Assembly (NCBI RefSeq): GCF_900129235.1
Contig: NZ_FQUV01000002.1
Span: 62,001 to 126,000 of the forward strand
DNA from: Litoreibacter ascidiaceicola
GTDB lineage: Bacteria; Pseudomonadota; Alphaproteobacteria; Rhodobacterales; Rhodobacteraceae
Length of the DNA: 64,000 bases
Direction: 5' to 3'
Position numbers and translations under genes: made by a program. Below the pieces are notes generated by a model, which had not been told where the DNA came from, did not search any database, and worked only from the letters and a program-made list of their open reading frames with translations. Position 1 is the stretch's first letter. Every line of letters starts with the position of its first letter. Positions 1-64,000 of the stretch are shown here, piece by piece.

Positions 1-1989
1 GGAAGCGTGGCCACGTTGCGTGCCAAATTGCCGGATGTCTCCAAAGCTCTCCCTGAGTTGAGCGGTGCTGCCGACCTCACGGTTGAAGCGACGCAAGATG
101 GCGACGTTTGGACCATTGCCACAACCGCGTCCTTGCCCGGCGGGACGCAGGCAGACTATCGCGGCACGGTGCGGGGCTTTAAGGATGGCAACCTTCTTGT
201 CGATGGTACGGTTACAGCAGCTGTCGAAAGGCTGTCGGCCTTCTCCAAGCTGGCAGGGCGGGGGCTTTCTGGTGGGGTAAACCTCGAAGCGTCGGGGAAT
301 GCGGATGTCTTGAGAGGCAGTTTCGATTTGACGGCCAGCGGTCAGGCGCAATCTATTGCGTTCGGTCAACCAACGCTCGAGCCATTGCTGAGAGGGGCCA
401 CGCGGTTTGATTTTTCCGCAACCCGCGATGTCGCGGGCGTCACACTCATTCGAAGTTTGGAAGTCGACGGCTCGGCCCTTGATGCGCAGGTGAGCGGGAG
501 TTTTGGGCCGGAGGCGGGGCAATTGGACTACCGCGTGTCACTTGCCAATCTGGGCTTGATCGTTCCCGATTTTCCCGGTCCGGCAAATGTGAGCGGTACT
601 GCGGTGAAGCAGCAGCAATCCTGGGCGATTGACGCCTCAGGTCAGGGGCCTGGTGGCGTTGCTGTCGCGGCCAACGGTCGTGTGGCTGAGGATTTCTCGA
701 CGGTCGCCGTCGCATTGAACGGCTCGGCCCCTTTGGCATTGATTAATGCGCGTTTGCAGGGGCAAAACCTGACCGGACTTGCGCGTTTCGATCTTCAGGT
801 GAACGGACCACCGGCGTTGCAATCCGTATCCGGCCAAGTGAACATTGTTGACGGCCGCTTAGCCATTCCGTCGCGAAGCACGGCCCTTAACCAAATCAAT
901 GGGCAAGTCCGGCTCTCTGGTGGGCAGGCGCAGCTGTCGTTTGATGCGGGCGTGTCGACCGGAGGCAGTGTAACGCTGAGCGGCCCAGTGTCACTGACAT
1001 CGCCCTATAACGCCCAATTAACTGCCGACCTTCAGCGCGTCACTCTGCGCGATGCGTCCCTGTTCGAAACCACGCTCGGGGGGCGCTTGACTGTCAACGG
1101 AGCGCTGATTGGTGGAGCCACAATCGGCGGTGTGATCGATGTCGAAACGGCGGAGATCAGGATCCCGCAATTTGGTCCCTCCTATTCCGCACTGGAAGGG
1201 TTGCGCCACTTGAACCCGTCGCAAGATGTCCGCCGAACGCTTCGCTTCGCCGGGTTGGACAAGGAAAGCGATGCCGTGGAATCAAGCACTCCGGGTTTTC
1301 CGCTGAACCTGACCTTGCGTATTCCTAGCCGCTTGTTCGTACGCGGACGGGGGTTAGATGCTGAACTGGGCGGCACTTTGGGCCTGACAGGTACCACCAA
1401 TAACGTGAACCCTGTCGGTGGATTTGATCTGATCCGTGGTCGTCTGGATTTGTTGGGAAGGCGGCTAAATCTGACCGAAGGATCTGTGCGATTGCGTGGT
1501 GACTTTGATCCGGTGATCAAGTTCGCTGCGACGTCTCAGGTCGAGGATGTGACGGTCGGGCTGTTATTGGAAGGCTTGGCATCCGAGCCGGAAGTCACAG
1601 TAACCTCGTCGCCAGAGCTGCCAGAGGAGGAAGCGCTGTCCCTGTTGCTGTTTGGACGCGAAGTCACGCAAATTTCGGCATTTCAGGCCGTGCAATTGGC
1701 CTTAGCCGTCCGGACGCTTGCGGGGCGAAGCGGGACCAGTCTGACCGACGGCATCCGCGACAAGCTAGGTGTCGACGATTTGGATATCGGAACCGATGCG
1801 GACGGCAACACGCAAGCGAAAGTGGGCAAGTATATCTCTGACAACATCTACACAGATGTCACCGTCAAGAGTGATGGAGAAAGCCAGATCAACCTCAACC
1901 TTGAGGTCAGCCCGACAGTAACTGTTCGCGGCCGCCTGAGCAGTGACGGCGACACGGGGATCGGTGTGTTCTTCGAGAAAGACTACTAG
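1..1989 (+). CDS. tamB: TamB-type translocation and assembly protein, C-terminal part (5' end outside window)
   Basis: The reading frame is open from the first base, so this is the 3' part of a longer gene; about 662 residues are visible. TamB is an inner-membrane-anchored, periplasm-spanning protein that with TamA (an Omp85 protein) supports outer-membrane protein insertion and phospholipid transport. The visible part is a long run of short beta-strand repeats without cysteines, rich in Gly, Asp, Thr and Val, ending in the conserved TamB (DUF490) C-terminal region: an acidic LPEEEALSLLLFG stretch, a segment around VGKYISDNIYTDV, and a terminal aromatic residue typical of outer-membrane-targeted ends. 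TamA would be expected upstream, outside the window. Family assignment is strong; function is by homology. Confidence 0.9.
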   Translation, partial: GSVATLRAKLPDVSKALPELSGAADLTVEATQDGDVWTIATTASLPGGTQADYRGTVRGFKDGNLLVDGTVTAAVERLSAFSKLAGRGLSGGVNLEASGNADVLRGSFDLTASGQAQSIAFGQPTLEPLLRGATRFDFSATRDVAGVTLIRSLEVDGSALDAQVSGSFGPEAGQLDYRVSLANLGLIVPDFPGPANVSGTAVKQQQSWAIDASGQGPGGVAVAANGRVAEDFSTVAVALNGSAPLALINARLQGQNLTGLARFDLQVNGPPALQSVSGQVNIVDGRLAIPSRSTALNQINGQVRLSGGQAQLSFDAGVSTGGSVTLSGPVSLTSPYNAQLTADLQRVTLRDASLFETTLGGRLTVNGALIGGATIGGVIDVETAEIRIPQFGPSYSALEGLRHLNPSQDVRRTLRFAGLDKESDAVESSTPGFPLNLTLRIPSRLFVRGRGLDAELGGTLGLTGTTNNVNPVGGFDLIRGRLDLLGRRLNLTEGSVRLRGDFDPVIKFAATSQVEDVTVGLLLEGLASEPEVTVTSSPELPEEEALSLLLFGREVTQISAFQAVQLALAVRTLAGRSGTSLTDGIRDKLGVDDLDIGTDADGNTQAKVGKYISDNIYTDVTVKSDGESQINLNLEVSPTVTVRGRLSSDGDTGIGVFFEKDY

Positions 1990-2118
1990 CGTGTGAAATG
2001 AGACCGCCCCTATCCCAACGCGCCATATGGTGGCACAAGGTTAGAGGTGGAGTCTCTGGCGGTCGGCACGCGCTGATGTAATTGAGGTTCTTGATCAACT
2101 CGAAAGGTAGCCCCCGAT

Positions 2119-2925
2119 ATGGCGGATCTTCAGCGAAAACCATGCGGCACCCACGGCAAGGTGCATGACATCACGCCTGAATCGGCTGGCTGGCGCTATG
2201 TCGGGTTTGCGCTTCATCGCTTGCGGGCCGGTGAACGCATCGCGGAAGCGACGGGTGATCGCGAGGTGATCCTTGTCATGGTTGAAGGAAAGGCCGCGAT
2301 ACAAGGCGCTGAACGGGATTGGGGCGTTTTAGGGGACCGGATGAGCGTGTTTGAAAAAACACCGCCGCATTGCCTTTATATGCCGAACGGAACCGATTGG
2401 GCGGCGGTGGCTGAAACCGAGTGCGTCATCGCTGTCTGCTCCGCACCCGGGAAGGGCGGGCATGAAGCGCGTCGGATCGGGCCGGATGGCATCACACTGA
2501 CAGAGCGCGGCAAAGGCACCAACACACGCCACATCAACAACATCGCGATGGAGAACGAGGACTACGCGGATAGTTTGCTCGTGACCGAAGTATTCACGCC
2601 TGCGGGACACTGGTCCTCCTATCCCAGTCATCGCCACGACGAGGATGACTACCCACGAATTACTTACCTCGAAGAGACCTATTACCACCGGCTAAACCCG
2701 GCCAACGGGTTCGGTATTCAGCGCGTTTATACCGACGACGGGCAGCTGGACGAGACGATGGCGGTGGCCGATGGGGATGTGGTTCTGGTGCCGCGTGGAC
2801 ACCATCCTTGCGGCGCGCCCTATGGGTTCGAGATGTACTATCTGAATGTGATGGCCGGGCCGCTTCGGAAATGGCGCTTCCTACCAGCACCGGAGGTGAA
2901 GTGGATAATGGACCGAGACGCCTGA
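2119..2925 (+). CDS. iolB: 5-deoxy-glucuronate isomerase (IolB)
   Basis: Predicted cytosolic isomerase of myo-inositol catabolism, converting 5-deoxy-D-glucuronate to 2-deoxy-5-keto-D-gluconate. The 268 residues match the usual IolB length. The C-terminal half carries the family hallmarks: a metal-binding cupin motif (PSHRHDEDDYPR), then YLEETYYHRLNP, QRVYTDDGQLDETMAV, a second cupin motif with VLVPRGHHP, and YYLNVMAGP. The ATG is preceded by a weak GAAAGG about 12 bases upstream. No other iol gene is next to it: tamB lies upstream and an unrelated kinase converges 16 bases downstream. It is therefore a stand-alone iolB in this window, and the rest of the pathway must be elsewhere if it is used. 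Confidence 0.9.
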   Translation: MADLQRKPCGTHGKVHDITPESAGWRYVGFALHRLRAGERIAEATGDREVILVMVEGKAAIQGAERDWGVLGDRMSVFEKTPPHCLYMPNGTDWAAVAETECVIAVCSAPGKGGHEARRIGPDGITLTERGKGTNTRHINNIAMENEDYADSLLVTEVFTPAGHWSSYPSHRHDEDDYPRITYLEETYYHRLNPANGFGIQRVYTDDGQLDETMAVADGDVVLVPRGHHPCGAPYGFEMYYLNVMAGPLRKWRFLPAPEVKWIMDRDA

Positions 2926-2941
2926 AGGCATCGAGAATGGC

Positions 2942-5155
2942 CTAAAACTCCACGTGGCGAGCCGTCGGGATTTGGGACAGGAAGCCTCTCAGGCTCTCTT
3001 TGCTGATCGGCTTTTCAAGCAGCCGCAGCGACAGGCGCTTGCATGTGTCCTTCAACTCTTTGGAGCGGTTGGCTGACACGATGGCGGTTGGGACGTCCCG
3101 ATAATCGGCGGACAGGGATTCGTAGAATTCGGTGCCCGTCCGACCGTAACCGAGGTGATAATCCAAAAGCATCGCATCGGGTATCAGTTCGATTTCATGA
3201 AGCAGGGCGGTCGCTTCTTCGGCGCTATGTGCATGGATAACGGATGCGCCATGGCCCTCGATCATCATCGACATGGCACTTGCCAGCTGGGGGTCGTTTT
3301 CGACAAGCATGAACAAGAGGCCGTGCAAGTTTTTTGCGTCTCGGGATGGAGAGAATTCTTCAGGCTGCGTGCGCTCCGTTTTCGCGTCGTTGACTGGAAC
3401 CATCAGTGAAAAACAACTCCCGACACCTGGTGCGGACCATAGGTTCAACTCGTGATCCAGACCTTTACAGGCACGCTCAACAATCGCCAAACCCAGCCCA
3501 AGACCCGCTTCCGAGTTGGTGGCATCAAGCCTGTGGAACTCTTGAAAAATCGTACGCTGTTCGCTTTCTGGGATGCCACGTCCGGTATCCCAGACTTCGA
3601 TTTTTGCACGCTCCCCCACGCGTCTTACACCGACAAGCACTCGGCCTTGGTTAGTATAGCGGATCGCGTTGGATACGAGGTTTTGAACGATCCGACGCAG
3701 ATAGCCCGGGTCGCTGCGCACGCTCAAATCGCAATCTACGATCCTAAGCTCGATGCCCTTTTTGTTCGCCAATGGCGACAACTCGTCACGAAGCGGGGCG
3801 AAGATGCGCGACAGGTTGAGCGGCTGAACTTTAAAGACCGCTTTGCCTGCGTCGAGTTTTGAGATGTCGAGCAAGGCCTCAATGATTTGCTCCGCGCCCA
3901 TCAAAGCGGTTTCGGTTTTTGCGATAACCTCCAGCGCCTCCGGATTTTCAACCTTGTCGGGCAACGAGGAGATGAAGAGCTTTGCTGCGGAAAGCGGTTG
4001 CAAGAGGTCGTGGCTTGCCGCTGCCACGAACCGGCTTTTGGAGGCATTGGCCCGCTCGGCCTCCGCCAGTGCAACACCCAGTTCCTGAGTGCGATCCTGA
4101 ACGCGGCGTTCAAGAAACTCGTTCATCTCATAAAGCGCCCGCGCGGTTTCACGCTCTGCAGTGACGTCCGTGAAGCTGATCACAAACCCGCCATCCGGCA
4201 TTTCCTGCGCGAAGACGTTGAAAATTTGATTGCCGCCACGACTAACTTCGAACGCCATGGGCCGACGCCTGATGGAATGGTTGGCCCATTTGCTGAGATG
4301 CTCGGCGTCAAATCCGTCATGGAAAACCAGATCATCCCGTAACCGGTCCAACAGCGTGGAAAATTCCATACCGATCGCTGCACGCCTGCGCGGGGGGGCG
4401 AGCATACCGTCCATTTTCTTGTTCCAGCCGACAAGAATTTGGTTGTGGTCGAAGATGCAGACGCCTTGATTTAGGTGGTCCAGCGTGGCTTGAAGCATTT
4501 TGGCTTGCTGGTCGCGCATCTTGTCGCGTTCCTGACGCTCCATGCGGATGATGTCGGTCACATCGGTTTGCAAGATGACGGTGCCGCCCCGGGACGTCCG
4601 GTGTTCGCTGACTTGCAACCAACGGTCCCAGAGAAGTTGGACGTTAAACACCACATGCTCGTCGCCGTGGCGCTGCATCCGTAGCTGAGCCCATTCTTGG
4701 GGCTGCTGGCCCTCAGGCAGTGCAAGAAAGCGACTGCTGGAGATCAAAGAGACATAGTTTTGAAACGGAAGTCCTGCGACCAGCCGTTCCTCAATATCCA
4801 GCAAGTCGCGACAAAAACGACTGTTGGAGAGAACCAGCCGATCTTCGGTGTCAAAGAGCGCGAAGCCTTCGTTGATCGTCTCGATCGCTTCGGTCAGGTT
4901 GGCGCGCGCGGTTTCTGTTTCAAGGTTCGCGATCTCGAGGCGGGCGTTTGAATCTTGAAGTAGATCAAGCGTTCGCTCCAGCGCCCGCGTGCGCTCGCGA
5001 ACTTGCGTCTCCAGCAACGCGGCGCGTTCGAACTGTTGATAGGCAAGGCCGGACTGCTCGTTCTTTTGCTCTACACGCCGCATGAGAGACTGCGCGATCT
5101 GCAACAGCTTCTCGTTCTGGCGCTCGACTGAATCGGCGGGGTTAATCAACGACAT
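2942..5155 (-). CDS. PAS-containing hybrid sensor histidine kinase (NahK/ErcS'-like)
   Basis: A 737-residue cytosolic hybrid kinase with no membrane segment. Order: N-terminal coiled coil (about 10-90), two PAS-like regions (about 85-205 and 215-335), a second coiled coil (340-372), HisKA with phospho-acceptor His382 in SHDLLQPL, HATPase with N-box near NLVSNAIRYT and G-boxes DTGRGIP and GLGLGLAIVE, and a C-terminal receiver with acidic pocket E619-N-D621, phospho-acceptor Asp665 and a conserved lysine in LEKPIS. This is the layout of NahK/ErcS' kinases, which in pseudomonads work with a FIST protein and a LuxR-type regulator in ethanol oxidation and NO signalling. The start is 6 bases after the FIST stop, so it is the third gene of a regulator operon. 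The signal is probably delivered by the FIST protein. Partner assignment is inferred from gene order. Confidence 0.9.
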   Translation of the reverse strand: MSLINPADSVERQNEKLLQIAQSLMRRVEQKNEQSGLAYQQFERAALLETQVRERTRALERTLDLLQDSNARLEIANLETETARANLTEAIETINEGFALFDTEDRLVLSNSRFCRDLLDIEERLVAGLPFQNYVSLISSSRFLALPEGQQPQEWAQLRMQRHGDEHVVFNVQLLWDRWLQVSEHRTSRGGTVILQTDVTDIIRMERQERDKMRDQQAKMLQATLDHLNQGVCIFDHNQILVGWNKKMDGMLAPPRRRAAIGMEFSTLLDRLRDDLVFHDGFDAEHLSKWANHSIRRRPMAFEVSRGGNQIFNVFAQEMPDGGFVISFTDVTAERETARALYEMNEFLERRVQDRTQELGVALAEAERANASKSRFVAAASHDLLQPLSAAKLFISSLPDKVENPEALEVIAKTETALMGAEQIIEALLDISKLDAGKAVFKVQPLNLSRIFAPLRDELSPLANKKGIELRIVDCDLSVRSDPGYLRRIVQNLVSNAIRYTNQGRVLVGVRRVGERAKIEVWDTGRGIPESEQRTIFQEFHRLDATNSEAGLGLGLAIVERACKGLDHELNLWSAPGVGSCFSLMVPVNDAKTERTQPEEFSPSRDAKNLHGLLFMLVENDPQLASAMSMMIEGHGASVIHAHSAEEATALLHEIELIPDAMLLDYHLGYGRTGTEFYESLSADYRDVPTAIVSANRSKELKDTCKRLSLRLLEKPISKESLRGFLSQIPTARHVEF

Positions 5156-5161
5156 CTGAGG

Positions 5162-6349
5162 TCACTCTGAAGATGACTCGGTGTGGTAGAAGGCCACGCC
5201 GCTCATCGTATGGTTCACGTGCAAAGGCCCAATCTGTTCGCCATAGGTCGAAAATCCCGTCACCCGATGGGAGGACAAAATATCGGAAAGCTCTCGGCTC
5301 ATCTGCGTTTGCTCGGCCTCGATCCGGCGCAAGATGCAATCGCATCCGATAATGTTGGCAGGAACACCGTCCTTGGACAGGTCTTCCATCTTGCGGCGCA
5401 GGTGTTCGGCCATGTTGTCCGGCTTCGCGACGGTCAGAACCATTCCTTCGTCGATAGCAGAGAAGAAAACCAGTTCACCCGCGTCGTTTACTTGCTGGAT
5501 CGCCCGAACATGATGGGTGCCACCGATCCGCACCACGACAGGATGCGAGGCAAAGGTGAAGCGGTCGAGCTGTTCGGGGTCCTTGCCGACAATTCGCGCG
5601 TATTCACGAGCGGCGGGTTCTGCGTTGATAGACTTAACGATGCGTCGGTCCGGATCAGCTTCGGTCACCACCATTTGCCGTTCGGTGGGTACAAGGTGGT
5701 CAAGGCTGAAGACGCGAGCTTTGTGACGGCTTCTCATCAAGGTCAGTACAGCTGCATTGCTGGAAATTTTGCCGTTCAGGGCTACGAGTGTCTCGCCGAA
5801 ATCAATCCCGTCGCCGGCCGAGCCGCCAAAAATTGGCATGTCGCGCAGGGCAGGGGAGATGGTCGCGGCCAAGGTGTCTTCGCTAAGTGACAGCCCGTCG
5901 ACCACAAGGAAGGCAAAGCCGTGTTCCATGTCGGGATTCAGCTCTTGCAAGGCAACACGTTCCAACGCGATACGGTCGATGAGGGGCTGGGCGTGCAGGT
6001 CTTGGATACCTTCAATCAATAGGGATTTGGTTGCAAACCCAGACTTTGGAAAACCGATCGCAACGATGAGCCCTTCGTCATACCCGGTGTTGCCAATCTC
6101 TCCGGCGGTCGTACAGGCCAGAACATCCGTATCGGGAAAACACCGTTCGGCTTCGGCAACCACATAGCTGAAATCCGCAAGGGGGCTGACGAACAAGGCC
6201 ACTGCGCTAAAAAGGGTCGACCCAAGTTCTTTGAGTATCTGCGTCACGGGAGACGTGTTCGTCCATGGCACTTGCGCAGTACACAAAATGCCCGAAGGAG
6301 CACGGTCCTTCAATGCGGTTACGTCTGCAGTCCCACCGTCAACCAACAT
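5162..6349 (-). CDS. FIST domain sensor protein (NosP-like)
   Basis: 395 residues, no signal peptide or membrane segment. The N-terminal half matches FIST_N (for example DTDVLACTTAGEIGNTGY, then IPxFGGSAGDG further on) and the C-terminal third FIST_C (RIVGKDPEQLDRFTFASHPVVVRIGG followed by VFFSAIDEGMVL). FIST proteins are ligand sensors that act on kinases; the Pseudomonas NosP member binds haem and NO and controls the adjacent kinase NahK. Here it lies between a LuxR-type regulator (36 bases upstream) and the hybrid kinase (6 bases downstream). The ATG has a good GGGAGA ribosome site. Whether this protein binds haem cannot be decided by eye; a small metabolite ligand linked to alcohol oxidation is equally possible. 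Confidence 0.88.
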   Translation of the reverse strand: MLVDGGTADVTALKDRAPSGILCTAQVPWTNTSPVTQILKELGSTLFSAVALFVSPLADFSYVVAEAERCFPDTDVLACTTAGEIGNTGYDEGLIVAIGFPKSGFATKSLLIEGIQDLHAQPLIDRIALERVALQELNPDMEHGFAFLVVDGLSLSEDTLAATISPALRDMPIFGGSAGDGIDFGETLVALNGKISSNAAVLTLMRSRHKARVFSLDHLVPTERQMVVTEADPDRRIVKSINAEPAAREYARIVGKDPEQLDRFTFASHPVVVRIGGTHHVRAIQQVNDAGELVFFSAIDEGMVLTVAKPDNMAEHLRRKMEDLSKDGVPANIIGCDCILRRIEAEQTQMSRELSDILSSHRVTGFSTYGEQIGPLHVNHTMSGVAFYHTESSSE

Positions 6350-6385
6350 GTTGAATTAATCTCCCTGAGCCCGACGATACGGCGC

Positions 6386-7087
6386 TCAATCAGAGCTTGG
6401 CAAGACCCTTGCAAATTTCGCATCCTGCGCCACCAATACGGCCTGTGTTCTGCTTTGAACGCCGAGTTTGCGCATGATCGCAGTGACATGAGCTTTGACC
6501 GTGGTCTCCGCAATCGACAGGTCGTAGGCGATCTGTTTGTTGAGCTTGCCCTCACAGATCAGCTCCAGAATACGGGCCTGTTGATTGGTCAGTGAGGAAA
6601 GGCGTGAGACGGTTTCACCGGTTTCCTCGGAAGCGTTTCCTTCAACGAAACCGGAAGGCTTGTATATGCCGCCATTTGCGATGTGCTCTATCGCCTCTTT
6701 GAAGATCGAGCGGCGGCTATGTTTTGGAACAAAGCCCGAAGCACCGGCAACGATGGCACCGTTGATGATCGAGTTGTCAGTCATAGAAGATACGATCACG
6801 ACCGGTGATTTTTCGGCGCGCCGCTTTAAGCGCATCAGCCCGTCAAGGCCGCTCACGTCTGGCAGGTTGAGGTCAAGCAGGATCAAAGAAGGTGGTGTTT
6901 GCCCGTCGAGCCGTTGAAGCGCGGCTTCAAGGCAATCGGCCGTAACGACTTCGCTGAAATCCGCGACCGACTTCAGCGTGAGTTCCAACGCGTCGCAAAA
7001 GAGGGGGTGATCATCAATGATCAAAGCCCAGCCTTTCTGCAATTGCTGTTTGATAGGTTCAGATGTGGGCAAGCCATGTGGTGTCAT
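6386..7087 (-). CDS. NarL/LuxR-type response regulator (ErbR/AgmR-like)
   Basis: 233 residues: a receiver domain (about 18-135) with acidic pair IIDDHP, phospho-acceptor Asp72 in LLDLNLPDVSG and conserved Lys in FVPKHS, then a C-terminal LuxR-type helix-turn-helix (about 160-225; LTNQQARILELICEGKLNKQIAYDL followed by AETTVKAHVTAIMRKL). Proteins of this type (AgmR/ErbR/PedR1) activate PQQ alcohol dehydrogenase genes. It is the first gene of an operon with the FIST protein and hybrid kinase, and the dehydrogenase gene ends 113 bases upstream on the same strand. The likely phospho-donor is the kinase at 2942-5155. A CTTAG-T-CTAAG inverted repeat lies about 50 bases upstream of the start and could be an autoregulatory site. 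Confidence 0.9.
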   Translation of the reverse strand: MTPHGLPTSEPIKQQLQKGWALIIDDHPLFCDALELTLKSVADFSEVVTADCLEAALQRLDGQTPPSLILLDLNLPDVSGLDGLMRLKRRAEKSPVVIVSSMTDNSIINGAIVAGASGFVPKHSRRSIFKEAIEHIANGGIYKPSGFVEGNASEETGETVSRLSSLTNQQARILELICEGKLNKQIAYDLSIAETTVKAHVTAIMRKLGVQSRTQAVLVAQDAKFARVLPSSD

Positions 7088-7144
7088 GGGGGTAGACTAG
7101 CGCGTTGGCATGGTCTCGGTCACTTGCCAAAAGGTCTTAGTCTA

Positions 7145-7191
7145 AGAAAAGAAAGACGCCCCCTAAATTGAAGGAGGCGTCCAATGTTTTT
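7145..7191 (-). terminator. Probable intrinsic terminator after the PQQ dehydrogenase gene
   Basis: Arms 7155-7163 and 7173-7181 form a 9-base stem with one mismatch. On the minus strand it is followed by a T-rich run (complement of 7145-7154). A run of six T also follows on the plus strand, so the structure is symmetric. It lies just past the stop of the dehydrogenase gene at 7200 and ahead of the response-regulator gene, separating the two transcripts. Confidence 0.7.
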
Positions 7192-7199
7192 TGATCGGT

Positions 7200-8963
7200 T
7201 TATTTAGCCGCAAGCTGTGCGGGCAGACGGAATGTCCACAGCAGACCACCTTGGTTGAGGTAGTTCACCTTCTTGGCGACTTCACCACCCCAAAGCGGGA
7301 CAGCGCCGCCCCAACCGGAGATCACGGTGACATATTGCTCGCCATCCTGTTCCCAGGTGATGGGCTGGCCGACAATTCCGGAGCCTGTCTGGAAGGACCA
7401 AAGCTCCTCGCCTGTCTCGTCATCAAATGCGATGAAGTTCCCTTCTGGCGTGCCGGTGAAGACAAGACCGCCTGCGGTTGTCATCACGCCACCCCACAGA
7501 GGAGCGTCGTTCTTGAACTCCCACTTGATTTCACCCGTGTCGGGGTCGATGGCCTTCAAGCTGCCGATGTGGTCCTCGTAGTTTGGCTTGATGGTGAAGC
7601 CGGAACCCAGATAGGCAGCCCCTTTTTTGTAGGTGATCGGCTCGTTCCAGATATCCATGCCCCATTCATTGGAAGGCACATAGAACAGGCCGGTCTTGGG
7701 CGAATGCGCCATTGGCATCCAGTTCTTGCCACCAAGGAAGGACGGGGATGCGAAGACAACCTCGCCTTTCTTGCCATCTGCTGCTGCCGTTGGGTCGCCC
7801 GGGCGGCCCTCTTCGATAAAGATTGGACGACCGGTGTCGTCGATGCCTTCCGCCCAAGTGATGTCTTTCACAAATGGCACAGCCGAGACGAATTTTCCGT
7901 CCTCGCGGTTCAGCACATAGAAAAAGCCGTTCCGGTCAGCCGTGGCCCAACGCTTGTTGTCGGAACGGTCGGTGTAGGCCACCACTTCGTTCACGCCGTC
8001 ATAGTCCCAGCCTTCGCGTGGGGTGGTCTGGTAGTGCCACTTGATCTCGCCCGTTGCAGGGTCGATGCCGATGCGGGAGGCGGCATAAAGGTTGTCGCCC
8101 TTGTTGCCCTCGACCGGTGTGCCAGCGTTCCGAAGGTGGCTGTTCCACGGGGCAGGGTTGCCTGCACCAAACACCAAGGTGTCCGTGTCGGCATCGTAGG
8201 ATCCGCCAAGCCATGTGGCCCCGCCGCCAGTCTTCCACATGTCACCAGGCCAAGTCGCGTTCAGCTCACCCGTCATGGTGGATTCTTCACCGTTCAGGGT
8301 GCCCATGTGCCCTTCGATCACGGGGCGCGTCCAAACCAGATCACCCGTTTCCGCGTCGCGCGCTTGCACTTCGCCAACGATGCCAAATTCACCGCCGGAG
8401 TTGCCGGTGATGACCAAGCCTCTGACGATCAGCGGCGCTGCGGTGTAGCTATAACCCGCTTTGTAGTCAGCAATCTTTTTGTTCCAGACGACGTCGCCGG
8501 TCTTCGCGTTCAGCGCGACCATTCGGGCGTCAAGCGTGCCGAAATAGATGTTGTCGCCAAAGATCGCGGCACCACGGTTTACAACGTCACAGCAAGGCAG
8601 GATGCCTTCAGGCAGGCGGGCGTCATATTGCCAGATTTCCTTGCCTGTCTTGATGTCGATCGCATACATCCGCGAATATGATCCGGTGATATACATCACC
8701 CCATCGTGCACCAAAGGTTGTGTTTCTTGCCCGCGCTGCTTTTCGCCTCCAAGCGAAAAGGCCCACGCAGGAACCAGATTTTTGACGTTGTCTTTGTTGA
8801 GCGTTTCCAGAGGCGAGTAGCGTTGCAGATGGCGCCCCATACCATTCGTCAGCACATCGCCAGTAGACGCCGTGTCGTTCAGAAGCATTTCTTCGGTGAC
8901 TTCCGCATGTGCAACACCTGTTGCCAAAACTGCGGCTGTCACGGCCATTACGAACCTGTTCAT
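7200..8963 (-). CDS. PQQ-dependent alcohol dehydrogenase, lanthanide type (ExaF/PedH-like)
   Basis: 587 residues with a signal peptide (cleavage after about Ala20, VAHA|EV), so periplasmic. The ATG at 8963 has a GGGAGGA ribosome site; an upstream in-frame start would destroy the signal peptide. It is an eight-bladed quinoprotein with vicinal cysteines Cys124-Cys125 ([11 protein letters not shown]), PQQ/metal ligands Glu192 (GGEFG), Asn269 (GAGNPAPWN) and catalytic Asp320 in GWDYDGVNE. The residue two positions later is Asp322, the extra carboxylate that marks lanthanide-dependent enzymes (XoxF, ExaF, PedH); calcium enzymes have Ala or Ser there. The PCCDVVNRG form resembles ethanol-type rather than methanol-type enzymes. 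It oxidises primary alcohols to aldehydes and passes electrons to cytochrome c, consistent with the cytochrome gene upstream. Substrate range is not determined by sequence. Confidence 0.93.
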
Positions 8964-9138
8964 TGTGGTTCCTCCCTTTGCCGTTCCAATAAGGTCGCGC
9001 ACCAATTCAGAGCGCAGACCGACCCGAGGGTGAGTATTCTTAGAAAGACTGTTTCTAGATATTGAACATTGGTCGTAAGACCCCAAACGCCTTGACACAG
9101 AGAGGCGGCATCTTGATTTTGATGCGACTCACAGGCGC

Positions 9139-9170
9139 TCGGCGCGGGTAGCCCTAGGCAGCCGCGCCGA
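9139..9170. other. Perfect 9-base stem-loop between cytochrome c and dehydrogenase genes
   Basis: TCGGCGCGG at 9139-9147 and its exact complement at 9162-9170. It lies just past the stop of the cytochrome gene (minus strand) and upstream of the dehydrogenase promoter region. No T-run follows on the minus strand, so it is at best a weak terminator or an mRNA 3'-end stabiliser. The remaining gap 8964-9138 should hold the dehydrogenase promoter; it contains the TTGGTCG element at 9069-9075. Confidence 0.45.
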
Positions 9171-9185
9171 ATTTTAATCGCCGCT

Positions 9186-9581
9186 TCAGTTCTTTAGCGT
9201 GGCCAAATAGGACAAGATGAAGTCTTGAACGGTGCGGTCGGTGATGCCGACGTGACGCATTTTCGTGCCGGGCATGAAGCCTTGGTTGTCTTCCATCCAA
9301 GCCCTGAGGGCGGCGGGCGTCCAAACGATTGGAGCATTGGCGAGCGTTTCTGAATACTCGTAGTCGGCCACAGTACCAGCATGCCGTCCAATAATGCCGA
9401 TCAGTGTAGGGCCATAAGACGGGTCTGATGAATTGTCCGCGTGGCACCGATGACACTCGGCATCGAACAGGGTTTTACCCGCTTCAACCTTTACGTTCTC
9501 GTAGGCGGCTCCGGCGAAAGCTGCGCTGCTTGCAAGCCCTGCCGCAAAAGCGAGGCTGCTAAAAAACTGTGTGCGTCCCAT
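9186..9581 (-). CDS. Small periplasmic class I cytochrome c
   Basis: 131 residues from the ATG at 9581, preceded by an AGGAGA site and followed by a signal peptide ending near SAAFAG. One haem-attachment motif CHRCH and a likely distal haem ligand Met in MPGTKMRHVG. The YGPTLIGIIGRHAG segment after the haem site is typical of cytochrome c-550/c2-like proteins. It is upstream of the PQQ dehydrogenase on the same strand (222-base gap), so it is a plausible electron acceptor of that enzyme. Its promoter region is shared with the divergent substrate-binding-protein gene at 9735 and contains an FNR-type box. Confidence 0.9.
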   Translation of the reverse strand: MGRTQFFSSLAFAAGLASSAAFAGAAYENVKVEAGKTLFDAECHRCHADNSSDPSYGPTLIGIIGRHAGTVADYEYSETLANAPIVWTPAALRAWMEDNQGFMPGTKMRHVGITDRTVQDFILSYLATLKN

Positions 9582-9636
9582 ATCAAATCTCCTGTTTAGG
9601 TCATGTAAGGGATGCACCTGTCTGGGATGCGCTAAG

Positions 9637-9650
9637 TTGATCTGCATCAA
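9637..9650. promoter_or_regulatory. Perfect FNR/Dnr-type binding site
   Basis: TTGATCTGCATCAA, an exact match to the TTGAT-N4-ATCAA consensus of FNR/FnrL/Dnr-family regulators, in the 153-base divergent region between the cytochrome c gene (starts 9581, minus) and the substrate-binding-protein gene (starts 9735, plus). Its centre is about 62 bases from the cytochrome start codon. The site suggests oxygen or NO control of one or both genes. Confidence 0.7.
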
Positions 9651-9734
9651 GCTCTCGGTGGTTCTCACGTTGTCCTTTGGTCGTATTTCAGCAGGGCTGA
9701 CCAGTGGTAGTCTTGCTACAAACGGGAGGCATAC

Positions 9735-10706
9735 ATGACATTCTTTAACTCGCTCGGTGGCGCTATGGTCGCTGCCCTTTTGACGACGGCAGCTTGGGCA
9801 GAGGCCCCGGCATTGCGGGCTGCCGTTTTGAAGTTTGGCACCGTGAATTGGGAGCTGAACACGATCAAACAACACGGGTTGGACGCCGCGAACGGCTTTG
9901 ATCTACAGGTGCAAGGCGTGGCGGGCAGTTCCGCCGCGCAAGTCGCGTTTCAGGGCGGTGAGGCCGATGTGATCGTCTCCGACTGGCTTTGGGTCGCACG
10001 GCAAAGGGCGTCGGGGAAAGACTATGTGTTCATCCCGTATTCCAAGGCGGTAGGCGGTTTGCTGGTCGGCAAGGACAGCACAGCGCAAACACTTGCAGAC
10101 CTAAAAGGAACCAAGATCGGTATCGCCGGTGGACCTTTGGATAAAAGCTGGCTGATTTTGCGCGCCTACGCCGAAAAGAACTACGGTATGGATTTGGCTG
10201 CAGAGACCGAGCAGGTTTTCGGCGCCCCACCGCTGATCTTCAAAACAGCACTGTCTGGCGAGACCGCCGGTGCGATTAATTTCTGGCACTTCATGGCGAA
10301 GATGGAAGCCGCAGGGATGCGCAAACTGGTGGACGTTGCAGATGCAGCCAGCGATCTGGGGCTCGACCCCAACACGCCGCTTTTGGGCTATGTTGTGAAA
10401 GGCGAATTGCTAAGGAACCACCCTGATCTGGTTAACGGGATGGCTGCGGCGTCGCGCGCCGCCAAAGAAATCCTAGCCGAGGACGACGCCGAGTGGGACC
10501 GCTTGCGCCCGAATATGAACGCGAAGACGGATGCCCAGTTCGAAGCGCTCAAGGCAGGCTTCCGCGCGGGCATACCCGACGCGGGCCCCGTTGACGAGAA
10601 GGCGGCAGCCCGCATGCTCGCGCTTATGGTCAAGCTAGGGGGCGAAGACTTGTTGGGCAAAGCAACAGAGTTGCCCGAGGGCACGTTTTTGCAGAGCGGC
10701 AACTGA
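9735..10706 (+). CDS. Periplasmic substrate-binding protein of SsuA/NMT1 type
   Basis: 323 residues with a signal peptide cleaved near TTAAWA|EAP and a GGGAGG ribosome site. The fold is that of SsuA/ThiY/NMT1-like binding proteins (aliphatic sulfonate, pyrimidine or nitrate-type ligands): an early VLKFGTVNWELNTI segment, GEADVIVSDWLWVARQR, and DLKGTKIGIAGGPLDKSWL. The ATPase gene follows after one base, but no permease follows; the only matching permease is at 25324-26097, at the other end of this locus. The ligand is unknown. The location in a PQQ/lanthanide locus suggests a role in alcohol metabolism or cofactor supply, but that is inference. Confidence 0.85.
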   Translation: MTFFNSLGGAMVAALLTTAAWAEAPALRAAVLKFGTVNWELNTIKQHGLDAANGFDLQVQGVAGSSAAQVAFQGGEADVIVSDWLWVARQRASGKDYVFIPYSKAVGGLLVGKDSTAQTLADLKGTKIGIAGGPLDKSWLILRAYAEKNYGMDLAAETEQVFGAPPLIFKTALSGETAGAINFWHFMAKMEAAGMRKLVDVADAASDLGLDPNTPLLGYVVKGELLRNHPDLVNGMAAASRAAKEILAEDDAEWDRLRPNMNAKTDAQFEALKAGFRAGIPDAGPVDEKAAARMLALMVKLGGEDLLGKATELPEGTFLQSGN

Positions 10707-10707
10707 T

Positions 10708-11415
10708 GTGCTGCGCGCGGTGACCAGCCTCACCAGCTCACAGCCGGACACAACGAGACCGGTTTTGGATTTACAGGTAACCTCGCTGGATTTGGGAGGC
10801 TTGCCGATTTTGGGAGTGTTCTCGCTTCAGGTCAAGCGAGGCGAGACGCTGGCATTGGTGGGGCCATCCGGCATCGGCAAGACGTCCCTCCTGCGGATCA
10901 TTTCCGGATTGGAACGCGACTATGGCGGTCAGTGCCATGTAGAAGGTGTGGTTGCGATGGTGTTTCAAGAGCCAACCGTGCTGCCGTGGCGATCGTTGCG
11001 CGACAACATTCGCATCGCGACTGGAGTCTCGGTGGCTGAAGCGGATCAGGCATTGGCGGATGTCGGTCTTGCGGGCAGGGAAGATGATTTTCCGTCGCAG
11101 TTATCCCTTGGGCAGCAACGGCGCTTGTCACTGGCCAGAGCTTTTGCAGTCAAGCCAGACTTGTTGCTGATGGATGAACCCTTCGTATCACTCGACCCCG
11201 AGTTGGTTGAGGAGATGATGGAGCTGTTTGCCACTCTGAGGGCAGCGCATCAGGTGACGACAATTCTGGTCACCCATGTCGCGGAGGAAGCCCGAAAGCT
11301 CGCCAGCCGCATCGTTACTTTAGGGGGAACGCCAGCCAAGGTGATCAGCGATGTTCAGAACAAGGGCGCGTATTTCCAATTGTCGGCGTCCGGCGTTACT
11401 TCGTCCAAATCATAG
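10708..11415 (+). CDS. ABC transporter ATP-binding protein, SsuB type
   Basis: 235 residues starting at a GTG one base after the preceding stop. Walker A GPSGIGKTS, Q-loop VFQEPTVLPW, a slightly divergent signature LSLGQQRR, Walker B LLLMDEP and a switch histidine in LVTHVAEEA. VLPWRSLRDNI after the Q-loop is typical of SsuB/TauB/NrtD ATPases. It pairs with the binding protein at 9735 and probably with the distant permease at 25324. The last 61 bases overlap the 3' end of the convergent Sel1-like gene. Confidence 0.88.
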   Translation: MLRAVTSLTSSQPDTTRPVLDLQVTSLDLGGLPILGVFSLQVKRGETLALVGPSGIGKTSLLRIISGLERDYGGQCHVEGVVAMVFQEPTVLPWRSLRDNIRIATGVSVAEADQALADVGLAGREDDFPSQLSLGQQRRLSLARAFAVKPDLLLMDEPFVSLDPELVEEMMELFATLRAAHQVTTILVTHVAEEARKLASRIVTLGGTPAKVISDVQNKGAYFQLSASGVTSSKS

Positions 11416-11915
11416 TCGGCACCTTGCAGTCGCTTCGCAATCTGCAGACCGTCATTGGCCGCCTCGTCGACGTACTGACGCCCAAGGTCTTCATTCCGGT
11501 CAACACCGTGGCCACGGATTAAACCGATACCATAGTTGAACTTGCCAACAGGATCCCCGGCATCGGCCGCGCGCTTGTCCCATGCGGTGGCGGCGTCCGG
11601 ATTGTAGTCACCACCAAGCCCGTTGTTTTCCAGCTGGCTCATCCACGTCATCGCACCGGTATATCCCGCCTCCGCGCATTGTTTGAAGAACTTGCGCGCA
11701 AGATCGTGGCTTCCGGATTTGGTGACGTAGTAGCCCATCGCGCAAGTTACCGTATCGGTCATTCCCAGCTCTATTTTACGCTTGAGCATGCCAATCCCCG
11801 TGTCTTGCGGGTTCAGTGTTCCGTGCTGTCCCTCAATGGTCCTAGAAGCTGTTTCTGCCGAGAGGGCAGACATTGGAACAAGCAGGCAAGCAGCAATGAC
11901 GACAAGTCTGTTCAT
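11355..11915 (-). CDS. Sel1-like repeat exported protein
   Basis: 186 residues from the ATG at 11915, which begins a signal peptide ending near ALSA|ET. Contains two or three Sel1-like helical repeats (for example HDLARKFFKQCAEAGYTGAM and AATAWDKRAADAGDPVGKFN followed by GIGLIRGHGVDRNEDLGRQY), a fold that mediates protein contacts. Likely periplasmic. It is the last gene of the minus-strand ABC operon running from 16098 (79 bases after the permease). Its final 61 bases overlap the convergent ATPase gene. Role unknown; perhaps a scaffold for the quinoprotein system. Confidence 0.75.
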   Translation of the reverse strand: MNRLVVIAACLLVPMSALSAETASRTIEGQHGTLNPQDTGIGMLKRKIELGMTDTVTCAMGYYVTKSGSHDLARKFFKQCAEAGYTGAMTWMSQLENNGLGGDYNPDAATAWDKRAADAGDPVGKFNYGIGLIRGHGVDRNEDLGRQYVDEAANDGLQIAKRLQGADYDLDEVTPDADNWKYAPLF

Positions 11916-11994
11916 TTGAATATATCCCGAGTTGTTGCGGTTAGAATAGCAAACCTCGCCTGAAACCTCACCCATGTCGTGGTCGTAGGATAGG

Positions 11995-12786
11995 TCAGCC
12001 TCTGCGACTTATTCCGGTTCGGGCGGGATTATATCCCCACAGCGCAGCTGCGGTGAACATGATTGTCACGAGCACTGTCCAAAGGAAGGCAGGCCCGTTG
12101 AAGCTGGCGTAAAGCGCGAAGCGGATCAGCTCCACGGCGTGTGTAAATGGATTAAGCGCGCAAATTGTGTAGAGCAGTTTCGAGGACTCCGCCATTTTCC
12201 AAAGTGGGTAAAGTGCGGAAGAGAGGAAGAACATCGGGAAGATCACAAAGTTCATCACGCCAGCAAAGTTTTCCAATTGCTTGATGAAACTCGACAAAAG
12301 CAGGCCAAGCGCCCCAAGCATGACCCCAGCCACGACCAGCGCGGGCAGGACCGTGACATATCCGATCGCAGGCATGGTGATACCGAAAGCGGCTGCGATC
12401 GCCAGAAAGGCATAGGCTTGCAGAACCGAGATGATGGTGGAGCCGAGGAGCTTGCAAAACAACAACCACCATCGTGGCAACGGGCTGGTCAGAAGGAGTT
12501 TCATCGAGCCCATTTCGCGATCGTAAACCAAACTAAGAGAGGATTGCATCCCGTTGAAAAGAAGGATCATTCCGCATAATCCGGGCACGATGTAAGTCTC
12601 GTAGGTGATGTAGGTCTGGTAGGGTGGAATAATGCTCAGGCCAAGTGCGGCGCGGAACCCTGCGGCGAACACCAACAGCCAGATGAGCGGGCGAACGAGC
12701 GCTGCAATAAATCTCTCGCGTTGGTGGATGAAACGCAGCGCCTCGCGGGTAACGATGGCGCGCAGGGAGGTCAGGTAAGCGCTCAT
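11995..12786 (-). CDS. ABC-2 type permease, PQQ alcohol system (PedC-like)
   Basis: 263 residues with about six hydrophobic segments and an ABC-2 permease pattern (GMILLFNGMQSSLSLVYDRE, then GSMKLLLTSPLPRWWLLFCK, and MFFLSSALYPLW). It overlaps the ATPase gene by four bases (ATGA), so the two are translationally coupled. The closest known context is the alcohol-ABC permease PedC of the Pseudomonas ped cluster, where PedA1A2BC is needed for lanthanide-dependent growth. Here it would form the membrane part of that transporter. ABC-2 permeases are often exporters, so direction of transport is not settled by the sequence. Confidence 0.88.
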   Translation of the reverse strand: MSAYLTSLRAIVTREALRFIHQRERFIAALVRPLIWLLVFAAGFRAALGLSIIPPYQTYITYETYIVPGLCGMILLFNGMQSSLSLVYDREMGSMKLLLTSPLPRWWLLFCKLLGSTIISVLQAYAFLAIAAAFGITMPAIGYVTVLPALVVAGVMLGALGLLLSSFIKQLENFAGVMNFVIFPMFFLSSALYPLWKMAESSKLLYTICALNPFTHAVELIRFALYASFNGPAFLWTVLVTIMFTAAALWGYNPARTGISRRG

Positions 12787-13499
12787 ACAGGCGCCGCGGT
12801 GAGGTCCAGGAACCTGCTTTGCAGCGGGGCTTTGCCGCTTATGTCACGCGCTGTTCCATCGGCCAGAATATGTGCTTGATGCAGGATGATCAGCCGGTCA
12901 TCATCGCGCACTTCATCGGTAAGGTGGGTCGCCCAAAGGATTGTTGTGCCGTCAGCGGTCAAATCATGAACGTGACTTGTGATGGACGCCCTTGCGGCAG
13001 CGTCAAGTCCTACCGTTGGCTCGTCAAGCAGCAAAACCATGGGGTTATGGATCAAAGCTCGTGCGATTTCGGCGCGGCGTTTGTGGCCACCGTTTAACGT
13101 GCGGGCCTTCTCGTCGGCGCGTTCCAGCATGCCTAGACGGTCCAGCGATGCATCGATGCGCCGCGTTGCGTCTGCGCCGGATATGCCGTGAAGTGCTGCG
13201 AAGTAGGACAGGTTCTGGCGCACTGTCAGGTCTAGATCCAAAGTGGTTTGCTGGAAGACAATACCAAGCTGTGCCAATGCCTTGCGCGGCGAACGTGACA
13301 GATCGTGACCTGCGATCTCTATATGCCCGTTCGGTGACACGAACAGACGCGTCAGCAGGTTGAACAGCGTAGATTTTCCGGCTCCGTTCGGACCCAGAAG
13401 GGCGCAGAACTCGCCGGTCTTCAACTCGAAACTCACCTCGTTCAACGCGATCTTCGCGCCGTAGTGGTAGCTAAGATTAGAGACTTTCAGTCCAGTCAT
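12783..13499 (-). CDS. ABC transporter ATPase, PQQ alcohol system (PedB-like)
   Basis: 238 residues. Walker A GPNGAGKST, Q-loop VFQQTTLDLDLTV, a degenerate signature region with NGGHKRRAEIARAL in place of LSGGQ, Walker B VLLLDEPTVGLD and switch His in WATHLTDEV. NGGHKRR is the form seen in the PQQ-associated ATPase family, so it is not a sign of decay. It overlaps the permease (downstream) and the small exported protein gene (upstream) by four bases each. Cytosolic, energising the PedC-like permease. Confidence 0.9.
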   Translation of the reverse strand: MTGLKVSNLSYHYGAKIALNEVSFELKTGEFCALLGPNGAGKSTLFNLLTRLFVSPNGHIEIAGHDLSRSPRKALAQLGIVFQQTTLDLDLTVRQNLSYFAALHGISGADATRRIDASLDRLGMLERADEKARTLNGGHKRRAEIARALIHNPMVLLLDEPTVGLDAAARASITSHVHDLTADGTTILWATHLTDEVRDDDRLIILHQAHILADGTARDISGKAPLQSRFLDLTAAPV

Positions 13500-13918
13500 T
13501 CGATGGTGATTTCAACGCGTTGGGTTTCGCCAGTCGTTCCCGGTATTTTCAGGTAGTAACGCCCCGGCTTGATTGCCACGAACCCTATTTCCATTTCCCC
13601 TGCCTCGTCAAATTCGATGCTGTCGAGGCCGAGAGGGCGGATTTCCAATCCTTCCACCACGATTTCGTCGACCCAGATCGCCCGAAAGAACTCGGGGCCA
13701 ACCAAAGCCAGTTCCTGCGACCCGTCACCTTGTATCTCGAACTCGTAATACGTGCCGGACTTCAGCACCCACGGGGCATCGGATAGTGGCACGCCTGATG
13801 ACAGGATGATCGGTGGCAGATCTTCTTTGTTCTTGCCGGATAACAGGCCAGCTGCACCAAAGCCTTCCGCATATACTGCCGAGGTGGTGAGGATTAATGC
13901 CAAGAGAGCTGAGCGCAT
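13496..13918 (-). CDS. Small exported protein of unknown function in the Ped ABC operon
   Basis: 140 residues with a signal peptide (MRSALLALILTTSAVYA|EG) and an AAAGGAA ribosome site. The mature part is acidic and beta-rich, without cysteine, and ends in a carbohydrate- or cupredoxin-like sandwich (KPGRYYLKIPG followed by RVEITIE). I do not recognise a named family. Its place between a beta-propeller protein and the ATPase, with a four-base overlap to the latter, argues that it is a periplasmic part of the transporter, possibly equivalent to the extra exported components found in ped and lut clusters. The many Asp/Glu residues would allow metal binding, but no EF-hand is visible. Confidence 0.7.
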   Translation of the reverse strand: MRSALLALILTTSAVYAEGFGAAGLLSGKNKEDLPPIILSSGVPLSDAPWVLKSGTYYEFEIQGDGSQELALVGPEFFRAIWVDEIVVEGLEIRPLGLDSIEFDEAGEMEIGFVAIKPGRYYLKIPGTTGETQRVEITIE

Positions 13919-13963
13919 GGAGATTCCTTTCGGAGTTGCTGCGAAAGTTTAGGAGCGTGGTCC

Positions 13964-14938
13964 CTAGGGGCGAAATGCAGCACCCCAAGGGAATCGACCG
14001 ACCTTGATGGATTTGAGTGCTTTGCGTGAAGCGACGTCAACAACGGTGACGTCGCCGGACACGCCGTTTGTCGTGAACAGTCGCGACCTGTCGGCGTTAA
14101 AGGCCATATGCCAGACGCGGCGGCCGACAAGGATGTAATCTTCGACCTCATAGGTCTCGGCATTCACCACGGCGAGGTGATTTGAGGGGCCGAGGGCAAC
14201 GAAGGCGTATGTGTCGCCTTCGGTGAATTCGAAGCCGACTGGTTGAACGCGATCAGGATGAACGCCTTGAACCTCAAAGCTGATTTTCGCCTTCTCGGTT
14301 TGCGTCGCCACATCGAAGACGGTGATCGTGCCGCCAATCTCCGAGCTAACCCACATCTCGGAGCCGTCCTTGACGAACTCGGCGTGACGCGGGCGGCTGT
14401 CGACCAAGGTATTTGCAAATAACTGCTGGGTCGTGGTGTCGATCCAATGTGCCATATTCGTGGTCTCGGAGGTGGTGATCGCGACCATGCCATCGGGGGA
14501 AACAGCCATTCCTTCCGGCTCCACGCCGACGTCAATTTGCGCAACGACCTTGCGGCTTTCTACGTCGACCACCGTGGTAATCGCATCGTCTTCATTGGCG
14601 ATGTAGAGATGTTTGTCATCAGGGTGCAGGACGAATTGTTCAGGGTCTTCGCCGGACGGAAGGTCGTGGAGGATTTTGCCAGTGTTCGGGTCCATGACTT
14701 GCACCGCGTCACTGTCTGATGCGCATATATAAACGCGTGAAAAGTCCTTGGAGAAGGTAATCCCCCTCGGGCGCTCGCCCGTCTCGTAGGTTTGGATGAC
14801 CTCCAAGGTTTCGGTTGAGATCACCGAGACGGTATCGTCTTTCTCGTTTGTGACCCAGATTTCACCGGCGTGGGTCGTCGTTGAGCAGAGCAAGAAGGCG
14901 GTGCCGCCTGCGATGACATGTTTTGAGATGGGGAGCAT
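13964..14938 (-). CDS. PQQ-catabolism-associated YVTN beta-propeller protein
   Basis: 324 residues from the ATG at 14938, which overlaps the preceding stop as TAATG; a start at 14956 is also possible. A signal peptide ends near TTHA|GE. The rest is a seven-bladed YVTN-type propeller with repeats such as IWVTNEKDDTVSVIST, VYICASDSDAVQVMD, LYIANEDDAITTVVDV and LFTTNGVSGDVTVVDV. It matches the beta-propeller family found with PQQ alcohol dehydrogenase systems. Periplasmic; probably a binding or assembly component of the ABC system, co-transcribed with it. Confidence 0.88.
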   Translation of the reverse strand: MLPISKHVIAGGTAFLLCSTTTHAGEIWVTNEKDDTVSVISTETLEVIQTYETGERPRGITFSKDFSRVYICASDSDAVQVMDPNTGKILHDLPSGEDPEQFVLHPDDKHLYIANEDDAITTVVDVESRKVVAQIDVGVEPEGMAVSPDGMVAITTSETTNMAHWIDTTTQQLFANTLVDSRPRHAEFVKDGSEMWVSSEIGGTITVFDVATQTEKAKISFEVQGVHPDRVQPVGFEFTEGDTYAFVALGPSNHLAVVNAETYEVEDYILVGRRVWHMAFNADRSRLFTTNGVSGDVTVVDVASRKALKSIKVGRFPWGAAFRP

Positions 14939-16098
14939 TATTGGAAGGCCTCGCATTGGCTTTCGGGGCGATCGAGCCCCAGTGAATCAAGTTCGTTCGT
15001 TTGGTGCAGAAACCCTTCAAGCGGGGCTTGGGCCACCAAGGCGCGCGGGTGGGCGATGGCGATCGGTTGGCGTAGTTGCCCGTTCCATGCGCGATAGGTG
15101 AGCGGGCGGCCTTTGAAACCGGCAAGCTCGAAACTGTCAGACAGAATGTAGCTCCGCAGCGTGTCGGGGTCCGCGCTATTGGTGCGTGTCACGGCTTCGC
15201 CTAGGCTGCGCATGGCGGCCCAAGCGGCATAGTCTTGCGTAGCCATGTCGCGCGCATGGGCGTCCGAGAAACGGCTTTGTAGTTGCGCAGCACCCCACTG
15301 CTCGATCACGGGGGACCACGTGACGGCAGACAAACCTTCGGAGCCCACGACAGGGCGCGCCTGCCAAGTGTTATACAAAACGTAGCGGCCGAAATCGTGC
15401 AGCTCGTCCGCCACGATCAAGGCGTCGTAGTCGCCGAGGTCCTGCGTGAACAAGGGAATTTCCTGAGACGCCGTGCGACGCATGTCGGCATCAAACGCCC
15501 AAGACTTTTCTTCGGATAGCGCCATTCCGAACTTCTTGAGAGAGCGCCGCATGGCTTCGGCATAGGCTTGGTCTTGCGCATAGCTGCCGAAGATCATCAC
15601 CAGATCGTTCCAGCGTCTTTGGACGAAAAACTGCGCCAACGCGTCGGTGCGCATCGCGTGAGAAGGTAAGCTGTGCAGAAGGTTGGCGCGACACTCTGTG
15701 TCTCGCAATGACAGCTCTCCCGCTGAAGTGTTGAACAATATGGCGCCCTGCGCCTCGGGCAGGTCCGCGATTGCGGCGAGCGTCTCGGCGGGGGCGTCCA
15801 ATAGAATGAATGAGGTCGATTGCAGGAGATCGCGGGCGGGCTCTAAAGGATCTTCTCCAACGGACACTTGGACTTCGATCAGGCTATAACCATGACCAAG
15901 AAACTTGCCGGTCGTCAGGTTGTCTTGGAGACCAGTCTGTGCGCCTGCCAAGCCAAGGTTGGCAGGAACCGGGTCGAGATTTGACAGCGTCGGGGGGCGG
16001 TGCGCTTCGACACTGAGATACCCAACATCCAGTGCAACGTCAGCTGTTGCGCCTTGCCCGCAAAGCAAGGCCGTTGTCAAAATTATGACCCGATGCAT
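14938..16098 (-). CDS. ABC substrate-binding protein of PQQ alcohol dehydrogenase system (PedA1-like)
   Basis: 386 residues from the ATG at 16098, which has a GGGAGGA site and a signal peptide ending near GATA|DV. The fold is of the branched-chain-amino-acid-binding (type I periplasmic) class, with the family-specific start VALDVGYLSVEAHRPP and a C-terminal SFELAGFKGRPLTYRAWNG region ending in LRQPIAIAHPRALVAQAPLEG. It is the first gene of the minus-strand operon PedA1-like, propeller, small exported protein, ATPase, permease, Sel1. Related transporters are required for growth on lanthanide-dependent alcohol dehydrogenases, so the ligand may be a lanthanide complex. That link is by homology and context. 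Confidence 0.87.
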   Translation of the reverse strand: MHRVIILTTALLCGQGATADVALDVGYLSVEAHRPPTLSNLDPVPANLGLAGAQTGLQDNLTTGKFLGHGYSLIEVQVSVGEDPLEPARDLLQSTSFILLDAPAETLAAIADLPEAQGAILFNTSAGELSLRDTECRANLLHSLPSHAMRTDALAQFFVQRRWNDLVMIFGSYAQDQAYAEAMRRSLKKFGMALSEEKSWAFDADMRRTASQEIPLFTQDLGDYDALIVADELHDFGRYVLYNTWQARPVVGSEGLSAVTWSPVIEQWGAAQLQSRFSDAHARDMATQDYAAWAAMRSLGEAVTRTNSADPDTLRSYILSDSFELAGFKGRPLTYRAWNGQLRQPIAIAHPRALVAQAPLEGFLHQTNELDSLGLDRPESQCEAFQ

Positions 16099-16153
16099 AG
16101 AATGTCCTCCCTTACCGTCGAGGCTAGCAAGCCATCTACGAGCGGTCGAATGA

Positions 16154-16192
16154 GACTTTGGTCGCGAAGTCCGGCGGACCACAACCAAAGTC
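16154..16192. promoter_or_regulatory. Inverted repeat in the ped divergent promoter region
   Basis: GACTTTGGT (16154-16162) and its exact complement ACCAAAGTC (16184-16192), with arm centres 30 bases apart (about three helical turns), inside the 164-base region between the divergent PedA1-like and PedF-like genes. Part of the left arm (CTTTGGTCG) recurs at 9675-9683 in the cytochrome c promoter region. Candidate site for the LuxR-type regulator at 6386-7087. Confidence 0.5.
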
Positions 16193-16262
16193 CAATACCG
16201 CAAAGCATCTGGCCTGTCTTAAAAGCAGGGAAAGGGAATTGCGCCGTTCTGGGAGGATAGGA

Positions 16263-16961
16263 ATGCACAACGCTTCGTTCAAAGGTTTATTGACTGCAGG
16301 GGCCATCTTTGCGGCAACCACTTTGGCCTATGCACATGGGGATGTGAACCCGCAGCCCGTTGACACCGCCGGCTTGCCGGAGACGGGCGAGGAATGGTTG
16401 ACAGAAAACCCTTACCGAGCCTCCGAAGTCGGGGAGGAGGTTTGGCAGAAAGCCGTCGAGATCGGCTCTTCCGGTTACAACCAGAACTGCGCGCGCTGCC
16501 ACGGTTTGGAGGTGGTTTCAGGTGGTTTGGCCCCGGATTTACGGTTCCTTGAGGCTGAAGAATACGGCGACGAATGGTTCGTCGAGCGGTTCCGCACTGG
16601 TTATACCCAAAACGGCATTACCAAAATGCCGGCATTTGGTGAGTTGCTAGGGCAAGACGCTGCATGGGCCATCCGCACTTATATTGAGACCCGTCCGGAC
16701 AGTGATGCGATGGAAGAGGTTTCGGACGAACTCAAGGAACTGCGTGATCAGTTGGCAGGCTATGCGACCGACACGAGTGGCGCAGACGCAGATGCGATCA
16801 GATCGCGCCTGACGGAAATCGCAGGCAGCATCGAAACCCTATCAGGCGCACCTGTTGCTGACTCGGTCGCATATCGTGCGGCGAACCTCATTGATGGCAC
16901 ACCTGATGCCTATAAATCGGCAGCGGAAACGCTGACCATCGGCCTATCTGCAGCGCACTGA
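16263..16961 (+). CDS. pedF: Cytochrome c-550 PedF-like
   Basis: 232 residues; the ATG at 16263 follows GGGAGGATAGGA and opens a signal peptide ending near TLAYA|HGD. The mature start AHGDVNPQPVDTAGL and the segment EIGSSGYNQNCARCHGLEVVSGG with a CARCH haem site are hallmarks of PedF, the electron acceptor of PQQ ethanol dehydrogenases. Likely axial Met in ITKMPAFGELL. Residues about 145-232 form a helical C-terminal extension with charged repeats, longer than in typical PedF. First gene of a plus-strand operon with the periplasmic XoxJ/MoxJ-like protein two bases downstream. Confidence 0.88.
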   Translation: MHNASFKGLLTAGAIFAATTLAYAHGDVNPQPVDTAGLPETGEEWLTENPYRASEVGEEVWQKAVEIGSSGYNQNCARCHGLEVVSGGLAPDLRFLEAEEYGDEWFVERFRTGYTQNGITKMPAFGELLGQDAAWAIRTYIETRPDSDAMEEVSDELKELRDQLAGYATDTSGADADAIRSRLTEIAGSIETLSGAPVADSVAYRAANLIDGTPDAYKSAAETLTIGLSAAH

Positions 16962-16963
16962 CA

Positions 16964-17866
16964 ATGATGCGTGGCGTAAAGCGTTTCTCCCTGGTGGTTG
17001 TGGGCCTGCTCTTGGCGGGGCAGGTCCACGCTGCTGATCCCTGCGCAGATTATGTCCCGCAGGAGCGCCCGCAAAATGTCGGACGCGATGTTGTCGGGCA
17101 AGATCTAGATGTGCTGCAGGATCAAGGTCACATGCTTTTCGCCGTTTATGCAGACTATCCACCCTACAGTTGGGAGGAGGCTGGCAAGGCGAAAGGCGTA
17201 GATGTCGAGATCGCCAAACTGATCGCGGCAGATTTGGGCATTGAGGCGCGGTTTAACTTCGTCGCAGCCGGTGAAAACCTAGAAGCCGACCTGCGCAACA
17301 ATATCTGGGTGGGGCCGATCGTCGGGGGACGCGTTTCCAACGTGATGATGCGGATCCCGTATGACAGTGCTTTCAAGTGCCGCGTAGAGCAGGTGGTGTT
17401 CACGGGGCAATACGCGTCCGAGTCCATCGCGATTGCCTATGACAAAAAGAGCTACCCTGACGAAAAACCTGTGCCTGCCTATTTCAGGTTTGATCCTGTT
17501 GCCGTTGAGAATGACTCGATTTCCGACTTCTACCTGTCATCTTTTGCAGGTGGTCAGCTTGCCAATCACGTGCAGCGCTTCGCGGATATGGGACTTGCTA
17601 TGGAGGCCCTCGCGGATGGTAAGACCAAGGCTGCGATGGGCCCATTGGCGCAACTGGAATACGGGTTAGACGACAGCACTGCGGTGCATCAACCGCCCCT
17701 CGCGGGTTTCGCTGTAAGCAAGTGGACACTGGGTGTGGCCGTGAATTTTCGCTACCGCCCCTTGTCATACGCTGTTGATGACGCCATCAATTACGCGCTG
17801 CAAGACGGTCGCATCGCGAAAATTTACGAAAGTTTTGGGCTGAGTTTTCAGCCCCCGGATCGCTGA
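16964..17866 (+). CDS. Quinoprotein-associated periplasmic binding protein (XoxJ/MoxJ-like)
   Basis: 300 residues with a signal peptide (LLLAGQVHA|AD). Family 3 solute-binding fold: FAVYADYPPYSWEEAGKAKG, then VDVEIAKLIAADLGIEARF, with later VAVNFRYRPLSYAVDDAIN. It belongs to the group annotated as quinoprotein dehydrogenase-associated binding proteins, whose XoxJ/MxaJ members are thought to help activate or mature the quinoprotein rather than transport a solute. It follows pedF after two bases and has no transporter partner of its own here, in agreement with a chaperone-like role. The two-base gap implies coupled translation. Confidence 0.87.
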   Translation: MMRGVKRFSLVVVGLLLAGQVHAADPCADYVPQERPQNVGRDVVGQDLDVLQDQGHMLFAVYADYPPYSWEEAGKAKGVDVEIAKLIAADLGIEARFNFVAAGENLEADLRNNIWVGPIVGGRVSNVMMRIPYDSAFKCRVEQVVFTGQYASESIAIAYDKKSYPDEKPVPAYFRFDPVAVENDSISDFYLSSFAGGQLANHVQRFADMGLAMEALADGKTKAAMGPLAQLEYGLDDSTAVHQPPLAGFAVSKWTLGVAVNFRYRPLSYAVDDAINYALQDGRIAKIYESFGLSFQPPDR

Positions 17867-17953
17867 TGCTGCAACCGCTTCTACACCCTTAGTCTCATAG
17901 GCGGGGGCGGGACGTGAACGTAGGTTGGCCATAACAAGGAAACGGAATCTGCC

Positions 17954-18475
17954 ATGAATTTGAGTGACAGCCGCGAGATTAATGCTGATGTGGCCACCGT
18001 ATGGGCTGCTTTGCTGGACCCGGAAGTTTTGAAAGCCTGCGTGCCGGGATGCCAGGAAATGACCGGCTCTGCCGACGAAGGTTTCGAGGCGACGGTTGTC
18101 CAGAAAGTCGGGCCGGTGAAGGCGACCTTCAAGGGGGCCGTGCAGATGAGCGAGATCGTCGAGCCAGTGAGCATGACGATTTCAGGCGAAGGCAAGGGCG
18201 GGGCTGCCGGCTTTGCCAAGGGTGGCGCTGATGTACGCCTAGAGGCGCAGGGTGATAGCACCATTCTGCACTATGAGGTGGAGGCCAAGGTCGGCGGAAA
18301 ACTCGCACAACTCGGCTCTCGCATCATTGACGGCTTCGCCAAGAAGATGGCGGATCAGTTCTTCAATAATTTCCAAGACGCCGTTGGCGCGCCGGTGGCG
18401 GGCGAAGAAGAAGATGCCGCAGGTGGCAATGACGAGACCAAGAAAAAGGGCTGGTTCAAACGGCTGGTAAGCTGA
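17954..18475 (+). CDS. coxG: CoxG-like SRPBCC-domain protein
   Basis: 173 residues. An SRPBCC/CoxG domain: an N-terminal [20 protein letters not shown] segment, [11 protein letters not shown], and the [19 protein letters not shown] loop, then an acidic C-terminal tail ending in [11 protein letters not shown]. In carboxydotrophs CoxG anchors CO dehydrogenase at the membrane; the basic, aromatic C-terminal end here could serve the same purpose. First of four genes in the order G-S-L-M, 43 bases ahead of the iron-sulfur subunit. The 87-base gap before it probably holds a promoter. Confidence 0.85.
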
Positions 18476-18518
18476 CGGACTGCGCCTGAGAAGACAAAGA
18501 TATCCAAGGGAGGATAGG

Positions 18519-19004
18519 ATGACCAAAGTAACGATGACCATCAACGGCAAGTCCGTCTCGGGTGAGGTGGAGGGGCGCACGCTGCTGTCTTCCTTCTTGC
18601 GCGAAGACCTGCACCTGACCGGCACCCATATCGGTTGCGACACCTCGCAATGCGGGGCCTGCGTCGTTCATGTGGATGGCAAGCCGGTAAAATCCTGCAC
18701 TATGTTTGCGGCGGAAGCTGATGGGGCCGATGTGGCGACCATCGAGGGGCAAGCCAACGCGGATGGTTCGCTGAACGTGATCCAAGCGGCGTTTCAAGAG
18801 CACCACGGGTTGCAATGCGGGTTCTGCACACCGGGCATGGTGATGTCTGCGGCGGCTTTGCTGAAGGACAACCACAAGCCGTCAGAGGCCGAGGTGCGCG
18901 AGTATCTTGAAGGCAACATCTGCCGCTGCACGGGCTACCACAACATCGTCAAGGCAATCATGGCCGCGTCCGGACAGGACGTCAGTGCCATCGCCGCCGA
19001 ATAA
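18519..19004 (+). CDS. coxS: [2Fe-2S] subunit of molybdenum hydroxylase, CoxS-like
   Basis: 161 residues, the usual length for the small subunit of xanthine-oxidase-family enzymes. The first [2Fe-2S] centre is in [10 protein letters not shown] plus a later cysteine in KSC; the second has [10 protein letters not shown] and [11 protein letters not shown] strong AAGGGAGGA site precedes the ATG. It transfers electrons from the molybdenum site in the large subunit to FAD in the medium subunit. The order S-L-M matches form II (aldehyde-oxidase-like) rather than the M-S-L order of true CO dehydrogenase. Confidence 0.93.
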
Positions 19005-19028
19005 TAGAGATATAAGGGAGGAATTTTC

Positions 19029-21398
19029 ATGCCCAAAGATGGTGGAATTGGCGCCTCAACAGTGCGCCGCGAAGACGTCCGCTTTCTGACCGGGACAGGT
19101 CAGTATTGCGATGATATGAATATGTTCGGCCAGACGTCGGCGGTGTTTGCGCGCTCGACCGTGGCCAATGGTGTGATCAAAAGCATCGACACTTCGGCAG
19201 CGGAAGCCATGCCGGGTGTGCTGGCGGTGTTCACTGGCGAAGACTTCGTTGAAGTTGGCGGCAACCCCGCGGGCTGGTTGATCAACTCACGCGATGGCGA
19301 GCCGATGAAAGAGCCCAAGCGGCCTGTTTTGGCACACGGCAAAGTACGTCATGTAGGCGACGCCTATGCCGCCGTTATTGCCGAAACAATCGAGCAGGCT
19401 AAAGACGCCGTTGAAGCCATTGAGGCTGACATCGAAGAACTGCCCGCGCTTGTGAATATGAAGGACGCTTTGGCGGCTGATCACTATGTGCATGACGAAA
19501 TCGGCACCAACCAGTGTTTTGACTGGGGCTGGATCGAAGACAACCGCGCCGCAACTGATGCTGCCATCAAAGGCGCGCATCATGTCACGACGCTGGAATT
19601 GGTCAACAACCGTCTGGTGCCAAACGCGATGGAGCCACGCTGTTCCATGGCACAGTATAACCGCGCCAACGACGAATACGTGCTGCACACCACGTCGCAA
19701 AACCCGCACCTGACGCGGCTTTTGATCTCGGCGTTTGTGCTGGGTATCCCAGAGAACAAGCTGACGGTTATCGCCCCTGATGTGGGGGGTGGCTTCGGCT
19801 CCAAGATTTATCATTACGGTGAAGAGGCTCTGGTGCTGGCAGCGGCCAAGAAGATCGGGCGTCCGGTTAAGTGGACTGCGGACCGGACCGAGGCGTTCTT
19901 GACGGACGCGCATGGTCGTGACCACGTCACCAAGATCGAGTTGGCGATGGATAAGGACGGTAACTTCCTCGCCTTCCGTACCGAAACCATGGCCAATGTC
20001 GGGGCGTATCTGTCGAACTTCTCGACTGCGACGCCGACCTTCCTGCACGGCACTTTGATGGCGGGCAACTACACAGTTCCCAACGTCTATGTGAATGTGA
20101 AGGCGGTCTTTACCAACACGGCACCGGTTGATGCCTACCGCGGCGCTGGTCGTCCGGAAGCGACGTTTTCGCTGGAACGTGTCATCGACAAAGCGGCCCG
20201 CGAAATCGGCATGGACCCGATCGAGTTGCGCCGGAAGAACTTCATCAAACCCGACCAGTACCCCTTCGCGAGTGCCGCCGGGCTGGAATATGACAGCGGC
20301 AATTACGATGCCCTGATGGACCAGATGGAGAAGGTCGCCGATGTGGCTGGCTTCGAGGCTCGTCGTAAAGCGAGCGAGAAGAAAGGCAAGCTGCGCGGCT
20401 TCGGCGTGAACGCCTATATCGAGGCTTGCGGAATCGCGCCGTCAAACCTTGTGGGTGTGCTTGGCTCTCGTGTGGGCCTCTACGATGCAGCCACCGTTCG
20501 AGTGAACGCCACGGGGAACCTCTCCGTCATGGTAGGCGCGCATTCTCACGGCCAAGGCCATGAGACGGCTTTCCCGCAAGTGGTGGCAGAAATGCTGGGC
20601 ATTGATCCGCAAAGCATCGACATCGTGCATGGCGACACGTCCAAGATCCCGTTCGGGATGGGGACCTATGGTTCGCGCTCGTTGGCTGTCTGCGGCTCCG
20701 CCGTGGTGCGTGCCACCGAGAAGATCATCAACAAGGCCAAGAAGATCGCGGCCCATATGTTGGAAGCCTCCGATGGTGACATTGAGCTGAAAGACGGTGT
20801 GTTCTCGGTTGCTGGCACGGATAAATCGGTGACCTTCGGGGAGGTGGCGCTGAAAGCCTACATCCCGCATGAGTTCCCTCTGGAGGACATCGAGCCGGGT
20901 TTGGAGGAAACCGCATTCTACGATCCGGCCAACTTCACCTATCCGTCCGGTGCCTATTGCTGCGAGGTCGAAGTCGACCCCGAGACCGGCAAGGTGACCG
21001 TGGAAAGCATGACCGCAGTGGATGATTTCGGCAACGTCATCAATCCGATGATCGTGACCGGTCAGGTGCATGGCGGCTTGGGCCAGGGCATCGGTCAGGC
21101 ACTGTTGGAAAACACCACCTACGACGAGAACGGCCAGTTGCTGAGCGCGTCCTACATGGACTACGTCATGCCGCGCGCAGATGATCTGCCGTTCTACACC
21201 GTCGATCACAGCCAAGGGAATGCCTGTACGCATAACCCGTTGGGTGTGAAAGGCTGCGGTGAGGCGGGGGCCATCGGCTCACCTCCGACGGTGGTGAACG
21301 CTGTTATCGACGCGTTGCAATCCGGCGGTAAAAGCGTCACCCATATCGACATGCCAATGACCCCACACCGCGTGTGGTCGGCCATGCAGAACGCTTGA
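19029..21398 (+). CDS. coxL: Molybdopterin large subunit of CO-dehydrogenase-like hydroxylase (form II)
   Basis: 789 residues, full length. The molybdopterin-binding motif GGGFGSK is at about 253-259. The active-site loop reads AYRGAGR at 369-375, the form II signature; form I CO dehydrogenase has AYRCSFR with a copper-binding cysteine, which is missing here. The catalytic Glu is Glu745 in GCGEAGAIG. Enzymes with this loop hydroxylate aldehydes or N-heterocycles, and CO oxidation by form II enzymes is doubtful. Because the neighbours oxidise alcohols to aldehydes, an aldehyde oxidoreductase role is the most economical guess. Cytosolic; GGGAGGA site at the start. Confidence 0.92.
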   Translation: MPKDGGIGASTVRREDVRFLTGTGQYCDDMNMFGQTSAVFARSTVANGVIKSIDTSAAEAMPGVLAVFTGEDFVEVGGNPAGWLINSRDGEPMKEPKRPVLAHGKVRHVGDAYAAVIAETIEQAKDAVEAIEADIEELPALVNMKDALAADHYVHDEIGTNQCFDWGWIEDNRAATDAAIKGAHHVTTLELVNNRLVPNAMEPRCSMAQYNRANDEYVLHTTSQNPHLTRLLISAFVLGIPENKLTVIAPDVGGGFGSKIYHYGEEALVLAAAKKIGRPVKWTADRTEAFLTDAHGRDHVTKIELAMDKDGNFLAFRTETMANVGAYLSNFSTATPTFLHGTLMAGNYTVPNVYVNVKAVFTNTAPVDAYRGAGRPEATFSLERVIDKAAREIGMDPIELRRKNFIKPDQYPFASAAGLEYDSGNYDALMDQMEKVADVAGFEARRKASEKKGKLRGFGVNAYIEACGIAPSNLVGVLGSRVGLYDAATVRVNATGNLSVMVGAHSHGQGHETAFPQVVAEMLGIDPQSIDIVHGDTSKIPFGMGTYGSRSLAVCGSAVVRATEKIINKAKKIAAHMLEASDGDIELKDGVFSVAGTDKSVTFGEVALKAYIPHEFPLEDIEPGLEETAFYDPANFTYPSGAYCCEVEVDPETGKVTVESMTAVDDFGNVINPMIVTGQVHGGLGQGIGQALLENTTYDENGQLLSASYMDYVMPRADDLPFYTVDHSQGNACTHNPLGVKGCGEAGAIGSPPTVVNAVIDALQSGGKSVTHIDMPMTPHRVWSAMQNA

Positions 21399-21411
21399 GA
21401 GGAGAGAGCAC

Positions 21412-22194
21412 ATGTATGCATTTGACATAGAGCGCCCTGCAACCGTGGCCGAAGCGGTCGCCGCATTGAGCAATGAAGACGCGCAAGCGCTGGGGGGCGG
21501 GCAAACCCTGATCCCGACGCTGAAGCAACGCTTGGCCAGCCCCGAAAAGCTGGTCTCGCTGACAGGCGTGGCCGAGATGAAGGGGATTTCCTCTGCCGGT
21601 GGTGTCTTGACCATCGGCGGCGGAACCACTCATGACGATGTCGCGGCGGATGGCAGTTACAAAGCGCTTTCCGAACTGGCCGCAAACATCGGTGACCCGG
21701 CGGTGCGCAGTCGCGGCACAATTGGCGGCTCCATTGCCAACAATGACCCGTCTGCGTGTTATCCTGCGGCGGCTTTGGGTTCTGGCGCGACCATCGTGAC
21801 CAATGAACGCGAGATTGCGGCGGATGACTATTTTGTCGGCATGTTCGAGACGGCACTGGACGAGGGTGAGATAATCACCGCCGTCAAGTTTCCGATCCCC
21901 GAGAAAGCCAACTACCAAAAGTTCGTGCAACCCGCCTCGCGTTTCGCGCTGGTCGGGGTGTTCGTGGCGAAAACTGCGGACGGTGTTCGCGTGGCTGTCA
22001 CGGGGGCTTCCAACGAGGGTGTGCATCGCTGGACGGCTGCCGAGGAGGCACTGTCGAAAGACTTCTCGGCGGGTGCATTGGACGGTCTCACCGTGAGTGC
22101 CGACGACTTGATCGCGGACTTGCACGGCTCTGCCGAATATCGCGCACATTTGGTGGCGGTGATGACTAAGCGGGCAGTCGCGGCGGCTTCGTAG
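21412..22194 (+). CDS. coxM: FAD subunit of molybdenum hydroxylase, CoxM-like
   Basis: 260 residues. FAD-binding (PCMH/VAO-like) domain with the motifs ALGGGQTLIP and TIGGGTTHDDV and the IGDPAVRSRGTIGGSIANNDP block, then the CO-dehydrogenase flavoprotein C-terminal domain (ALVGVFVAKTADGVRVAVTG). It passes electrons from the iron-sulfur subunit to the respiratory chain or another acceptor. GAGGAGAG ribosome site. Last gene of the G-S-L-M operon, followed by a clear intrinsic terminator. Confidence 0.92.
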   Translation: MYAFDIERPATVAEAVAALSNEDAQALGGGQTLIPTLKQRLASPEKLVSLTGVAEMKGISSAGGVLTIGGGTTHDDVAADGSYKALSELAANIGDPAVRSRGTIGGSIANNDPSACYPAAALGSGATIVTNEREIAADDYFVGMFETALDEGEIITAVKFPIPEKANYQKFVQPASRFALVGVFVAKTADGVRVAVTGASNEGVHRWTAAEEALSKDFSAGALDGLTVSADDLIADLHGSAEYRAHLVAVMTKRAVAAAS

Positions 22195-22218
22195 TCCGGT
22201 TTGCATTAAGTGATGGGA

Positions 22219-22248
22219 AGGCCCTGCCACCTCGGCGGGGCCTTTTTC
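22219..22248 (+). terminator. Intrinsic terminator after coxM
   Basis: Arms 22219-22228 and 22234-22243 form a ten-base GC-rich stem (one G-T pair) with a five-base loop, followed by a run of T from 22243 to 22247. It lies 25 bases after the coxM stop and before the convergent apbE-like gene. Confidence 0.88.
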
Positions 22249-22256
22249 ATGTCGGG

Positions 22257-23126
22257 CTAGATCGTGGTCAGATCGCCGTCGAAAGTCACCAGCGTCACCC
22301 GACGAAGCCCAGCGGCGCGGGCGATGTTTTCAACCGCGTCACGTGGTGCCAAAACCAGCGCAGTGGACAGAGCATCGGCCATCGTGGCGGTCGCGGCTTC
22401 GACCGACACCGTTGACCATTGAGGGCGCGCGGTGGGGTGTAAGATATGAGCATGCGCACCCAGACTAAGCGCTGAGGGGCTTGAGGTCGCCACAGCACCG
22501 GTAGTGAGCGCACGTGTCCCGAAGTAGCCGTGATCTGGATCGCTTAACCCGATGCTCCATGGCCCGCCGACCCCGCGATACTCGCCAATGTTAACCAGTG
22601 TATTCGCCAAGCCGCTGCGCGTTAGCGCATCGACGACGAGGTCGGTGGCAAAGCCTTGCGCGATCCCATTGAAGGTCAATGATTGGTCAGCATCAAGGGT
22701 GATCCGATCAGTGTCAAAGTTGACTCTCTCCCATCCGATTGCGGCCCGGGCAACGGTCGGGTCGTGCTCTTCTGCAAGCGCGCGCCATAATGGCTGCACG
22801 GTCGGATCGAAAAGGCCACCGGTGATCCGGTAGGCGTCATCGGCAGCTTTCATGAGCGCAAGGAAGCAGCGGTCGGGATCGACGAGCGCGCCAGAGTTGT
22901 TCAAGCGGGACAGGCTGGATGCTGGATCATACAGGCTGAACAATTGCTCAATTTCGCGAATGGTTCGTCGAGCTTCGGCGAGGGCTGGTTTTGCCAAATC
23001 GCGCGGGCCGTTGATCGTAATGCTGACATCGGCCCCGAATGCGCGGCCCTGCCAGCTGTTGGCGTGCGCCGGAAGGGCTGCGAACGCAGCTGAAATTGTA
23101 AGGAAACGGCGGCGGGTCAGTTTCAT
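22257..23126 (-). CDS. apbE: FAD:protein FMN transferase (ApbE/NosX-like)
   Basis: 289 residues with a twin-arginine signal (TRRRFLTISAAFA, cleavage near PAHA|NS), so exported, as expected for NosX-type ApbE. Family motifs: FGADVSITING, LFSLYDPASSLSRLN, FDPTVQPLW, FNGIAQGFATDLV, NIGEYRGVGG and a C-terminal AATATMADALSTAL. ApbE proteins attach FMN covalently to a Thr in NosR/NqrC/RnfG-type proteins using FAD. It overlaps the upstream NosR-like gene by four bases (ATGA), so that protein is the obvious client. NIGEYRG replaces the usual NxGGD-type metal-site sequence, a small deviation worth noting. Confidence 0.9.
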   Translation of the reverse strand: MKLTRRRFLTISAAFAALPAHANSWQGRAFGADVSITINGPRDLAKPALAEARRTIREIEQLFSLYDPASSLSRLNNSGALVDPDRCFLALMKAADDAYRITGGLFDPTVQPLWRALAEEHDPTVARAAIGWERVNFDTDRITLDADQSLTFNGIAQGFATDLVVDALTRSGLANTLVNIGEYRGVGGPWSIGLSDPDHGYFGTRALTTGAVATSSPSALSLGAHAHILHPTARPQWSTVSVEAATATMADALSTALVLAPRDAVENIARAAGLRRVTLVTFDGDLTTI

Positions 23127-25219
23127 TCGGCAGCCATCCCTACTTTACGCCCCTTGGCGGCGAGGATCAGCGGGACGCATTGTGTCTCGTCATCATGAAT
23201 TGTCACGCAGTCGAGGCACTGGAAACACTCCGAGTATTCGATCTCGCCCGTTTTCTTGATCGCCCCGTAGTTGCATTTGACGCGGCACAGCTGGCATGGG
23301 GAGCCACACTCCGCACGGCGCGCGATCCAGTCGCGGCCCCGGACCAACCCGCCAATCGCCATGACCGCCCCAAGCGGGCAAAGGTAACGGCAGAAGCCCT
23401 TGAACAGCACCATAGACAAAACCAGCAGGCCAACGGCATAGGCCACGTAATACCATTCGCGGACGAAGAATGTCGTGATCGCAGTTTTGAAAGGCTCCAC
23501 TTCAATGGCTTTATCGAGTCGGGCAGGGGCGATAAAGATGATTGCTACCAGACCCGCCAGCACGAGGTATTTCAGCCATTTCAAACGGTGATCCCATTTC
23601 ACTGTTGGCTCGATCTGCGGCAGGCGCAATAGACGCCCCAAATGATGCGCAAATTCTTGCATCGCGCCAAACGGGCACAACCAGCCACAGAAAAGCCCAC
23701 GACCCCAGAGGACAAATCCAAGGATGGTGACGGCCCAGATGACCAAAGAAAACGGATCATAAAGCAAGAACGCGAAGCTTCCGCTGTCTTTCGCAGTGCG
23801 AAGAACCGCCATAGGGGTTGCGATGGACAATTGCCCTTGTCCCCACCAGCCAATGAAAACCGTCACGAGTGCCAGAATGCCTAATCGGATCGGGGTGAAG
23901 AACTTGTGTCCTGCCAAGCGGTTGAGGCGCAGCCCCAGCAGAGCGATCAGCCCAACGACGAAAACGCAAAGTATAACCAGATCAGTGGCCCGGTTGCGCA
24001 AAGCGTCAACCCAGGGCGGCGTGGGCTTGACGACTTCGGGGCGCGAATAGAACCGCTCCGGCGTTGCGTGGGTTGCGGTCAGCGTGACGGATCCGACTTC
24101 GGGTTGGAACACGCCATGGGACCGAAGGGCTTTGACTTGCAGGGTCCAGTCAGCTGCCGGATCAAACCCGAGGCGCCGGTCCGTGCGTAAAATCAGCGCG
24201 GCGCCGTCTTGAATGTCTTCGGGCAGGTCATTGTTCATCTCGACATAGATATCGGCGTCGCGGAAGGCCACGGGAAAGCCCCCCTGATCGGCGCTGATGA
24301 GGTCTGGCGCCGTATTTCGCACGAAGTCTTCGGTGATAAGCCCATGGCGGGCAGTTTCGACAAGCAGCACCGGCTCGTCCGTCGTCGAAATCGACATGAA
24401 CTCGCGCAGTTCTTCGTAGCTGTCCTTGGACAAAACCGCCTTTGCAATGGACGGCGGGCCGAGGTCTATGATCCAGAGATCAAGATAAGTTCCGTTGGGA
24501 TCATCCTGCGCTTCCGGATCGTCATCTTCCCAGAGGGTACCTTCAAACACGGCATTGAGTTCGGCGTTGGAAACCACTTTGCGGGTTGCGATGCCTTGCT
24601 CGACCAACGCGGCCCAGTCCAGCGGTTCGGAATATTCGAGATTAGGATAGGCTGGCGGACCGGTCGAGATGCCGTTCATTTTCTCGCGCGCGACCTTCAG
24701 AGCCGCAGCAAGCAAACTCTCATGCGCGATCCGCACCGAGGCTGTCGCCTTGGTTACCCCATCCAGATAGACAAGGGCTGACCCACCTCCGCCGCCCCCA
24801 TATGGCGTGCCGACCACCAAACTATCCGAGATGGAATGCCCGCGATATTGCTCGAAGAATTTGTGGAACGGAGCCTCACCGAGACCCGATACGAAAATGG
24901 GCTCGTTGTGGGAGATGAGTTTGACGTCCAGAAACCGACCGTCCAGATCAAGAACCACCAGCATGTTGATCGGGGCGCCGGAAAAACCGGGAAGCGGGGC
25001 CATGGGTTCTGTCTCGAAGACGTATCCGGCTTCTGCCCCGCCGGAGTTCAGCAATTGCCAGACTCCTTGGTCATTGAGCGGCTCACCCAACGACATGGGC
25101 GGCACGATATAAGGCGCTAGCGTTTCGCGGGATAACGGCTCCGCAACAACCGACAGGGCGCAAGCGACCCAAAGGGCCGCGCCCCAAACCAGCGCAGTGA
25201 GTGATTTGCCTCCCAACAT
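23123..25219 (-). CDS. NosR/NirI-family FMN and iron-sulfur membrane protein
   Basis: 698 residues. A signal sequence, a periplasmic FMN-binding domain (about 80-175) with the flavinylation motif DGVTKAT (acceptor probably Thr159), a long periplasmic region to about 430, then about six membrane helices with two cytoplasmic CxxxCP motifs (CGWLCPFG and CRYLCPLG), and a C-terminal ferredoxin-like part with CGSPCQLC plus further cysteines and CFQCLDC. This is full NosR architecture, moving electrons between the quinol pool or cytosol and the periplasm. True nosR lies beside nosZ; here there is no nos gene, only apbE and the PQQ/Cox locus. It may supply or remove electrons for the periplasmic alcohol system. 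Confidence 0.9.
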   Translation of the reverse strand: MLGGKSLTALVWGAALWVACALSVVAEPLSRETLAPYIVPPMSLGEPLNDQGVWQLLNSGGAEAGYVFETEPMAPLPGFSGAPINMLVVLDLDGRFLDVKLISHNEPIFVSGLGEAPFHKFFEQYRGHSISDSLVVGTPYGGGGGGSALVYLDGVTKATASVRIAHESLLAAALKVAREKMNGISTGPPAYPNLEYSEPLDWAALVEQGIATRKVVSNAELNAVFEGTLWEDDDPEAQDDPNGTYLDLWIIDLGPPSIAKAVLSKDSYEELREFMSISTTDEPVLLVETARHGLITEDFVRNTAPDLISADQGGFPVAFRDADIYVEMNNDLPEDIQDGAALILRTDRRLGFDPAADWTLQVKALRSHGVFQPEVGSVTLTATHATPERFYSRPEVVKPTPPWVDALRNRATDLVILCVFVVGLIALLGLRLNRLAGHKFFTPIRLGILALVTVFIGWWGQGQLSIATPMAVLRTAKDSGSFAFLLYDPFSLVIWAVTILGFVLWGRGLFCGWLCPFGAMQEFAHHLGRLLRLPQIEPTVKWDHRLKWLKYLVLAGLVAIIFIAPARLDKAIEVEPFKTAITTFFVREWYYVAYAVGLLVLSMVLFKGFCRYLCPLGAVMAIGGLVRGRDWIARRAECGSPCQLCRVKCNYGAIKKTGEIEYSECFQCLDCVTIHDDETQCVPLILAAKGRKVGMAAE

Positions 25220-25323
25220 AACTGCAGACTAGGTGGGCGCGGGCGCAGCCCCTATTCGACTAAGGTATAAGCGCGTTGATTAGCCCTTGGGCGCGCAGGT
25301 CTTTCCGTGACAGTCTGACGGCT

Positions 25324-26097
25324 ATGTCGATCTCGTCACCTCAAAATCAAGCCATTGTGGTTGTGATCTCCCTTGCCGGACTGGTTGCGCTTTGGGCCGG
25401 TGCCGCGTGGTGGGGGGCAGATCCGACGGTGTTGCCAAGTCCAAGTGAGGTTTGGAGCATTTTTGTTAGCGAAACTGCCTCGGGCGAATTGCCCCGACAT
25501 GTGCTCGCCACCCTGCGACGCGTTTTGCTCGCGTTCATTCTGGCCATGGCGTTTGGCGTCGTCATCGGCATCTCCATGGGGATGAACGACACGCTTAATC
25601 GCTGGTTCGGGGCGTGGTTGGTGGTGCTGCTGAATGTGCCGGCATTGGTGGTGATCGTGCTGTGCTACCTGTGGATCGGGCTCAATGAAGTGGCTGCCAT
25701 TACGGCGGTCGCCTTGAACAAGACAGCAATGGTTGCGGTCACGGTTCGCGAAGGTGTGCACGCGCTTGACCCCAAACTCAGGGAGATGTCGCAGGCCTAT
25801 CGCATGTCGGTGCTAACGCGGTTGCGTCATGTCATCCTGCCTCAGCTATGGCCCTATCTGGCGTCCAGCACCCGCAATGGGTTGGCAATCATCTGGAAGA
25901 TTGTGCTGGTCGTTGAATTTCTGGGTCGCAGTGACGGGGTCGGGTTTCAGATACATCTCTACTTCCAGCTGTTTGAAACCGGATACGTGCTCGCTTACGC
26001 GCTGAGCTTTGTGGCGTTGATGCTTGTTCTTGAATACGGCGTCATCGGTGTGGTCGAGCGACGCGCAACACGCTGGCGGCAGCCACGAACAAGCTAA
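25324..26097 (+). CDS. ABC transporter permease of SsuC/TauC type
   Basis: 257 residues from the ATG at 25324; a TTG 48 bases upstream is in frame but less likely. Six or so membrane segments and the cytoplasmic coupling loop VREGVHALDPKLREMSQAYR followed by MSVLTRLRHVILPQLWPYL, typical of SsuC-like permeases. No binding protein or ATPase is next to it. The SsuA- and SsuB-like genes at 9735-11415 lack a permease, so the three probably form one transporter. It is divergent from the nosR-like gene (104-base gap). The next gene downstream on the same strand belongs to another transporter family. Confidence 0.85.
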   Translation: MSISSPQNQAIVVVISLAGLVALWAGAAWWGADPTVLPSPSEVWSIFVSETASGELPRHVLATLRRVLLAFILAMAFGVVIGISMGMNDTLNRWFGAWLVVLLNVPALVVIVLCYLWIGLNEVAAITAVALNKTAMVAVTVREGVHALDPKLREMSQAYRMSVLTRLRHVILPQLWPYLASSTRNGLAIIWKIVLVVEFLGRSDGVGFQIHLYFQLFETGYVLAYALSFVALMLVLEYGVIGVVERRATRWRQPRTS

Positions 26098-26117
26098 ATC
26101 CGCCGGATTTGGTTTTG
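26096..26117 (+). terminator. Possible weak terminator after the SsuC-like permease
   Basis: AAATCCG-C-CGGATTT at 26096-26110, overlapping the stop codon, followed by GGTTTT. The stem is short and the T-run interrupted. The remaining gap to 26371 shows no gene; it must carry the promoter of the ugp-like operon, and a TATAGAAT-like element lies near 26334. Confidence 0.35.
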
Positions 26118-26371
26118 AGCGGGATAGTGACCTCCAAACGTGTTCGGGCTTACCTGACATGAAAGCACCGCTTACGAAACAGCGAGACGATGGGGATGCA
26201 GGATTTGCGACCAGCCGTCTTTTTCCTGTTACTTTCAAGACCTAGAGCTTGCGCGAGGCAATCGGGTGCTGGGGTTACGCCGCTGTGGCCCAACAGACTT
26301 GCCACGCTCGCAACCGTACCGCTAAGCTGGTGGTATAGAATAGAAATCATTAGTGAGTCTGGGAGGACATC

Positions 26372-27682
26372 ATGAAGATCAGAACACTTCTCGGCGCGTT
26401 TGCGTCGACCATCGCGCTGTCATCAAACGCGTATGCTGCAACAGAAATCCAGTGGTGGCATGCGTTCACCGGACGCTTGGGAGAGCTGCTTGCCGAGCAA
26501 ATCGAAGAGTTCAACGCAAGCCAGTCAGACTTTGTTGTCGTTGGCAGCCACAAGGGCAACTACTCCGAGACTCTGAACGCCGGTATCGCCGCATTCCGCG
26601 CCGGTGAGCAGCCGCAAATTCTGATGGTTTTCGAGGTCGGTACCGCCACAATGATGGCGGCAAAAGGTGCGATCAAGCCTGTCTACGAAGTGATGGCAGA
26701 AGGCGGTGCGCCGTTTGACCCTGACGCCTATATGGGCGCTGTCAAAGGATATTACACGACGACTGATGGCGACATGCTGTCACTTCCTTACAACTCGTCT
26801 ACGCCGGTTCTGTATGTGAACCGTGACGCGTTCACCGCTGCCGGTCTGGATCCTGACATGGACCTGTCCACATGGCAGAACGTGGGCGAAGCGCTCGACG
26901 GTTTGAAGGCCGGCGGCGAGGATTGCCCGCTGGTCACCGCTTGGCAAAGCTGGGTCCATCTGGAGAACTTGTCAGCATGGCACGACGTGCCATTCGCGTC
27001 CAAGGAGAATGGCTTTGCCGGTCTCGACACCGAGCTGATGATGAACGGGCCTGTACAGGTCGCCCATATCGAAGCGATGGGGCAGTGGGCTAAAGACGGT
27101 AAGTTCATCTACACCGGACGGCGTAACGAAGGCGGCGCGAACTTCCGCGCAGGCGAATGCGCGCTGTTTACAGAAAGCTCTGCTGGCTATGCGGGCGTGA
27201 AGGCGGAGGCAAAGTTCGACTTTGACATTCGCACGCTTCCGTACTGGGAAGGTGCGGGCAACGCCCCACAAAACACCATCATCGGCGGGTCGTCGCTGTG
27301 GGTTATGGCTGGACATGACGCTGAAGAATACAAAGGCGTCTCCCAGTTCCTGTCTTTCCTGTCCAGTTCCGACGTTCAGGCGAAATGGCACCAGAACACC
27401 GGTTACCTGCCAATCACCACAGAAGCTGCAGAGCAAACCAAGGCGGAAGGGTTCTATGACGCTAATCCGGGCACGGAGATTGCTGGCATGCAGATGACTG
27501 GAAAAGCCCCAACCGGCAATTCCAAAGGTCTGCGTTTGGGCTCCTTCGACCAGATCCGCGGGATCATTGATGAAGAACTGGAAGCTGTCTGGGCCGGTGA
27601 CAAAGACGCGAAAACTGCCCTTGATAGCGCCAAGGAGCGCGGTGACGCGTTGCTGCGCCGCTTTGAGCAAGCAAACCGCTAA
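26372..27682 (+). CDS. ugpB: UgpB-like extracytoplasmic solute-binding protein
   Basis: 436 residues; the ATG follows GGGAGGACATC and starts a signal peptide ending near NAYA|AT. Family 1 binding protein of the UgpB branch: TEIQWWHAFTGRLGELL, GEQPQILMVFEVGTATMM, LPYNSSTPVLYVNRDAF, NTIIGGSSLWVM and HQNTGYLPIT are all typical of sn-glycerol-3-phosphate / glycerophosphodiester binders. Because the neighbouring genes encode a choline-kinase-like enzyme and FAD/GcvT oxidases, the real ligand may be a glycerophospho-amino-alcohol or a related compound; this is inference. First gene of a four-gene importer operon; a stem-loop follows it. Confidence 0.9.
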   Translation: MKIRTLLGAFASTIALSSNAYAATEIQWWHAFTGRLGELLAEQIEEFNASQSDFVVVGSHKGNYSETLNAGIAAFRAGEQPQILMVFEVGTATMMAAKGAIKPVYEVMAEGGAPFDPDAYMGAVKGYYTTTDGDMLSLPYNSSTPVLYVNRDAFTAAGLDPDMDLSTWQNVGEALDGLKAGGEDCPLVTAWQSWVHLENLSAWHDVPFASKENGFAGLDTELMMNGPVQVAHIEAMGQWAKDGKFIYTGRRNEGGANFRAGECALFTESSAGYAGVKAEAKFDFDIRTLPYWEGAGNAPQNTIIGGSSLWVMAGHDAEEYKGVSQFLSFLSSSDVQAKWHQNTGYLPITTEAAEQTKAEGFYDANPGTEIAGMQMTGKAPTGNSKGLRLGSFDQIRGIIDEELEAVWAGDKDAKTALDSAKERGDALLRRFEQANR

Positions 27683-27690
27683 ATCAAATC

Positions 27691-27723
27691 TGCAAGGCGC
27701 TGGACATACTCCGGCGCCTTGCA
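27691..27723 (+). other. Stem-loop between ugpB and ugpA
   Basis: Perfect ten-base arms TGCAAGGCGC (27691-27700) and GCGCCTTGCA (27714-27723) with a 13-base loop, in the 73-base gap after the binding-protein gene. No T-run follows. Such structures after binding-protein genes usually stabilise the upstream mRNA so that the binding protein is made in excess. Confidence 0.7.
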
Positions 27724-27755
27724 CTTGCGACGGATTGAAGGGGCGAAATCTCTGA

Positions 27756-28637
27756 ATGGAAAAGCGCGTCACCTTTAAAGGCTGGCTTCTGCCCATGTGC
27801 CTGCTGATGCCGCAGATCATTATCACGGCGGTGTTTTTCTTCTATCCGGCTGGGCAGGCGATCTATCAGTCTCTGTTCATTCCCGACCCGTTTGGCCTTT
27901 CAATGCGGTGGGTTGGACTGGGGAATTTCGAATATCTTTTAGGCGATCCCTACTACCGTGCATCCTTCGTGACGACCGCCGTTTTCTCGCTATTGGTCAC
28001 GGTAACGTCCATGGGCTTCGCGCTGTATCTGGCGGTGCTTGCAGACCGGCTGATCAAGGGCTCCGGCGTCTACCGCACGCTGCTGATCTGGCCCTACGCT
28101 GTGGCCCCTGCGGTCGCAGGTGTGCTGTGGCTGTTCATGTTCAACACGCGCGTGGGCGTAGTGTCATGGTATCTGGGCCTGCTCGGCTATGACTGGAACC
28201 ACGTGCTGAACGAGGCGGAGGCGATGGGCCTTGTCGTGGTCGCCTCCAGCTGGGGGCGGGTCAGTTACAACTTCCTGTTCTTCCTTGCCGGGCTGCAAGC
28301 GATCCCCAAATCGGTGATCGAAGCCGCCGCCATCGATGGCGCACGGTTCTGGACGCGGTTTCGCACGATCGTGTTTCCGCTGCTCAGCCCGACTACGTTT
28401 TTCCTGCTGGTGGTCAACATCGTCTACGCCTTCTTCGAGACCTTTGGCGTGATCCACACCATCACCTCCGGCGGGCCGCAACAGGCGACGACCATTCTGG
28501 TCTATAAGGTGTTCTCGGACGGGTTCGTGAGCCAGGACCTTGGCTCCTCCGCCGCGCAATCGGTGATCTTGCTGGTGATCGTAGGGGCGCTGACCATCGT
28601 GCAGTTCAAGTTCATCGAACGCAGGGTGCATTACTGA
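27756..28637 (+). CDS. ugpA: UgpA-like ABC permease
   Basis: 293 residues, six predicted membrane helices. MalF/UgpA family: an N-terminal [20 protein letters not shown] helix, and the coupling loop [20 protein letters not shown] followed by [34 protein letters not shown] near the end is typical of UgpA. Its last base overlaps the start of the next permease (TGATG), so the two are translationally coupled. Cytoplasmic membrane, partner of UgpE and the UgpC ATPase. Confidence 0.92.
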
Positions 28638-29497
28638 TGGCGCGTATTCCTGACGAGGGCATGGTCGAGAAACGTGGAATCGGCCACTACTTCACCCATG
28701 TGGGTCTGATCATCGGCGTGCTTGTCATCTTCTTTCCGATCTGGCTGGCGTTCGTTGCTTCCACCGTGACCCAGTCCGATATCATCAGCCCGCCGATGCC
28801 GCTTTGGCCGGGTGACCAGTTCCTGACCAACTATTCCAAGGCGCTGACCTCCGGCATCAACGCGCCGGTGGCTTTGATGCTGATGAACTCGCTCATCATG
28901 GCAATGGGTATCGCGCTTGGAAAAATCCTGATCTCGCTGCTGTCGGCCTTTGCCATTGTCTATTTCAAATTTCCCGGACGGCGGCTGTTCTTCTGGCTGA
29001 TCTTCCTGACACTGATGCTGCCTGTGGAGGTGCGGATCGTGCCGACCTACGAGGTCGTGGCGGGCTTCGGCATGCTCAATAGCTATAGCGGCCTGATCTT
29101 CCCTCTGATTGCGTCCGCCACGGCGACCTTCCTGTTCCGCCAGTTCTTCATGACCGTGCCGGACGAGTTGGCCGAGGCCGCCCGCGTCGATGGCGCGCGA
29201 CCCATGCGGTTCTTCTGGGACATTTTGCTGCCGATGAGCCGGACCAACATCGCGGCGCTGTTCGTGATCCTGTTCATCTATGGTTGGAACCAATACCTCT
29301 GGCCGCTGCTGATCACCACGGACCCGTCGATGAACACAATCGTCATGGGCATCAAACAGATGTTCCCCAGTGGAGACGACTATGCGGACTGGCCGGTGAT
29401 CATGGCGACTTCGATACTGGCGATGCTGCCGCCGGTGATTGTGGTGGTCTCAATGCAGCGTCTTTTCATACGCGGACTTGTGGATAGCGAGAAATAA
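28637..29497 (+). CDS. ugpE: UgpE-like ABC permease
   Basis: 286 residues, MalG/UgpE family. Six membrane segments; coupling loop VPDELAEAARVDGARPMRFF followed by WDILLPMSRTNIAALFV, and the conserved YGWNQYLWPLL and IVMGIKQMFPSGDDYADWPV regions that are specific to UgpE. One-base overlap with ugpA upstream, and the ATPase gene begins immediately after its stop. Full length. Confidence 0.92.
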   Translation: MARIPDEGMVEKRGIGHYFTHVGLIIGVLVIFFPIWLAFVASTVTQSDIISPPMPLWPGDQFLTNYSKALTSGINAPVALMLMNSLIMAMGIALGKILISLLSAFAIVYFKFPGRRLFFWLIFLTLMLPVEVRIVPTYEVVAGFGMLNSYSGLIFPLIASATATFLFRQFFMTVPDELAEAARVDGARPMRFFWDILLPMSRTNIAALFVILFIYGWNQYLWPLLITTDPSMNTIVMGIKQMFPSGDDYADWPVIMATSILAMLPPVIVVVSMQRLFIRGLVDSEK

Positions 29498-30511
29498 ATG
29501 GCAACGATCAAGCTCGACAATATCAAGAAATCGTTCGGCAAGACCGACGTTATTCACGGCGTGAATATCGACATCGAGGACGGCGAATTTATCGTCATCG
29601 TCGGTCCGTCCGGCTGCGGCAAGTCCACGCTTCTACGCATGGTGGCAGGGCTTGAAACGGTGACCTCCGGCGAGATCCTGATCGACGGAGCGCAGGTCAA
29701 CGGGGTGGAGCCGATGGACCGCGACATTGCGATGGTGTTCCAGAACTACGCGCTCTACCCGCATATGTCGGTCGAGGAAAACATGGCCTACGGCCTGAAG
29801 ATCGCCAAGACGCCCAAGGCGGAGATCACGGAGAGGGTGGCCGAGGCCGCACGGATGTTGCAGCTGGAACCCTACCTGAAACGCAAGCCACGCGAGTTGT
29901 CCGGCGGGCAACGTCAGCGGGTCGCCATGGGGCGGGCGATTGTGCGCAAGCCCAAGGTGTTTCTGTTCGACGAGCCGCTGTCTAACCTAGACGCCAAGCT
30001 GCGCGTCCAGATGCGGCTTGAGATCAAGGAATTGCAATCGCGCCTTGGCATCACCGCGCTTTATGTGACCCACGATCAGGTCGAAGCAATGACACTGGCC
30101 GACCGCATGGTGGTGATGAACGGTGGCGTCGCCGACCAGATCGGCGCGCCGTTAGAAGTGTACTCCAACCCGCAGACCGAGTTTGTGGCCGGTTTTATCG
30201 GCTCACCCGCGACGAATTTCATCGACGCGGCTTTGGTGCCGGACGCACCAAAGGGGGCGTCCAAAATCGGCATACGTCCAGAGCATATAACCCTTCTACC
30301 CTCGGGGCAGGGCAAGCTGAGTGGAAACGTGGTGTTCACCGAAGCGCTCGGGGCCGAGACACTCGTTCACCTGCGGATGGATTCGGGAACTGAGACCTTC
30401 ACGGTCAGACAGGACGGCGCGATGGCTTTACCGGTCGCGGGCGATCCGGTCGGTGTGGATTGGGGTGCTGACGACGAGATGGCGTTCAATGACAAAGGAC
30501 GCCGCGTTTAG
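29498..30511 (+). CDS. ugpC: UgpC/MalK-type ABC ATPase
   Basis: 337 residues. Walker [11 protein letters not shown]-loop [11 protein letters not shown], signature [16 protein letters not shown], Walker [17 protein letters not shown], switch His in [11 protein letters not shown]. The C-terminal TOBE/regulatory region (about 235-337; [11 protein letters not shown]) is of the UgpC type but rather short. It starts directly after the ugpE stop and ends one base before the convergent DeoR-family gene, so the operon is ugpB-A-E-C. Confidence 0.92.
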
Positions 30512-30512
30512 C

Positions 30513-31277
30513 CTATTGGCCTGCCGCAACAACCAGCTGCTTGGGGTCGATCAAATCCGAGAACGCCGCTCCCGGAGATTGGTCGACAACAACCACGTCA
30601 TTCGCCCGCAGCTCCGGCATGCGTAGTGAGGGCAGGGAGCCGCTTGCCGAGAACTTCGTCGCATCAACGGCCATAACTGTTCGTGCAGAGATATCTATCA
30701 TCGCGCGCGCAATGTCGATTTCACATTGATCGAAGGCCAGGAACCCGCGTGTCGGGTGAACCGAGGAGGCCGAGAGAATTGCATGCTCGACCGTGAGACT
30801 TGCGATAACGTCAAAGGCCGCACGGTCAAACGCTGCGCCGTCATGGTTTCTTAACTGGGTGCCAGCCATGAACACGCGGTTTCCCTCGACCATCGACAAG
30901 GTGCTGGCGATATAGGCAGAGTTGGTCACGATTGTCAGGTTTTTCCGCCGCCGCAAAGCCTGAGCGACATACCCTGACGTGGAGCCGGTATCTATGGCCA
31001 GTGACGATCCGTCCTGCACCAGTTCGGCAACGCAATTGGCAATCGCAACCTTTGCTGCGCGGTTTTTATTCATCCGCGCAAGGAAGGGTGGATCCATAAC
31101 TTCTTGCGTACTGATGAGCGCGCCATGGACTTTTCGTACAACGCCGCGCTCTTCCATCGGCTTCACAATTCGCCGGATCGTCTGGTCGGAGACATCCAGT
31201 GTCTGAGCTAACTCAACCACGGTGATCGTTCCCCGCAGGTTTACGAGGGACAGGATTTCTTGCTCGTGCTTTGACAT
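30513..31277 (-). CDS. DeoR-family repressor (first of three)
   Basis: 254 residues. N-terminal DeoR helix-turn-helix (ITVVELAQTLDVSDQTIRR, then MEERGVVRKVHGA) and a C-terminal sugar-phosphate-sensing domain with IDTGSTSGYVAQAL, LTIVTNSAYIASTL and VDATKFSASG. Members usually bind a phosphorylated metabolite and repress neighbouring catabolic genes. It is convergent with ugpC and divergent from the FAD/GcvT gene at 31426, so it probably controls that gene, and perhaps the ugp operon. An inverted repeat in the shared upstream region is a candidate operator. The presence of choline-kinase-like enzymes suggests a phospho-amino-alcohol as inducer. Confidence 0.9.
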   Translation of the reverse strand: MSKHEQEILSLVNLRGTITVVELAQTLDVSDQTIRRIVKPMEERGVVRKVHGALISTQEVMDPPFLARMNKNRAAKVAIANCVAELVQDGSSLAIDTGSTSGYVAQALRRRKNLTIVTNSAYIASTLSMVEGNRVFMAGTQLRNHDGAAFDRAAFDVIASLTVEHAILSASSVHPTRGFLAFDQCEIDIARAMIDISARTVMAVDATKFSASGSLPSLRMPELRANDVVVVDQSPGAAFSDLIDPKQLVVAAGQ

Positions 31278-31294
31278 TGGGTGCCCATTTTAAG

Positions 31295-31341
31295 ATTTCA
31301 GCTAAAATATGGGATGCGAAATCGTGCCTCAAGGCTGAAAT
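31295..31341. promoter_or_regulatory. Candidate operator for the first DeoR-family repressor
   Basis: Exact eight-base inverted repeat ATTTCAGC (31295-31302) and GCTGAAAT (31334-31341) within the 148-base AT-rich region between the divergent repressor and FAD/GcvT genes. Further TGTTG repeats follow near 31361-31379. Arm spacing is about 39 bases centre to centre. Confidence 0.4.
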
Positions 31342-31425
31342 TCAACAAAAAGCAAAAAATATGTTGCTAAATGTTGTTTTGAATGGAAGCCTTATAGGAG
31401 GAGAATTTAGCATTACAGGCATGTC

Positions 31426-33849
31426 ATGGCGGTACATTCAGCGAAGCATCTGATCATTGGTGGCGGCATCATCGGCTGCTCGATTGCGTATCATTTGGCA
31501 AAGTCCGGCGAGAAAGATGTGGTTCTTCTTGAGAAGGCGTCGCTGACTGAAGGGGCGACGTGGCATGCCGCTGGTCTGGTCGGACAGCTACGGTCATCAC
31601 GCAATACAACAAGGATGCTGAAACGCTCCGTCGCGATGTATGACCAGTTGGAAGCCGAGACGGGGATGGCGTTTGACTGGAAAAAAGTCGGCAGCCTACG
31701 ACTTGCTGCAACCAAAGAGCGGATGCTGGAAGCCAAGCGCTTGACGACAATGGCCCGCAGCTTCGATCTCGAAATGGAGATGATTTCGCCCGACGAAGCG
31801 AAAGCGCTGTTCCCCTATATTGACGCGACAGGTTTGGAGGGCGCTGCGTTTATCCCGTCCGACGGGCATGTTGACCCGGCCAGCCTGTGCCAAGCCATCG
31901 CGAGCGGGGCGCGGATGCATGGAGCGAAAATCCTGCAAGGTGTGAAAGTCACCGACTTTGAGATCGTAAACGACCGCATCAAAAAAGTGATGACCACCGA
32001 AGGCGACTACGAGGCGGAAACGGTCGTTCTGGCCGCGGGTATGTGGAGCCGCGAGCTGGCGGCGAAGCTTGGCGTGATCGTCCCGGCCTGCGCGGTGGAA
32101 CACCAGTATATTGTCACCGAGCCGTTGCCCGATCCCGAGTTGGTGAAAGGCTTGCCGACACTGCGCGACCCGGAACGGTTGGTTTACTACAAGCCCGATG
32201 CCGGCGGGCGCTTGGTCATCGGTGGGTACGAAGACGACACTCTGCCGTTTGGGGACAAGGGTATCCCCGGAGAATTCATCCGCCAGCTTTTGCCCGACAA
32301 CCTGGACCGCTTTGCGCCATTGGCCGAAATGGCGGGGCAGGTGACGCCGGTCGTCAACGAGGTAGGCATCCGCCAAGTCATCAACGGACCGATCCCGTAT
32401 TCCGCAGACGGTGATTTTGTCATGGGCTGGGCCCCAAACCTGAAAAACCTGATGCTGTCGACGGGGTTCCTTTACGGGATTGCAGCGGGTGGTGGTGCGG
32501 GCGAGATGATCGCGGAATGGATCCTCGACGGTAGCCCCAGCCTTGATCTTTGGCCGCTGGATGTGCGCCGTTTCAGCCCGCATCACGCCACCAAGGCATT
32601 CATGTATCCCCGCGCGGTCGAGCACTACGCCCACCACTACAAGATGCGCTATCCGGGGCAAGAAGCGGAAACGGCGCGTAACCTACGACTAAGTCCGCTT
32701 CATGAGCGGCTGGAGCAACGCGGCGCTATTTTTGGTTCTAAAAACGGCTGGGAGCGTCCGCTCTGGTTTGCACCCGACGGGGTTGATCCGGTTGACCAAT
32801 TGGCGTTTATCAACCCCGGCTGGAAGCAATACGCGGCGCAAGAGCATCAGGCCGTTCGCGAAGGTGTTGCCCTGATAGATCAGTCCAGTTTCTCCAAGTT
32901 CGAGATGATTGGTGCAGGTGCCTTGCCAGCTTTGCAACGCATCGCTGTGTCCAACATGGACAAGCCGGTGGGCTCTGTCATCTACACGCAGCTGTGCAAC
33001 GCAAAGGGTGGTATTGAAGCCGACGTGACGATCACCCGCACGGCGCACGACCGGTTCTATATCGTGACCGGATCAGGCTTTGGCGTGCATGACAGCGACT
33101 GGATCAGTCGCGCTTTGCCTACCGATGGGTCGGTTCATTTGATTGACGTGACCTCGGCCCGTGCGGTCGTAAACATATGCGGTCCCAAGGCCCGTGATGT
33201 GCTGCAAAGCGTGTCCGAACAGGACGTGTCGAACGGTGCGTTTCCCTTCGGCACGGCGCAGCAAATCGTCGTCGGAGCTGCCACAGTTCTGGCAGCACGA
33301 ATTGGATATGTCGGAGAGCTGGGCTGGGAATTGCACATCCCTACAGAGTTTGCGCGGCATGTTTACGATACGTTAAAGCAAGCAGGGGAGGCGCATGGCA
33401 TTCGCGATATTGGCTACCGCGCCATTGAAAGCTTGCGCTTGGAGAAGGGCTATCTTTATTGGAGCGCCGACATCACACCAGATTATACACCAATCGAGGC
33501 AGGGCTGGGCTTTCGGGTGCATCTGAAAACCAAATCCGACTTTGTAGGGCGCGCAGTGCTTGAACACCAGAAGGCCAACGGAATTTACAAGCGTCTGTGT
33601 ACTTTTGTTTGCGACAACCAACTGCCCACAACGGGTGGTGAAACCATCGTAAAAGACGGCAAAACTGTATCCGTCGCGACGAGTGCGGGGTTCGGGTACA
33701 CCGTGAGTAAGACGATCATCTTCGGATACCTGCCGTCGCAACTGTTAGACGAACGCGATTTCGAGTTGGAAGTGTTTGGAGAACGCCACAAAATCACGCG
33801 GGTAGACGGGCCTCAATATGACCCGCAGAATATGCGGCTGAAGGCATGA
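31426..33849 (+). CDS. FAD/GcvT-domain amine oxidase, dimethylglycine/sarcosine dehydrogenase-like (copy 1)
   Basis: 807 residues. The N-terminal FAD domain has the dinucleotide motif IIGGGIIGCSIAYHLA and a covalent-FAD motif ATWHAAGL (His47), as in dimethylglycine and sarcosine dehydrogenases. The C-terminal half (about 425-807) is a GcvT/aminomethyltransferase-like folate domain (NICGPKARDVLQ, YVGELGWELHIP, YRAIESLRLEKGY). Such enzymes oxidise an N-methyl group and hand the one-carbon unit to tetrahydrofolate. A kinase follows after 16 bases. An in-frame stop at 31408 fixes the start at or after 31411; the strong AGGAGG lies 24 bases upstream of the ATG, which is unusually far. A paralogue is at 41580-44021. 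The true substrate is unknown. Confidence 0.88.
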   Translation: MAVHSAKHLIIGGGIIGCSIAYHLAKSGEKDVVLLEKASLTEGATWHAAGLVGQLRSSRNTTRMLKRSVAMYDQLEAETGMAFDWKKVGSLRLAATKERMLEAKRLTTMARSFDLEMEMISPDEAKALFPYIDATGLEGAAFIPSDGHVDPASLCQAIASGARMHGAKILQGVKVTDFEIVNDRIKKVMTTEGDYEAETVVLAAGMWSRELAAKLGVIVPACAVEHQYIVTEPLPDPELVKGLPTLRDPERLVYYKPDAGGRLVIGGYEDDTLPFGDKGIPGEFIRQLLPDNLDRFAPLAEMAGQVTPVVNEVGIRQVINGPIPYSADGDFVMGWAPNLKNLMLSTGFLYGIAAGGGAGEMIAEWILDGSPSLDLWPLDVRRFSPHHATKAFMYPRAVEHYAHHYKMRYPGQEAETARNLRLSPLHERLEQRGAIFGSKNGWERPLWFAPDGVDPVDQLAFINPGWKQYAAQEHQAVREGVALIDQSSFSKFEMIGAGALPALQRIAVSNMDKPVGSVIYTQLCNAKGGIEADVTITRTAHDRFYIVTGSGFGVHDSDWISRALPTDGSVHLIDVTSARAVVNICGPKARDVLQSVSEQDVSNGAFPFGTAQQIVVGAATVLAARIGYVGELGWELHIPTEFARHVYDTLKQAGEAHGIRDIGYRAIESLRLEKGYLYWSADITPDYTPIEAGLGFRVHLKTKSDFVGRAVLEHQKANGIYKRLCTFVCDNQLPTTGGETIVKDGKTVSVATSAGFGYTVSKTIIFGYLPSQLLDERDFELEVFGERHKITRVDGPQYDPQNMRLKA

Positions 33850-33865
33850 ACTGGGGGATCAAGGC

Positions 33866-34795
33866 ATGAGAGACGAAAACGAAACCCGAATTCTTGAGGT
33901 GCTGCGCAAGGTCGAAGGCTTTGCCGGTATTGATGCCGCGGATATAGACATCCAGCGTATGGGCGGTTTGACCAATCTTGTCTATCGCGTCGAGGTTGCG
34001 GGGCGTAGCGTGGTGGTCCGCATTCCGGGTCAAGGGACCGAGGACTACATCGACCGCAAGGTCGAGATTCACAACACGCGCGTGGCTCATGAGGCCGGTG
34101 TTGCACCTGCGGTTCTATGGGCTGACAGCGCAAGTGGTGTCATGGTCAATGAGTGCATCGAAGACATTGTCACCATGACCCCTGATCTGTTTCAGAGTCG
34201 CGCTAGGGCGCCTGCGCGGGCAGGGGTGGCGTTGCGCCAGCTACACAACGCACCAAGTACCTTTCAATTCCGTTTTGAGTTGTTCGCCATGATTGACGAG
34301 TATCTGGATGTGCTGTCTCAAAAGGAGACAAATTTGCCAGATGGCTATCACACCGTCGTGGCCGAAGCGCAGCCGATCAAACAGTTGCTATCGGACAAAC
34401 CGGGGGAGCTAGTGCCGAGCCATTGCGATCCGCTTTGCGAGAATTTTTTGGATGATGGCGACAGAATGTGGATCGTTGATTTTGAATATTCGGGCATGAA
34501 CGACGCCCTATGGGATTTGGGCGATTTGTCGGTTGAGGCGGGTTTGACTGCCTCTCAAGACGTTGAAATGTTGAGCGCCTATTTTGGCGCGCCGCCCACC
34601 GCTGCGCAAATGGGGCGAATGGTGATCTACAAAGCGATGTGTGATCTGCTCTGGACGCTATGGGGGCTGATCCAACACGCGGATGGCAATCCGGCAGAGG
34701 ACTTCTGGGCGTATTCGGTCGGGCGGTTCGAGCGCTGCAAGGCGTTGATGACCTCGCCAGAATTTGCAGATCATTTGAGCGCTGTTCGCGGCTAG
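33866..34795 (+). CDS. Choline/ethanolamine-kinase-like phosphotransferase (copy 1)
   Basis: 309 residues, aminoglycoside-phosphotransferase/choline-kinase fold. GGLTNLVYRVEV is the nucleotide loop, SHCDPLCENFL the catalytic HxD...N motif and IVDFEYSGMND the metal-binding Asp motif; the aromatic DFEYSG form is typical of choline kinases. Cytosolic, using ATP to phosphorylate an amino-alcohol. It lies just after the FAD/GcvT gene and meets the convergent HisN-like phosphatase gene with a four-base overlap. A second copy beside the second FAD/GcvT gene shows that the pairing is functional. Confidence 0.87.
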   Translation: MRDENETRILEVLRKVEGFAGIDAADIDIQRMGGLTNLVYRVEVAGRSVVVRIPGQGTEDYIDRKVEIHNTRVAHEAGVAPAVLWADSASGVMVNECIEDIVTMTPDLFQSRARAPARAGVALRQLHNAPSTFQFRFELFAMIDEYLDVLSQKETNLPDGYHTVVAEAQPIKQLLSDKPGELVPSHCDPLCENFLDDGDRMWIVDFEYSGMNDALWDLGDLSVEAGLTASQDVEMLSAYFGAPPTAAQMGRMVIYKAMCDLLWTLWGLIQHADGNPAEDFWAYSVGRFERCKALMTSPEFADHLSAVRG

Positions 34796-35571
34796 TCCGC
34801 GTTGAGCAGCGTCAACAACTCGGCGTGAAGCTCAGGCGTTGCTGCCGAAACGACGCGACCGTCTGAGTTGAAGTCCAAGGTTGCCCCATGCCAATCGGTG
34901 ATCACGCCACCGGCTTCTTCGATGATCGGAACCATGGCGAGGTAGTCATAAGGCTTCAGGTTGTAGTCAACCACGGCATCAATTTGCCCTGACGCGACCA
35001 AAGCATGGGGCTGGCAGTCGTAAGACAGGCGCCGCAACTTGCCTGCTTTGGTGAGGCGATCGAAAACATCCGGCTCATTGGCGTAGATATTCTCGCCCTC
35101 GTTGATGAACAGCATCGCGTCGCGCAGCTTTGTCTGGCCGGAGGTTCGAATGGCAGCACCGTTCCGCGTTGCCCCCATGCCCTTGGCTGCTGAAAACACT
35201 TGCCCCAATGCGGGTAGACGGCAGATGCCTAGGACAGGGCTGCCATCCTGAACCATAGCCAACAACATCCCGAACAATGGAACACCAGCAATAAAGGATC
35301 TGGTCCCGTCGATTGGGTCAATCACCCAGATGGTAGCGCTGTCCAGCCGCAGGTTGTCGAACTCTTCTCCGAAAATTCCGTCCTCGGGAAATGCGGCTTC
35401 GAGTTTGCTCCGAATATATTGCTCGGTTTCCTGATCCGCGATTGTAACGGGACTGGCATCATCTTTGGTGTCGATGTGCAAAGCGCCTTCGAAATGCGCA
35501 AGTGAAATGCGGCTGGCGTCTTCGGTTATGCCGAGCACCGTTTCAAGGCGCGTATCAAGAGTATCGGGCAT
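34792..35571 (-). CDS. Inositol-monophosphatase-family phosphatase (HisN-like)
   Basis: 259 residues. IMPase-family motifs: the Glu-containing GIFGEEFDN, the WVIDPIDGTRSFIAG metal site, and the C-terminal VDYNLKPYDYLAMVPIIEEAGG segment. The RSFIAG version resembles HisN-type histidinol phosphatases, which also cleave other small phosphomonoesters. Mg-dependent and cytosolic. Being next to two amino-alcohol kinases, it could dephosphorylate an intermediate of the same pathway; a histidine-biosynthesis role is the alternative. Convergent with the first kinase; the DeoR gene at 35597 lies 25 bases upstream on the same strand, so both may be co-transcribed. Confidence 0.87.
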   Translation of the reverse strand: MPDTLDTRLETVLGITEDASRISLAHFEGALHIDTKDDASPVTIADQETEQYIRSKLEAAFPEDGIFGEEFDNLRLDSATIWVIDPIDGTRSFIAGVPLFGMLLAMVQDGSPVLGICRLPALGQVFSAAKGMGATRNGAAIRTSGQTKLRDAMLFINEGENIYANEPDVFDRLTKAGKLRRLSYDCQPHALVASGQIDAVVDYNLKPYDYLAMVPIIEEAGGVITDWHGATLDFNSDGRVVSAATPELHAELLTLLNAD

Positions 35572-35596
35572 ATAGGTGCGTCCTTTGGATTATGTT

Positions 35597-36403
35597 CTAG
35601 TCGACGACGACGATTTCCGTGGACCAATCGCGCGCTGCATTTGTGATGTCGGGCGGTGGTGCGGCATCGGTAATCAACAACTCTACATCGGACGCGGGCC
35701 CAATCGAGATGGGCGCTGTGCGCCCGAACTTAGAACTATCGGCCGCGATGATCCGCGTTTGGGCGCGCTCGATGATTGCGCGGGAATAATATGCCTCTTC
35801 CAGATCGAACAGCATGAATCCGTTGGTCGCGTTGATCGCCGCCGTCGAAAGGACAGCAAAGTCCATATGGAATGGACGGATGAACTCAATGGCCTGTGCC
35901 CCGAAAATGCCTCCGTCATGAGCGCGTAGTTCCCCACCCGGCATGAAGACGCGATTGTTGTTATGCGCAGCCAATGTATGGGCAACCGCCACAGAATTGG
36001 TGACAACCAGCAGTTCCTTGTGGGTGCGCAACGCCTTTGCGATGAATGTAGTCGTTGAACCGATGTCGAGAAATAGTGAGCTGCCGTCGCTGATCAATCC
36101 CGCGATATGGGCTGCAATGCGCTGTTTGGGGACAGGATTTTCGTCCATGCGCTGTGCAAAGCTCAACTCGCTGGAGCTTTGCTGGAGATAGACACCTCCG
36201 TGCACCCGCTTCACCAACCCTCCCTCCGAGAGGGGCTTGAGGTTCCGGCGTACCGTTTCTTCGGAAACATCCAGCGCAGTCGCAATGGATTGAATCCGCA
36301 TGTTGCCGCCCGCCACCGTGATCAGGTCCAAAATCTCCTTCGCACGGTGCGAAATCTGCGCATCTTGGCTGGTCTTGGCATGTGGTGAGGTGGGCGCATT
36401 CAT
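35597..36403 (-). CDS. DeoR-family repressor (second of three)
   Basis: 268 residues from the ATG at 36403; a GTG at 36448 is an alternative start. DeoR helix-turn-helix (MRIQSIATALDVSEETVRR, then SEGGLVKRVHGGVYL) and the phosphosugar-sensing domain (LDIGSTTTFIAKAL, LLVVTNSVAVAHTL, AADSSKFGR). Divergent from the betaine-type ABC operon at 36604 with a 200-base gap containing a good inverted repeat, so it most likely represses that operon and itself. The HisN-like phosphatase gene lies downstream on the same strand. Confidence 0.9.
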   Translation of the reverse strand: MNAPTSPHAKTSQDAQISHRAKEILDLITVAGGNMRIQSIATALDVSEETVRRNLKPLSEGGLVKRVHGGVYLQQSSSELSFAQRMDENPVPKQRIAAHIAGLISDGSSLFLDIGSTTTFIAKALRTHKELLVVTNSVAVAHTLAAHNNNRVFMPGGELRAHDGGIFGAQAIEFIRPFHMDFAVLSTAAINATNGFMLFDLEEAYYSRAIIERAQTRIIAADSSKFGRTAPISIGPASDVELLITDAAPPPDITNAARDWSTEIVVVD

Positions 36404-36472
36404 AAGCGGGTCTTTCAGGAATCGTAGAATATTTATACAGAAAGCCACAAATTACACAGTTCGACTACAATA

Positions 36473-36494
36473 AAAACCACACAAATGTGGTTTT
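36473..36494. promoter_or_regulatory. Candidate operator for the second DeoR-family repressor
   Basis: Exact nine-base inverted repeat AAAACCACA (36473-36481) and TGTGGTTTT (36486-36494) with a four-base spacer, in the region between the divergent repressor and betaine-type transporter genes. A related GCCACAAA half-site lies at 36444-36451. Confidence 0.6.
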
Positions 36495-36603
36495 ACTATT
36501 GATATGTGGCGCTGAGTGTTGAAACTTCGACGTTAAGAACAAACCGAATCCAGCGTTCTTGGGGGGCTCTGGGTCTGCAACTCGAACAAGACAGGGGAAT
36601 TCT

Positions 36604-37548
36604 ATGCGTATTTTCACTTTTAGCGCGGCTGCCGTCGCAGGGCTTAGCATTGCTGGCGCAGCTTTGGCTGCTGCTGAATCTCAAGAGCCTATCAAGCTGA
36701 CGATGCATGACTGGACCGGTCAACTGGTCACAACGACCCTCATGGGCAAGGTATTGTCCAAAGCGGGCTATAACGTCGAATATGTGCAGGCCGACTACAT
36801 TGCACAGTTTGCGGGCCTTAAGACGGGCGATTTGCATGTTGCCATGGAAATCTGGGAAACCACCGGCCGCGAAGCCATGGACGAGGCCACGGCGACAGGC
36901 AAGGTGGTCAATATGGGTGAAACCGGAATGATTGCCATCGAGGAGTGGTGGTATCCGGCGTATATGGAAGAGGTCTGCCCAGGTTTGCCCGACTGGAAAG
37001 CACTGAACGATTGTGCCAGTGAGTTCGCCACGCCTGAGACCGCACCGATGGGCCGCTATCTGGGTGGCCCGGTCACATGGGGCGGCTTTGATGATGAACG
37101 CGTCGAAGCCTTGGGTATGGATTTCGAGGTGGTTCACGCAGGCACCGACGCCGCATTGTTCGCCGAACTTGAAAGTGCCTACCAGCGCAAAGCGCCGATC
37201 GTGCTTTGGATTTACGCTCCGCACTGGGCACCGACCAAGTATGAAGGCAGCTTTGTAAAGTTCCCTGAATACTCGGCCGAGTGCTACAACGATCCGTCCG
37301 TCGGGATGAACACCTCGATGGCCTATGATTGCGGCAAGCCAACCGGCCCGATCTGGAAAGTTGCATCTTCAACCGTTGCCGAAACTTGGCCGGGTGCTGC
37401 CAAGGCAATCGAAGCCTTCTCGGTCAATAATGACGATATGGGAGATATGGTTGCAGCGGTCGATCTGGACGGCAAATCGGTCGACGAGGTGACCGACGCT
37501 TGGCTCGCGGCCAATGAGGCGGCTTGGTCCACTTGGATCGCCGACTAA
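36604..37548 (+). CDS. Glycine betaine/proline-type substrate-binding protein (ProX/OpuAC family)
   Basis: 314 residues from the ATG at 36604 (AGGGG site), with a signal peptide ending near AALAA|AES. OpuAC-type fold: an early IKLTMHDWTGQLVTTTLMGK, VQADYIAQFAGLKTGDLHVAMEIWETT, TGMIAIEEWWYP and the aromatic VLWIYAPHWAPTKY region near the ligand pocket. These aromatic residues bind quaternary ammonium groups in this family. Because it sits with a choline-kinase-like protein and an amine oxidase, the importer is more likely catabolic than osmoprotective. First gene of a five-gene operon; a stem-loop follows it. Confidence 0.9.
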   Translation: MRIFTFSAAAVAGLSIAGAALAAAESQEPIKLTMHDWTGQLVTTTLMGKVLSKAGYNVEYVQADYIAQFAGLKTGDLHVAMEIWETTGREAMDEATATGKVVNMGETGMIAIEEWWYPAYMEEVCPGLPDWKALNDCASEFATPETAPMGRYLGGPVTWGGFDDERVEALGMDFEVVHAGTDAALFAELESAYQRKAPIVLWIYAPHWAPTKYEGSFVKFPEYSAECYNDPSVGMNTSMAYDCGKPTGPIWKVASSTVAETWPGAAKAIEAFSVNNDDMGDMVAAVDLDGKSVDEVTDAWLAANEAAWSTWIAD

Positions 37549-37562
37549 GCTCCGCGACAAAG

Positions 37563-37584
37563 GGGTGGGCGCACGAGCCCACCC
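37563..37584 (+). other. Stem-loop between the betaine-type binding protein and ATPase genes
   Basis: Perfect eight-base arms GGGTGGGC (37563-37570) and GCCCACCC (37577-37584), six-base loop, 14 bases after the stop of the binding-protein gene. No T-run follows, so readthrough to the ATPase gene is expected, with stabilisation of the upstream message. Confidence 0.65.
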
Positions 37585-37649
37585 GACAAACCTACCAAGC
37601 GCGATATCTCCGGCTTTCCCGGTCCGATTAGCCTGCATCTGAGGATGTT

Positions 37650-38681
37650 ATGGAAAAACCCATCATACTGGACTGCAAAAACGTCTGGAAAATCTATGGC
37701 TCACAGGCATCACGTATTCACAGCGAGCATAACGGAAATCCCAGCTCAGATGCGCTAAAGGCCAACGGGCTGATCGGGGCGGTCCGAGCGGTGAACCTGC
37801 AAATCCGGCAGGGAGAGATTTTCGTGATCATGGGGCTTTCGGGCTCAGGAAAGTCCACCCTTGTGCGGTGTCTGTCGCGACTGGTGGAGCCGACGGGCGG
37901 CGAAATTCTGTTTGAAGGCAAAGACCTTCTCACCACAAGCGATGCCGAACTGATTGAAATCCGCCGTAAGAAAATGGGCATGGTGTTTCAACAATTCGCC
38001 TTGCTTCCACACCTGACCGTTCTGCAGAACACGGCCTTCCCGCTTGAGGTGCAAGGTGTCCCGCGGGCTGCCCGCGAGGCGCGGGCGCGCGAGGTCATAG
38101 AACTGGTCGGGCTGAAGGGCCGCGAGGCATATTATCCGCGTCAACTGTCAGGCGGACAGCAGCAGCGCGTCGGTATCGCGCGATCCCTGGCAGTCGAGCC
38201 TGACCTGTGGTTTCTGGACGAGCCGTTCTCGGCGCTTGATCCGTTGATCCGCCGCGAGATGCAAGACGAGTTCCTGCGTTTGCAAAACCTTTTGCACAAG
38301 ACAATTGTCTTCATCACCCATGATTTTGACGAGGCCATTCGACTGGCGGACCGGATCGCCGTCATGAAGGATGGCAAGGTTGTTCAGGTCGCCACCCCTG
38401 AGGAGTTGGTTTTAAATCCTGCGACAGATTACGTCGAAGAATTCACCCGCCATGTGACGCGCTCGAAAGTGCTTACGGTCGGGGCTGTGATGACAAGCGG
38501 GGGCTCTGACATCAAAACAGCAGGTGACGTGGGCATCGGTCAGCGCATCGAAGCGGTCGCGGACCTGCTTGAGGCAAGCGACTTGCCTTTCAGGGTGCTG
38601 GACGGCGATGGCAACGCTGTTGGCACAATTGGTCGGCAAGCTGTCATTGACGTGTTGGTTGGTCGGGTGCTGAAGAAATGA
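37650..38681 (+). CDS. Glycine betaine/proline ABC ATPase (ProV/OpuAA-like)
   Basis: 343 residues. Walker A GLSGSGKST (the MGLSGSGKSTLVRCLSRL block is specific to ProV/OpuAA), Q-loop VFQQFALLPHL, signature LSGGQQQRVGIARSLA, Walker B LWFLDEPFSALDPLIR, switch His in ITHDFDEA. After residue about 265 there is a single short CBS-like remnant rather than the two CBS domains of OpuAA, so ionic-strength gating may be absent. It overlaps the permease gene by four bases. Confidence 0.9.
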   Translation: MEKPIILDCKNVWKIYGSQASRIHSEHNGNPSSDALKANGLIGAVRAVNLQIRQGEIFVIMGLSGSGKSTLVRCLSRLVEPTGGEILFEGKDLLTTSDAELIEIRRKKMGMVFQQFALLPHLTVLQNTAFPLEVQGVPRAAREARAREVIELVGLKGREAYYPRQLSGGQQQRVGIARSLAVEPDLWFLDEPFSALDPLIRREMQDEFLRLQNLLHKTIVFITHDFDEAIRLADRIAVMKDGKVVQVATPEELVLNPATDYVEEFTRHVTRSKVLTVGAVMTSGGSDIKTAGDVGIGQRIEAVADLLEASDLPFRVLDGDGNAVGTIGRQAVIDVLVGRVLKK

Positions 38682-40687
38682 ACCTGCTGCGCCGCATATT
38701 CCTACAAAAGGCGGCCCTGTTCTGGCTGCCTGTCTTTGCGGTCACATGGGCGCTGTCGGCTTATTCTTTCCCTCTTTACAAGGCTCTTGGTGCGCGCTGG
38801 ATCATTAAATACCCCGCCCAAGCGCAACTGCATCTGGAAGCCAATATCAGCGCCTTCATGCAATGGCTGGTCGAGGACGCCAGTTTCGGCCTGTTCAGCT
38901 TTCGGGATTTAACGCGGTTCATATCCGCACTGATTGAAGCTCCATACAGCTTCGCGCGGAACGCGCTGATCGACGGTTTTTCGGTCGGGCTGGGCAGCGA
39001 TGCAGTGGATGTGGCGCCGTCGCTTAGCTGGGTTGCCGTCATCGTCACTTTGGTTGCAATGGGCCATTATGCGCGCGACTGGAATCTGGCCGCGTTGATG
39101 GCGGGATGCTTCGGCTACCTCGCAATCTTTGGCCAATGGGACAGCGCAATGGTGACGCTGGCCTCGGTTCTGATCGCCGTTCCCATCGGGGCAGTCGGGG
39201 GCTTGCTGCTGGGCATACTTGCGTATCGCATGCCATATTTTGAAACCATGATCAGGCCCGTGTTGGACCTGATGCAGACCGTCCCGGTTTTCTCCTACTT
39301 GGTGCCAATCCTGTTTCTGTTCGGCTTCGGTCCGGTCGCCGCATTGGTCGCGACGATCATCTACGCAATGCCCCCGATGGTTCGCGTGACAATCGTCGCC
39401 CTGAGAGGGGTGCCAAGCGAAATTCACGACGTGGGCGTTATGGTCGGCTGCACCAAGCGACAGTTGATGTGGAAGGTGATCATCCCCTCGGCGGCACCCA
39501 CATTGATGGTGGGGGTCAATCAGGTGATCATGCTGTCGCTGAACATGGTCATCATCGCTTCGATGATCGGCGCAGGCGGGCTTGGATATGACGTTTTGAC
39601 CGCGTTGCGCCGTTTAGATATCGGCGGCGGGATTGAGGCGGGGGTCGCCATTGTGGTTATGGCAATCGCGCTGGACAGGCTCAGTCAGGCCTTCGCCACA
39701 CGGGTTCCCGACGAGGTGGCAAACCACACCACCCAAAACTTAGCAAAGCGTCATCCTTGGCTTGTTTCCGTGTTGGTCGTGGCGGTCGGGACCTTCCTGC
39801 TGTCCTACATCTTCCCTGCCGTTCAGGACTACCCCAAGAGCATGACCCTATCGACCGGCACGTTCTGGTCGGACGTCATCGGCTACATCAACGTCCATTT
39901 CTTCGATGCCTTCGAGGCGGTCAAAACCGTGTTCCTGACCTATCTGCTCTTGCCCGTGAAACGCTTCTTCGTGGGGATCCCTTGGGCGTGGGGCATCATC
40001 GTGATGACATTGATCGGGTGGCGGGTCGGCGGTATCGGACTTGGGCTTCTTAGTGGTGTTCTGACAGCCTTTATCGCGGCCGTCGGACTTTGGAACAAGG
40101 CAATGGTCACCGTCTACCTCTGCGGAGTTTCGGTATTGGTGGCTTCGGCAATCGGTATCCCCTTGGGCATATTTGCCGCCCAAAACGACAGGGCAAACCG
40201 CATCATCGGCTCGTTCATCGACACGCTGCAAACCCTACCAAGTTTCGTGTATCTCATCCCTGTTGTGATGCTGTTCCGCGTCGGCGACTTTTCGGCCATG
40301 GTCGCGGTGGTGCTATATGCGATGGCCCCCGCTGTCCGCTATGCGGCGCATGGCGTGCGCAGTGTCGATCCGCAACTCATAGAGGCCGGGCTGGTGTCCG
40401 GCTGCACTCCAAGGCAGTTGCTTTGGCGGATCAAGCTGCCCATGGCCTTGCCCGAACTGTTGCTTGGCCTGAACCAGACTATTTTGCTGGCGCTGTCCAT
40501 GTTGGTGATCACCGCCTTGGTCGGCACGCGTGACCTAGGGCAGGAGGTTTATATCGCCCTGACCAAAGCCAACACCGGACAAGGTATTGTTGCAGGGCTG
40601 TCGGTGGCCTTCATCGCCATCATTGCCGACCGCATATTGTCCGCTTTCGCCACCAGAGCACGCACAAAAATGGGGATGGGATCTTGA
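38678..40687 (+). CDS. Tandem-fused glycine betaine ABC permease (two ProW-like halves)
   Basis: 669 residues, about twice the size of ProW/OpuAB permeases. Two homologous halves are visible: residues about 1-345 carry VGCTKRQLMWKVIIPSAAPT and VGVNQVIMLSLNMVIIAS, and residues about 350-669 carry the matching SGCTPRQLLWRIKLPMALPE and LGLNQTILLALSMLVITA. Each half ends in a similar RLSQAFATR / RILSAFATR helix. One polypeptide can thus supply both transmembrane domains of the importer. Overlaps the ATPase gene (ATGA) and the next kinase gene (TTGA). Confidence 0.88.
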   Translation: MNLLRRIFLQKAALFWLPVFAVTWALSAYSFPLYKALGARWIIKYPAQAQLHLEANISAFMQWLVEDASFGLFSFRDLTRFISALIEAPYSFARNALIDGFSVGLGSDAVDVAPSLSWVAVIVTLVAMGHYARDWNLAALMAGCFGYLAIFGQWDSAMVTLASVLIAVPIGAVGGLLLGILAYRMPYFETMIRPVLDLMQTVPVFSYLVPILFLFGFGPVAALVATIIYAMPPMVRVTIVALRGVPSEIHDVGVMVGCTKRQLMWKVIIPSAAPTLMVGVNQVIMLSLNMVIIASMIGAGGLGYDVLTALRRLDIGGGIEAGVAIVVMAIALDRLSQAFATRVPDEVANHTTQNLAKRHPWLVSVLVVAVGTFLLSYIFPAVQDYPKSMTLSTGTFWSDVIGYINVHFFDAFEAVKTVFLTYLLLPVKRFFVGIPWAWGIIVMTLIGWRVGGIGLGLLSGVLTAFIAAVGLWNKAMVTVYLCGVSVLVASAIGIPLGIFAAQNDRANRIIGSFIDTLQTLPSFVYLIPVVMLFRVGDFSAMVAVVLYAMAPAVRYAAHGVRSVDPQLIEAGLVSGCTPRQLLWRIKLPMALPELLLGLNQTILLALSMLVITALVGTRDLGQEVYIALTKANTGQGIVAGLSVAFIAIIADRILSAFATRARTKMGMGS

Positions 40688-41571
40688 CCGAAGCTGAACA
40701 AAGAGCCTTGGACAAGGTCTCGAATTTGCCCATCTGGAAAGCCGCGGAGGGGGTCGAGTTTCTAGGCGGCGGTATCACCAATTTCAACGTCTCGGTCTGG
40801 GATCAGGGCAAGCGCTACGTCGTGCGTGTGGGCGAGGACATCGTGCTTCACCAGATCATGCGCTTTAACGAGCAAGCCGTACATGCAGCGGCATATGCGG
40901 TGGGGATCGCGCCGACTATTGTGCATACAGAGCCCGGCATCATGGTGTTGGACTTCGTCGAAGGATGCACATTGGACGAGGAAGCAATACGCCAAGACAC
41001 CAAGCTGGAGCGGATCGTACCACTGCTCAAAACCTGTCACACCGATGCGGTCCGGTTTCTGCGTGGCCCCATTCTGACATTCTGGGTTTTCCATGTCCTG
41101 CGTGACTACGCGGCGTCGTTGAAACACGGCCGGTCAAGCTACACAAAAATTTTGCCGGACCTACTGGAAACCGCGGACAAACTGGAGCGATCCGTCGGGC
41201 CAGTGCAGATGGTTCTGGGGCACAATGATCTGCTCGCAGCGAATTTCATAGATGATGGAAATCGGTTGTGGTTGCTGGATTGGGAGTATGGCGGTTTCAA
41301 CTCCCCGCTGTTCGATCTCGCCGGGCTCGCGTCCAACAATGAACTGAACGAACGGCAAGAGAGTTGGCTGTTGGAAACCTATTTCGAAACCCCTGTGACG
41401 GACCAGCTGCGCAATCGCTATCAGGCGATGAAATGCGCCTCCCTGCTGCGCGAAACGATGTGGAGCATGGTGTCGGAAATCCACTCCGAAATCGACTTCG
41501 ACTACGCCGAATACACCCGAAAAAACATGTCGCGATTTTATGCCGCGCTGTCTGACTTCAAAGCAATGTGA
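40684..41571 (+). CDS. Choline/ethanolamine-kinase-like phosphotransferase (copy 2)
   Basis: 295 residues from a TTG that overlaps the permease stop. Choline-kinase fold: GGGITNFNVSVWDQG nucleotide loop, LGHNDLLAANFIDDG catalytic motif and LLDWEYGGFNSPLFDLAG metal motif. It is more distant from copy 1 than the two oxidases look from each other. It sits inside the betaine-type import operon, directly before the second FAD/GcvT oxidase, so the imported amino-alcohol, or its demethylated product, is probably phosphorylated. The specific substrate cannot be read from the sequence. Confidence 0.86.
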   Translation: MTEAEQRALDKVSNLPIWKAAEGVEFLGGGITNFNVSVWDQGKRYVVRVGEDIVLHQIMRFNEQAVHAAAYAVGIAPTIVHTEPGIMVLDFVEGCTLDEEAIRQDTKLERIVPLLKTCHTDAVRFLRGPILTFWVFHVLRDYAASLKHGRSSYTKILPDLLETADKLERSVGPVQMVLGHNDLLAANFIDDGNRLWLLDWEYGGFNSPLFDLAGLASNNELNERQESWLLETYFETPVTDQLRNRYQAMKCASLLRETMWSMVSEIHSEIDFDYAEYTRKNMSRFYAALSDFKAM

Positions 41572-41579
41572 GGAACACC

Positions 41580-44021
41580 ATGAGCACCTTCCCAACCAGT
41601 GCAAAGGCCGTCGTTATCGGGGGTGGTATCGTGGGCTGCTCCACGGCGTATCATCTGGCAAAACTTGGCTGGACTGATGTCGTCTTGCTGGAGCGGCAGA
41701 AACTGACCTCCGGCACGACCTTTCATGCGGCGGGGCTTGTTGGGCAGTTGCGGTCCAACGCAAATATCACGCAATTGCTGGGCTATTCAGTTGATCTCTA
41801 CAACACGTTGGAGAAGGAAACAGGCCAAGCAACCGGCTGGAAAATGAATGGCGGCCTGCGCCTTGCGTGTAACGAGGAACGTTGGACCGAGGTAAAGCGA
41901 CAGGCAACGACAGCACATTCGTTCGGTCTGGAGATGCAGCTGCTCACACCATTAGAAGCGCAAGATTTGTGGCCATTGATGAATGTCGATGATGTGGTCG
42001 GCGCGGCATACATGCCGACCGATGGGCAAGCCAACCCGTCCGACATCACGCTATCGCTTGCTAAAGGCGCCCGCATGGCTGGAGCGCGTATTTTCGAAGA
42101 TACGAAAGTCACCAAGATCAAGCTTGAAGACGGCGTGATCAAAGGTGTGATGACGGAAAAGGGCTTCATCGAGTGCGAAAAGGTCATTCTATGCGGCGGC
42201 CAATGGACCCGCGATTTCGCGGCGACCGTCGGGGTGAATGTGCCGCTGGTGCCGATGGAGCACCAGTACATGGTCACGGAACAGATCGACGGCGTCACGT
42301 CTGACCTGCCGACGCTGCGCGACCCCGACAGATTGACCTATTACAAAGAAGAAGTCGGCGGATTGGTTATGGGCGGCTACGAGCCGAACCCGATCCCGTG
42401 GGCGCTCAAAGGTATCCCGGAGGGGTTCCACTACACGTTGCTCGATTCCAATTTCAATCATTTCGAGCAGATTGTGGAGCTTGCTTTGGGCCGCGTGCCA
42501 GCCTTGCAGACCGCTGGCATCAAGCAATTGGTGAACGGGCCGGAAAGCTTCACACCGGACGGCAATTTCATTCTGGGTGAAGCGCCGGAGCTAAAGAACT
42601 TCTACGTCGGTGCAGGCTTCAACGCCTACGGCATCGCCGCTGGTGGCGGGGCGGGGATGGCGCTGGCGGAATGGGTCGCCAAGGGCGAGCCTCCATTTGA
42701 TCTGTGGCCGGTAGATATCCGCCGCTTTGGCCGCCCGCATTTCGACACTGACTGGGTCCGCACACGCACTGTCGAGGCGTATGGCAAACACTACACGATG
42801 GCATGGCCGTTCGAGGAGCACAGCTCCGGCAGGCCTTGCCGGAAGTCACCTTTGTACGAGACGCTGAAAGGCAAAGGCGCTTGCTTTGGTGAAAAGCTTG
42901 GATGGGAGCGGCCAAACTGGTTCGCGCCTTCGGGGATGGAGCCGAAAGACGTCTATAGCTTCGGGCGACAGAATTGGTTTGACGTCGTGGGCGAGGAGCA
43001 CAAAGCCGGGCGCGAAGCAGCGGTGTTGTTCGACCAGACTTCCTTCGCCAAGTTCGTCCTCAAAGGGCCGGACGCAGAAGCAGCGCTCAGCTGGATTGCG
43101 GCCAATGACGTGCAAAAGCCGGTGGGCTCGTTGATCTACACGCAAATGCTCAACGATCGTGGCGGCATTGAGTGCGACCTGACTACAGTCCGCGTGGCGC
43201 GGGACGAGTATTACATCGTCACCGGTACCGGTTTCGCGACCCATGATTTTGAATGGATATCGCGCAACATCCCTGACGGCATGAACGCGCAACTGGTCGA
43301 TGTGACGTCCGCATATGCAGTCTTGTCGCTGATGGGGCCAAAGGCACGCGACATTCTTGAAAAGGTCACCAAAGCAGACGTCTCCAATAAAGCGTTCAAG
43401 TTCGGCACCGCCAAGACCATCGGCATAGCCGGATGCCCTGTGAACGCATTGCGGGTCACCTATGTTGGCGAGCTGGGTTGGGAGCTTCACCTGCCAGTGG
43501 AATACGCCACCACGGTCTACACCGCACTGGTAGAAGCGGGCGCGGAGTTCGGGTTGCGAGACGCAGGTTACCGGACGATTGAAAGCATGCGATTGGAGAA
43601 AGGCTACCGCGCATGGGGCGCGGATATAGGCCCAGACCACACGCCCGCCGAGGCTGGATTGGCGTGGGCGGTGAAATTGAAAAAGAACATCGACTTCAAA
43701 GGGCGCAAAGCAGCCGAGGCGCAGCGGGACAACGGGGTGAAGAAAATACTCGCAGGCTTCACCGCGGCCCCTGATATTGTGCTGTCCGGTCGAGAAACCA
43801 TCTACCGGAACGGCAAGCGGGTCGGGTGGCTGAGCAGCGGCGGGTTTGGCTACACGCTCAACAAATCAATCGGATACGGCTATGTCCGATCGGATGAACT
43901 CATTGACGCGAACTATGTGATGGATGGCGACTACGAGTTGGAGGTCGCGACAGAACGGGTGCCATGCACGGTCCATATGGCACCGCTGTATGATCCAATA
44001 ATGGAGCGTGTGAAGGCATAG
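41580..44021 (+). CDS. FAD/GcvT-domain amine oxidase, dimethylglycine/sarcosine dehydrogenase-like (copy 2)
   Basis: 813 residues from the ATG at 41580 (GAGGA site; a GTG 12 bases earlier overlaps the previous stop). Same build as copy 1: VVIGGGIVGCSTAYHLA, covalent-FAD motif TTFHAAGL (His49), then the GcvT-type folate domain (SLMGPKARDILE, YVGELGWELHLP, YRTIESMRLEKGY). It likely demethylates an N-methylated compound, delivering one-carbon units to tetrahydrofolate. Last gene of the operon binding protein, ATPase, permease, kinase, oxidase. A GC-rich inverted repeat (44031-44037 with 44045-44051) follows before the convergent alcohol dehydrogenase gene. Confidence 0.88.
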   Translation: MSTFPTSAKAVVIGGGIVGCSTAYHLAKLGWTDVVLLERQKLTSGTTFHAAGLVGQLRSNANITQLLGYSVDLYNTLEKETGQATGWKMNGGLRLACNEERWTEVKRQATTAHSFGLEMQLLTPLEAQDLWPLMNVDDVVGAAYMPTDGQANPSDITLSLAKGARMAGARIFEDTKVTKIKLEDGVIKGVMTEKGFIECEKVILCGGQWTRDFAATVGVNVPLVPMEHQYMVTEQIDGVTSDLPTLRDPDRLTYYKEEVGGLVMGGYEPNPIPWALKGIPEGFHYTLLDSNFNHFEQIVELALGRVPALQTAGIKQLVNGPESFTPDGNFILGEAPELKNFYVGAGFNAYGIAAGGGAGMALAEWVAKGEPPFDLWPVDIRRFGRPHFDTDWVRTRTVEAYGKHYTMAWPFEEHSSGRPCRKSPLYETLKGKGACFGEKLGWERPNWFAPSGMEPKDVYSFGRQNWFDVVGEEHKAGREAAVLFDQTSFAKFVLKGPDAEAALSWIAANDVQKPVGSLIYTQMLNDRGGIECDLTTVRVARDEYYIVTGTGFATHDFEWISRNIPDGMNAQLVDVTSAYAVLSLMGPKARDILEKVTKADVSNKAFKFGTAKTIGIAGCPVNALRVTYVGELGWELHLPVEYATTVYTALVEAGAEFGLRDAGYRTIESMRLEKGYRAWGADIGPDHTPAEAGLAWAVKLKKNIDFKGRKAAEAQRDNGVKKILAGFTAAPDIVLSGRETIYRNGKRVGWLSSGGFGYTLNKSIGYGYVRSDELIDANYVMDGDYELEVATERVPCTVHMAPLYDPIMERVKA

Positions 44022-44070
44022 TGTGAAGTCGGCGGCGCATCTCTCGCCGCCAACCCGATTAATGTGGCGG

Positions 44071-45216
44071 CTAGAGTATGGCCTCAAACAACGCTTTGGT
44101 ATTCGCAGCGGTCATCTCGACCGGATTTCCGCCCGTGCTCGGGTCGCGCAAGGCGGCGTCGGTCAGCAAGTCCAGGTCCGCGTTTTTTACACCAAGCTCC
44201 GTCAGTGTTTTCGGGATCGACATCGATGCGTTCAACTCGTCCACATAGGCGCAGAACCCGTCAAACCCGCCAGCGATCCCCAGATAGGCGGCGACCATAT
44301 CAAACCGCGCTGCTATCGCGTCTTTGTTGAATTGCAGCACCGCAGGCATGCATACCGCGTTGGTCGTGCCGTGGTGGGTGTGATGGACAGCCCCAATCGG
44401 GTGGCTCAGCGCGTGAATGGCACCCAGACCTTTTTGAAAACCGGTTGCGCCCATGGCGGCAGCGGACATCATGTGCGCGCGCGCCTCAAGGTCGGTCGGG
44501 GTGGCATAGGCGCGGGGCAGGTATTCTTTGACCAGCCGCATCCCCTCCAACGCAATCCCTTGGCTCATCGGATGGTAATGCGGGCTGCTATAGGCTTCGA
44601 CGCAATGCGCGAAGGCATCCAAGCCGGTGCCTGCGGTGATGAACTTTGGCATGCCAACCGTCAGCTCCGGGTCACAGATCACCACAGTGGGCAGCATTTT
44701 GGGGTGGAAGATGATCTTCTTCTCATGCGTGTCCGAGTTGGTGATCACGCTGGCGCGCCCGACTTCGGAGCCAGTGCCAGCCGTGGTTGGAACGGCGACG
44801 ATAGGCGCGATCTTGTCGGGGTTGGCGCGGGTCCACCAATCGCCGACATCTTCGAAATCCCATAGCGGGCGGGATTGGCCAGCCCAAAACGCGATAACCT
44901 TCGCCAGATCAAGGCCTGAGCCGCCGCCAAACGCTACGACGCCATCATACCCGCCCTCGCGGTAGACTGCGACGCCAGCTTCGGCGTTCTTATCCGTGGG
45001 GTTCGGGTCGACTTCGGAAAACAACCCGCGCCCCAAGCCTGCCGCCTCCAGATGGTCGAGCGTTCGCGTGGTGATCTCCATCGACGCCAGCCCCTTGTCC
45101 GTCACCAACAAAGGTTTGGACATGCCGGCAGATTTGCATGCGTCAGCGATTTCCGAAATACGCCCTGCGCCAAAGCGGATAGCGGTCGGGTAGGACCAGT
45201 TGCCAGTCAGGTTCAT
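44071..45216 (-). CDS. Iron-containing alcohol dehydrogenase
   Basis: 381 residues, group III (Fe-ADH) family, NAD(P)-dependent and cytosolic. NAD motif region VVAFGGGSGLDLAK, VPTTAGTGSEVGRASVI, then metal-binding DAFAHCVEAYSS and HALSHPIGAVHHTHHG with the conserved histidines. Full length. It is the last gene of a five-gene minus-strand operon, starting two bases after the aldehyde dehydrogenase stop. In this operon it would oxidise a hydroxyl group to the aldehyde used by that enzyme. Confidence 0.92.
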   Translation of the reverse strand: MNLTGNWSYPTAIRFGAGRISEIADACKSAGMSKPLLVTDKGLASMEITTRTLDHLEAAGLGRGLFSEVDPNPTDKNAEAGVAVYREGGYDGVVAFGGGSGLDLAKVIAFWAGQSRPLWDFEDVGDWWTRANPDKIAPIVAVPTTAGTGSEVGRASVITNSDTHEKKIIFHPKMLPTVVICDPELTVGMPKFITAGTGLDAFAHCVEAYSSPHYHPMSQGIALEGMRLVKEYLPRAYATPTDLEARAHMMSAAAMGATGFQKGLGAIHALSHPIGAVHHTHHGTTNAVCMPAVLQFNKDAIAARFDMVAAYLGIAGGFDGFCAYVDELNASMSIPKTLTELGVKNADLDLLTDAALRDPSTGGNPVEMTAANTKALFEAIL

Positions 45217-45217
45217 C

Positions 45218-46597
45218 TTAGTGTGCCTTCTTCAGATGGTAGGATTTTGGACGTGTCAGGTTGTGGTAGCCAATGACCGACAAGCCGCCGCCGCGTCCAG
45301 TATTCTTGCAGCCCGTCCAGCACAAGGCCGGATCAAGGTAGTCGGCGCGGTTCATGAACACCGTGCCCGTTTCGATCTGGTCGCCGACCCTTTGGGCGCG
45401 TTCAATGTCTTTTGTCCAAAGCGACGCGGTCAGGCCGAATTCGCTGTCATTCATCAGCGCAATCGCTTCCGCGTCGTCTTTGACTTTCATGATGCCCACA
45501 ACCGGCCCGAAGCTTTCTTCGCGCATAACGCGCATATCATGGGTCACGTTGGTCAGGATTTGCGGCGTCAGATATGCGCCGCCGTCATCCTCTGTGAAGG
45601 AGGCTATATGCGCTTTCGCACCATCGGATATCGCCTCCGCGATTTGCCCACGCACCTCGTTTGCGAAGCGGGTATGGGCCATTGGGCCGATGGTGGTGTC
45701 CGGGTCCAGCGGGTTGCCAAGTTTGTAGCCGTTCACGATCGCCACGGCCTTCTCGACAAACTGGTCGTAGAGGGCCTCCACCACATAAATCCGCTCGATC
45801 CCGCAACAGCACTGTCCGGAGTTGAACATCGCCCCGTCGATCAACGTATCGACCGCAGCATCCAGATCGGCGTCTTCCATCACATAACCCGGATCTTTGC
45901 CACCAAGTTCCAGCCCGACACCGGTGAAGGTGCCCGCCGCCGCGCGCTCCATGGCCTGACCGCCACCGACAGAGCCGGTGAAGTTGACGAAATCGAAGCT
46001 GCGGTTGCCGATCAGATGTGACGTGGTGTCGTGGTCGACGAAGATGCTTTGGAACACCTCTTTCGGGATGCCCGCTTGATGGAAGGCCGCCGCCATGCGC
46101 TCGCCGACCAACAAAGTCTGGGTGGAATGCTTCAGCACCACGGTATTGCCAGCAATCAGGGCAGGGGCCACGGTGTTGATTGCGGTCATGTACGGATAGT
46201 TCCACGGGGCTACGACCAACACGACGCCGTGTGGCACGCGGCGAATATAGCGGTGGAAGTCACCGTCGTTGGAGACTTCGATGTTCGCCAATGCGCCTTG
46301 CGCGATCTCGGCCATATGGCTGGCACGCTCGTTAAATCCGCCGAACTCGCCGCCATAGCGGATCGGACGACCCATTTGATGGGCCAGCTCCGGCACGATT
46401 TCGTCGTTCATCGCGCCCACGGCGGCGACGCCTGCCATCACCAGATCAATGCGGTCTTGCAAGGGGCGTGCGGCCCAAGCGGGTTGGGCGCTACGCGCGG
46501 TGCGGGCGACGGCCTCGGCCTCGGGGACACTCAATACGGGGCGTTCAGCGAACACCGATCCGTCAATCGGAGAGATGCATTTTAAAGTTTTGGTCAC
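45218..46597 (-). CDS. NAD(P)-dependent aldehyde dehydrogenase
   Basis: 459 residues, full-length ALDH. VVAPWNYP with the catalytic Asn133, GLELGGKDP with general base Glu230, and FNSGQCCCG with the nucleophilic cysteine (Cys264 by alignment to GQxC). FTGSV is the cofactor loop. It lies between the glutamine-synthetase-like ligase and the iron alcohol dehydrogenase, so the three probably act on the same intermediate; related enzymes (PuuC, GabD, IpuI) oxidise gamma-glutamylated aldehydes. Substrate is inferred from context. Confidence 0.92.
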   Translation of the reverse strand: MTKTLKCISPIDGSVFAERPVLSVPEAEAVARTARSAQPAWAARPLQDRIDLVMAGVAAVGAMNDEIVPELAHQMGRPIRYGGEFGGFNERASHMAEIAQGALANIEVSNDGDFHRYIRRVPHGVVLVVAPWNYPYMTAINTVAPALIAGNTVVLKHSTQTLLVGERMAAAFHQAGIPKEVFQSIFVDHDTTSHLIGNRSFDFVNFTGSVGGGQAMERAAAGTFTGVGLELGGKDPGYVMEDADLDAAVDTLIDGAMFNSGQCCCGIERIYVVEALYDQFVEKAVAIVNGYKLGNPLDPDTTIGPMAHTRFANEVRGQIAEAISDGAKAHIASFTEDDGGAYLTPQILTNVTHDMRVMREESFGPVVGIMKVKDDAEAIALMNDSEFGLTASLWTKDIERAQRVGDQIETGTVFMNRADYLDPALCWTGCKNTGRGGGLSVIGYHNLTRPKSYHLKKAH

Positions 46598-46609
46598 TGG
46601 TCTTCCCCC

Positions 46610-47974
46610 TCAGGCTTTCTCAAATCCGCGCGCGATTTCGTAATCGGTGACAACGCGCTCAAAATCTTCCTGTTCCACCTCTGCGCAGCGGTGGTAGTGG
46701 TCCACTACCACGTCCCCGAGCGCCGCACGCAGCATGTTGGAACCTTTCAGCGTGACCATCGCGTCGCGCAGGTTGGCGGGTATTTGCTTGGCACCTGTGT
46801 CTTCATAAGCATCACCGGTCAACGCAGGTTGCAGGTCTAGCTTTTCCTCGATGCCCGCAATGCCTGCGGCCAATTGTGTGGCCATAGCCAAGTACGGGTT
46901 CAGGTCGGACCCACCCACACGGCATTCCACGCGCACCGCCTTGGTGTTCTCGCCACATAGCCGGAAGCCTGCGGTGCGGTTGTCGATGGACCACACGGTG
47001 CCGGTCGGCGCGAAGGTGCCTTTCTGGAACCGCTTGTAGCTGTTCACATATGGCGCGAGGAAATAGGTCACGTCCGGCGCGTATTTGATCAAGCCGGCCA
47101 TGTAATGGCGCATCAGATCAGACATCCCGTGCTTGGCGTCAGGGTCATAGAACGCGGACTTTCCCTCCTTCCAAAGTGACTGGTGAATGTGGCTGGACGA
47201 GCCGACGCGGTCTTGATGCCATTTGGGCAAAAACGACGCCGCATGACCGTTTTGCCAAGCGATTTCCTTGATGGCGTGCTTTGCAATCGTGTGATGATCG
47301 GCGCAGTTCATCGGCGCGTCGTAGCGAATGTTCAACTCTTCCTGCCCCGCCTCGGCCTCGCCCTTGGTGTTCTCAATCGGGATACCCGCGGCATAGAGGT
47401 GATTGCGGATTGGCCGCATCACATGCTCTTCCTTGGTGGTCTGGAAGATATGGTAGTCCTCGTTGTAGCCGCTGATCGGGGTCAGGTCGCGAAAGCCGCC
47501 TTTGCGGATTTCGTCATAGCTTTTCTCGAACAGGAAAAACTCCAACTCGGTCGCCATCGCTGCACTAAACCCAAGCGCGTCCAACCGCGCGAGCTGCTTC
47601 TTCAACACGGCACGTGGGGAATGCGGAACAGCCTCATGCGTGTGGTGATCCAACACGTCGCACAGAACCATTGCCGTCCCTTCAAGCCACGGCACGGGGC
47701 GCAAGGTCTCCAAGTCCGGCTTCATCACATAGTCGCCATAGCCCGACTGCCAGCTGGTGGAGGCGTAGCCGTCCGGCGTCGCCATTTCCAGATCAGTCGC
47801 CAGCAGGTAGTTGCAGCAATGGGTTTCCTCATAGGCGCTGTCGACGAAATGCTGGGCTAGAAAGCGCTTGCCCATCAAACGCCCTTGCATATCGACCAGA
47901 CAGACAAGGATCGTGTCGATCTCTCCGGCTTTCACTTGTTTTTTGAGCGCGTCGAAGGTCAGTTTATTTGGCAT
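46610..47974 (-). CDS. Glutamine-synthetase-family gamma-glutamyl-amine ligase (PuuA/GMAS-like)
   Basis: 454 residues from the ATG at 47974 (ATG at 47983 is also possible). Members of this class use ATP to join glutamate to an amine through its gamma-carboxyl. Family features: VDMQGRLMGKRF, the first metal-binding TELEFFLFEKSYDEI, GEAEAGQEELN, GHAASFLPKWHQDRVGSSSHIH, and NRTAGFRLCGENTKAVRVE. It lacks the spacing of housekeeping GlnA and sits with ALDH, Fe-ADH and an amidohydrolase, so an amine rather than ammonia is the expected acceptor (putrescine, methylamine or an alkanolamine). The gene start overlaps the amidohydrolase stop by 11 bases. Confidence 0.9.
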   Translation of the reverse strand: MPNKLTFDALKKQVKAGEIDTILVCLVDMQGRLMGKRFLAQHFVDSAYEETHCCNYLLATDLEMATPDGYASTSWQSGYGDYVMKPDLETLRPVPWLEGTAMVLCDVLDHHTHEAVPHSPRAVLKKQLARLDALGFSAAMATELEFFLFEKSYDEIRKGGFRDLTPISGYNEDYHIFQTTKEEHVMRPIRNHLYAAGIPIENTKGEAEAGQEELNIRYDAPMNCADHHTIAKHAIKEIAWQNGHAASFLPKWHQDRVGSSSHIHQSLWKEGKSAFYDPDAKHGMSDLMRHYMAGLIKYAPDVTYFLAPYVNSYKRFQKGTFAPTGTVWSIDNRTAGFRLCGENTKAVRVECRVGGSDLNPYLAMATQLAAGIAGIEEKLDLQPALTGDAYEDTGAKQIPANLRDAMVTLKGSNMLRAALGDVVVDHYHRCAEVEQEDFERVVTDYEIARGFEKA

Positions 47975-48770
47975 CAGATACATCCGGATTGGCTAGGGAC
48001 TGGGGAACGCCCATGCTGGAGAGCGCACGGGTGAGGCTTTGCGTGAGTAGGGTGGCAATGTCGGACAGGCCAGCGTCGGTCGCGATCAGATCATTGCGGA
48101 CTTCTATCATTACATAAGGAAGACGCCGACCCGACAAGTGCTTTTCGATACTGTGCAACACGCCATCTTCTGGCCCGTAAGGCGCGTTGTAACGGGCGTC
48201 GTAAGCAGAGCTTTCGAGCGTTGGCATCATCGCCTGCGCCAAACGGGTGTCCGCTGCATGCAGGAGCCCGATTTCAACATCACGGGGCTTACCGTGGAAA
48301 ACGGGGGTGAAGCTGTGGATGGTCACCAGAACGGGGTCCGGTGTCTCACTTAGGACCTTTGTAACCGCCGCGTGGAACGGCTCGTATATGTCTTTGGTGC
48401 GCGCTACGCGCTCGGCCTCGGTGATATGTGCATTGCCAGGGATCGGGCAGAATTCGGTATTTGCAGGCATCGCACTGGTGGCGTCGGGAGGGCGGTTGCA
48501 GTCGTAAACCAGACGCGAGAACCGCGCTTCGATCAATGATGCGTCGAACGTGTCGCTAAGCTTTCTGGCCAACGCCGAAGCCCCGGGGTCCCATGCTACA
48601 TGCGCCTCAAGTTGTTCTTCGGACAGGCCTAGGCTGTCTAACCCAGCCGGCACGCGATTGGCAGCATGTTCGCAGACCAGCACAACGGGGCTCTGGCCGC
48701 TTCGGTTGACCACCTCGAAGGCTGGCCCATCGGTTTGGTTTAGGAGTTTGGAGGTCACAAGGCGGCTCAT
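47964..48770 (-). CDS. N-formylglutamate amidohydrolase family protein
   Basis: 268 residues. FGase fold: VVLVCEHAANRVP, HVAWDPGASALARKLS, RLVYDCNRPP and VTIHSFTPVFHGKPRDVEIGLL with the likely zinc-binding His/Glu residues. Classical members split N-formylglutamate to glutamate and formate. Here no histidine-utilisation gene is nearby; the gene is coupled to a gamma-glutamyl ligase and two dehydrogenases, so hydrolysis of a gamma-glutamyl amide is an attractive alternative. It overlaps the DeoR gene by four bases. Confidence 0.88.
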   Translation of the reverse strand: MSRLVTSKLLNQTDGPAFEVVNRSGQSPVVLVCEHAANRVPAGLDSLGLSEEQLEAHVAWDPGASALARKLSDTFDASLIEARFSRLVYDCNRPPDATSAMPANTEFCPIPGNAHITEAERVARTKDIYEPFHAAVTKVLSETPDPVLVTIHSFTPVFHGKPRDVEIGLLHAADTRLAQAMMPTLESSAYDARYNAPYGPEDGVLHSIEKHLSGRRLPYVMIEVRNDLIATDAGLSDIATLLTQSLTRALSSMGVPQSLANPDVSDAK

Positions 48771-49531
48771 TCGAGGATCACGGCTTGCTTGCCAGCGGCA
48801 ACAAGTTCTTCGCGGATGTCATTCGGGACGGGGCCGTCGCTAACGATACGATGGATCGAGGAAAGCGGACACACTTCAAACGATGCCAAGGCCTCGAATT
48901 TGGAGGCATCGGCAAGCACGGTGACCTCGTTGGATTGTTCGATCATTACCCGCGCCACCTGTGCTTCGTCAAAATTGAAATCCATCGCCCCAGTTCGCGC
49001 ATCCATTGCGCCAACGGTCAAGACAGCGTGATGGGCGCGAAATGCACGAAGCTGCGTTGTCGCCATCGCCCCAAGTGTCTGGTTGTTGGCCGCACTGAAC
49101 TCGCCCCCCAACAAAAACACGCGGTTGCCGCTGTTCCCCTTGCTTATGGTGCGGGCAATTTCTGTAGAGTTCGTGACGATTGTCAGACCTGCGGATTTGG
49201 CCAGTTCCTCGGCCAGAAATAAGGTGGTCGAGCCGGTATCCAGTAACAACGTCTCGCCCGGTTTGAATATCTCGGCAGCCAGTTTTGCGATTTTCATTTT
49301 GGCGTCTACGTTTTCAGACATACGCTGTTGAAAATGCCCTTCACCAAGGGCGCGGGGCAGGGTTGCGCCGCCATGAACCTTTTGGATTTTGCCCTGATCG
49401 GACAGCTGCGTCAGATCGCGGCGCACAGTTTCACGCGATGCCTCAAGAAGCCGCGCCAGATCTTCGACTGACGCTTCTTCCCGCTTTCTGACCAATTCGA
49501 TCAGCTTGGATTGCCTCTTGTGCTTTTTCAT
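48767..49531 (-). CDS. DeoR-family repressor (third of three)
   Basis: 254 residues. DeoR helix-turn-helix (ASVEDLARLLEASRETVRR, then LSDQGKIQKVHGGATLP) and the sensing domain (LDTGSTTLFLAEEL, LTIVTNSTEIARTI, LADASKFEA). GlpR-like. First gene of the minus-strand operon with amidohydrolase, gamma-glutamyl ligase, ALDH and Fe-ADH, and divergent from the GlpA-like flavoprotein gene; repeats in the shared upstream region are candidate operators. It probably controls both transcription units. Confidence 0.9.
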   Translation of the reverse strand: MKKHKRQSKLIELVRKREEASVEDLARLLEASRETVRRDLTQLSDQGKIQKVHGGATLPRALGEGHFQQRMSENVDAKMKIAKLAAEIFKPGETLLLDTGSTTLFLAEELAKSAGLTIVTNSTEIARTISKGNSGNRVFLLGGEFSAANNQTLGAMATTQLRAFRAHHAVLTVGAMDARTGAMDFNFDEAQVARVMIEQSNEVTVLADASKFEALASFEVCPLSSIHRIVSDGPVPNDIREELVAAGKQAVILE

Positions 49532-49556
49532 AGTTTTCCGGCGATATTGACTAACA

Positions 49557-49618
49557 TGGTCACGAAATCTACAAAAGTAGTCAGCAAACGGTCAATAATT
49601 GGTCACGGATTGTCAATA
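49557..49618. promoter_or_regulatory. Phased direct repeats, candidate operator of the third DeoR-family repressor
   Basis: TGGTCACG occurs at 49557-49564 and 49600-49607 (43 bases apart, about four helical turns), and GTCAATA at 49591-49597 and 49612-49618 (21 bases apart, two turns). All lie between the divergent repressor (starts 49531) and flavoprotein genes. Confidence 0.5.
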
Positions 49619-49654
49619 CTTCTACAGCGATCAACGGAAAATTTTGCCTCCGTC

Positions 49655-51043
49655 TTGGACCAATCACTGTTTGATGTGGTGGTGATCGGCGCTGGTGTGG
49701 TCGGCTGCGCCGTGGCGCGACGGTTCACTTTGGAAGGCGCGCGGGTTGCTGTGCTGGAAAAAGGCACCGACATTCTGGACGGTGCCAGCAAGGCAAACAG
49801 CGCGATCCTGCACACCGGCTTTGATGCCCCCGAAGGCTCGTTGGAACTGGCCTGCATACGCGACGGATACGCGGAATATCAGGCCATTCGCGACAGCTTG
49901 GGATTGGTGCAAGACAATGCGGGGGCCTATGTCGTGGCATGGACCCAAGACGAGCTGCGCAACCTCGAAAGCATCAAGGCCAAAGCGCATCTCAAAGGTG
50001 TGACTGATGTCGCACTGGTCGACGCGGAAACCTTAGGCGCGTGGGAACCAAACCTCAGTCGGAACGCTTTGGGGGCGGTCCACGTTCCGGGCGAAAGCCT
50101 CATTGATCCGTGGTCCGCGCCATACGTCTATCTGCGACAAGCAATGGAGAACGGCGCGAAGGTGTTTACCTCTTGCGAGGTTGCGGAGGGCACGTTTGAT
50201 GGGGAGGAGTGGCGCGTTGTGACGACAAAAGGAACTCTCCGCGCGCGCCATGTAATCAACTGCGCTGGGTTATACGGGGATGTCGTGAATCGAGCGTTGC
50301 TGGGCGCGGCGCAGTTCGAAATTAAACCGCGTAAGGGGCAGTTTGTTGTGTTCGACAAGGCTGCCAGCGATTTGGTGTCTGCGATCATTTTGCCCGTTCC
50401 CAGCGAGACAACCAAAGGGATTGTCGTGTTCCGCACGGTGTTCGGAAATCTGGCCGTCGGCCCGACCGCCGAGGAGCAGGACAGCCGCACTGACGCCTCT
50501 ACCGATGATGAGACCCTGAAGGCTTTGATTGCAGATGGTATCGCCAAAATCCCCGCATTGAAGGACATGCCAATAACGGCGACCTATGCGGGTCTGCGTC
50601 CGGCATCCGACCAGAAAGAATACCGCGTCAGTGCGACGTCAGAGCAGAACTGGATCACCGTGGGCGGCATCCGTTCGACCGGTCTTAGCGGCGCGTTGGG
50701 GATCGCGCGGCACGTTTATGGCTTGTACGAAAAAATGGGGGCATCGCATGACAAGCTGCCTGACCCTGTAGTGCCCAAAGCCAATATGTTGTCCGAGGCT
50801 GGCCCACGCGACTGGAAGCAAGACGGCGCGGGCGAGGTGGTGTGCCACTGCGAATTGGTCACAAGGCGCGAAATAGAGACCGCTTTGCATGGCCCGTTGC
50901 CTGCACGGTCGTTGGCAGGTCTGAAGCGGCAAACCCGCGCCACTATGGGGCGGTGTCAGGGGTTTTACTGCTCGGCGCGGCTGGCAGAACTGACCGATGG
51001 CTGTTTCGTGTCGGCGATGGCTGAGCGTCTTTCTCATGAGTGA
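49655..51043 (+). CDS. GlpA-like FAD-dependent dehydrogenase with BFD [2Fe-2S] domain
   Basis: About 462 residues from a TTG at 49655; the start is uncertain because the frame stays open to 49511, but the upstream part overlaps the operator repeats and the FAD motif begins right after this codon (FDVVVIGAGVVGCAVARRF). The N-terminal domain is of the glycerol-3-phosphate/hydroxyglutarate/amino-acid oxidase class. The C-terminal part has a BFD-type [2Fe-2S] motif, CHC ... CQGFYC (Cys-x-Cys and Cys-x4-Cys), as in GlpA and opine/hydroxyproline dehydrogenases. It overlaps the next flavoprotein gene by eight bases, so the two are probably subunits of one dehydrogenase. Substrate unknown. Confidence 0.85.
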   Translation: MDQSLFDVVVIGAGVVGCAVARRFTLEGARVAVLEKGTDILDGASKANSAILHTGFDAPEGSLELACIRDGYAEYQAIRDSLGLVQDNAGAYVVAWTQDELRNLESIKAKAHLKGVTDVALVDAETLGAWEPNLSRNALGAVHVPGESLIDPWSAPYVYLRQAMENGAKVFTSCEVAEGTFDGEEWRVVTTKGTLRARHVINCAGLYGDVVNRALLGAAQFEIKPRKGQFVVFDKAASDLVSAIILPVPSETTKGIVVFRTVFGNLAVGPTAEEQDSRTDASTDDETLKALIADGIAKIPALKDMPITATYAGLRPASDQKEYRVSATSEQNWITVGGIRSTGLSGALGIARHVYGLYEKMGASHDKLPDPVVPKANMLSEAGPRDWKQDGAGEVVCHCELVTRREIETALHGPLPARSLAGLKRQTRATMGRCQGFYCSARLAELTDGCFVSAMAERLSHE

Positions 51044-52271
51044 TGTCGATGTGGCAATTATCGGCGGTGGCCCCGCCGGGCTGGCCGCCGCGAGTGCGCT
51101 GAAATCCGCAGGAGTGGAGCGAGTCGTCGTGCTGGAGCGCGAAGCAGAGGCGGGCGGTATTCCGCGCCATTGCGGACATCCGCCCTTTGGGTTGCGGGAG
51201 TTCAACCGCATCATGACCGGCCCGACCTATGCAGAACGCCTTGTCGCGTCGGCACAGACTGCAGGCGTTGAAATTCGCACGCTTACGACCGTTGTAGAAG
51301 CCCGCGCGCAGGGCAAGCTGCGGCTTGCCACACCAACTGGAGTGACTGAACTCAACGCAAAACGGGTGATCCTCGCCACCGGTGTGCGCGAAACCCCGCG
51401 ATCCGCGCGGCTGGTCTCTGGGGCCCGTGTCTCGGGCGTTCTGAATACGGGCGCGCTGCAATCCATGGTGTATCTCAAGAACCGCCGCCCGTTCCAGCGA
51501 CCGGTTATCTTCGGCAGCGAACTCGTCGCCTTTTCGGCCATCCTGACCTGCCGCCATGCCAGAATTCGCCCTATCGCAATGATCGAGGCCAACAAGCACG
51601 TCACAGCGCGCTGGCCTTGCGCATTGTTCCCAAGGCTGGCCGGTGTGGCGCTCCACACGGGAACGCGCTTGGTTGAAATTCTGGGCGACACCAAGGTGGA
51701 AGGCGTCGTCGTCGAAGACGCCAAGGGGCAAATTAGTCGTCTTGAGTGCGATGGCGTTATTCTCAGCGGGCAGTTCACGCCGGAGGCGGCACTTGCCCGT
51801 AGTGGTCATCTGCTGGTTGATCCGGCAACTGGTGGTCCGCAGGTCGATCAATGGGGACGGCTATCCGACCCCACATATTTCGCCACAGGAAATGTTTTAC
51901 GCCCCGTCGAGACGGCCGGATGGAGTTGGTCAGAGGGAGGGCGGACCGGTCAATGGGTCGCTCGGGACCTTGCGGGACTATTGCCAGAATCCGAACCATC
52001 TGTAAGGGTTTCGGTGAACGACCACCGTCTGCGCTTCGCCATGCCTCAAAATATCGTTTTATCACAAGACGTCGGAGGTATGAGAGACATTCAACTTCGT
52101 GTTGCTCAACATGTCGATGGGGACTTGATTGCGGAGTGTGACGGCAAAAAGATCTGGGGGCGGAAACTGCGTGCCGGCCCTGAACAGCGCGTACTTGTGC
52201 AAACGCATGAAATTGCGGCAGCATGCGCCGGACGAGATGTAGCGCTTAGAATATCGGAGCCCGCCGATTGA
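51036..52271 (+). CDS. FAD/NAD(P)-type oxidoreductase subunit (HcnB/OoxA/GlpB-like)
   Basis: 411 residues from the ATG at 51036. N-terminal VAIIGGGPAGLAAASALK dinucleotide motif; RVILATGVRETPRSARL and a second FAD-contacting region YFATGNVLRPVETAG. This resembles the alpha subunit of opine oxidases, hydrogen cyanide synthase HcnB and D-hydroxyproline dehydrogenase, which pair with a beta flavoprotein. It ends in an extra beta-rich domain (about 335-411) and lacks its own BFD domain, which is instead on the partner encoded upstream. Electrons would pass between the two proteins and on to the respiratory chain. Confidence 0.84.
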   Translation: MSDVDVAIIGGGPAGLAAASALKSAGVERVVVLEREAEAGGIPRHCGHPPFGLREFNRIMTGPTYAERLVASAQTAGVEIRTLTTVVEARAQGKLRLATPTGVTELNAKRVILATGVRETPRSARLVSGARVSGVLNTGALQSMVYLKNRRPFQRPVIFGSELVAFSAILTCRHARIRPIAMIEANKHVTARWPCALFPRLAGVALHTGTRLVEILGDTKVEGVVVEDAKGQISRLECDGVILSGQFTPEAALARSGHLLVDPATGGPQVDQWGRLSDPTYFATGNVLRPVETAGWSWSEGGRTGQWVARDLAGLLPESEPSVRVSVNDHRLRFAMPQNIVLSQDVGGMRDIQLRVAQHVDGDLIAECDGKKIWGRKLRAGPEQRVLVQTHEIAAACAGRDVALRISEPAD

Positions 52272-52456
52272 CTGAAAATGCGATGCGTATCACCCTCTGC
52301 GGGGCAAAAAGAGGGGCAATTGAGCGCCATCGGGCTGTCACAGTGGGGCTAATGTAACAAAAGTGACATCAAAAACCCTGTAGATAACTGGGTATGAAAA
52401 TTGCGAAAAGCACGACATCCTGTGGTGCTCCAACTATTCCGGGAGGGAATAACTTT

Positions 52457-53593
52457 ATGAAAAACACTCGAAACACGTTGAGCCGCCGCGCGGTCCTCAA
52501 GTCCGGTGCGGTCGCTGGTGTGGCCGCTTTGGCAACGCCCGCACTGGTGTCCAAGGCATTTGCGACATCCGGCGAGATGACCCTGATGGACTGGTCTGAT
52601 TACTGGCCCGAAGACATGCTGGCAAATTTCACCGCCGAGACCGGCATCAAGGTGAATTACATCGGCATCGGCTCCAACGAAGAGCTGATCAACAAGATGA
52701 AAGCCTCGCAAGGCTCCGGCGCTGATCTGATCGGCCCGACCAACAACCGCTCGTTGCAATGGGGTCCGTTAGAACTTCTGCAACCATTCGACATGACCCG
52801 CATTCCAATTGACGCGGCAAACCCCGCAATGGCCAAAATCGGTCCGGACGCTTGGGATTTCGGTGGCAACACCTGGATTCCACACATCTGGGGCACCGAA
52901 GGCATGTCCTGGCGTGTCGACAAATGGTCGCCAGCCGATGCGTCTGGTGTGCCAAGCTATGGTGAAATCTGGTCTGAAGAGAACGCGGGCAAAACCATGA
53001 TCCGTGCGCATTCCGGCATGCTGTGTGCAGGCCTCTATATGGAAGCGTCCGGTGAAATGGATCCGGGTTCTGTCTGGGCCGCCTACGAGTCCGAAGAGAA
53101 CATGCGCAAAACCTGGGGCATGATCGCCGACTGGTGCATCGCACGCAAAGCCAACCTGAAGCTGATCTGGAACGACGCAGATACGCAGAAAAACGGTCTG
53201 CTGAACGATGGCGTTGTTGTCGGCCAGACATGGGATGGCCCACCTCTTGCGCTGAAAACCGCAGGCGAGCCTGTGACCTACCAAGCACCGGCAGAAGGTG
53301 CGATGGCGTGGGTTGACGGTCTGGCGATGCCAAAAGGTGCGAAGAACATTGATCAAGCCTACGAGCTGATCAAGTTTGCCTTTGATCCGAAGAACGCAGG
53401 TCCGGCCATCGACCAGCACGGCTACAACTCCCCGATCCTCGGGGCGGACAAACTGGCGGGCGAAGCTTATGCGAAAAACTTCGCGGAAGCCTATCCGGGC
53501 GACGCTTTGGCCAATCTCAACGCATGGCCAGCAGAAGCGCCTTGGTACGCCGATGTGCGCACGGAGTTTGTGAACAAGTTCCAAAGCGCATGA
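52457..53593 (+). CDS. Polyamine-type substrate-binding protein (PotD-like), Tat-exported
   Basis: 378 residues from the ATG at 52457 (GGGAGGGAA site). The N-terminus has a twin-arginine signal, SRRAVLKSG, followed by a hydrophobic stretch ending near SKAFA|TS. PotD-type fold: MTLMDWSDYWPEDMLANFTA, VNYIGIGSNEELINKMKAS and WDGPPLALKTAGEPVTYQAP. Ligands of this family are polyamines, but relatives bind other amines. First gene of a binding protein, ATPase, two-permease operon; a stem-loop follows it. Confidence 0.88.
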   Translation: MKNTRNTLSRRAVLKSGAVAGVAALATPALVSKAFATSGEMTLMDWSDYWPEDMLANFTAETGIKVNYIGIGSNEELINKMKASQGSGADLIGPTNNRSLQWGPLELLQPFDMTRIPIDAANPAMAKIGPDAWDFGGNTWIPHIWGTEGMSWRVDKWSPADASGVPSYGEIWSEENAGKTMIRAHSGMLCAGLYMEASGEMDPGSVWAAYESEENMRKTWGMIADWCIARKANLKLIWNDADTQKNGLLNDGVVVGQTWDGPPLALKTAGEPVTYQAPAEGAMAWVDGLAMPKGAKNIDQAYELIKFAFDPKNAGPAIDQHGYNSPILGADKLAGEAYAKNFAEAYPGDALANLNAWPAEAPWYADVRTEFVNKFQSA

Positions 53594-53608
53594 GCGTAAA
53601 ACACTTTG

Positions 53609-53637
53609 GTCCGGCGGCATCCTTGATGTGGCCGGAC
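53609..53637 (+). other. Stem-loop between the PotD-like and PotA-like genes
   Basis: Arms GTCCGGC (53609-53615) and GCCGGAC (53631-53637) with a 15-base loop that can pair further inside. No T-run follows. Position and shape match the stem-loops after the other two binding-protein genes in this window. Confidence 0.6.
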
Positions 53638-53708
53638 TGCAAGGGGAAAACCCCGACCAAGGGCTCGGTACAGGGCTCGGAATAAAACTGACAACGGGGA
53701 ATGACTAC

Positions 53709-54821
53709 ATGAGTTCTGGTGTAGCGGTTGATCTTGAGAACATCACGATCAGGTTCGGCGACTTTACGGCCGTAAAAGATGCAAATGTGAATATCAACGG
53801 CGGCGATTTCTTTTCTTTCCTTGGGCCATCGGGCTGCGGGAAAACGACGATCTTGCGCGCTGTGTCCGGCTTCCTGGAGCCAAGCGAAGGTCGTGTGTTG
53901 ATTGGTGGCAACGACATGGCAGGGATCGGCCCGAACAAACGCCCGACCGCGTTGATCTTCCAAAATCTCGCACTTTTTCCGTTGATGAAGGTTTGGGAGA
54001 ACATCGCGTTTTCCATGGAGGTCGCGGGCGCCAGCGCTGCCGAGCGCCGCAAACGCGCCGACGAACTGCTCGATATGATCGCCTTGGGCGGTCAAGGCGA
54101 CAAGCTGCCAAGCGAGCTGTCCGGCGGCCAAAAGCAACGCGTCGCCATCGCACGGGCGCTCTGTGCGAACCCTGATGTGCTGCTCTTGGACGAGCCGCTT
54201 TCAGCGCTTGATTTGAAGCTGCGCCAACACATGCGGACCGAATTGCGTGAAATCCAGCAGCGGGTTGGGATCACCTTTATCTACATCACCCACGATCAGG
54301 GCGAGGCCTTGACCATGTCCGACAACGTGGCCGTCATGAAGGCGGGGGTGATCGACCAGATCGACACCGGTCACAATATTTACGACGATCCCGCGACTCC
54401 GTTTGTGGCTTCTTTTGTCGGTGAAAACAATGTCTTCCGTGGCAAGGTTAAATCTGTCAGCGGCAATGAGGCGGTGATCACCACGAACCGCTCCGGCGAT
54501 CTTCTCACAAGAATTACACCCGCTCAGGTTGGCAAACTGGCCGTGGGTGACGACGCAATGATGTTCATCCGACCCGAGGCGCTTGAGCTTGCTCCACGCG
54601 ACGCGGACAGCAAAACCACGATTTCAGCCAATGTGATCAACGAAGAGTTCGAGGGCAATTCGTTTAGCGTCTTCCTAGAAGGCGATGGTGGCAAGCAGAT
54701 CAAGATGTCTGTTCCCAATCTGGGGCAGGATCGCATCTCGGTGCGGGGCGAGAACCTGTCGCTGCGCTACGATGCGTCGAACGCCGTCACGATGCCCGCG
54801 GGCGAACTGGCGTCGGAGTAG
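53709..54821 (+). CDS. potA: PotA-like ABC ATPase
   Basis: 370 residues from the ATG at 53709. Walker A GPSGCGKTT, Q-loop IFQNLALFPLM, signature LSGGQKQRVAIARAL, Walker B VLLLDEPLSALDLKLR, switch His in ITHDQGEALTM. A C-terminal TOBE domain (about 275-370) of the PotA kind. Cytosolic energy subunit of the importer; six bases precede the next permease gene. Confidence 0.92.
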   Translation: MSSGVAVDLENITIRFGDFTAVKDANVNINGGDFFSFLGPSGCGKTTILRAVSGFLEPSEGRVLIGGNDMAGIGPNKRPTALIFQNLALFPLMKVWENIAFSMEVAGASAAERRKRADELLDMIALGGQGDKLPSELSGGQKQRVAIARALCANPDVLLLDEPLSALDLKLRQHMRTELREIQQRVGITFIYITHDQGEALTMSDNVAVMKAGVIDQIDTGHNIYDDPATPFVASFVGENNVFRGKVKSVSGNEAVITTNRSGDLLTRITPAQVGKLAVGDDAMMFIRPEALELAPRDADSKTTISANVINEEFEGNSFSVFLEGDGGKQIKMSVPNLGQDRISVRGENLSLRYDASNAVTMPAGELASE

Positions 54822-54827
54822 ACGTCG

Positions 54828-55757
54828 ATGAAAAAGAAAATGATCTTCTCCGACTTCTTCAAAAACAACGGCGTTGTCATGGGCTGCCTGCTGATCGGGC
54901 TAGTGTCCTTCTGGCTGATCTTCCTGATCATCCTGCCGCAGCTGTCGATGCTGGATTACTCCTTCCGCTTCAACCTGCCACCCGCCGAGGTGGGCGGCCC
55001 GAAAGATGTCTACACGCTAAGCAATTATCAACATCTGATCTACGGCTCGGATACGACGCATCAGACCTACAACACAGTCGATCTTAAAGTGTTCGTGCGC
55101 ACGATTATTGCGGCGATGCTGGTCACCATCTTCAACATTTTCCTGTGCTACCCGTTGGCGTATTTCCTAGGGCAATCCAAAGGCTCCGGCTTTGTGCGTC
55201 TGCTGGTTGTGCTGCTGATCATCCCGTACTGGATCAACGAAATCCTACGGGCCTTCGCGCTTAGAATTATCTTCGGAGACAGCGGGTTGCTGAACGAAGC
55301 GCTCATGTTCCTGCACCTGACCAGCGAGCCGATCGACTTCATTCGCCAAGATATCGCCCTCTATGCGGGGCTTGGTTATGCCTACATCCTGTTGATGCTG
55401 TTCCCGATGTATAACGTCATCGAAAGCCTTGATCGCAACCAGATCGAGGCGGCGCGCGACATGGGAGCCAGCTGGATGCGCATTCACCGCCGTATCGTTA
55501 TCCCGCACGCAAAACCCGGCATCGTGTCCGGCGCGACGATGGTGTTTATGTTGTCTGCGGGTGCGTTGGCCGCACCGCAAATTTTGGGCGGGCCAAGCAG
55601 TCTTTGGTTCACGCAGCTGGTCTATCAGTGGTTCAACGACTCGCTGAACTGGCAGCAGGGTGCGGCTTACGCGATCGTCTTGTTGGCCTCCACGATCATC
55701 ATCGTTTTGACGGTGATGAAGATATTTAAGGTCAACATGGGGGACATTGGCAAATGA
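54828..55757 (+). CDS. potB: PotB-like ABC permease
   Basis: 309 residues, six membrane segments. PotB/PotH pattern with the coupling loop SLDRNQIEAARDMGASWMRI followed by HRRIVIPHAKPGIVSG and the ILRAFALRIIFGDSGLLN region typical of spermidine/putrescine permeases. It starts six bases after the ATPase stop and overlaps the next permease by four bases (ATGA). Confidence 0.9.
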   Translation: MKKKMIFSDFFKNNGVVMGCLLIGLVSFWLIFLIILPQLSMLDYSFRFNLPPAEVGGPKDVYTLSNYQHLIYGSDTTHQTYNTVDLKVFVRTIIAAMLVTIFNIFLCYPLAYFLGQSKGSGFVRLLVVLLIIPYWINEILRAFALRIIFGDSGLLNEALMFLHLTSEPIDFIRQDIALYAGLGYAYILLMLFPMYNVIESLDRNQIEAARDMGASWMRIHRRIVIPHAKPGIVSGATMVFMLSAGALAAPQILGGPSSLWFTQLVYQWFNDSLNWQQGAAYAIVLLASTIIIVLTVMKIFKVNMGDIGK

Positions 55758-57016
55758 GTTCCGCCAACCTTATCCGCATCGCCCTTGGTGCCTATCTTCT
55801 GATCTTCTTTAGCTACCTTCTGGGCCCGCTTGTGGTGATGAGCCTCACGGCCTTCAACTCCTCCAGCTTCCCGACCGTGTCGCCATGGGCCTGCTTCTCG
55901 TATGAGTGGTTCGACGTCCTGTTCAACGACAAGCACATCCGCGACGGCATCTACTACAGCATCGTCATCGGCATCGGCACGGTCATCCTGTCGGTCTCTA
56001 TGGGGCTGGCAGCGTCAATCGTATTGACGCAAGTGTGGCCCAAATTACGCTCGACCTACTATACGATGATCATTGCACCGATCCTTATTCCCGGCGTGGT
56101 GCTGGGCATCTCGACGCTGGTGTTTTGGGATCGGGCAGGGGCCTTCCTTGGTGCAACGGACGGGTCGTTCCTGCACGGGCTGTTCCACAACGGGATATTC
56201 CTGACCATCCTTGGCCAATCCTCCTTCATCGCGTCCTATGCGATGTTGGTGTTCGTCGCTCGCCTGCAACGCTTTGACACCGGCCTGACCGAAGCCGCGT
56301 TGGACTTGGGCGCGACCCACACCCAAGCATTCCGCAAAATCCTGCTGCCTTTCATGCGTCCGGCCATCGCGTCGGCCTCCGTGCTGGCGTTCCTCGCGTC
56401 GTTCGAGAACTACAACACCACCACCTTCACCATCATCGACTACAAGACCCTGACCACCGTGCTGGCGCAAAAGGTGCGATTGGGGATCAACCCGTCGATC
56501 TCGTCACTGGCGTTTATCATCATTGTGCTAACGATCTTTGCCGCGCTGGCTTTCGAGGCGGCCAACCGCAACAAAGAACGCAAACTGGCTGTCCGGAAAG
56601 GTAAGGCATCAGCTGAGAAATCTGGTGTGCTGCCCGGCTTCATGACAGGTAACCCTGCTGCGATTGTTTTGGTTTTGCTCGCCTTCGTGGTGATCGTCCT
56701 TGTTGGCACCGCGCAGAAATATAGCCCTGAGGCGTGCAAAATTCAGGTGCGTGAGGCCAAGCAGGTTGAAATCCAGCAGCGGATCAAAGAGCTTCGCGAA
56801 GCGCGTCGTATCAAAGACGAGGCGAGGGCGGCCGAAGAAGCCAAGCAACCAGCGCAGGCTCCGGCGAACGCACCGCAGAACAGCGGTGCCTTTGGCAACG
56901 TGTTCGCGCCGGGCAATCTGTCCGAAGAGGAAGCTCCGGCGTCAGACCCTGCACCAAGCTCCGGAACGGGTGCGTTTGGCAATGTGTTCGATCCCAACAA
57001 CCTGAACAGCGAATGA
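55754..57016 (+). CDS. potC: PotC-like ABC permease with long C-terminal extension
   Basis: 420 residues; ordinary PotC proteins have about 265-275. Residues 1 to about 275 form a normal PotC permease with the coupling loop LTEAALDLGATHTQAFRKIL. Then follow a charged linker, an extra hydrophobic segment (about 301-320, NPAAIVLVLLAFVVIVLVG), a Glu/Arg/Ala-rich coiled coil (about 335-370) and a Pro/Ala/Ser-rich tail with a repeated motif, GAFGNVFAPGNL and GAFGNVFDPNNL. The extra helix would place the tail in the periplasm. The frame is uninterrupted across the junction. Function of the tail unknown. Confidence 0.9.
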   Translation: MSSANLIRIALGAYLLIFFSYLLGPLVVMSLTAFNSSSFPTVSPWACFSYEWFDVLFNDKHIRDGIYYSIVIGIGTVILSVSMGLAASIVLTQVWPKLRSTYYTMIIAPILIPGVVLGISTLVFWDRAGAFLGATDGSFLHGLFHNGIFLTILGQSSFIASYAMLVFVARLQRFDTGLTEAALDLGATHTQAFRKILLPFMRPAIASASVLAFLASFENYNTTTFTIIDYKTLTTVLAQKVRLGINPSISSLAFIIIVLTIFAALAFEAANRNKERKLAVRKGKASAEKSGVLPGFMTGNPAAIVLVLLAFVVIVLVGTAQKYSPEACKIQVREAKQVEIQQRIKELREARRIKDEARAAEEAKQPAQAPANAPQNSGAFGNVFAPGNLSEEEAPASDPAPSSGTGAFGNVFDPNNLNSE

Positions 57017-57057
57017 GCGGGTCGGGCTGCACTCAAATGCGGGCCAACCATACCGCG

Positions 57058-57717
57058 TTATAGCCGGTGCAACCCCAGATCACGGATGAGTCCGGTCAGC
57101 AGCGTTCGTGCTGCGTAGCGGTGCGCGCGGTGCAGGTCTCTTGCGCGCGCAGCATCACCGATCTGGATCGCGTCGAGCACCGCGCGGTGGTCTGCGTTGG
57201 ACTTAACCGGCAGCGGGCGCAGCGGCAGCGTCATCATCCGCGCCCGTCGAACCTGGTCGGTATAGCGCGCGACGATTTCGATCACCCGCGCATTGCCCCC
57301 CAACCGCACCAATTCCGTGTGAAACCTGTCATCAGCCTCTGCCCAAGCGGTGCGGTCGTTATCCGTCAGCGCCGCGTCCATAGTATCAATGCAGTTTTGC
57401 GCGATCTGTAGATCGTCAGCGGTATAACCACGCTCCGCAGCGCGGGCGGCAGCGAGACTTTCCAGCTCGCACAAAACGTCATAAATATCGGCCATATCCT
57501 CGGCTGAGATCGGACATATACGGACGCCACGTCGGGGTTGCACATCCACCAATCCTTGCGCTTTCATCGTCAACGCTGCCTCCCGGACGGGTGTTCTGGA
57601 CATGCCCAGCCTGTCCGCCAGATCAGCCTCAAAGTGGTTTGATCCGGCGGCAAGTTCTCCACTGAAGACCATCTCCCGCAAGCGGGAGAGTGCCTGTTCG
57701 GTTTGTGATTGCCCCAT
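57058..57717 (-). CDS. GntR-family (FCD) transcriptional regulator
   Basis: 219 residues. N-terminal winged helix (ADLADRLGMSRTPVREAALT, then QPRRGVRI) and C-terminal FCD ligand domain with metal-binding histidines (DDRFHTELVRLGGN, NADHRAVLDAIQIGDAARARDL, HRAH). FadR-type repressors of this class sense organic acids. It is the third gene of a minus-strand operon after the IPMDH-like and Gfo/Idh-like genes. A TATAC-type palindrome at the head of the operon fits its expected operator. Confidence 0.91.
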   Translation of the reverse strand: MGQSQTEQALSRLREMVFSGELAAGSNHFEADLADRLGMSRTPVREAALTMKAQGLVDVQPRRGVRICPISAEDMADIYDVLCELESLAAARAAERGYTADDLQIAQNCIDTMDAALTDNDRTAWAEADDRFHTELVRLGGNARVIEIVARYTDQVRRARMMTLPLRPLPVKSNADHRAVLDAIQIGDAARARDLHRAHRYAARTLLTGLIRDLGLHRL

Positions 57718-57719
57718 GT

Positions 57720-58724
57720 CTAAATCTCCACACGCGTGCCGGTTTCGGAGGAGCGATAAATCGCTTCCTCAACCTCGCGCACAAACAGATAGTCCGCCGC
57801 CACATTTTCAAAGGGCTGCCGGTTCGTAAGTCCTTCTAGAACATGCCGCTGCAACGCCAACACGCAATCCCCGCCAAAACCGGACCATTCGCGGGCAGGA
57901 AGGATAGTGTCGGTCCTCACCTCGCCAAAGCGGCGCAGATGCAAAGCTCCGTCACCTGTCAGCGAGAGCGTACCTTCGGTCCCTTCAAACAATCCTTCAC
58001 CCAAGGTCATCCGGTGGTTTTCGGCAGCGTGGTCCAACAACCGGTTGCCGTCGAACAGGGCGCGGCGGCCTTCAGGGAACTCGAACAGAATGTGCCCCGC
58101 ATCTTCGCCGGATATCGTAGGGTTCAATCGACGCAGGTCGGCGTAAACTGCGGTGGGGCGGCCAAACAGGAACCGGAATGTATCCACCCAATGCACCGCC
58201 GTTTCATGAACCAGCAGGCGCGGCATGGTTTGAAAATATGGCTGTCGGTCCTGATAGGCATCCGGCCCTTGTCCGTCCCCTGTGCGCAGCCGGAATGTTA
58301 GCTGCAATGGCGTTCCAATATCGCCGTCGTCCATGAGCTTTTTGGCGCTGCGGTACCAAGGTTGGAAGCGGAAGTTTTCATGAATAATGACGGGGATGCC
58401 TGCCGAAGCTGCCAGTTCCGTCACCTGACGCGCCTCCTCAAAGGAGGAGCAAAACGGTTTCTGGCAAATGATGGCCTGCACTCCAGCTGCAATCCCCGCT
58501 GCGACCGCGCTGGCGTGGCTGGGGGGCGGTGTAATGATATCCAGAACATCGGGTCGCACCGCATCCAGCATCGCGCTTAATTCGGTGAATGCAGGTGCGC
58601 CAGTGCCTTCGGCTTTGGCAAAGTTGTGATCGCACGCGCCCACAAGCTCGACACCTGAAAGGCGTCGCCAAGCATCATAGTGGAACTGCGCGAAGTAGCC
58701 CGCGCCAAGACACGCAACCTTCAT
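57720..58724 (-). CDS. Gfo/Idh/MocA-family oxidoreductase
   Basis: 334 residues from the ATG at 58724; the reading frame stays open further upstream but that part lies within the upstream gene, and ATGA overlaps its stop. N-terminal Rossmann motif MKVACLGAGYFAQFH, then DIITPPPSHASAVAAGI and the cofactor/substrate motif QKPFCSSFEEAR (E-K-P position reads Q-K-P). C-terminal domain of the GFO_IDH_MocA type with HENFRFQPWYRSAKKL and HETAVHWVDTFRFLFG. NAD(P)-dependent, probably acting on a polyol, sugar acid or related compound. Substrate unknown. Confidence 0.9.
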   Translation of the reverse strand: MKVACLGAGYFAQFHYDAWRRLSGVELVGACDHNFAKAEGTGAPAFTELSAMLDAVRPDVLDIITPPPSHASAVAAGIAAGVQAIICQKPFCSSFEEARQVTELAASAGIPVIIHENFRFQPWYRSAKKLMDDGDIGTPLQLTFRLRTGDGQGPDAYQDRQPYFQTMPRLLVHETAVHWVDTFRFLFGRPTAVYADLRRLNPTISGEDAGHILFEFPEGRRALFDGNRLLDHAAENHRMTLGEGLFEGTEGTLSLTGDGALHLRRFGEVRTDTILPAREWSGFGGDCVLALQRHVLEGLTNRQPFENVAADYLFVREVEEAIYRSSETGTRVEI

Positions 58725-59809
58725 GCCAAGCGCGCAGCAATCGCGGCTGCGGCCTCTGCCGTGGTTGCGGTACCGCCAAGATCGCGCGTCACACCTTCGC
58801 GGTCCGCGATTGCGGCCTCCACCGCCTCGCGCAGCCGTATCCCGTCGGCGGCCATTTCTGTGTTGCCATGGGTTTCGCCCAACCAGTCGAGCATCATCGC
58901 GGCCGAAAGGATCATCGCGAACGGGTTGGCAATCCCTTGCCCCGCAATGTCGGGGGCGGAGCCGTGGCACGGCTGGAAAACCGCATGATCGTCGCCGATA
59001 TCCGCGGACGGGGCCAGCCCCAAGCCGCCCATAAGACCTGCGCCAAGGTCTGACAGAATGTCGCCGAACATGTTCTCGGTGACCATAACGTCGAAGACCC
59101 ATGGCTTTTCGACCATCCACAGGGCCGTCGCGTCGACATAGGCGTGATCTGATGTCAGGTCGGGGTGGCGTGCGGCCTCTTCGTCGAAAATCTTGCGAAA
59201 GAAGGCGAAGGCCGCGAAGACATTCGCCTTGTCCACGCAGGTGACGCGACCGCTGCCACGCCCCGCCGCCTTGCGCGCTTTCGCCAACGAGAAGGCAAAG
59301 CGGAACAGTTTCTCGGAGGTCGCGCGGGTGATCTTCAGCGTCTCATACGCGGCGGCGTCATTGCGCACATCGCGGGTGCCTTGGGAATGGAACAGGCCTT
59401 CGGTGCTCTCGCGGATCAGAACGAAGTCCACCGCTCGCCCGCCGTTGAATGCCAGCGGCGTGGGTTGACCGGGGACGATGCGCACAGGGCGCACGCCTGC
59501 ATACAACTGCAACTCCTTGCGGATTTCAATCTGCGGGGAAATTTCGGTGCCATCAGGGTAGCGCACGGAGGGAAGCCCCATCGCGGATAGCAAGATCGCG
59601 TCGGCGGTGCGTGCGGTCGCCAAAGAGCTGGCGGGCAAGCTTTCGCCATGCTCTGCATAATGAGCGGCACCGGCCGGCACGGCATCAAAAACAAGGCCAT
59701 AGGTCTGCGATGTTTTCGCGATGTCTGCCAGCAGGTCGACGGTCGGTTGCATGATTTCTGGCCCGATGCCGTCGCCGTTGAAAACCGCAATCTTGAAAGT
59801 CTTTGTCAT
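58721..59809 (-). CDS. Isopropylmalate/tartrate dehydrogenase-family enzyme
   Basis: 362 residues. Decarboxylating beta-hydroxyacid dehydrogenase fold: FNGDGIGPEIM, IRESTEGLF, VDKANVFAAFAFF, DATALWMVEKPWVFDV with VTENMFGDILSDLGAGLMGGLG, and CHGSAPDIAGQGIANPFAMILS. It lacks leucine-biosynthesis neighbours and belongs with a Gfo/Idh oxidoreductase and a GntR regulator, so a catabolic role on tartrate-, malate- or hydroxyacid-like substrates (TtuC-like) is more likely than LeuB. First gene of the operon; its start lies 46 bases from a perfect palindrome. Confidence 0.89.
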   Translation of the reverse strand: MTKTFKIAVFNGDGIGPEIMQPTVDLLADIAKTSQTYGLVFDAVPAGAAHYAEHGESLPASSLATARTADAILLSAMGLPSVRYPDGTEISPQIEIRKELQLYAGVRPVRIVPGQPTPLAFNGGRAVDFVLIRESTEGLFHSQGTRDVRNDAAAYETLKITRATSEKLFRFAFSLAKARKAAGRGSGRVTCVDKANVFAAFAFFRKIFDEEAARHPDLTSDHAYVDATALWMVEKPWVFDVMVTENMFGDILSDLGAGLMGGLGLAPSADIGDDHAVFQPCHGSAPDIAGQGIANPFAMILSAAMMLDWLGETHGNTEMAADGIRLREAVEAAIADREGVTRDLGGTATTAEAAAAIAARLA

Positions 59810-59854
59810 TGTTCGTTGTATCCGGCTTTATGAATGGACGTTTCGACCCTTAAT

Positions 59855-59866
59855 AACGTATACGTT
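59855..59866. promoter_or_regulatory. GntR-type palindromic operator
   Basis: Perfect 12-base palindrome AACGTATACGTT followed directly by a second half-site AACGTATG. It lies in the 86-base region between the divergent IPMDH-like operon (starts 59809) and the monooxygenase-like gene (starts 59896). FCD-type GntR regulators commonly bind GTATAC-centred palindromes, so the regulator at 57058-57717 is the likely ligand and could control both directions. Confidence 0.7.
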
Positions 59867-59895
59867 AACGTATGCAACAATCCAAGGACTATCCC

Positions 59896-60186
59896 ATGTT
59901 TGCCCTCGCCGTGACCTTCGATATCGTTCCTGCCGACCTTGATGCCTTCAAGGCGGCTATGCTGATCAACGCGAAAGCCTCCTTGTCGACCGAACCGGGA
60001 TGCAGGCAGTTCGATGTATGTATGGACCCCGAGCGTCCTTACGAAATCTTCCTTTACGAGATTTATGACGACGAGGCGGCGTTCGATGCCCACACCAAAA
60101 CCGCGCATTATGCCACGCTCCAGTCGACGACCAAGGGGATGGTGAAAGACAAAAACGTTCGCTTCTTCAAGGAAGTTCACCAATGA
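59896..60186 (+). CDS. Antibiotic-biosynthesis-monooxygenase (ABM) domain protein
   Basis: 96 residues from the ATG at 59896 (AAGGA site; an in-frame ATG at 59872 overlaps the operator). A dimeric ferredoxin-like ABM fold: ALAVTFDIVPADLDAFKAAM, AKASLSTEPGCRQFDVCMDP and IFLYEIYDDEAAFDAHTKT with the H-y motif at TAHYATLQ. Small ABM proteins act as quinol monooxygenases, isomerases or lyase-like partners. It overlaps the MBL gene by four bases and is divergent from the GntR-controlled operon, so it probably belongs to the same regulon. Confidence 0.86.
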   Translation: MFALAVTFDIVPADLDAFKAAMLINAKASLSTEPGCRQFDVCMDPERPYEIFLYEIYDDEAAFDAHTKTAHYATLQSTTKGMVKDKNVRFFKEVHQ

Positions 60187-60980
60187 CCGAGTGGCAGGTC
60201 CATGCCCTCAAATACGCGGACCGGAACAGCCGGACGCGGGCAGACAGCTTTATCTTTGACGACAACCATGATGCGCCTCATGCGATGGACTACTTCATCT
60301 GGGTGTTGCGGCGCGGGGCAGAGGTGATCCTTGTCGACACCGGATACGATGCCGGTGAAGCCGCGCTCCGCGACCGTCCCATCTTGCGTGATCCGCGCGA
60401 GGCGCTGGCAGGGATAGGGTTGAGGGCAGAGGACATCACCCAACTCGTCGTGACCCATCTGCATTATGACCATGCCGGCGGCTTGCACCTGTTCCCCAAC
60501 GCGACAATTCACCTGCAAGAGGCGGAAATGGCCTACGCCACTGGCCCCTGCATGTGCCACGATACGCTGAAAATGCCGTTTACGGCGGATCACGTCTGCG
60601 AAGCGGTCAAGCGCGTCTATCAAGGGCTCTGCGTCTTTCACGACGGGGACGGAGAGGTCGCGGAAGGGGTCACGGTGCATTGTTTGGGCGGCCATTCGCG
60701 CGGCCTGCAAGCGGTCAGGGTGCGCACAGAGGCAGGGTGGTTGTGCCTTGCGTCTGATGCGGCGCATTACTACGAAAATGTATTTGAAAAGAAGCCATTC
60801 CCGATCGTTGTTGATCTGCAAAACATGCTCGATGGCTTCACGCGATTACATAAGCTGGCGTCCGAACGCTCCCTGATAATACCGGGCCATGATCCGCTGG
60901 TGACGACGCTGTTCCCGCAGGATGGGCCGGACTATTGCTGGCGGCTGGATTGCGGGCCGGGCAAGGGCTTCGACTTGTAG
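60183..60980 (+). CDS. Metallo-beta-lactamase-fold hydrolase (lactonase-like)
   Basis: 265 residues. MBL zinc motif THLHYDHAGG (HxHxDH), later zinc ligands in LGGHSRGLQ, SDAAHYY and IIPGHDPLV. This set and the VDTGYDAGE start resemble the AHL-lactonase/gluconolactonase-like branch. Within a dehydrogenase cluster it may open a lactone made by the Gfo/Idh-like enzyme. Quorum-signal degradation is possible but there is no luxI/luxR pair near. No signal peptide. Confidence 0.88.
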   Translation: MTEWQVHALKYADRNSRTRADSFIFDDNHDAPHAMDYFIWVLRRGAEVILVDTGYDAGEAALRDRPILRDPREALAGIGLRAEDITQLVVTHLHYDHAGGLHLFPNATIHLQEAEMAYATGPCMCHDTLKMPFTADHVCEAVKRVYQGLCVFHDGDGEVAEGVTVHCLGGHSRGLQAVRVRTEAGWLCLASDAAHYYENVFEKKPFPIVVDLQNMLDGFTRLHKLASERSLIIPGHDPLVTTLFPQDGPDYCWRLDCGPGKGFDL

Positions 60981-61067
60981 AATTTCGCCATGTCGAAATT
61001 TTACCAGTTGATAAAATTTTTAACTGTGGCACTCTGAATGGGCAAGTTGACGCAGCCCGGAGAGACC

Positions 61068-62411
61068 ATGCCCGACGCCACGCCCCTGACACCCGGTATC
61101 ACGTCCGGCCGACTGAGTGCCGAGACTCTTTCGCAAAATTTCGACGATCTGCATCCGGCCTATGCGCCGCACGAGGCCGCCGTTGCCGCGGATCGTTGCT
61201 ACTTTTGCCACGATGCGCCGTGCATCACGGCATGCCCCACGGATATCGACATTCCTTTGTTCCTGCGGCAGATCCAGACCGGCACGCCGGAGGCTGCGGC
61301 CAAGACAATCCTGAGCCAGAACATCCTCGGCGGTATGTGCGCCCGCGTGTGCCCGACCGAGACCTTGTGCGAGGAAGCCTGCGTTCGCGAAGCGGCGGAG
61401 GGCAAGCCCGTCGAGATTGGCCGCCTTCAACGCTTCGCCACGGACACGCTGATGCGGGCAGGCAAGCATCCCTTCACCCGCGCGAAGTCGACCGGAAAAA
61501 GCGTCGCGGTCGTCGGGGCAGGGCCGTCGGGTCTGTCTTGTGCGCACAGGCTGGCGATGCACGGCCATGATGTTGTGCTGTTCGATGCGCGCGCAAAAGC
61601 GGGCGGTCTGAACGAGTTCGGGATCGCGGCCTATAAATCGACCGACGGTTTTGCGGCGCAAGAGGTCGACTGGCTTCTGAAGATCGGCGGGATCACCGTC
61701 GAGACGGGGCAAAGGCTTGGTCAAGAATTGAGCCTTGATGAATTACAAAACGAATACGACGCGGTGTTTATCGGCATCGGGTTAAGCGGCGTGAACTCCC
61801 TGCGCGCCGCCGGCGAGGAGAGAGAGGGCGTATCTGACGCCGTCTCTTTCATCGCTGATTTGCGTCAGGCGTCAGACTTGTCGGGGCTGCCTGTTGGGCG
61901 TGATGTTGTTGTGATCGGGGGCGGGATGACCGCCGTCGACGCCGCCGTGCAATCCAAGTTGCTGGGCGCGCAGAATGTGACCATCGTTTATCGACGCGGG
62001 CAGGACCAGATGGGCGCCTCGCGGTTCGAACAAGACTTGGCAACCTCTAAAGGCGTGCGCATCGTCGCCAACGCACAACCTGTCGCAATTCACGGCAACG
62101 GCGCAGTGGCCGAGGCGGAGTTCGAGTACACCACGACAAAGGACGGTACGCTGAAAGGCACCGGTGAGACCTTCCGTATCAAAGCGGACCAGTTGTTCAA
62201 AGCCATTGGCCAGACGTTGGAAGGTGCACCGGAGGCATTGAAACTCGATGGTCGCAAGATCGCGGTGACCGGGGCAGGACGCACCTCGGTAAAGGGTATC
62301 TGGGCCGGTGGCGACTGTGCGTCCGGCGGGGACGATTTGACCGTGACAGCGGTGGCCGAAGGACGTGATGCGGCGGAAGACATTCATTCCACATTGATGG
62401 GAGGCAAGTAA
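61068..62411 (+). CDS. preT: NAD-dependent dihydropyrimidine dehydrogenase subunit PreT
   Basis: 447 residues from the ATG at 61068 (GGAGAG site; an in-frame ATG at 61038 is the alternative). N-terminal iron-sulfur domain like that of glutamate synthase small subunit: CYFCHDAPCITACPTDIDIP and CARVCPTETLCEEAC. Then FAD (VAVVGAGPSGLSCAHRLA) and NAD(P) (VVVIGGGMTAVDAAV) domains and a C-terminal FAD contact IWAGGDCASGGDDL. With PreA it reduces uracil and thymine in the first step of the reductive pathway. Adjacent to preA (1 base between them). Confidence 0.93.
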   Translation: MPDATPLTPGITSGRLSAETLSQNFDDLHPAYAPHEAAVAADRCYFCHDAPCITACPTDIDIPLFLRQIQTGTPEAAAKTILSQNILGGMCARVCPTETLCEEACVREAAEGKPVEIGRLQRFATDTLMRAGKHPFTRAKSTGKSVAVVGAGPSGLSCAHRLAMHGHDVVLFDARAKAGGLNEFGIAAYKSTDGFAAQEVDWLLKIGGITVETGQRLGQELSLDELQNEYDAVFIGIGLSGVNSLRAAGEEREGVSDAVSFIADLRQASDLSGLPVGRDVVVIGGGMTAVDAAVQSKLLGAQNVTIVYRRGQDQMGASRFEQDLATSKGVRIVANAQPVAIHGNGAVAEAEFEYTTTKDGTLKGTGETFRIKADQLFKAIGQTLEGAPEALKLDGRKIAVTGAGRTSVKGIWAGGDCASGGDDLTVTAVAEGRDAAEDIHSTLMGGK

Positions 62412-62412
62412 T

Positions 62413-63717
62413 ATGGCCGATCTCACGACAGAATTTCTGGGTATCAAAAGCCCCAACCCGTTCTGGCTGGCCTCCGCGCCGCCCACGGACAAGGAATACA
62501 ACGTCCGCCGTGCTTTCGAGGCGGGGTGGGGTGGCGTCGTCTGGAAAACGCTGGGCATGGAAGGCCCGCCGGTCGTCAACGTCAACGGCCCGCGCTACGG
62601 CGCGATCTATGGTGCCGACCGCCGGTTGCTTGGCCTTAACAATATCGAGCTGATCACCGACCGCCCGTTGCAGACCAATCTCGAAGAAATCAAGCGCGTC
62701 AAAGCCGATTACCCTGACCGCGCAATCATCGTGTCGCTGATGGTGCCCTGCGAGGAGCAGGCGTGGAAAGACATCCTGCCATTGGTCGAGGAGACCGGCG
62801 CTGACGGGATTGAGCTGAACTTCGGTTGTCCGCACGGCATGTCGGAGCGCGGCATGGGGGCGGCAGTTGGCCAAGTGCCCGAATACATCGAAATGGTCAC
62901 CCGCTGGTGCAAGCAGTACTACTCCAAACCGGTGATCGTAAAGTTAACCCCGAATATCACAGATGTGCGCAAACCTGCGGCTGCTGCGATGCGGGGCGGG
63001 GCGGATGCGGTGTCGCTGATCAATACGATCAACTCGATTACCGCGGTGAATCTCGACACAATGAGCCCTGAGCCCAGCATTGACGGCAAAGGCTCGCATG
63101 GCGGCTATTGCGGTCCGGCGGTGAAGCCGATTGCAATGTCCATGGTGTCCGAAATTGCCCGCAATCCCGAAACTCACGGCCTTCCCATTTCTGGGATCGG
63201 CGGGGTCACCACATGGCGCGATGCGGCGGAATTCATGGCCCTTGGTTGCGGCAATGTGCAGGTGTGCACAGCCGCCATGACCTACGGGTTCAAGGTGGTT
63301 CAGGAAATGATCTCCGGCCTGTCCGACTGGATGGACGAGAAGGGCCACACCTCCATTCAGGACTTTGTCGGAATGGCCGTGCCGAATGTCACTGACTGGC
63401 AGTACCTGAACTTGAATTACATCGCCAAGGCCAAGATTAGTCAGGACGATTGTATCAAATGCGGTCGCTGCTATGCGGCCTGTGAAGACACGTCGCACCA
63501 AGCGATTTCCATGTCCGAGGATCGGGTGTTCGAAGTGATCGACGCGGAATGCGTGGCTTGCAATCTGTGTGTGGATGTTTGCCCCGTGGAAGATTGTATC
63601 ACGATGGTGCAAATGGCCCCCGGCGAAGTCGACCCACGGACCGGTAAAGTGGTCGAAAAAGAATACGCCAACTGGACGACGCACCCGAACAATCCCGGAG
63701 CCTGCGCTGCTGAATAG
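62413..63717 (+). CDS. preA: Dihydropyrimidine dehydrogenase subunit PreA
   Basis: 434 residues. DHOD-like barrel (DLTTEFLGIKSPNPFWLASA, WKTLGMEGPP, ELNFGCPHGMSERGMGAAVG, VKLTPNITDV with the loop base, GGVTTWRDAAEFMALG) and two C-terminal ferredoxin-type clusters, CIKCGRCYAACEDTSHQA and CVACNLCVDVCPVEDCI. FMN enzyme reducing pyrimidines with electrons from PreT. It is convergent with the RutR-like regulator two bases away. The following genes (dihydropyrimidinase, beta-ureidopropionase) are not in the window. Confidence 0.94.
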   Translation: MADLTTEFLGIKSPNPFWLASAPPTDKEYNVRRAFEAGWGGVVWKTLGMEGPPVVNVNGPRYGAIYGADRRLLGLNNIELITDRPLQTNLEEIKRVKADYPDRAIIVSLMVPCEEQAWKDILPLVEETGADGIELNFGCPHGMSERGMGAAVGQVPEYIEMVTRWCKQYYSKPVIVKLTPNITDVRKPAAAAMRGGADAVSLINTINSITAVNLDTMSPEPSIDGKGSHGGYCGPAVKPIAMSMVSEIARNPETHGLPISGIGGVTTWRDAAEFMALGCGNVQVCTAAMTYGFKVVQEMISGLSDWMDEKGHTSIQDFVGMAVPNVTDWQYLNLNYIAKAKISQDDCIKCGRCYAACEDTSHQAISMSEDRVFEVIDAECVACNLCVDVCPVEDCITMVQMAPGEVDPRTGKVVEKEYANWTTHPNNPGACAAE

Positions 63718-63719
63718 CC

Positions 63720-64000
63720 TTATGGGGTCAGTATCTTAAGGAAGATTTCGCGAAGATAGGCGGGGGCCGCGTCAAACGGCTCCTCTTCCCCCAACACAGC
63801 GCGCACTTGCACGTCAAAATCGGCATAATGCTGGGTCAAAGACCAGATCGAGAAAATCAGATGGTAGGGATGCACATCGGCAATCTTGCCCTGATTTGTC
63901 CAGTCGCGGATCACCGCGACTTTCTCATCAACCAGTTCTTTTAGATCGCCTTTCAGCGCCTCAAGAATGCGCGGGGCGCCTTGCACGATCTCGTTGGCAA
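63720..64000 (-). CDS. TetR-family regulator, C-terminal part (RutR-like; truncated by window end)
   Basis: The frame is open to the end of the window, so this is the C-terminal fragment (about 92 residues). EKVAVIRDWTNQGKIADVHP followed by YHLIFSIWSLTQHYADFDVQVRAV matches the C-terminal domain of RutR-type TetR regulators that sense uracil/thymine. It sits at the 3' end of preTA, so control of pyrimidine degradation is the natural reading. The DNA-binding domain is outside the window. Confidence 0.8.
   Translation of the reverse strand, partial: ANEIVQGAPRILEALKGDLKELVDEKVAVIRDWTNQGKIADVHPYHLIFSIWSLTQHYADFDVQVRAVLGEEEPFDAAPAYLREIFLKILTP

Follow-up and report, generated by a model that had tools for sequence, protein, structure and literature searches.

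The five-gene operon at positions 44071–49531 of the DNA stretch analyzed here (the window, 64,000 nucleotides from Litoreibacter ascidiaceicola) can be assigned with considerable confidence, from its sequence relationships, as a rewired member of the published γ-glutamyl ethanolamine catabolic pathway. Judging from the orthologues, ethanolamine is very likely the substrate and the proposed chemistry very likely right. The ligase would join ethanolamine to glutamate using ATP, an iron alcohol dehydrogenase (Fe-ADH) and then an aldehyde dehydrogenase (ALDH) would convert the protected alcohol to γ-glutamylglycine, and an FGase-family amidohydrolase would release glycine and return the glutamate, so that the aldehyde is kept attached to glutamate rather than free and toxic. 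A GlpR-like regulator of the DeoR family probably controls the operon along with a divergent glycerol-3-phosphate (G3P) dehydrogenase-like gene pair and an ABC transporter. The glutamylation route has already been published for C. salexigens, A. tumefaciens and Phaeobacter MED193 and is hence not new; the core pathway is a recognized marine route for phospholipid head groups, of which ethanolamine is one. What is unusual here is that the pathway genes lie behind a glycerol-type regulator, beside genes that look able to burn glycerol phosphate.

All five genes are on the minus strand. The first encodes the DeoR/GlpR-family regulator (48767–49531, 254 aa; Pfam DeoRC, 7.8e-45), followed by the FGase-family protein, a predicted γ-glutamylglycine amidohydrolase (47964–48770, 268 aa; Pfam FGase, 1.4e-43), the glutamine synthetase (GS)-like ligase, predicted to act on ethanolamine (46610–47983, 457 aa; Pfam Gln-synt_C, 5.8e-97), the ALDH, predicted to oxidize the γ-glutamyl-protected aldehyde to γ-glutamylglycine (45218–46597, 459 aa; Pfam Aldedh, 6.5e-120), and the Fe-ADH, a predicted γ-glutamylethanolamide dehydrogenase (44071–45216, 381 aa; Pfam Fe-ADH, 7.9e-51). 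The DeoR and FGase reading frames overlap by 4 bases and those of the FGase and ligase by 20, whereas gaps of 12 bases and 1 base separate ligase from ALDH and ALDH from Fe-ADH; a single transcription unit is therefore likely. The strand, coordinates and Pfam matches thus bear out the five-gene operon under a DeoR regulator that had been proposed in an earlier note on this DNA. As to the extent of the unit, the five-gene core stands, but the note left out the divergent genes at 49655–57016, which should be read jointly with it. Litoreibacter halocynthiae has the identical gene order, with 93% DNA identity across 21 kb.

The ligase is 75% identical to the solved chain 5dm3, a protein that shares 99.6% identity with the Chromohalobacter israelensis ligase. 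It scores 789 bits with 5dm3 versus 133 bits with the solved methylamine ligase 9qur, and in the ligase tree it is placed among the ligases of RpiR/TRAP ethanolamine operons. It is the sole close copy in the genome, the next matches being 29–31% identical. Among the NCBIfam matches listed (the best 25 of the 45 in the case of the ALDH), no operon protein reaches an equivalog cut-off: the ligase scores 211.9 bits with PuuA (cut-off 650) and 246.7 bits with GlnA (cut-off 429.15), and the FGase-family protein scores 29.8 bits with HutG (cut-off 278.75). By those models, therefore, the ligase is neither PuuA nor a housekeeping GS, and we rejected the identification of the amidohydrolase as HutG, the N-formylglutamate deformylase. 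The only solved relative of the amidohydrolase at E values up to 0.001 is 2odf (Atu2144), with 49% identity. Relatives for which the window protein is the best reference are 43–50% identical to it; identity is 55% in loci L185 and L187 and 89% in L. halocynthiae. In an alignment of 99 FGase sequences, 34 positions are conserved in no fewer than 97% of them, including H35, H57, D61, D90, H152 and E223. Another FGase protein in the genome (C20:136804) has the best Pfam score.

At sequence level, the window was compared with the C. israelensis locus, which encodes in order RpiR, FGase, the small and large TRAP subunits, a solute-binding protein (SBP), ligase, ALDH and Fe-ADH. Its SBP is 100% identical, across the 318 residues compared, to 4uab, which we take to be the C. 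salexigens ethanolamine SBP. Vetting and colleagues reportedly linked the solved chains 4uab/4xf5 and 5dm3 with the Chromohalobacter ethanolamine operon in 2015. The enzymes and their relative order are alike in C. israelensis and the window, whereas RpiR and TRAP are both lacking at the window locus. In Westermann et al. (2023; PMC10132767), each pathway step is named in Phaeobacter MED193, with names given to the amidohydrolase, the ligase and both dehydrogenases; the C. salexigens SBP binds ethanolamine, A. tumefaciens C58 is also covered, and phosphorylethanolamine induces the operon's proteins. The MED193 operon (MED193_10021–10056), as described there, comprises RpiR, GGAH, EtoVWX, ETAGA, GAADDH and GETADH. 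Compared by that description rather than by the MED193 sequences, the four enzyme functions are assigned alike; relatives with the MED193 layout and the window share an amidohydrolase upstream of the ligase and a terminal ligase–ALDH–Fe-ADH run. MED193 carries RpiR and TRAP inside the operon, whereas the window has a GlpR-like DeoR, no TRAP, and a divergent G3P-dehydrogenase-like pair with an ABC transporter. An enzyme of the formylglutamate amidohydrolase family had earlier been proposed for the last step (Krysenko et al., 2019). The Streptomyces coelicolor GlnA4 pathway, likened here by description, is predicted to pass through the same intermediates and has the same type of proposed last step, but its cluster includes a short-chain dehydrogenase and a glutamine amidotransferase (PMC6529630, text and Figure 2 legend). 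The order of reactions in the earlier note (glutamylation, oxidation of the alcohol to aldehyde and acid, and hydrolysis by an FGase-family enzyme) and its choice of ethanolamine both fit the published pathway and are backed by close orthology.

Among relatives, 54 of 80 named loci and 39 of 60 family loci have ALDH, Fe-ADH and FGase genes all no more than 9.5 kb from the ligase gene, midpoint to midpoint, which argues that the set is not due to chance. The 60 loci, from 58 genomes, were chosen by hand among the 180 of 295 genomes that have a ligase match. ALDH is close to the ligase in 68 of the 80 named loci, Fe-ADH in 69, and RpiR is present in 55. The complete RpiR–FGase–TRAP–ligase–ALDH–Fe-ADH set occurs in 48 named and 36 family loci; an FGase without a nearby TRAP occurs in seven and three, respectively, some of them cut by contig ends. 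Because open reading frames were picked mechanically and an overlapping frame was sometimes chosen, absences may be false: the L157 ligase was left unlabeled and was located through its match coordinates, and in L159 only the TRAP large subunit and glycerol kinase were labeled, not the dehydrogenase itself.

Two readings of the enzymes compete with ethanolamine catabolism. The same chemistry might serve another alkanolamine (alaninol, 3-aminopropanol, serinol or N-methylethanolamine) or a mixed pool. The local ethanolamine TRAP is missing, the unit is flanked by a PotD/PotF-like ABC transporter and a choline-type operon, and a kinase–DMGDH pair recurs near the ligase in two relatives; against this, the 75% identity to the Chromohalobacter enzyme, the position in the ligase tree and the single close ligase copy make a different substrate improbable. 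A Puu-type polyamine route or a GmaS-type methylamine route would also use a GS-like ligase and an ALDH, and putrescine-binding proteins are among the relatives of the ABC binding protein. The Puu putrescine pathway likewise uses glutamylation as protection, followed by oxidation and hydrolysis. However, NCBIfam places the window ligase in a different subfamily, Pfam scans of 30 window proteins, covering part of the window's genes, showed no PuuD-type glutamine amidotransferase domain, and the alcohol dehydrogenase would be left without a substrate. We rejected both routes, which are scarcely credible given the PuuA model score and the 9qur versus 5dm3 scores. Points that weigh against the main assignment are the lack of TRAP genes in the operon, the 43–50% identity between the FGase-family protein and the relatives mentioned above, and the NCBIfam cut-offs missed among the matches listed.

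RpiR is absent from the window locus, and the DeoR protein occupies the slot where most relatives have it. Its best NCBIfam model is GlpR_Halo (166.8 bits, under the cut-off of 300), and its relatives are found beside G3P-dehydrogenase-like genes. Such genes diverge from it here on the plus strand: a DAO-fold flavoprotein with a BFD [2Fe-2S] domain, resembling G3P oxidase and GlpA (49655–51043; 199.5 bits with the type 2 G3P oxidase model, cut-off 460), and its partner, a pyridine-nucleotide-disulphide oxidoreductase (50997–52271). The flavoprotein reading frame opens at 49511, and the TTG at 49655 is its inferred start. The pair is followed on the same strand by a PotD/PotF-like SBP of an ABC transporter (52394–53593), whose best solved relative is the putrescine-binding 7xjm (106 bits), an ATPase (53628–54821) and two permeases (54828–55757 and 55754–57016). 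A choline-type ABC/kinase/DMGDH operon also flanks the ligase unit, and a kinase–DMGDH pair is close to the ligase in L252 and L054 too.

The divergent intergenic region (49532–49654) contains an operator-like site, TGACTAACATGGTCA, at 49548–49562 and four RTCA half-sites, 10–11 bases apart, at 49580–49615. L. halocynthiae has an identical half-site run and a single-base difference in the TGACTAACATGGTCA site. The pattern TGACYAAN(1-2)TGGTCA occurs four times genome-wide and not at all in a reversed control; two of the four sites precede DeoR|dehydrogenase and TRAP|glycerol kinase. The same two places hold the only runs of at least three RTCA at 10–11 base spacing within 182,506 bases of the genome. 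With a half-site pattern there were 13 rows, representing 12 distinct places, versus one control match, and a palindrome pattern matched 18 distinct places versus 10 in the control; the first operator pattern, with three mismatches allowed, was discarded as too loose (25 rows versus 7). Because all patterns were written after the sites were seen, their rarity is suggestive only.

The association of DeoR, the dehydrogenase-like pair and the ABC transporter may be an accidental neighborhood, reflecting neither a shared regulon nor a shared substrate, and we regard this as a serious possibility, if somewhat short of an even one. Of 295 family genomes, 24 carry the dehydrogenase-like gene, and 21 of these also encode glycerol kinase in that stretch; in the window genome DeoR adjoins the pair and glycerol kinase sits elsewhere. 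The ligase operon shares the stretch in only six of the 24, five of the 24 (G088, G138, G162, G215 and G226) lack a ligase match at 1e-100, and G171, a member of the same genus, has the operon in its RpiR/TRAP form and lacks this dehydrogenase. That the operator patterns postdate the sites points the same way. Against accident, a tree test rejected a single clade for the six joined ligases (p-AU 5e-43), indicating that the ethanolamine operon joined the dehydrogenase module at least twice independently; the 4-base DeoR/FGase overlap and the paired operator sites, with none in the control, also argue for a functional link. A more speculative scheme, which we consider rather unlikely, has a GlpR-type regulon, with G3P as common inducer, serving the breakdown of both halves of glycerophosphoethanolamine. 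The PotD-like transporter would bring glycerophosphoethanolamine into the cell unsplit, or else phosphoethanolamine; a phosphodiesterase encoded elsewhere would cleave the diester, the dehydrogenase pair would burn the G3P and the γ-glutamyl operon the ethanolamine. The phosphoester link is drawn from L224, where a PehA-like esterase stands beside a run of DeoR, IMPase, Na/Pi cotransporter, FGase, ligase, ALDH, Fe-ADH and, after one reading frame, an ABC transporter related to that of the window (SBP 70%, ATPase 77% identical); L095 and L182 have the same run with no labeled esterase. No coupled ethanolamine/glycerol-phosphate form was found in the titles or abstract openings of the open-licence papers listed by literature searches. 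If the rewired form is real, one regulator would couple the nitrogen half of a lipid fragment (ethanolamine) to its carbon half (glycerol phosphate), which would help to recognize lipid-degrading bacteria from sequence and would supply a substrate hypothesis for the uncharacterized ABC transporter.

As a corollary of the glycerophosphoethanolamine scheme, the TRAP clade found beside glycerol kinase may take up glycerol besides, or instead of, ethanolamine; the rewired form, if real, would give a substrate hypothesis for this clade, whose members might be scored as ethanolamine transporters in ocean surveys that use EtoX profiles. No EtoVWX TRAP genes are present at the window operon. A diverged copy is found elsewhere on this contig, at a distance of about 258 kb and next to glycerol kinase, and its SBP, the only close one in the genome (C11:367815–368861), is 61% identical to 4uab. 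In an alignment of 57 family SBPs with 4uab, it falls in a separate clade and carries D96A, D218A and T220E at otherwise fixed positions. Its group of 20 consists of L069 and 19 sequences from stretches with glycerol kinase or the dehydrogenase, and differs at D96, D218, T220 and other positions from 32 plus 5 other RpiR-type sequences. This SBP may therefore carry another cargo, and, despite the 61% identity, these group differences led us not to adopt it as a proven ethanolamine transporter. Consistent with another cargo, four of the five dehydrogenase genomes that lack the ligase carry this TRAP type, the exception being G088. On the other side, L069, of the same SBP clade, lies within a complete RpiR/FGase/ligase operon, and TRAP genes immediately precede the ligase in L047, L048, L150 and L161.

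The subject operon consists of five genes that run head to tail on the minus strand from 49531 down to 44071 (open reading frames with domain search) and encode, from 5' to 3', a DeoR-family regulator, an FGase-family amidohydrolase, a GS-like ligase, an aldehyde dehydrogenase (ALDH) and an iron alcohol dehydrogenase (Fe-ADH). Because neighboring genes overlap by 4 and 20 bases or are separated by 12 bases and 1 base, the run from DeoR to Fe-ADH points to a single transcription unit. The order is identical in Litoreibacter halocynthiae (L184), where the DNA is 93% identical over 21 kb. The operon described in the earlier note is real; all of its genes are contiguous on this strand and their domains match.

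We take 4uab to be the C. salexigens ethanolamine solute-binding protein (SBP) and 5dm3 to come from the same project. The best solved relative of the window ligase is 5dm3 (789 bits, 75% identity), and for the FGase a search at E ≤ 0.001 gives a single solved relative, Atu2144 (2odf, 49% identity); on these matches the chemistry that had been claimed, glutamylation, oxidation and gamma-glutamyl hydrolysis, is very likely right. In Chromohalobacter israelensis (L257), with the gene order RpiR, FGase, TRAP, ligase, ALDH, Fe-ADH, the ligase is 99.6% identical to 5dm3 and the adjoining SBP matches 4uab at all 318 residues compared. At the level of sequence, the window proteins are tied directly to the published kind of ethanolamine operon through this Chromohalobacter locus. 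Westermann et al. 2023 describe the gamma-glutamyl ethanolamine pathway, including Phaeobacter sp. MED193, C. salexigens and A. tumefaciens C58 (PMC10132767), and Krysenko et al. 2019 propose the same intermediates for Streptomyces with a formylglutamate-amidohydrolase-family last step (PMC6529630). The pathway itself is already known; what is new is this variant layout, which has a testable link to glycerol-phosphate metabolism.

At a threshold of 1e-100, 180 of 295 Rhodobacteraceae genomes have a ligase match. The neighbor counts are lower bounds, as several loci are cut off by contig ends and ORFs were picked mechanically: among the named loci, the best 80 of at least 581 confirmed stretches, ALDH lies near the ligase in 68, Fe-ADH in 69, FGase in 59, TRAP in 60, RpiR in 55 and the complete set in 48, and the figures for 60 hand-chosen family loci are 53, 54, 41, 43, 44 and 36. 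One family genome (G200; loci L096 and L095/L182) has two ethanolamine operons, one with TRAP and RpiR and the other with an ABC transporter, an inositol-monophosphatase-family phosphatase (IMPase) and a Na/Pi cotransporter.

The window operon contains neither RpiR nor TRAP genes. Its DeoR gene diverges from a plus-strand run (49655-57016) that begins with a flavoprotein with a BFD domain, followed by a partner oxidoreductase and a PotD-like ABC transporter; the best model for the flavoprotein is type 2 G3P oxidase, with a score under the cut-off. This flavoprotein is found in 24 of 295 family genomes (1e-80), and all 24 neighborhoods were read (window, L047, L048, L143-L162 and L183). The same stretch contains a GlpK-like kinase in 21 of the 24, an EtoX- or EtoW-like TRAP (≥58% identity) in 19 and the ligase operon in six (window, L047, L048, L150, L157 and L161, the L157 ligase being placed by coordinates from the family-wide search). 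These counts indicate that the usual module is DeoR with TRAP, divergent from the dehydrogenase pair with glycerol kinase, and its content suggests a unit for glycerol or glycerol phosphate. In the window's genome, the parts of that module lie at two separate places on contig C11. The sole close TRAP SBP, whose clade shows the changes D96A, D218A and T220E when compared with 4uab, is encoded at C11:367815-368861; the EtoX/W/V-like genes there (L105:9313-13975) diverge from a GlpK-like kinase with a score of 404.8 bits (GlpK cut-off, 590.35). Glycerol may be the cargo of this kinase-linked SBP. There are also results against the idea that the TRAP clade beside glycerol kinase takes up glycerol as well as, or instead of, ethanolamine.

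A first ligase tree (FastTree, topology only) groups the window with L057, L061 and L069, all of the RpiR type, and places L047, L048, L150 and L161 far away in a group of their own. A second tree was built from 33 hand-picked rows, with L157 added (IQ-TREE quick search, SH-aLRT only). In it the midpoint root separates the two joined groups, which stand on branches of support 100, the window stands beside L057/L061/L069 with support 92 (not starred), and a constraint holding all six joined ligases as one group is rejected (p-AU 5e-43). The two groups and the rejected constraint show that the ligase operon has joined the DeoR module on at least two occasions, with a different layout each time, DeoR-FGase-ligase in the window and DeoR-TRAP-ligase in the others. 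Such repeated joining is the best argument for functional coupling; against coupling, however, 18 of the 24 dehydrogenase genomes have no adjoining ligase and five have no close ligase at all.

Operator-like sites are found in both parts of the split module. The window DeoR/dehydrogenase intergenic region contains TGACTAACATGGTCA together with four RTCA half-sites in a row, and the TRAP/glycerol kinase region contains TGACCAAATGGTCA with three in a row. With patterns written after the sites had been inspected, TGACYAAN(1-2)TGGTCA matches four places in 3.74 Mb (reversed control, none) and runs of three half-sites starting GTCA match 12 places versus one in the reversed control; for that reason these putative sites are only suggestive of one regulator at both regions. 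Compared with the window, L. halocynthiae has an identical half-site run and a single base change in the other site.

Convergent with the operon, at 36559-44021, are genes for an OpuAC-type SBP, a choline-type ABC ATPase, a double permease, a choline-kinase-like protein and a DMGDH-like flavoprotein. Could N-methylated ethanolamines be phosphorylated, demethylated and then fed into the ethanolamine route? For the PotD-like ABC transporter divergent from the operon, relatives of its SBP (1e-80) occur in 14 of 295 family genomes, and this SBP adjoins the ligase at >60% identity in the window, L184, L095/L182, L224 and L250. DeoR, an IMPase and a Na/Pi cotransporter share the run in L224 and L095/L182, and L224 has a divergent esterase 64% identical to a protein of L091, whose own score with the PehA model is 450 bits, below the cut-off of 900. 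The L224 run (L224:4245-19835), comprising the PehA-like esterase, DeoR, IMPase, Na/Pi cotransporter, four ethanolamine enzymes and ABC transporter, is a candidate organophosphate-ester island. Esterase, DeoR, cotransporter and ABC genes occur without the ligase in L178, and a calcineurin-like phosphoesterase follows the ABC genes in G003 (L172). The phosphatase, Na/Pi and esterase neighbors suggest a phosphodiester or phosphorylated ethanolamine as ABC cargo. Eight other SBP contexts (L173-L177, L179-L181) list no such partners, aside from L181, where a DeoR gene lies beside an ORF that is GlpD-like by eye, ∼7 kb away. A scan of window genes next to the ABC transporter shows no phosphodiesterase, and the one GDPD-family match in the genome is elsewhere, at C19:234329.

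A kinase-DMGDH pair also adjoins the ligase in L054 and, separated from it by an IMPase, in L252. At 30513-36448 a DeoR gene diverges from a second DMGDH-like/choline-kinase-like pair; next come an IMPase and a further DeoR regulator, encoded on the opposite strand. In L040 the ethanolamine operon has relatives of this DeoR, DMGDH and kinase as its neighbors. In a Litoreibacter assembly of uncultured origin (L239:4356-12562), a choline-type ABC transporter, a protein that is creatinase-like by eye, a ligase relative (72%) and Fe-ADH form one run.
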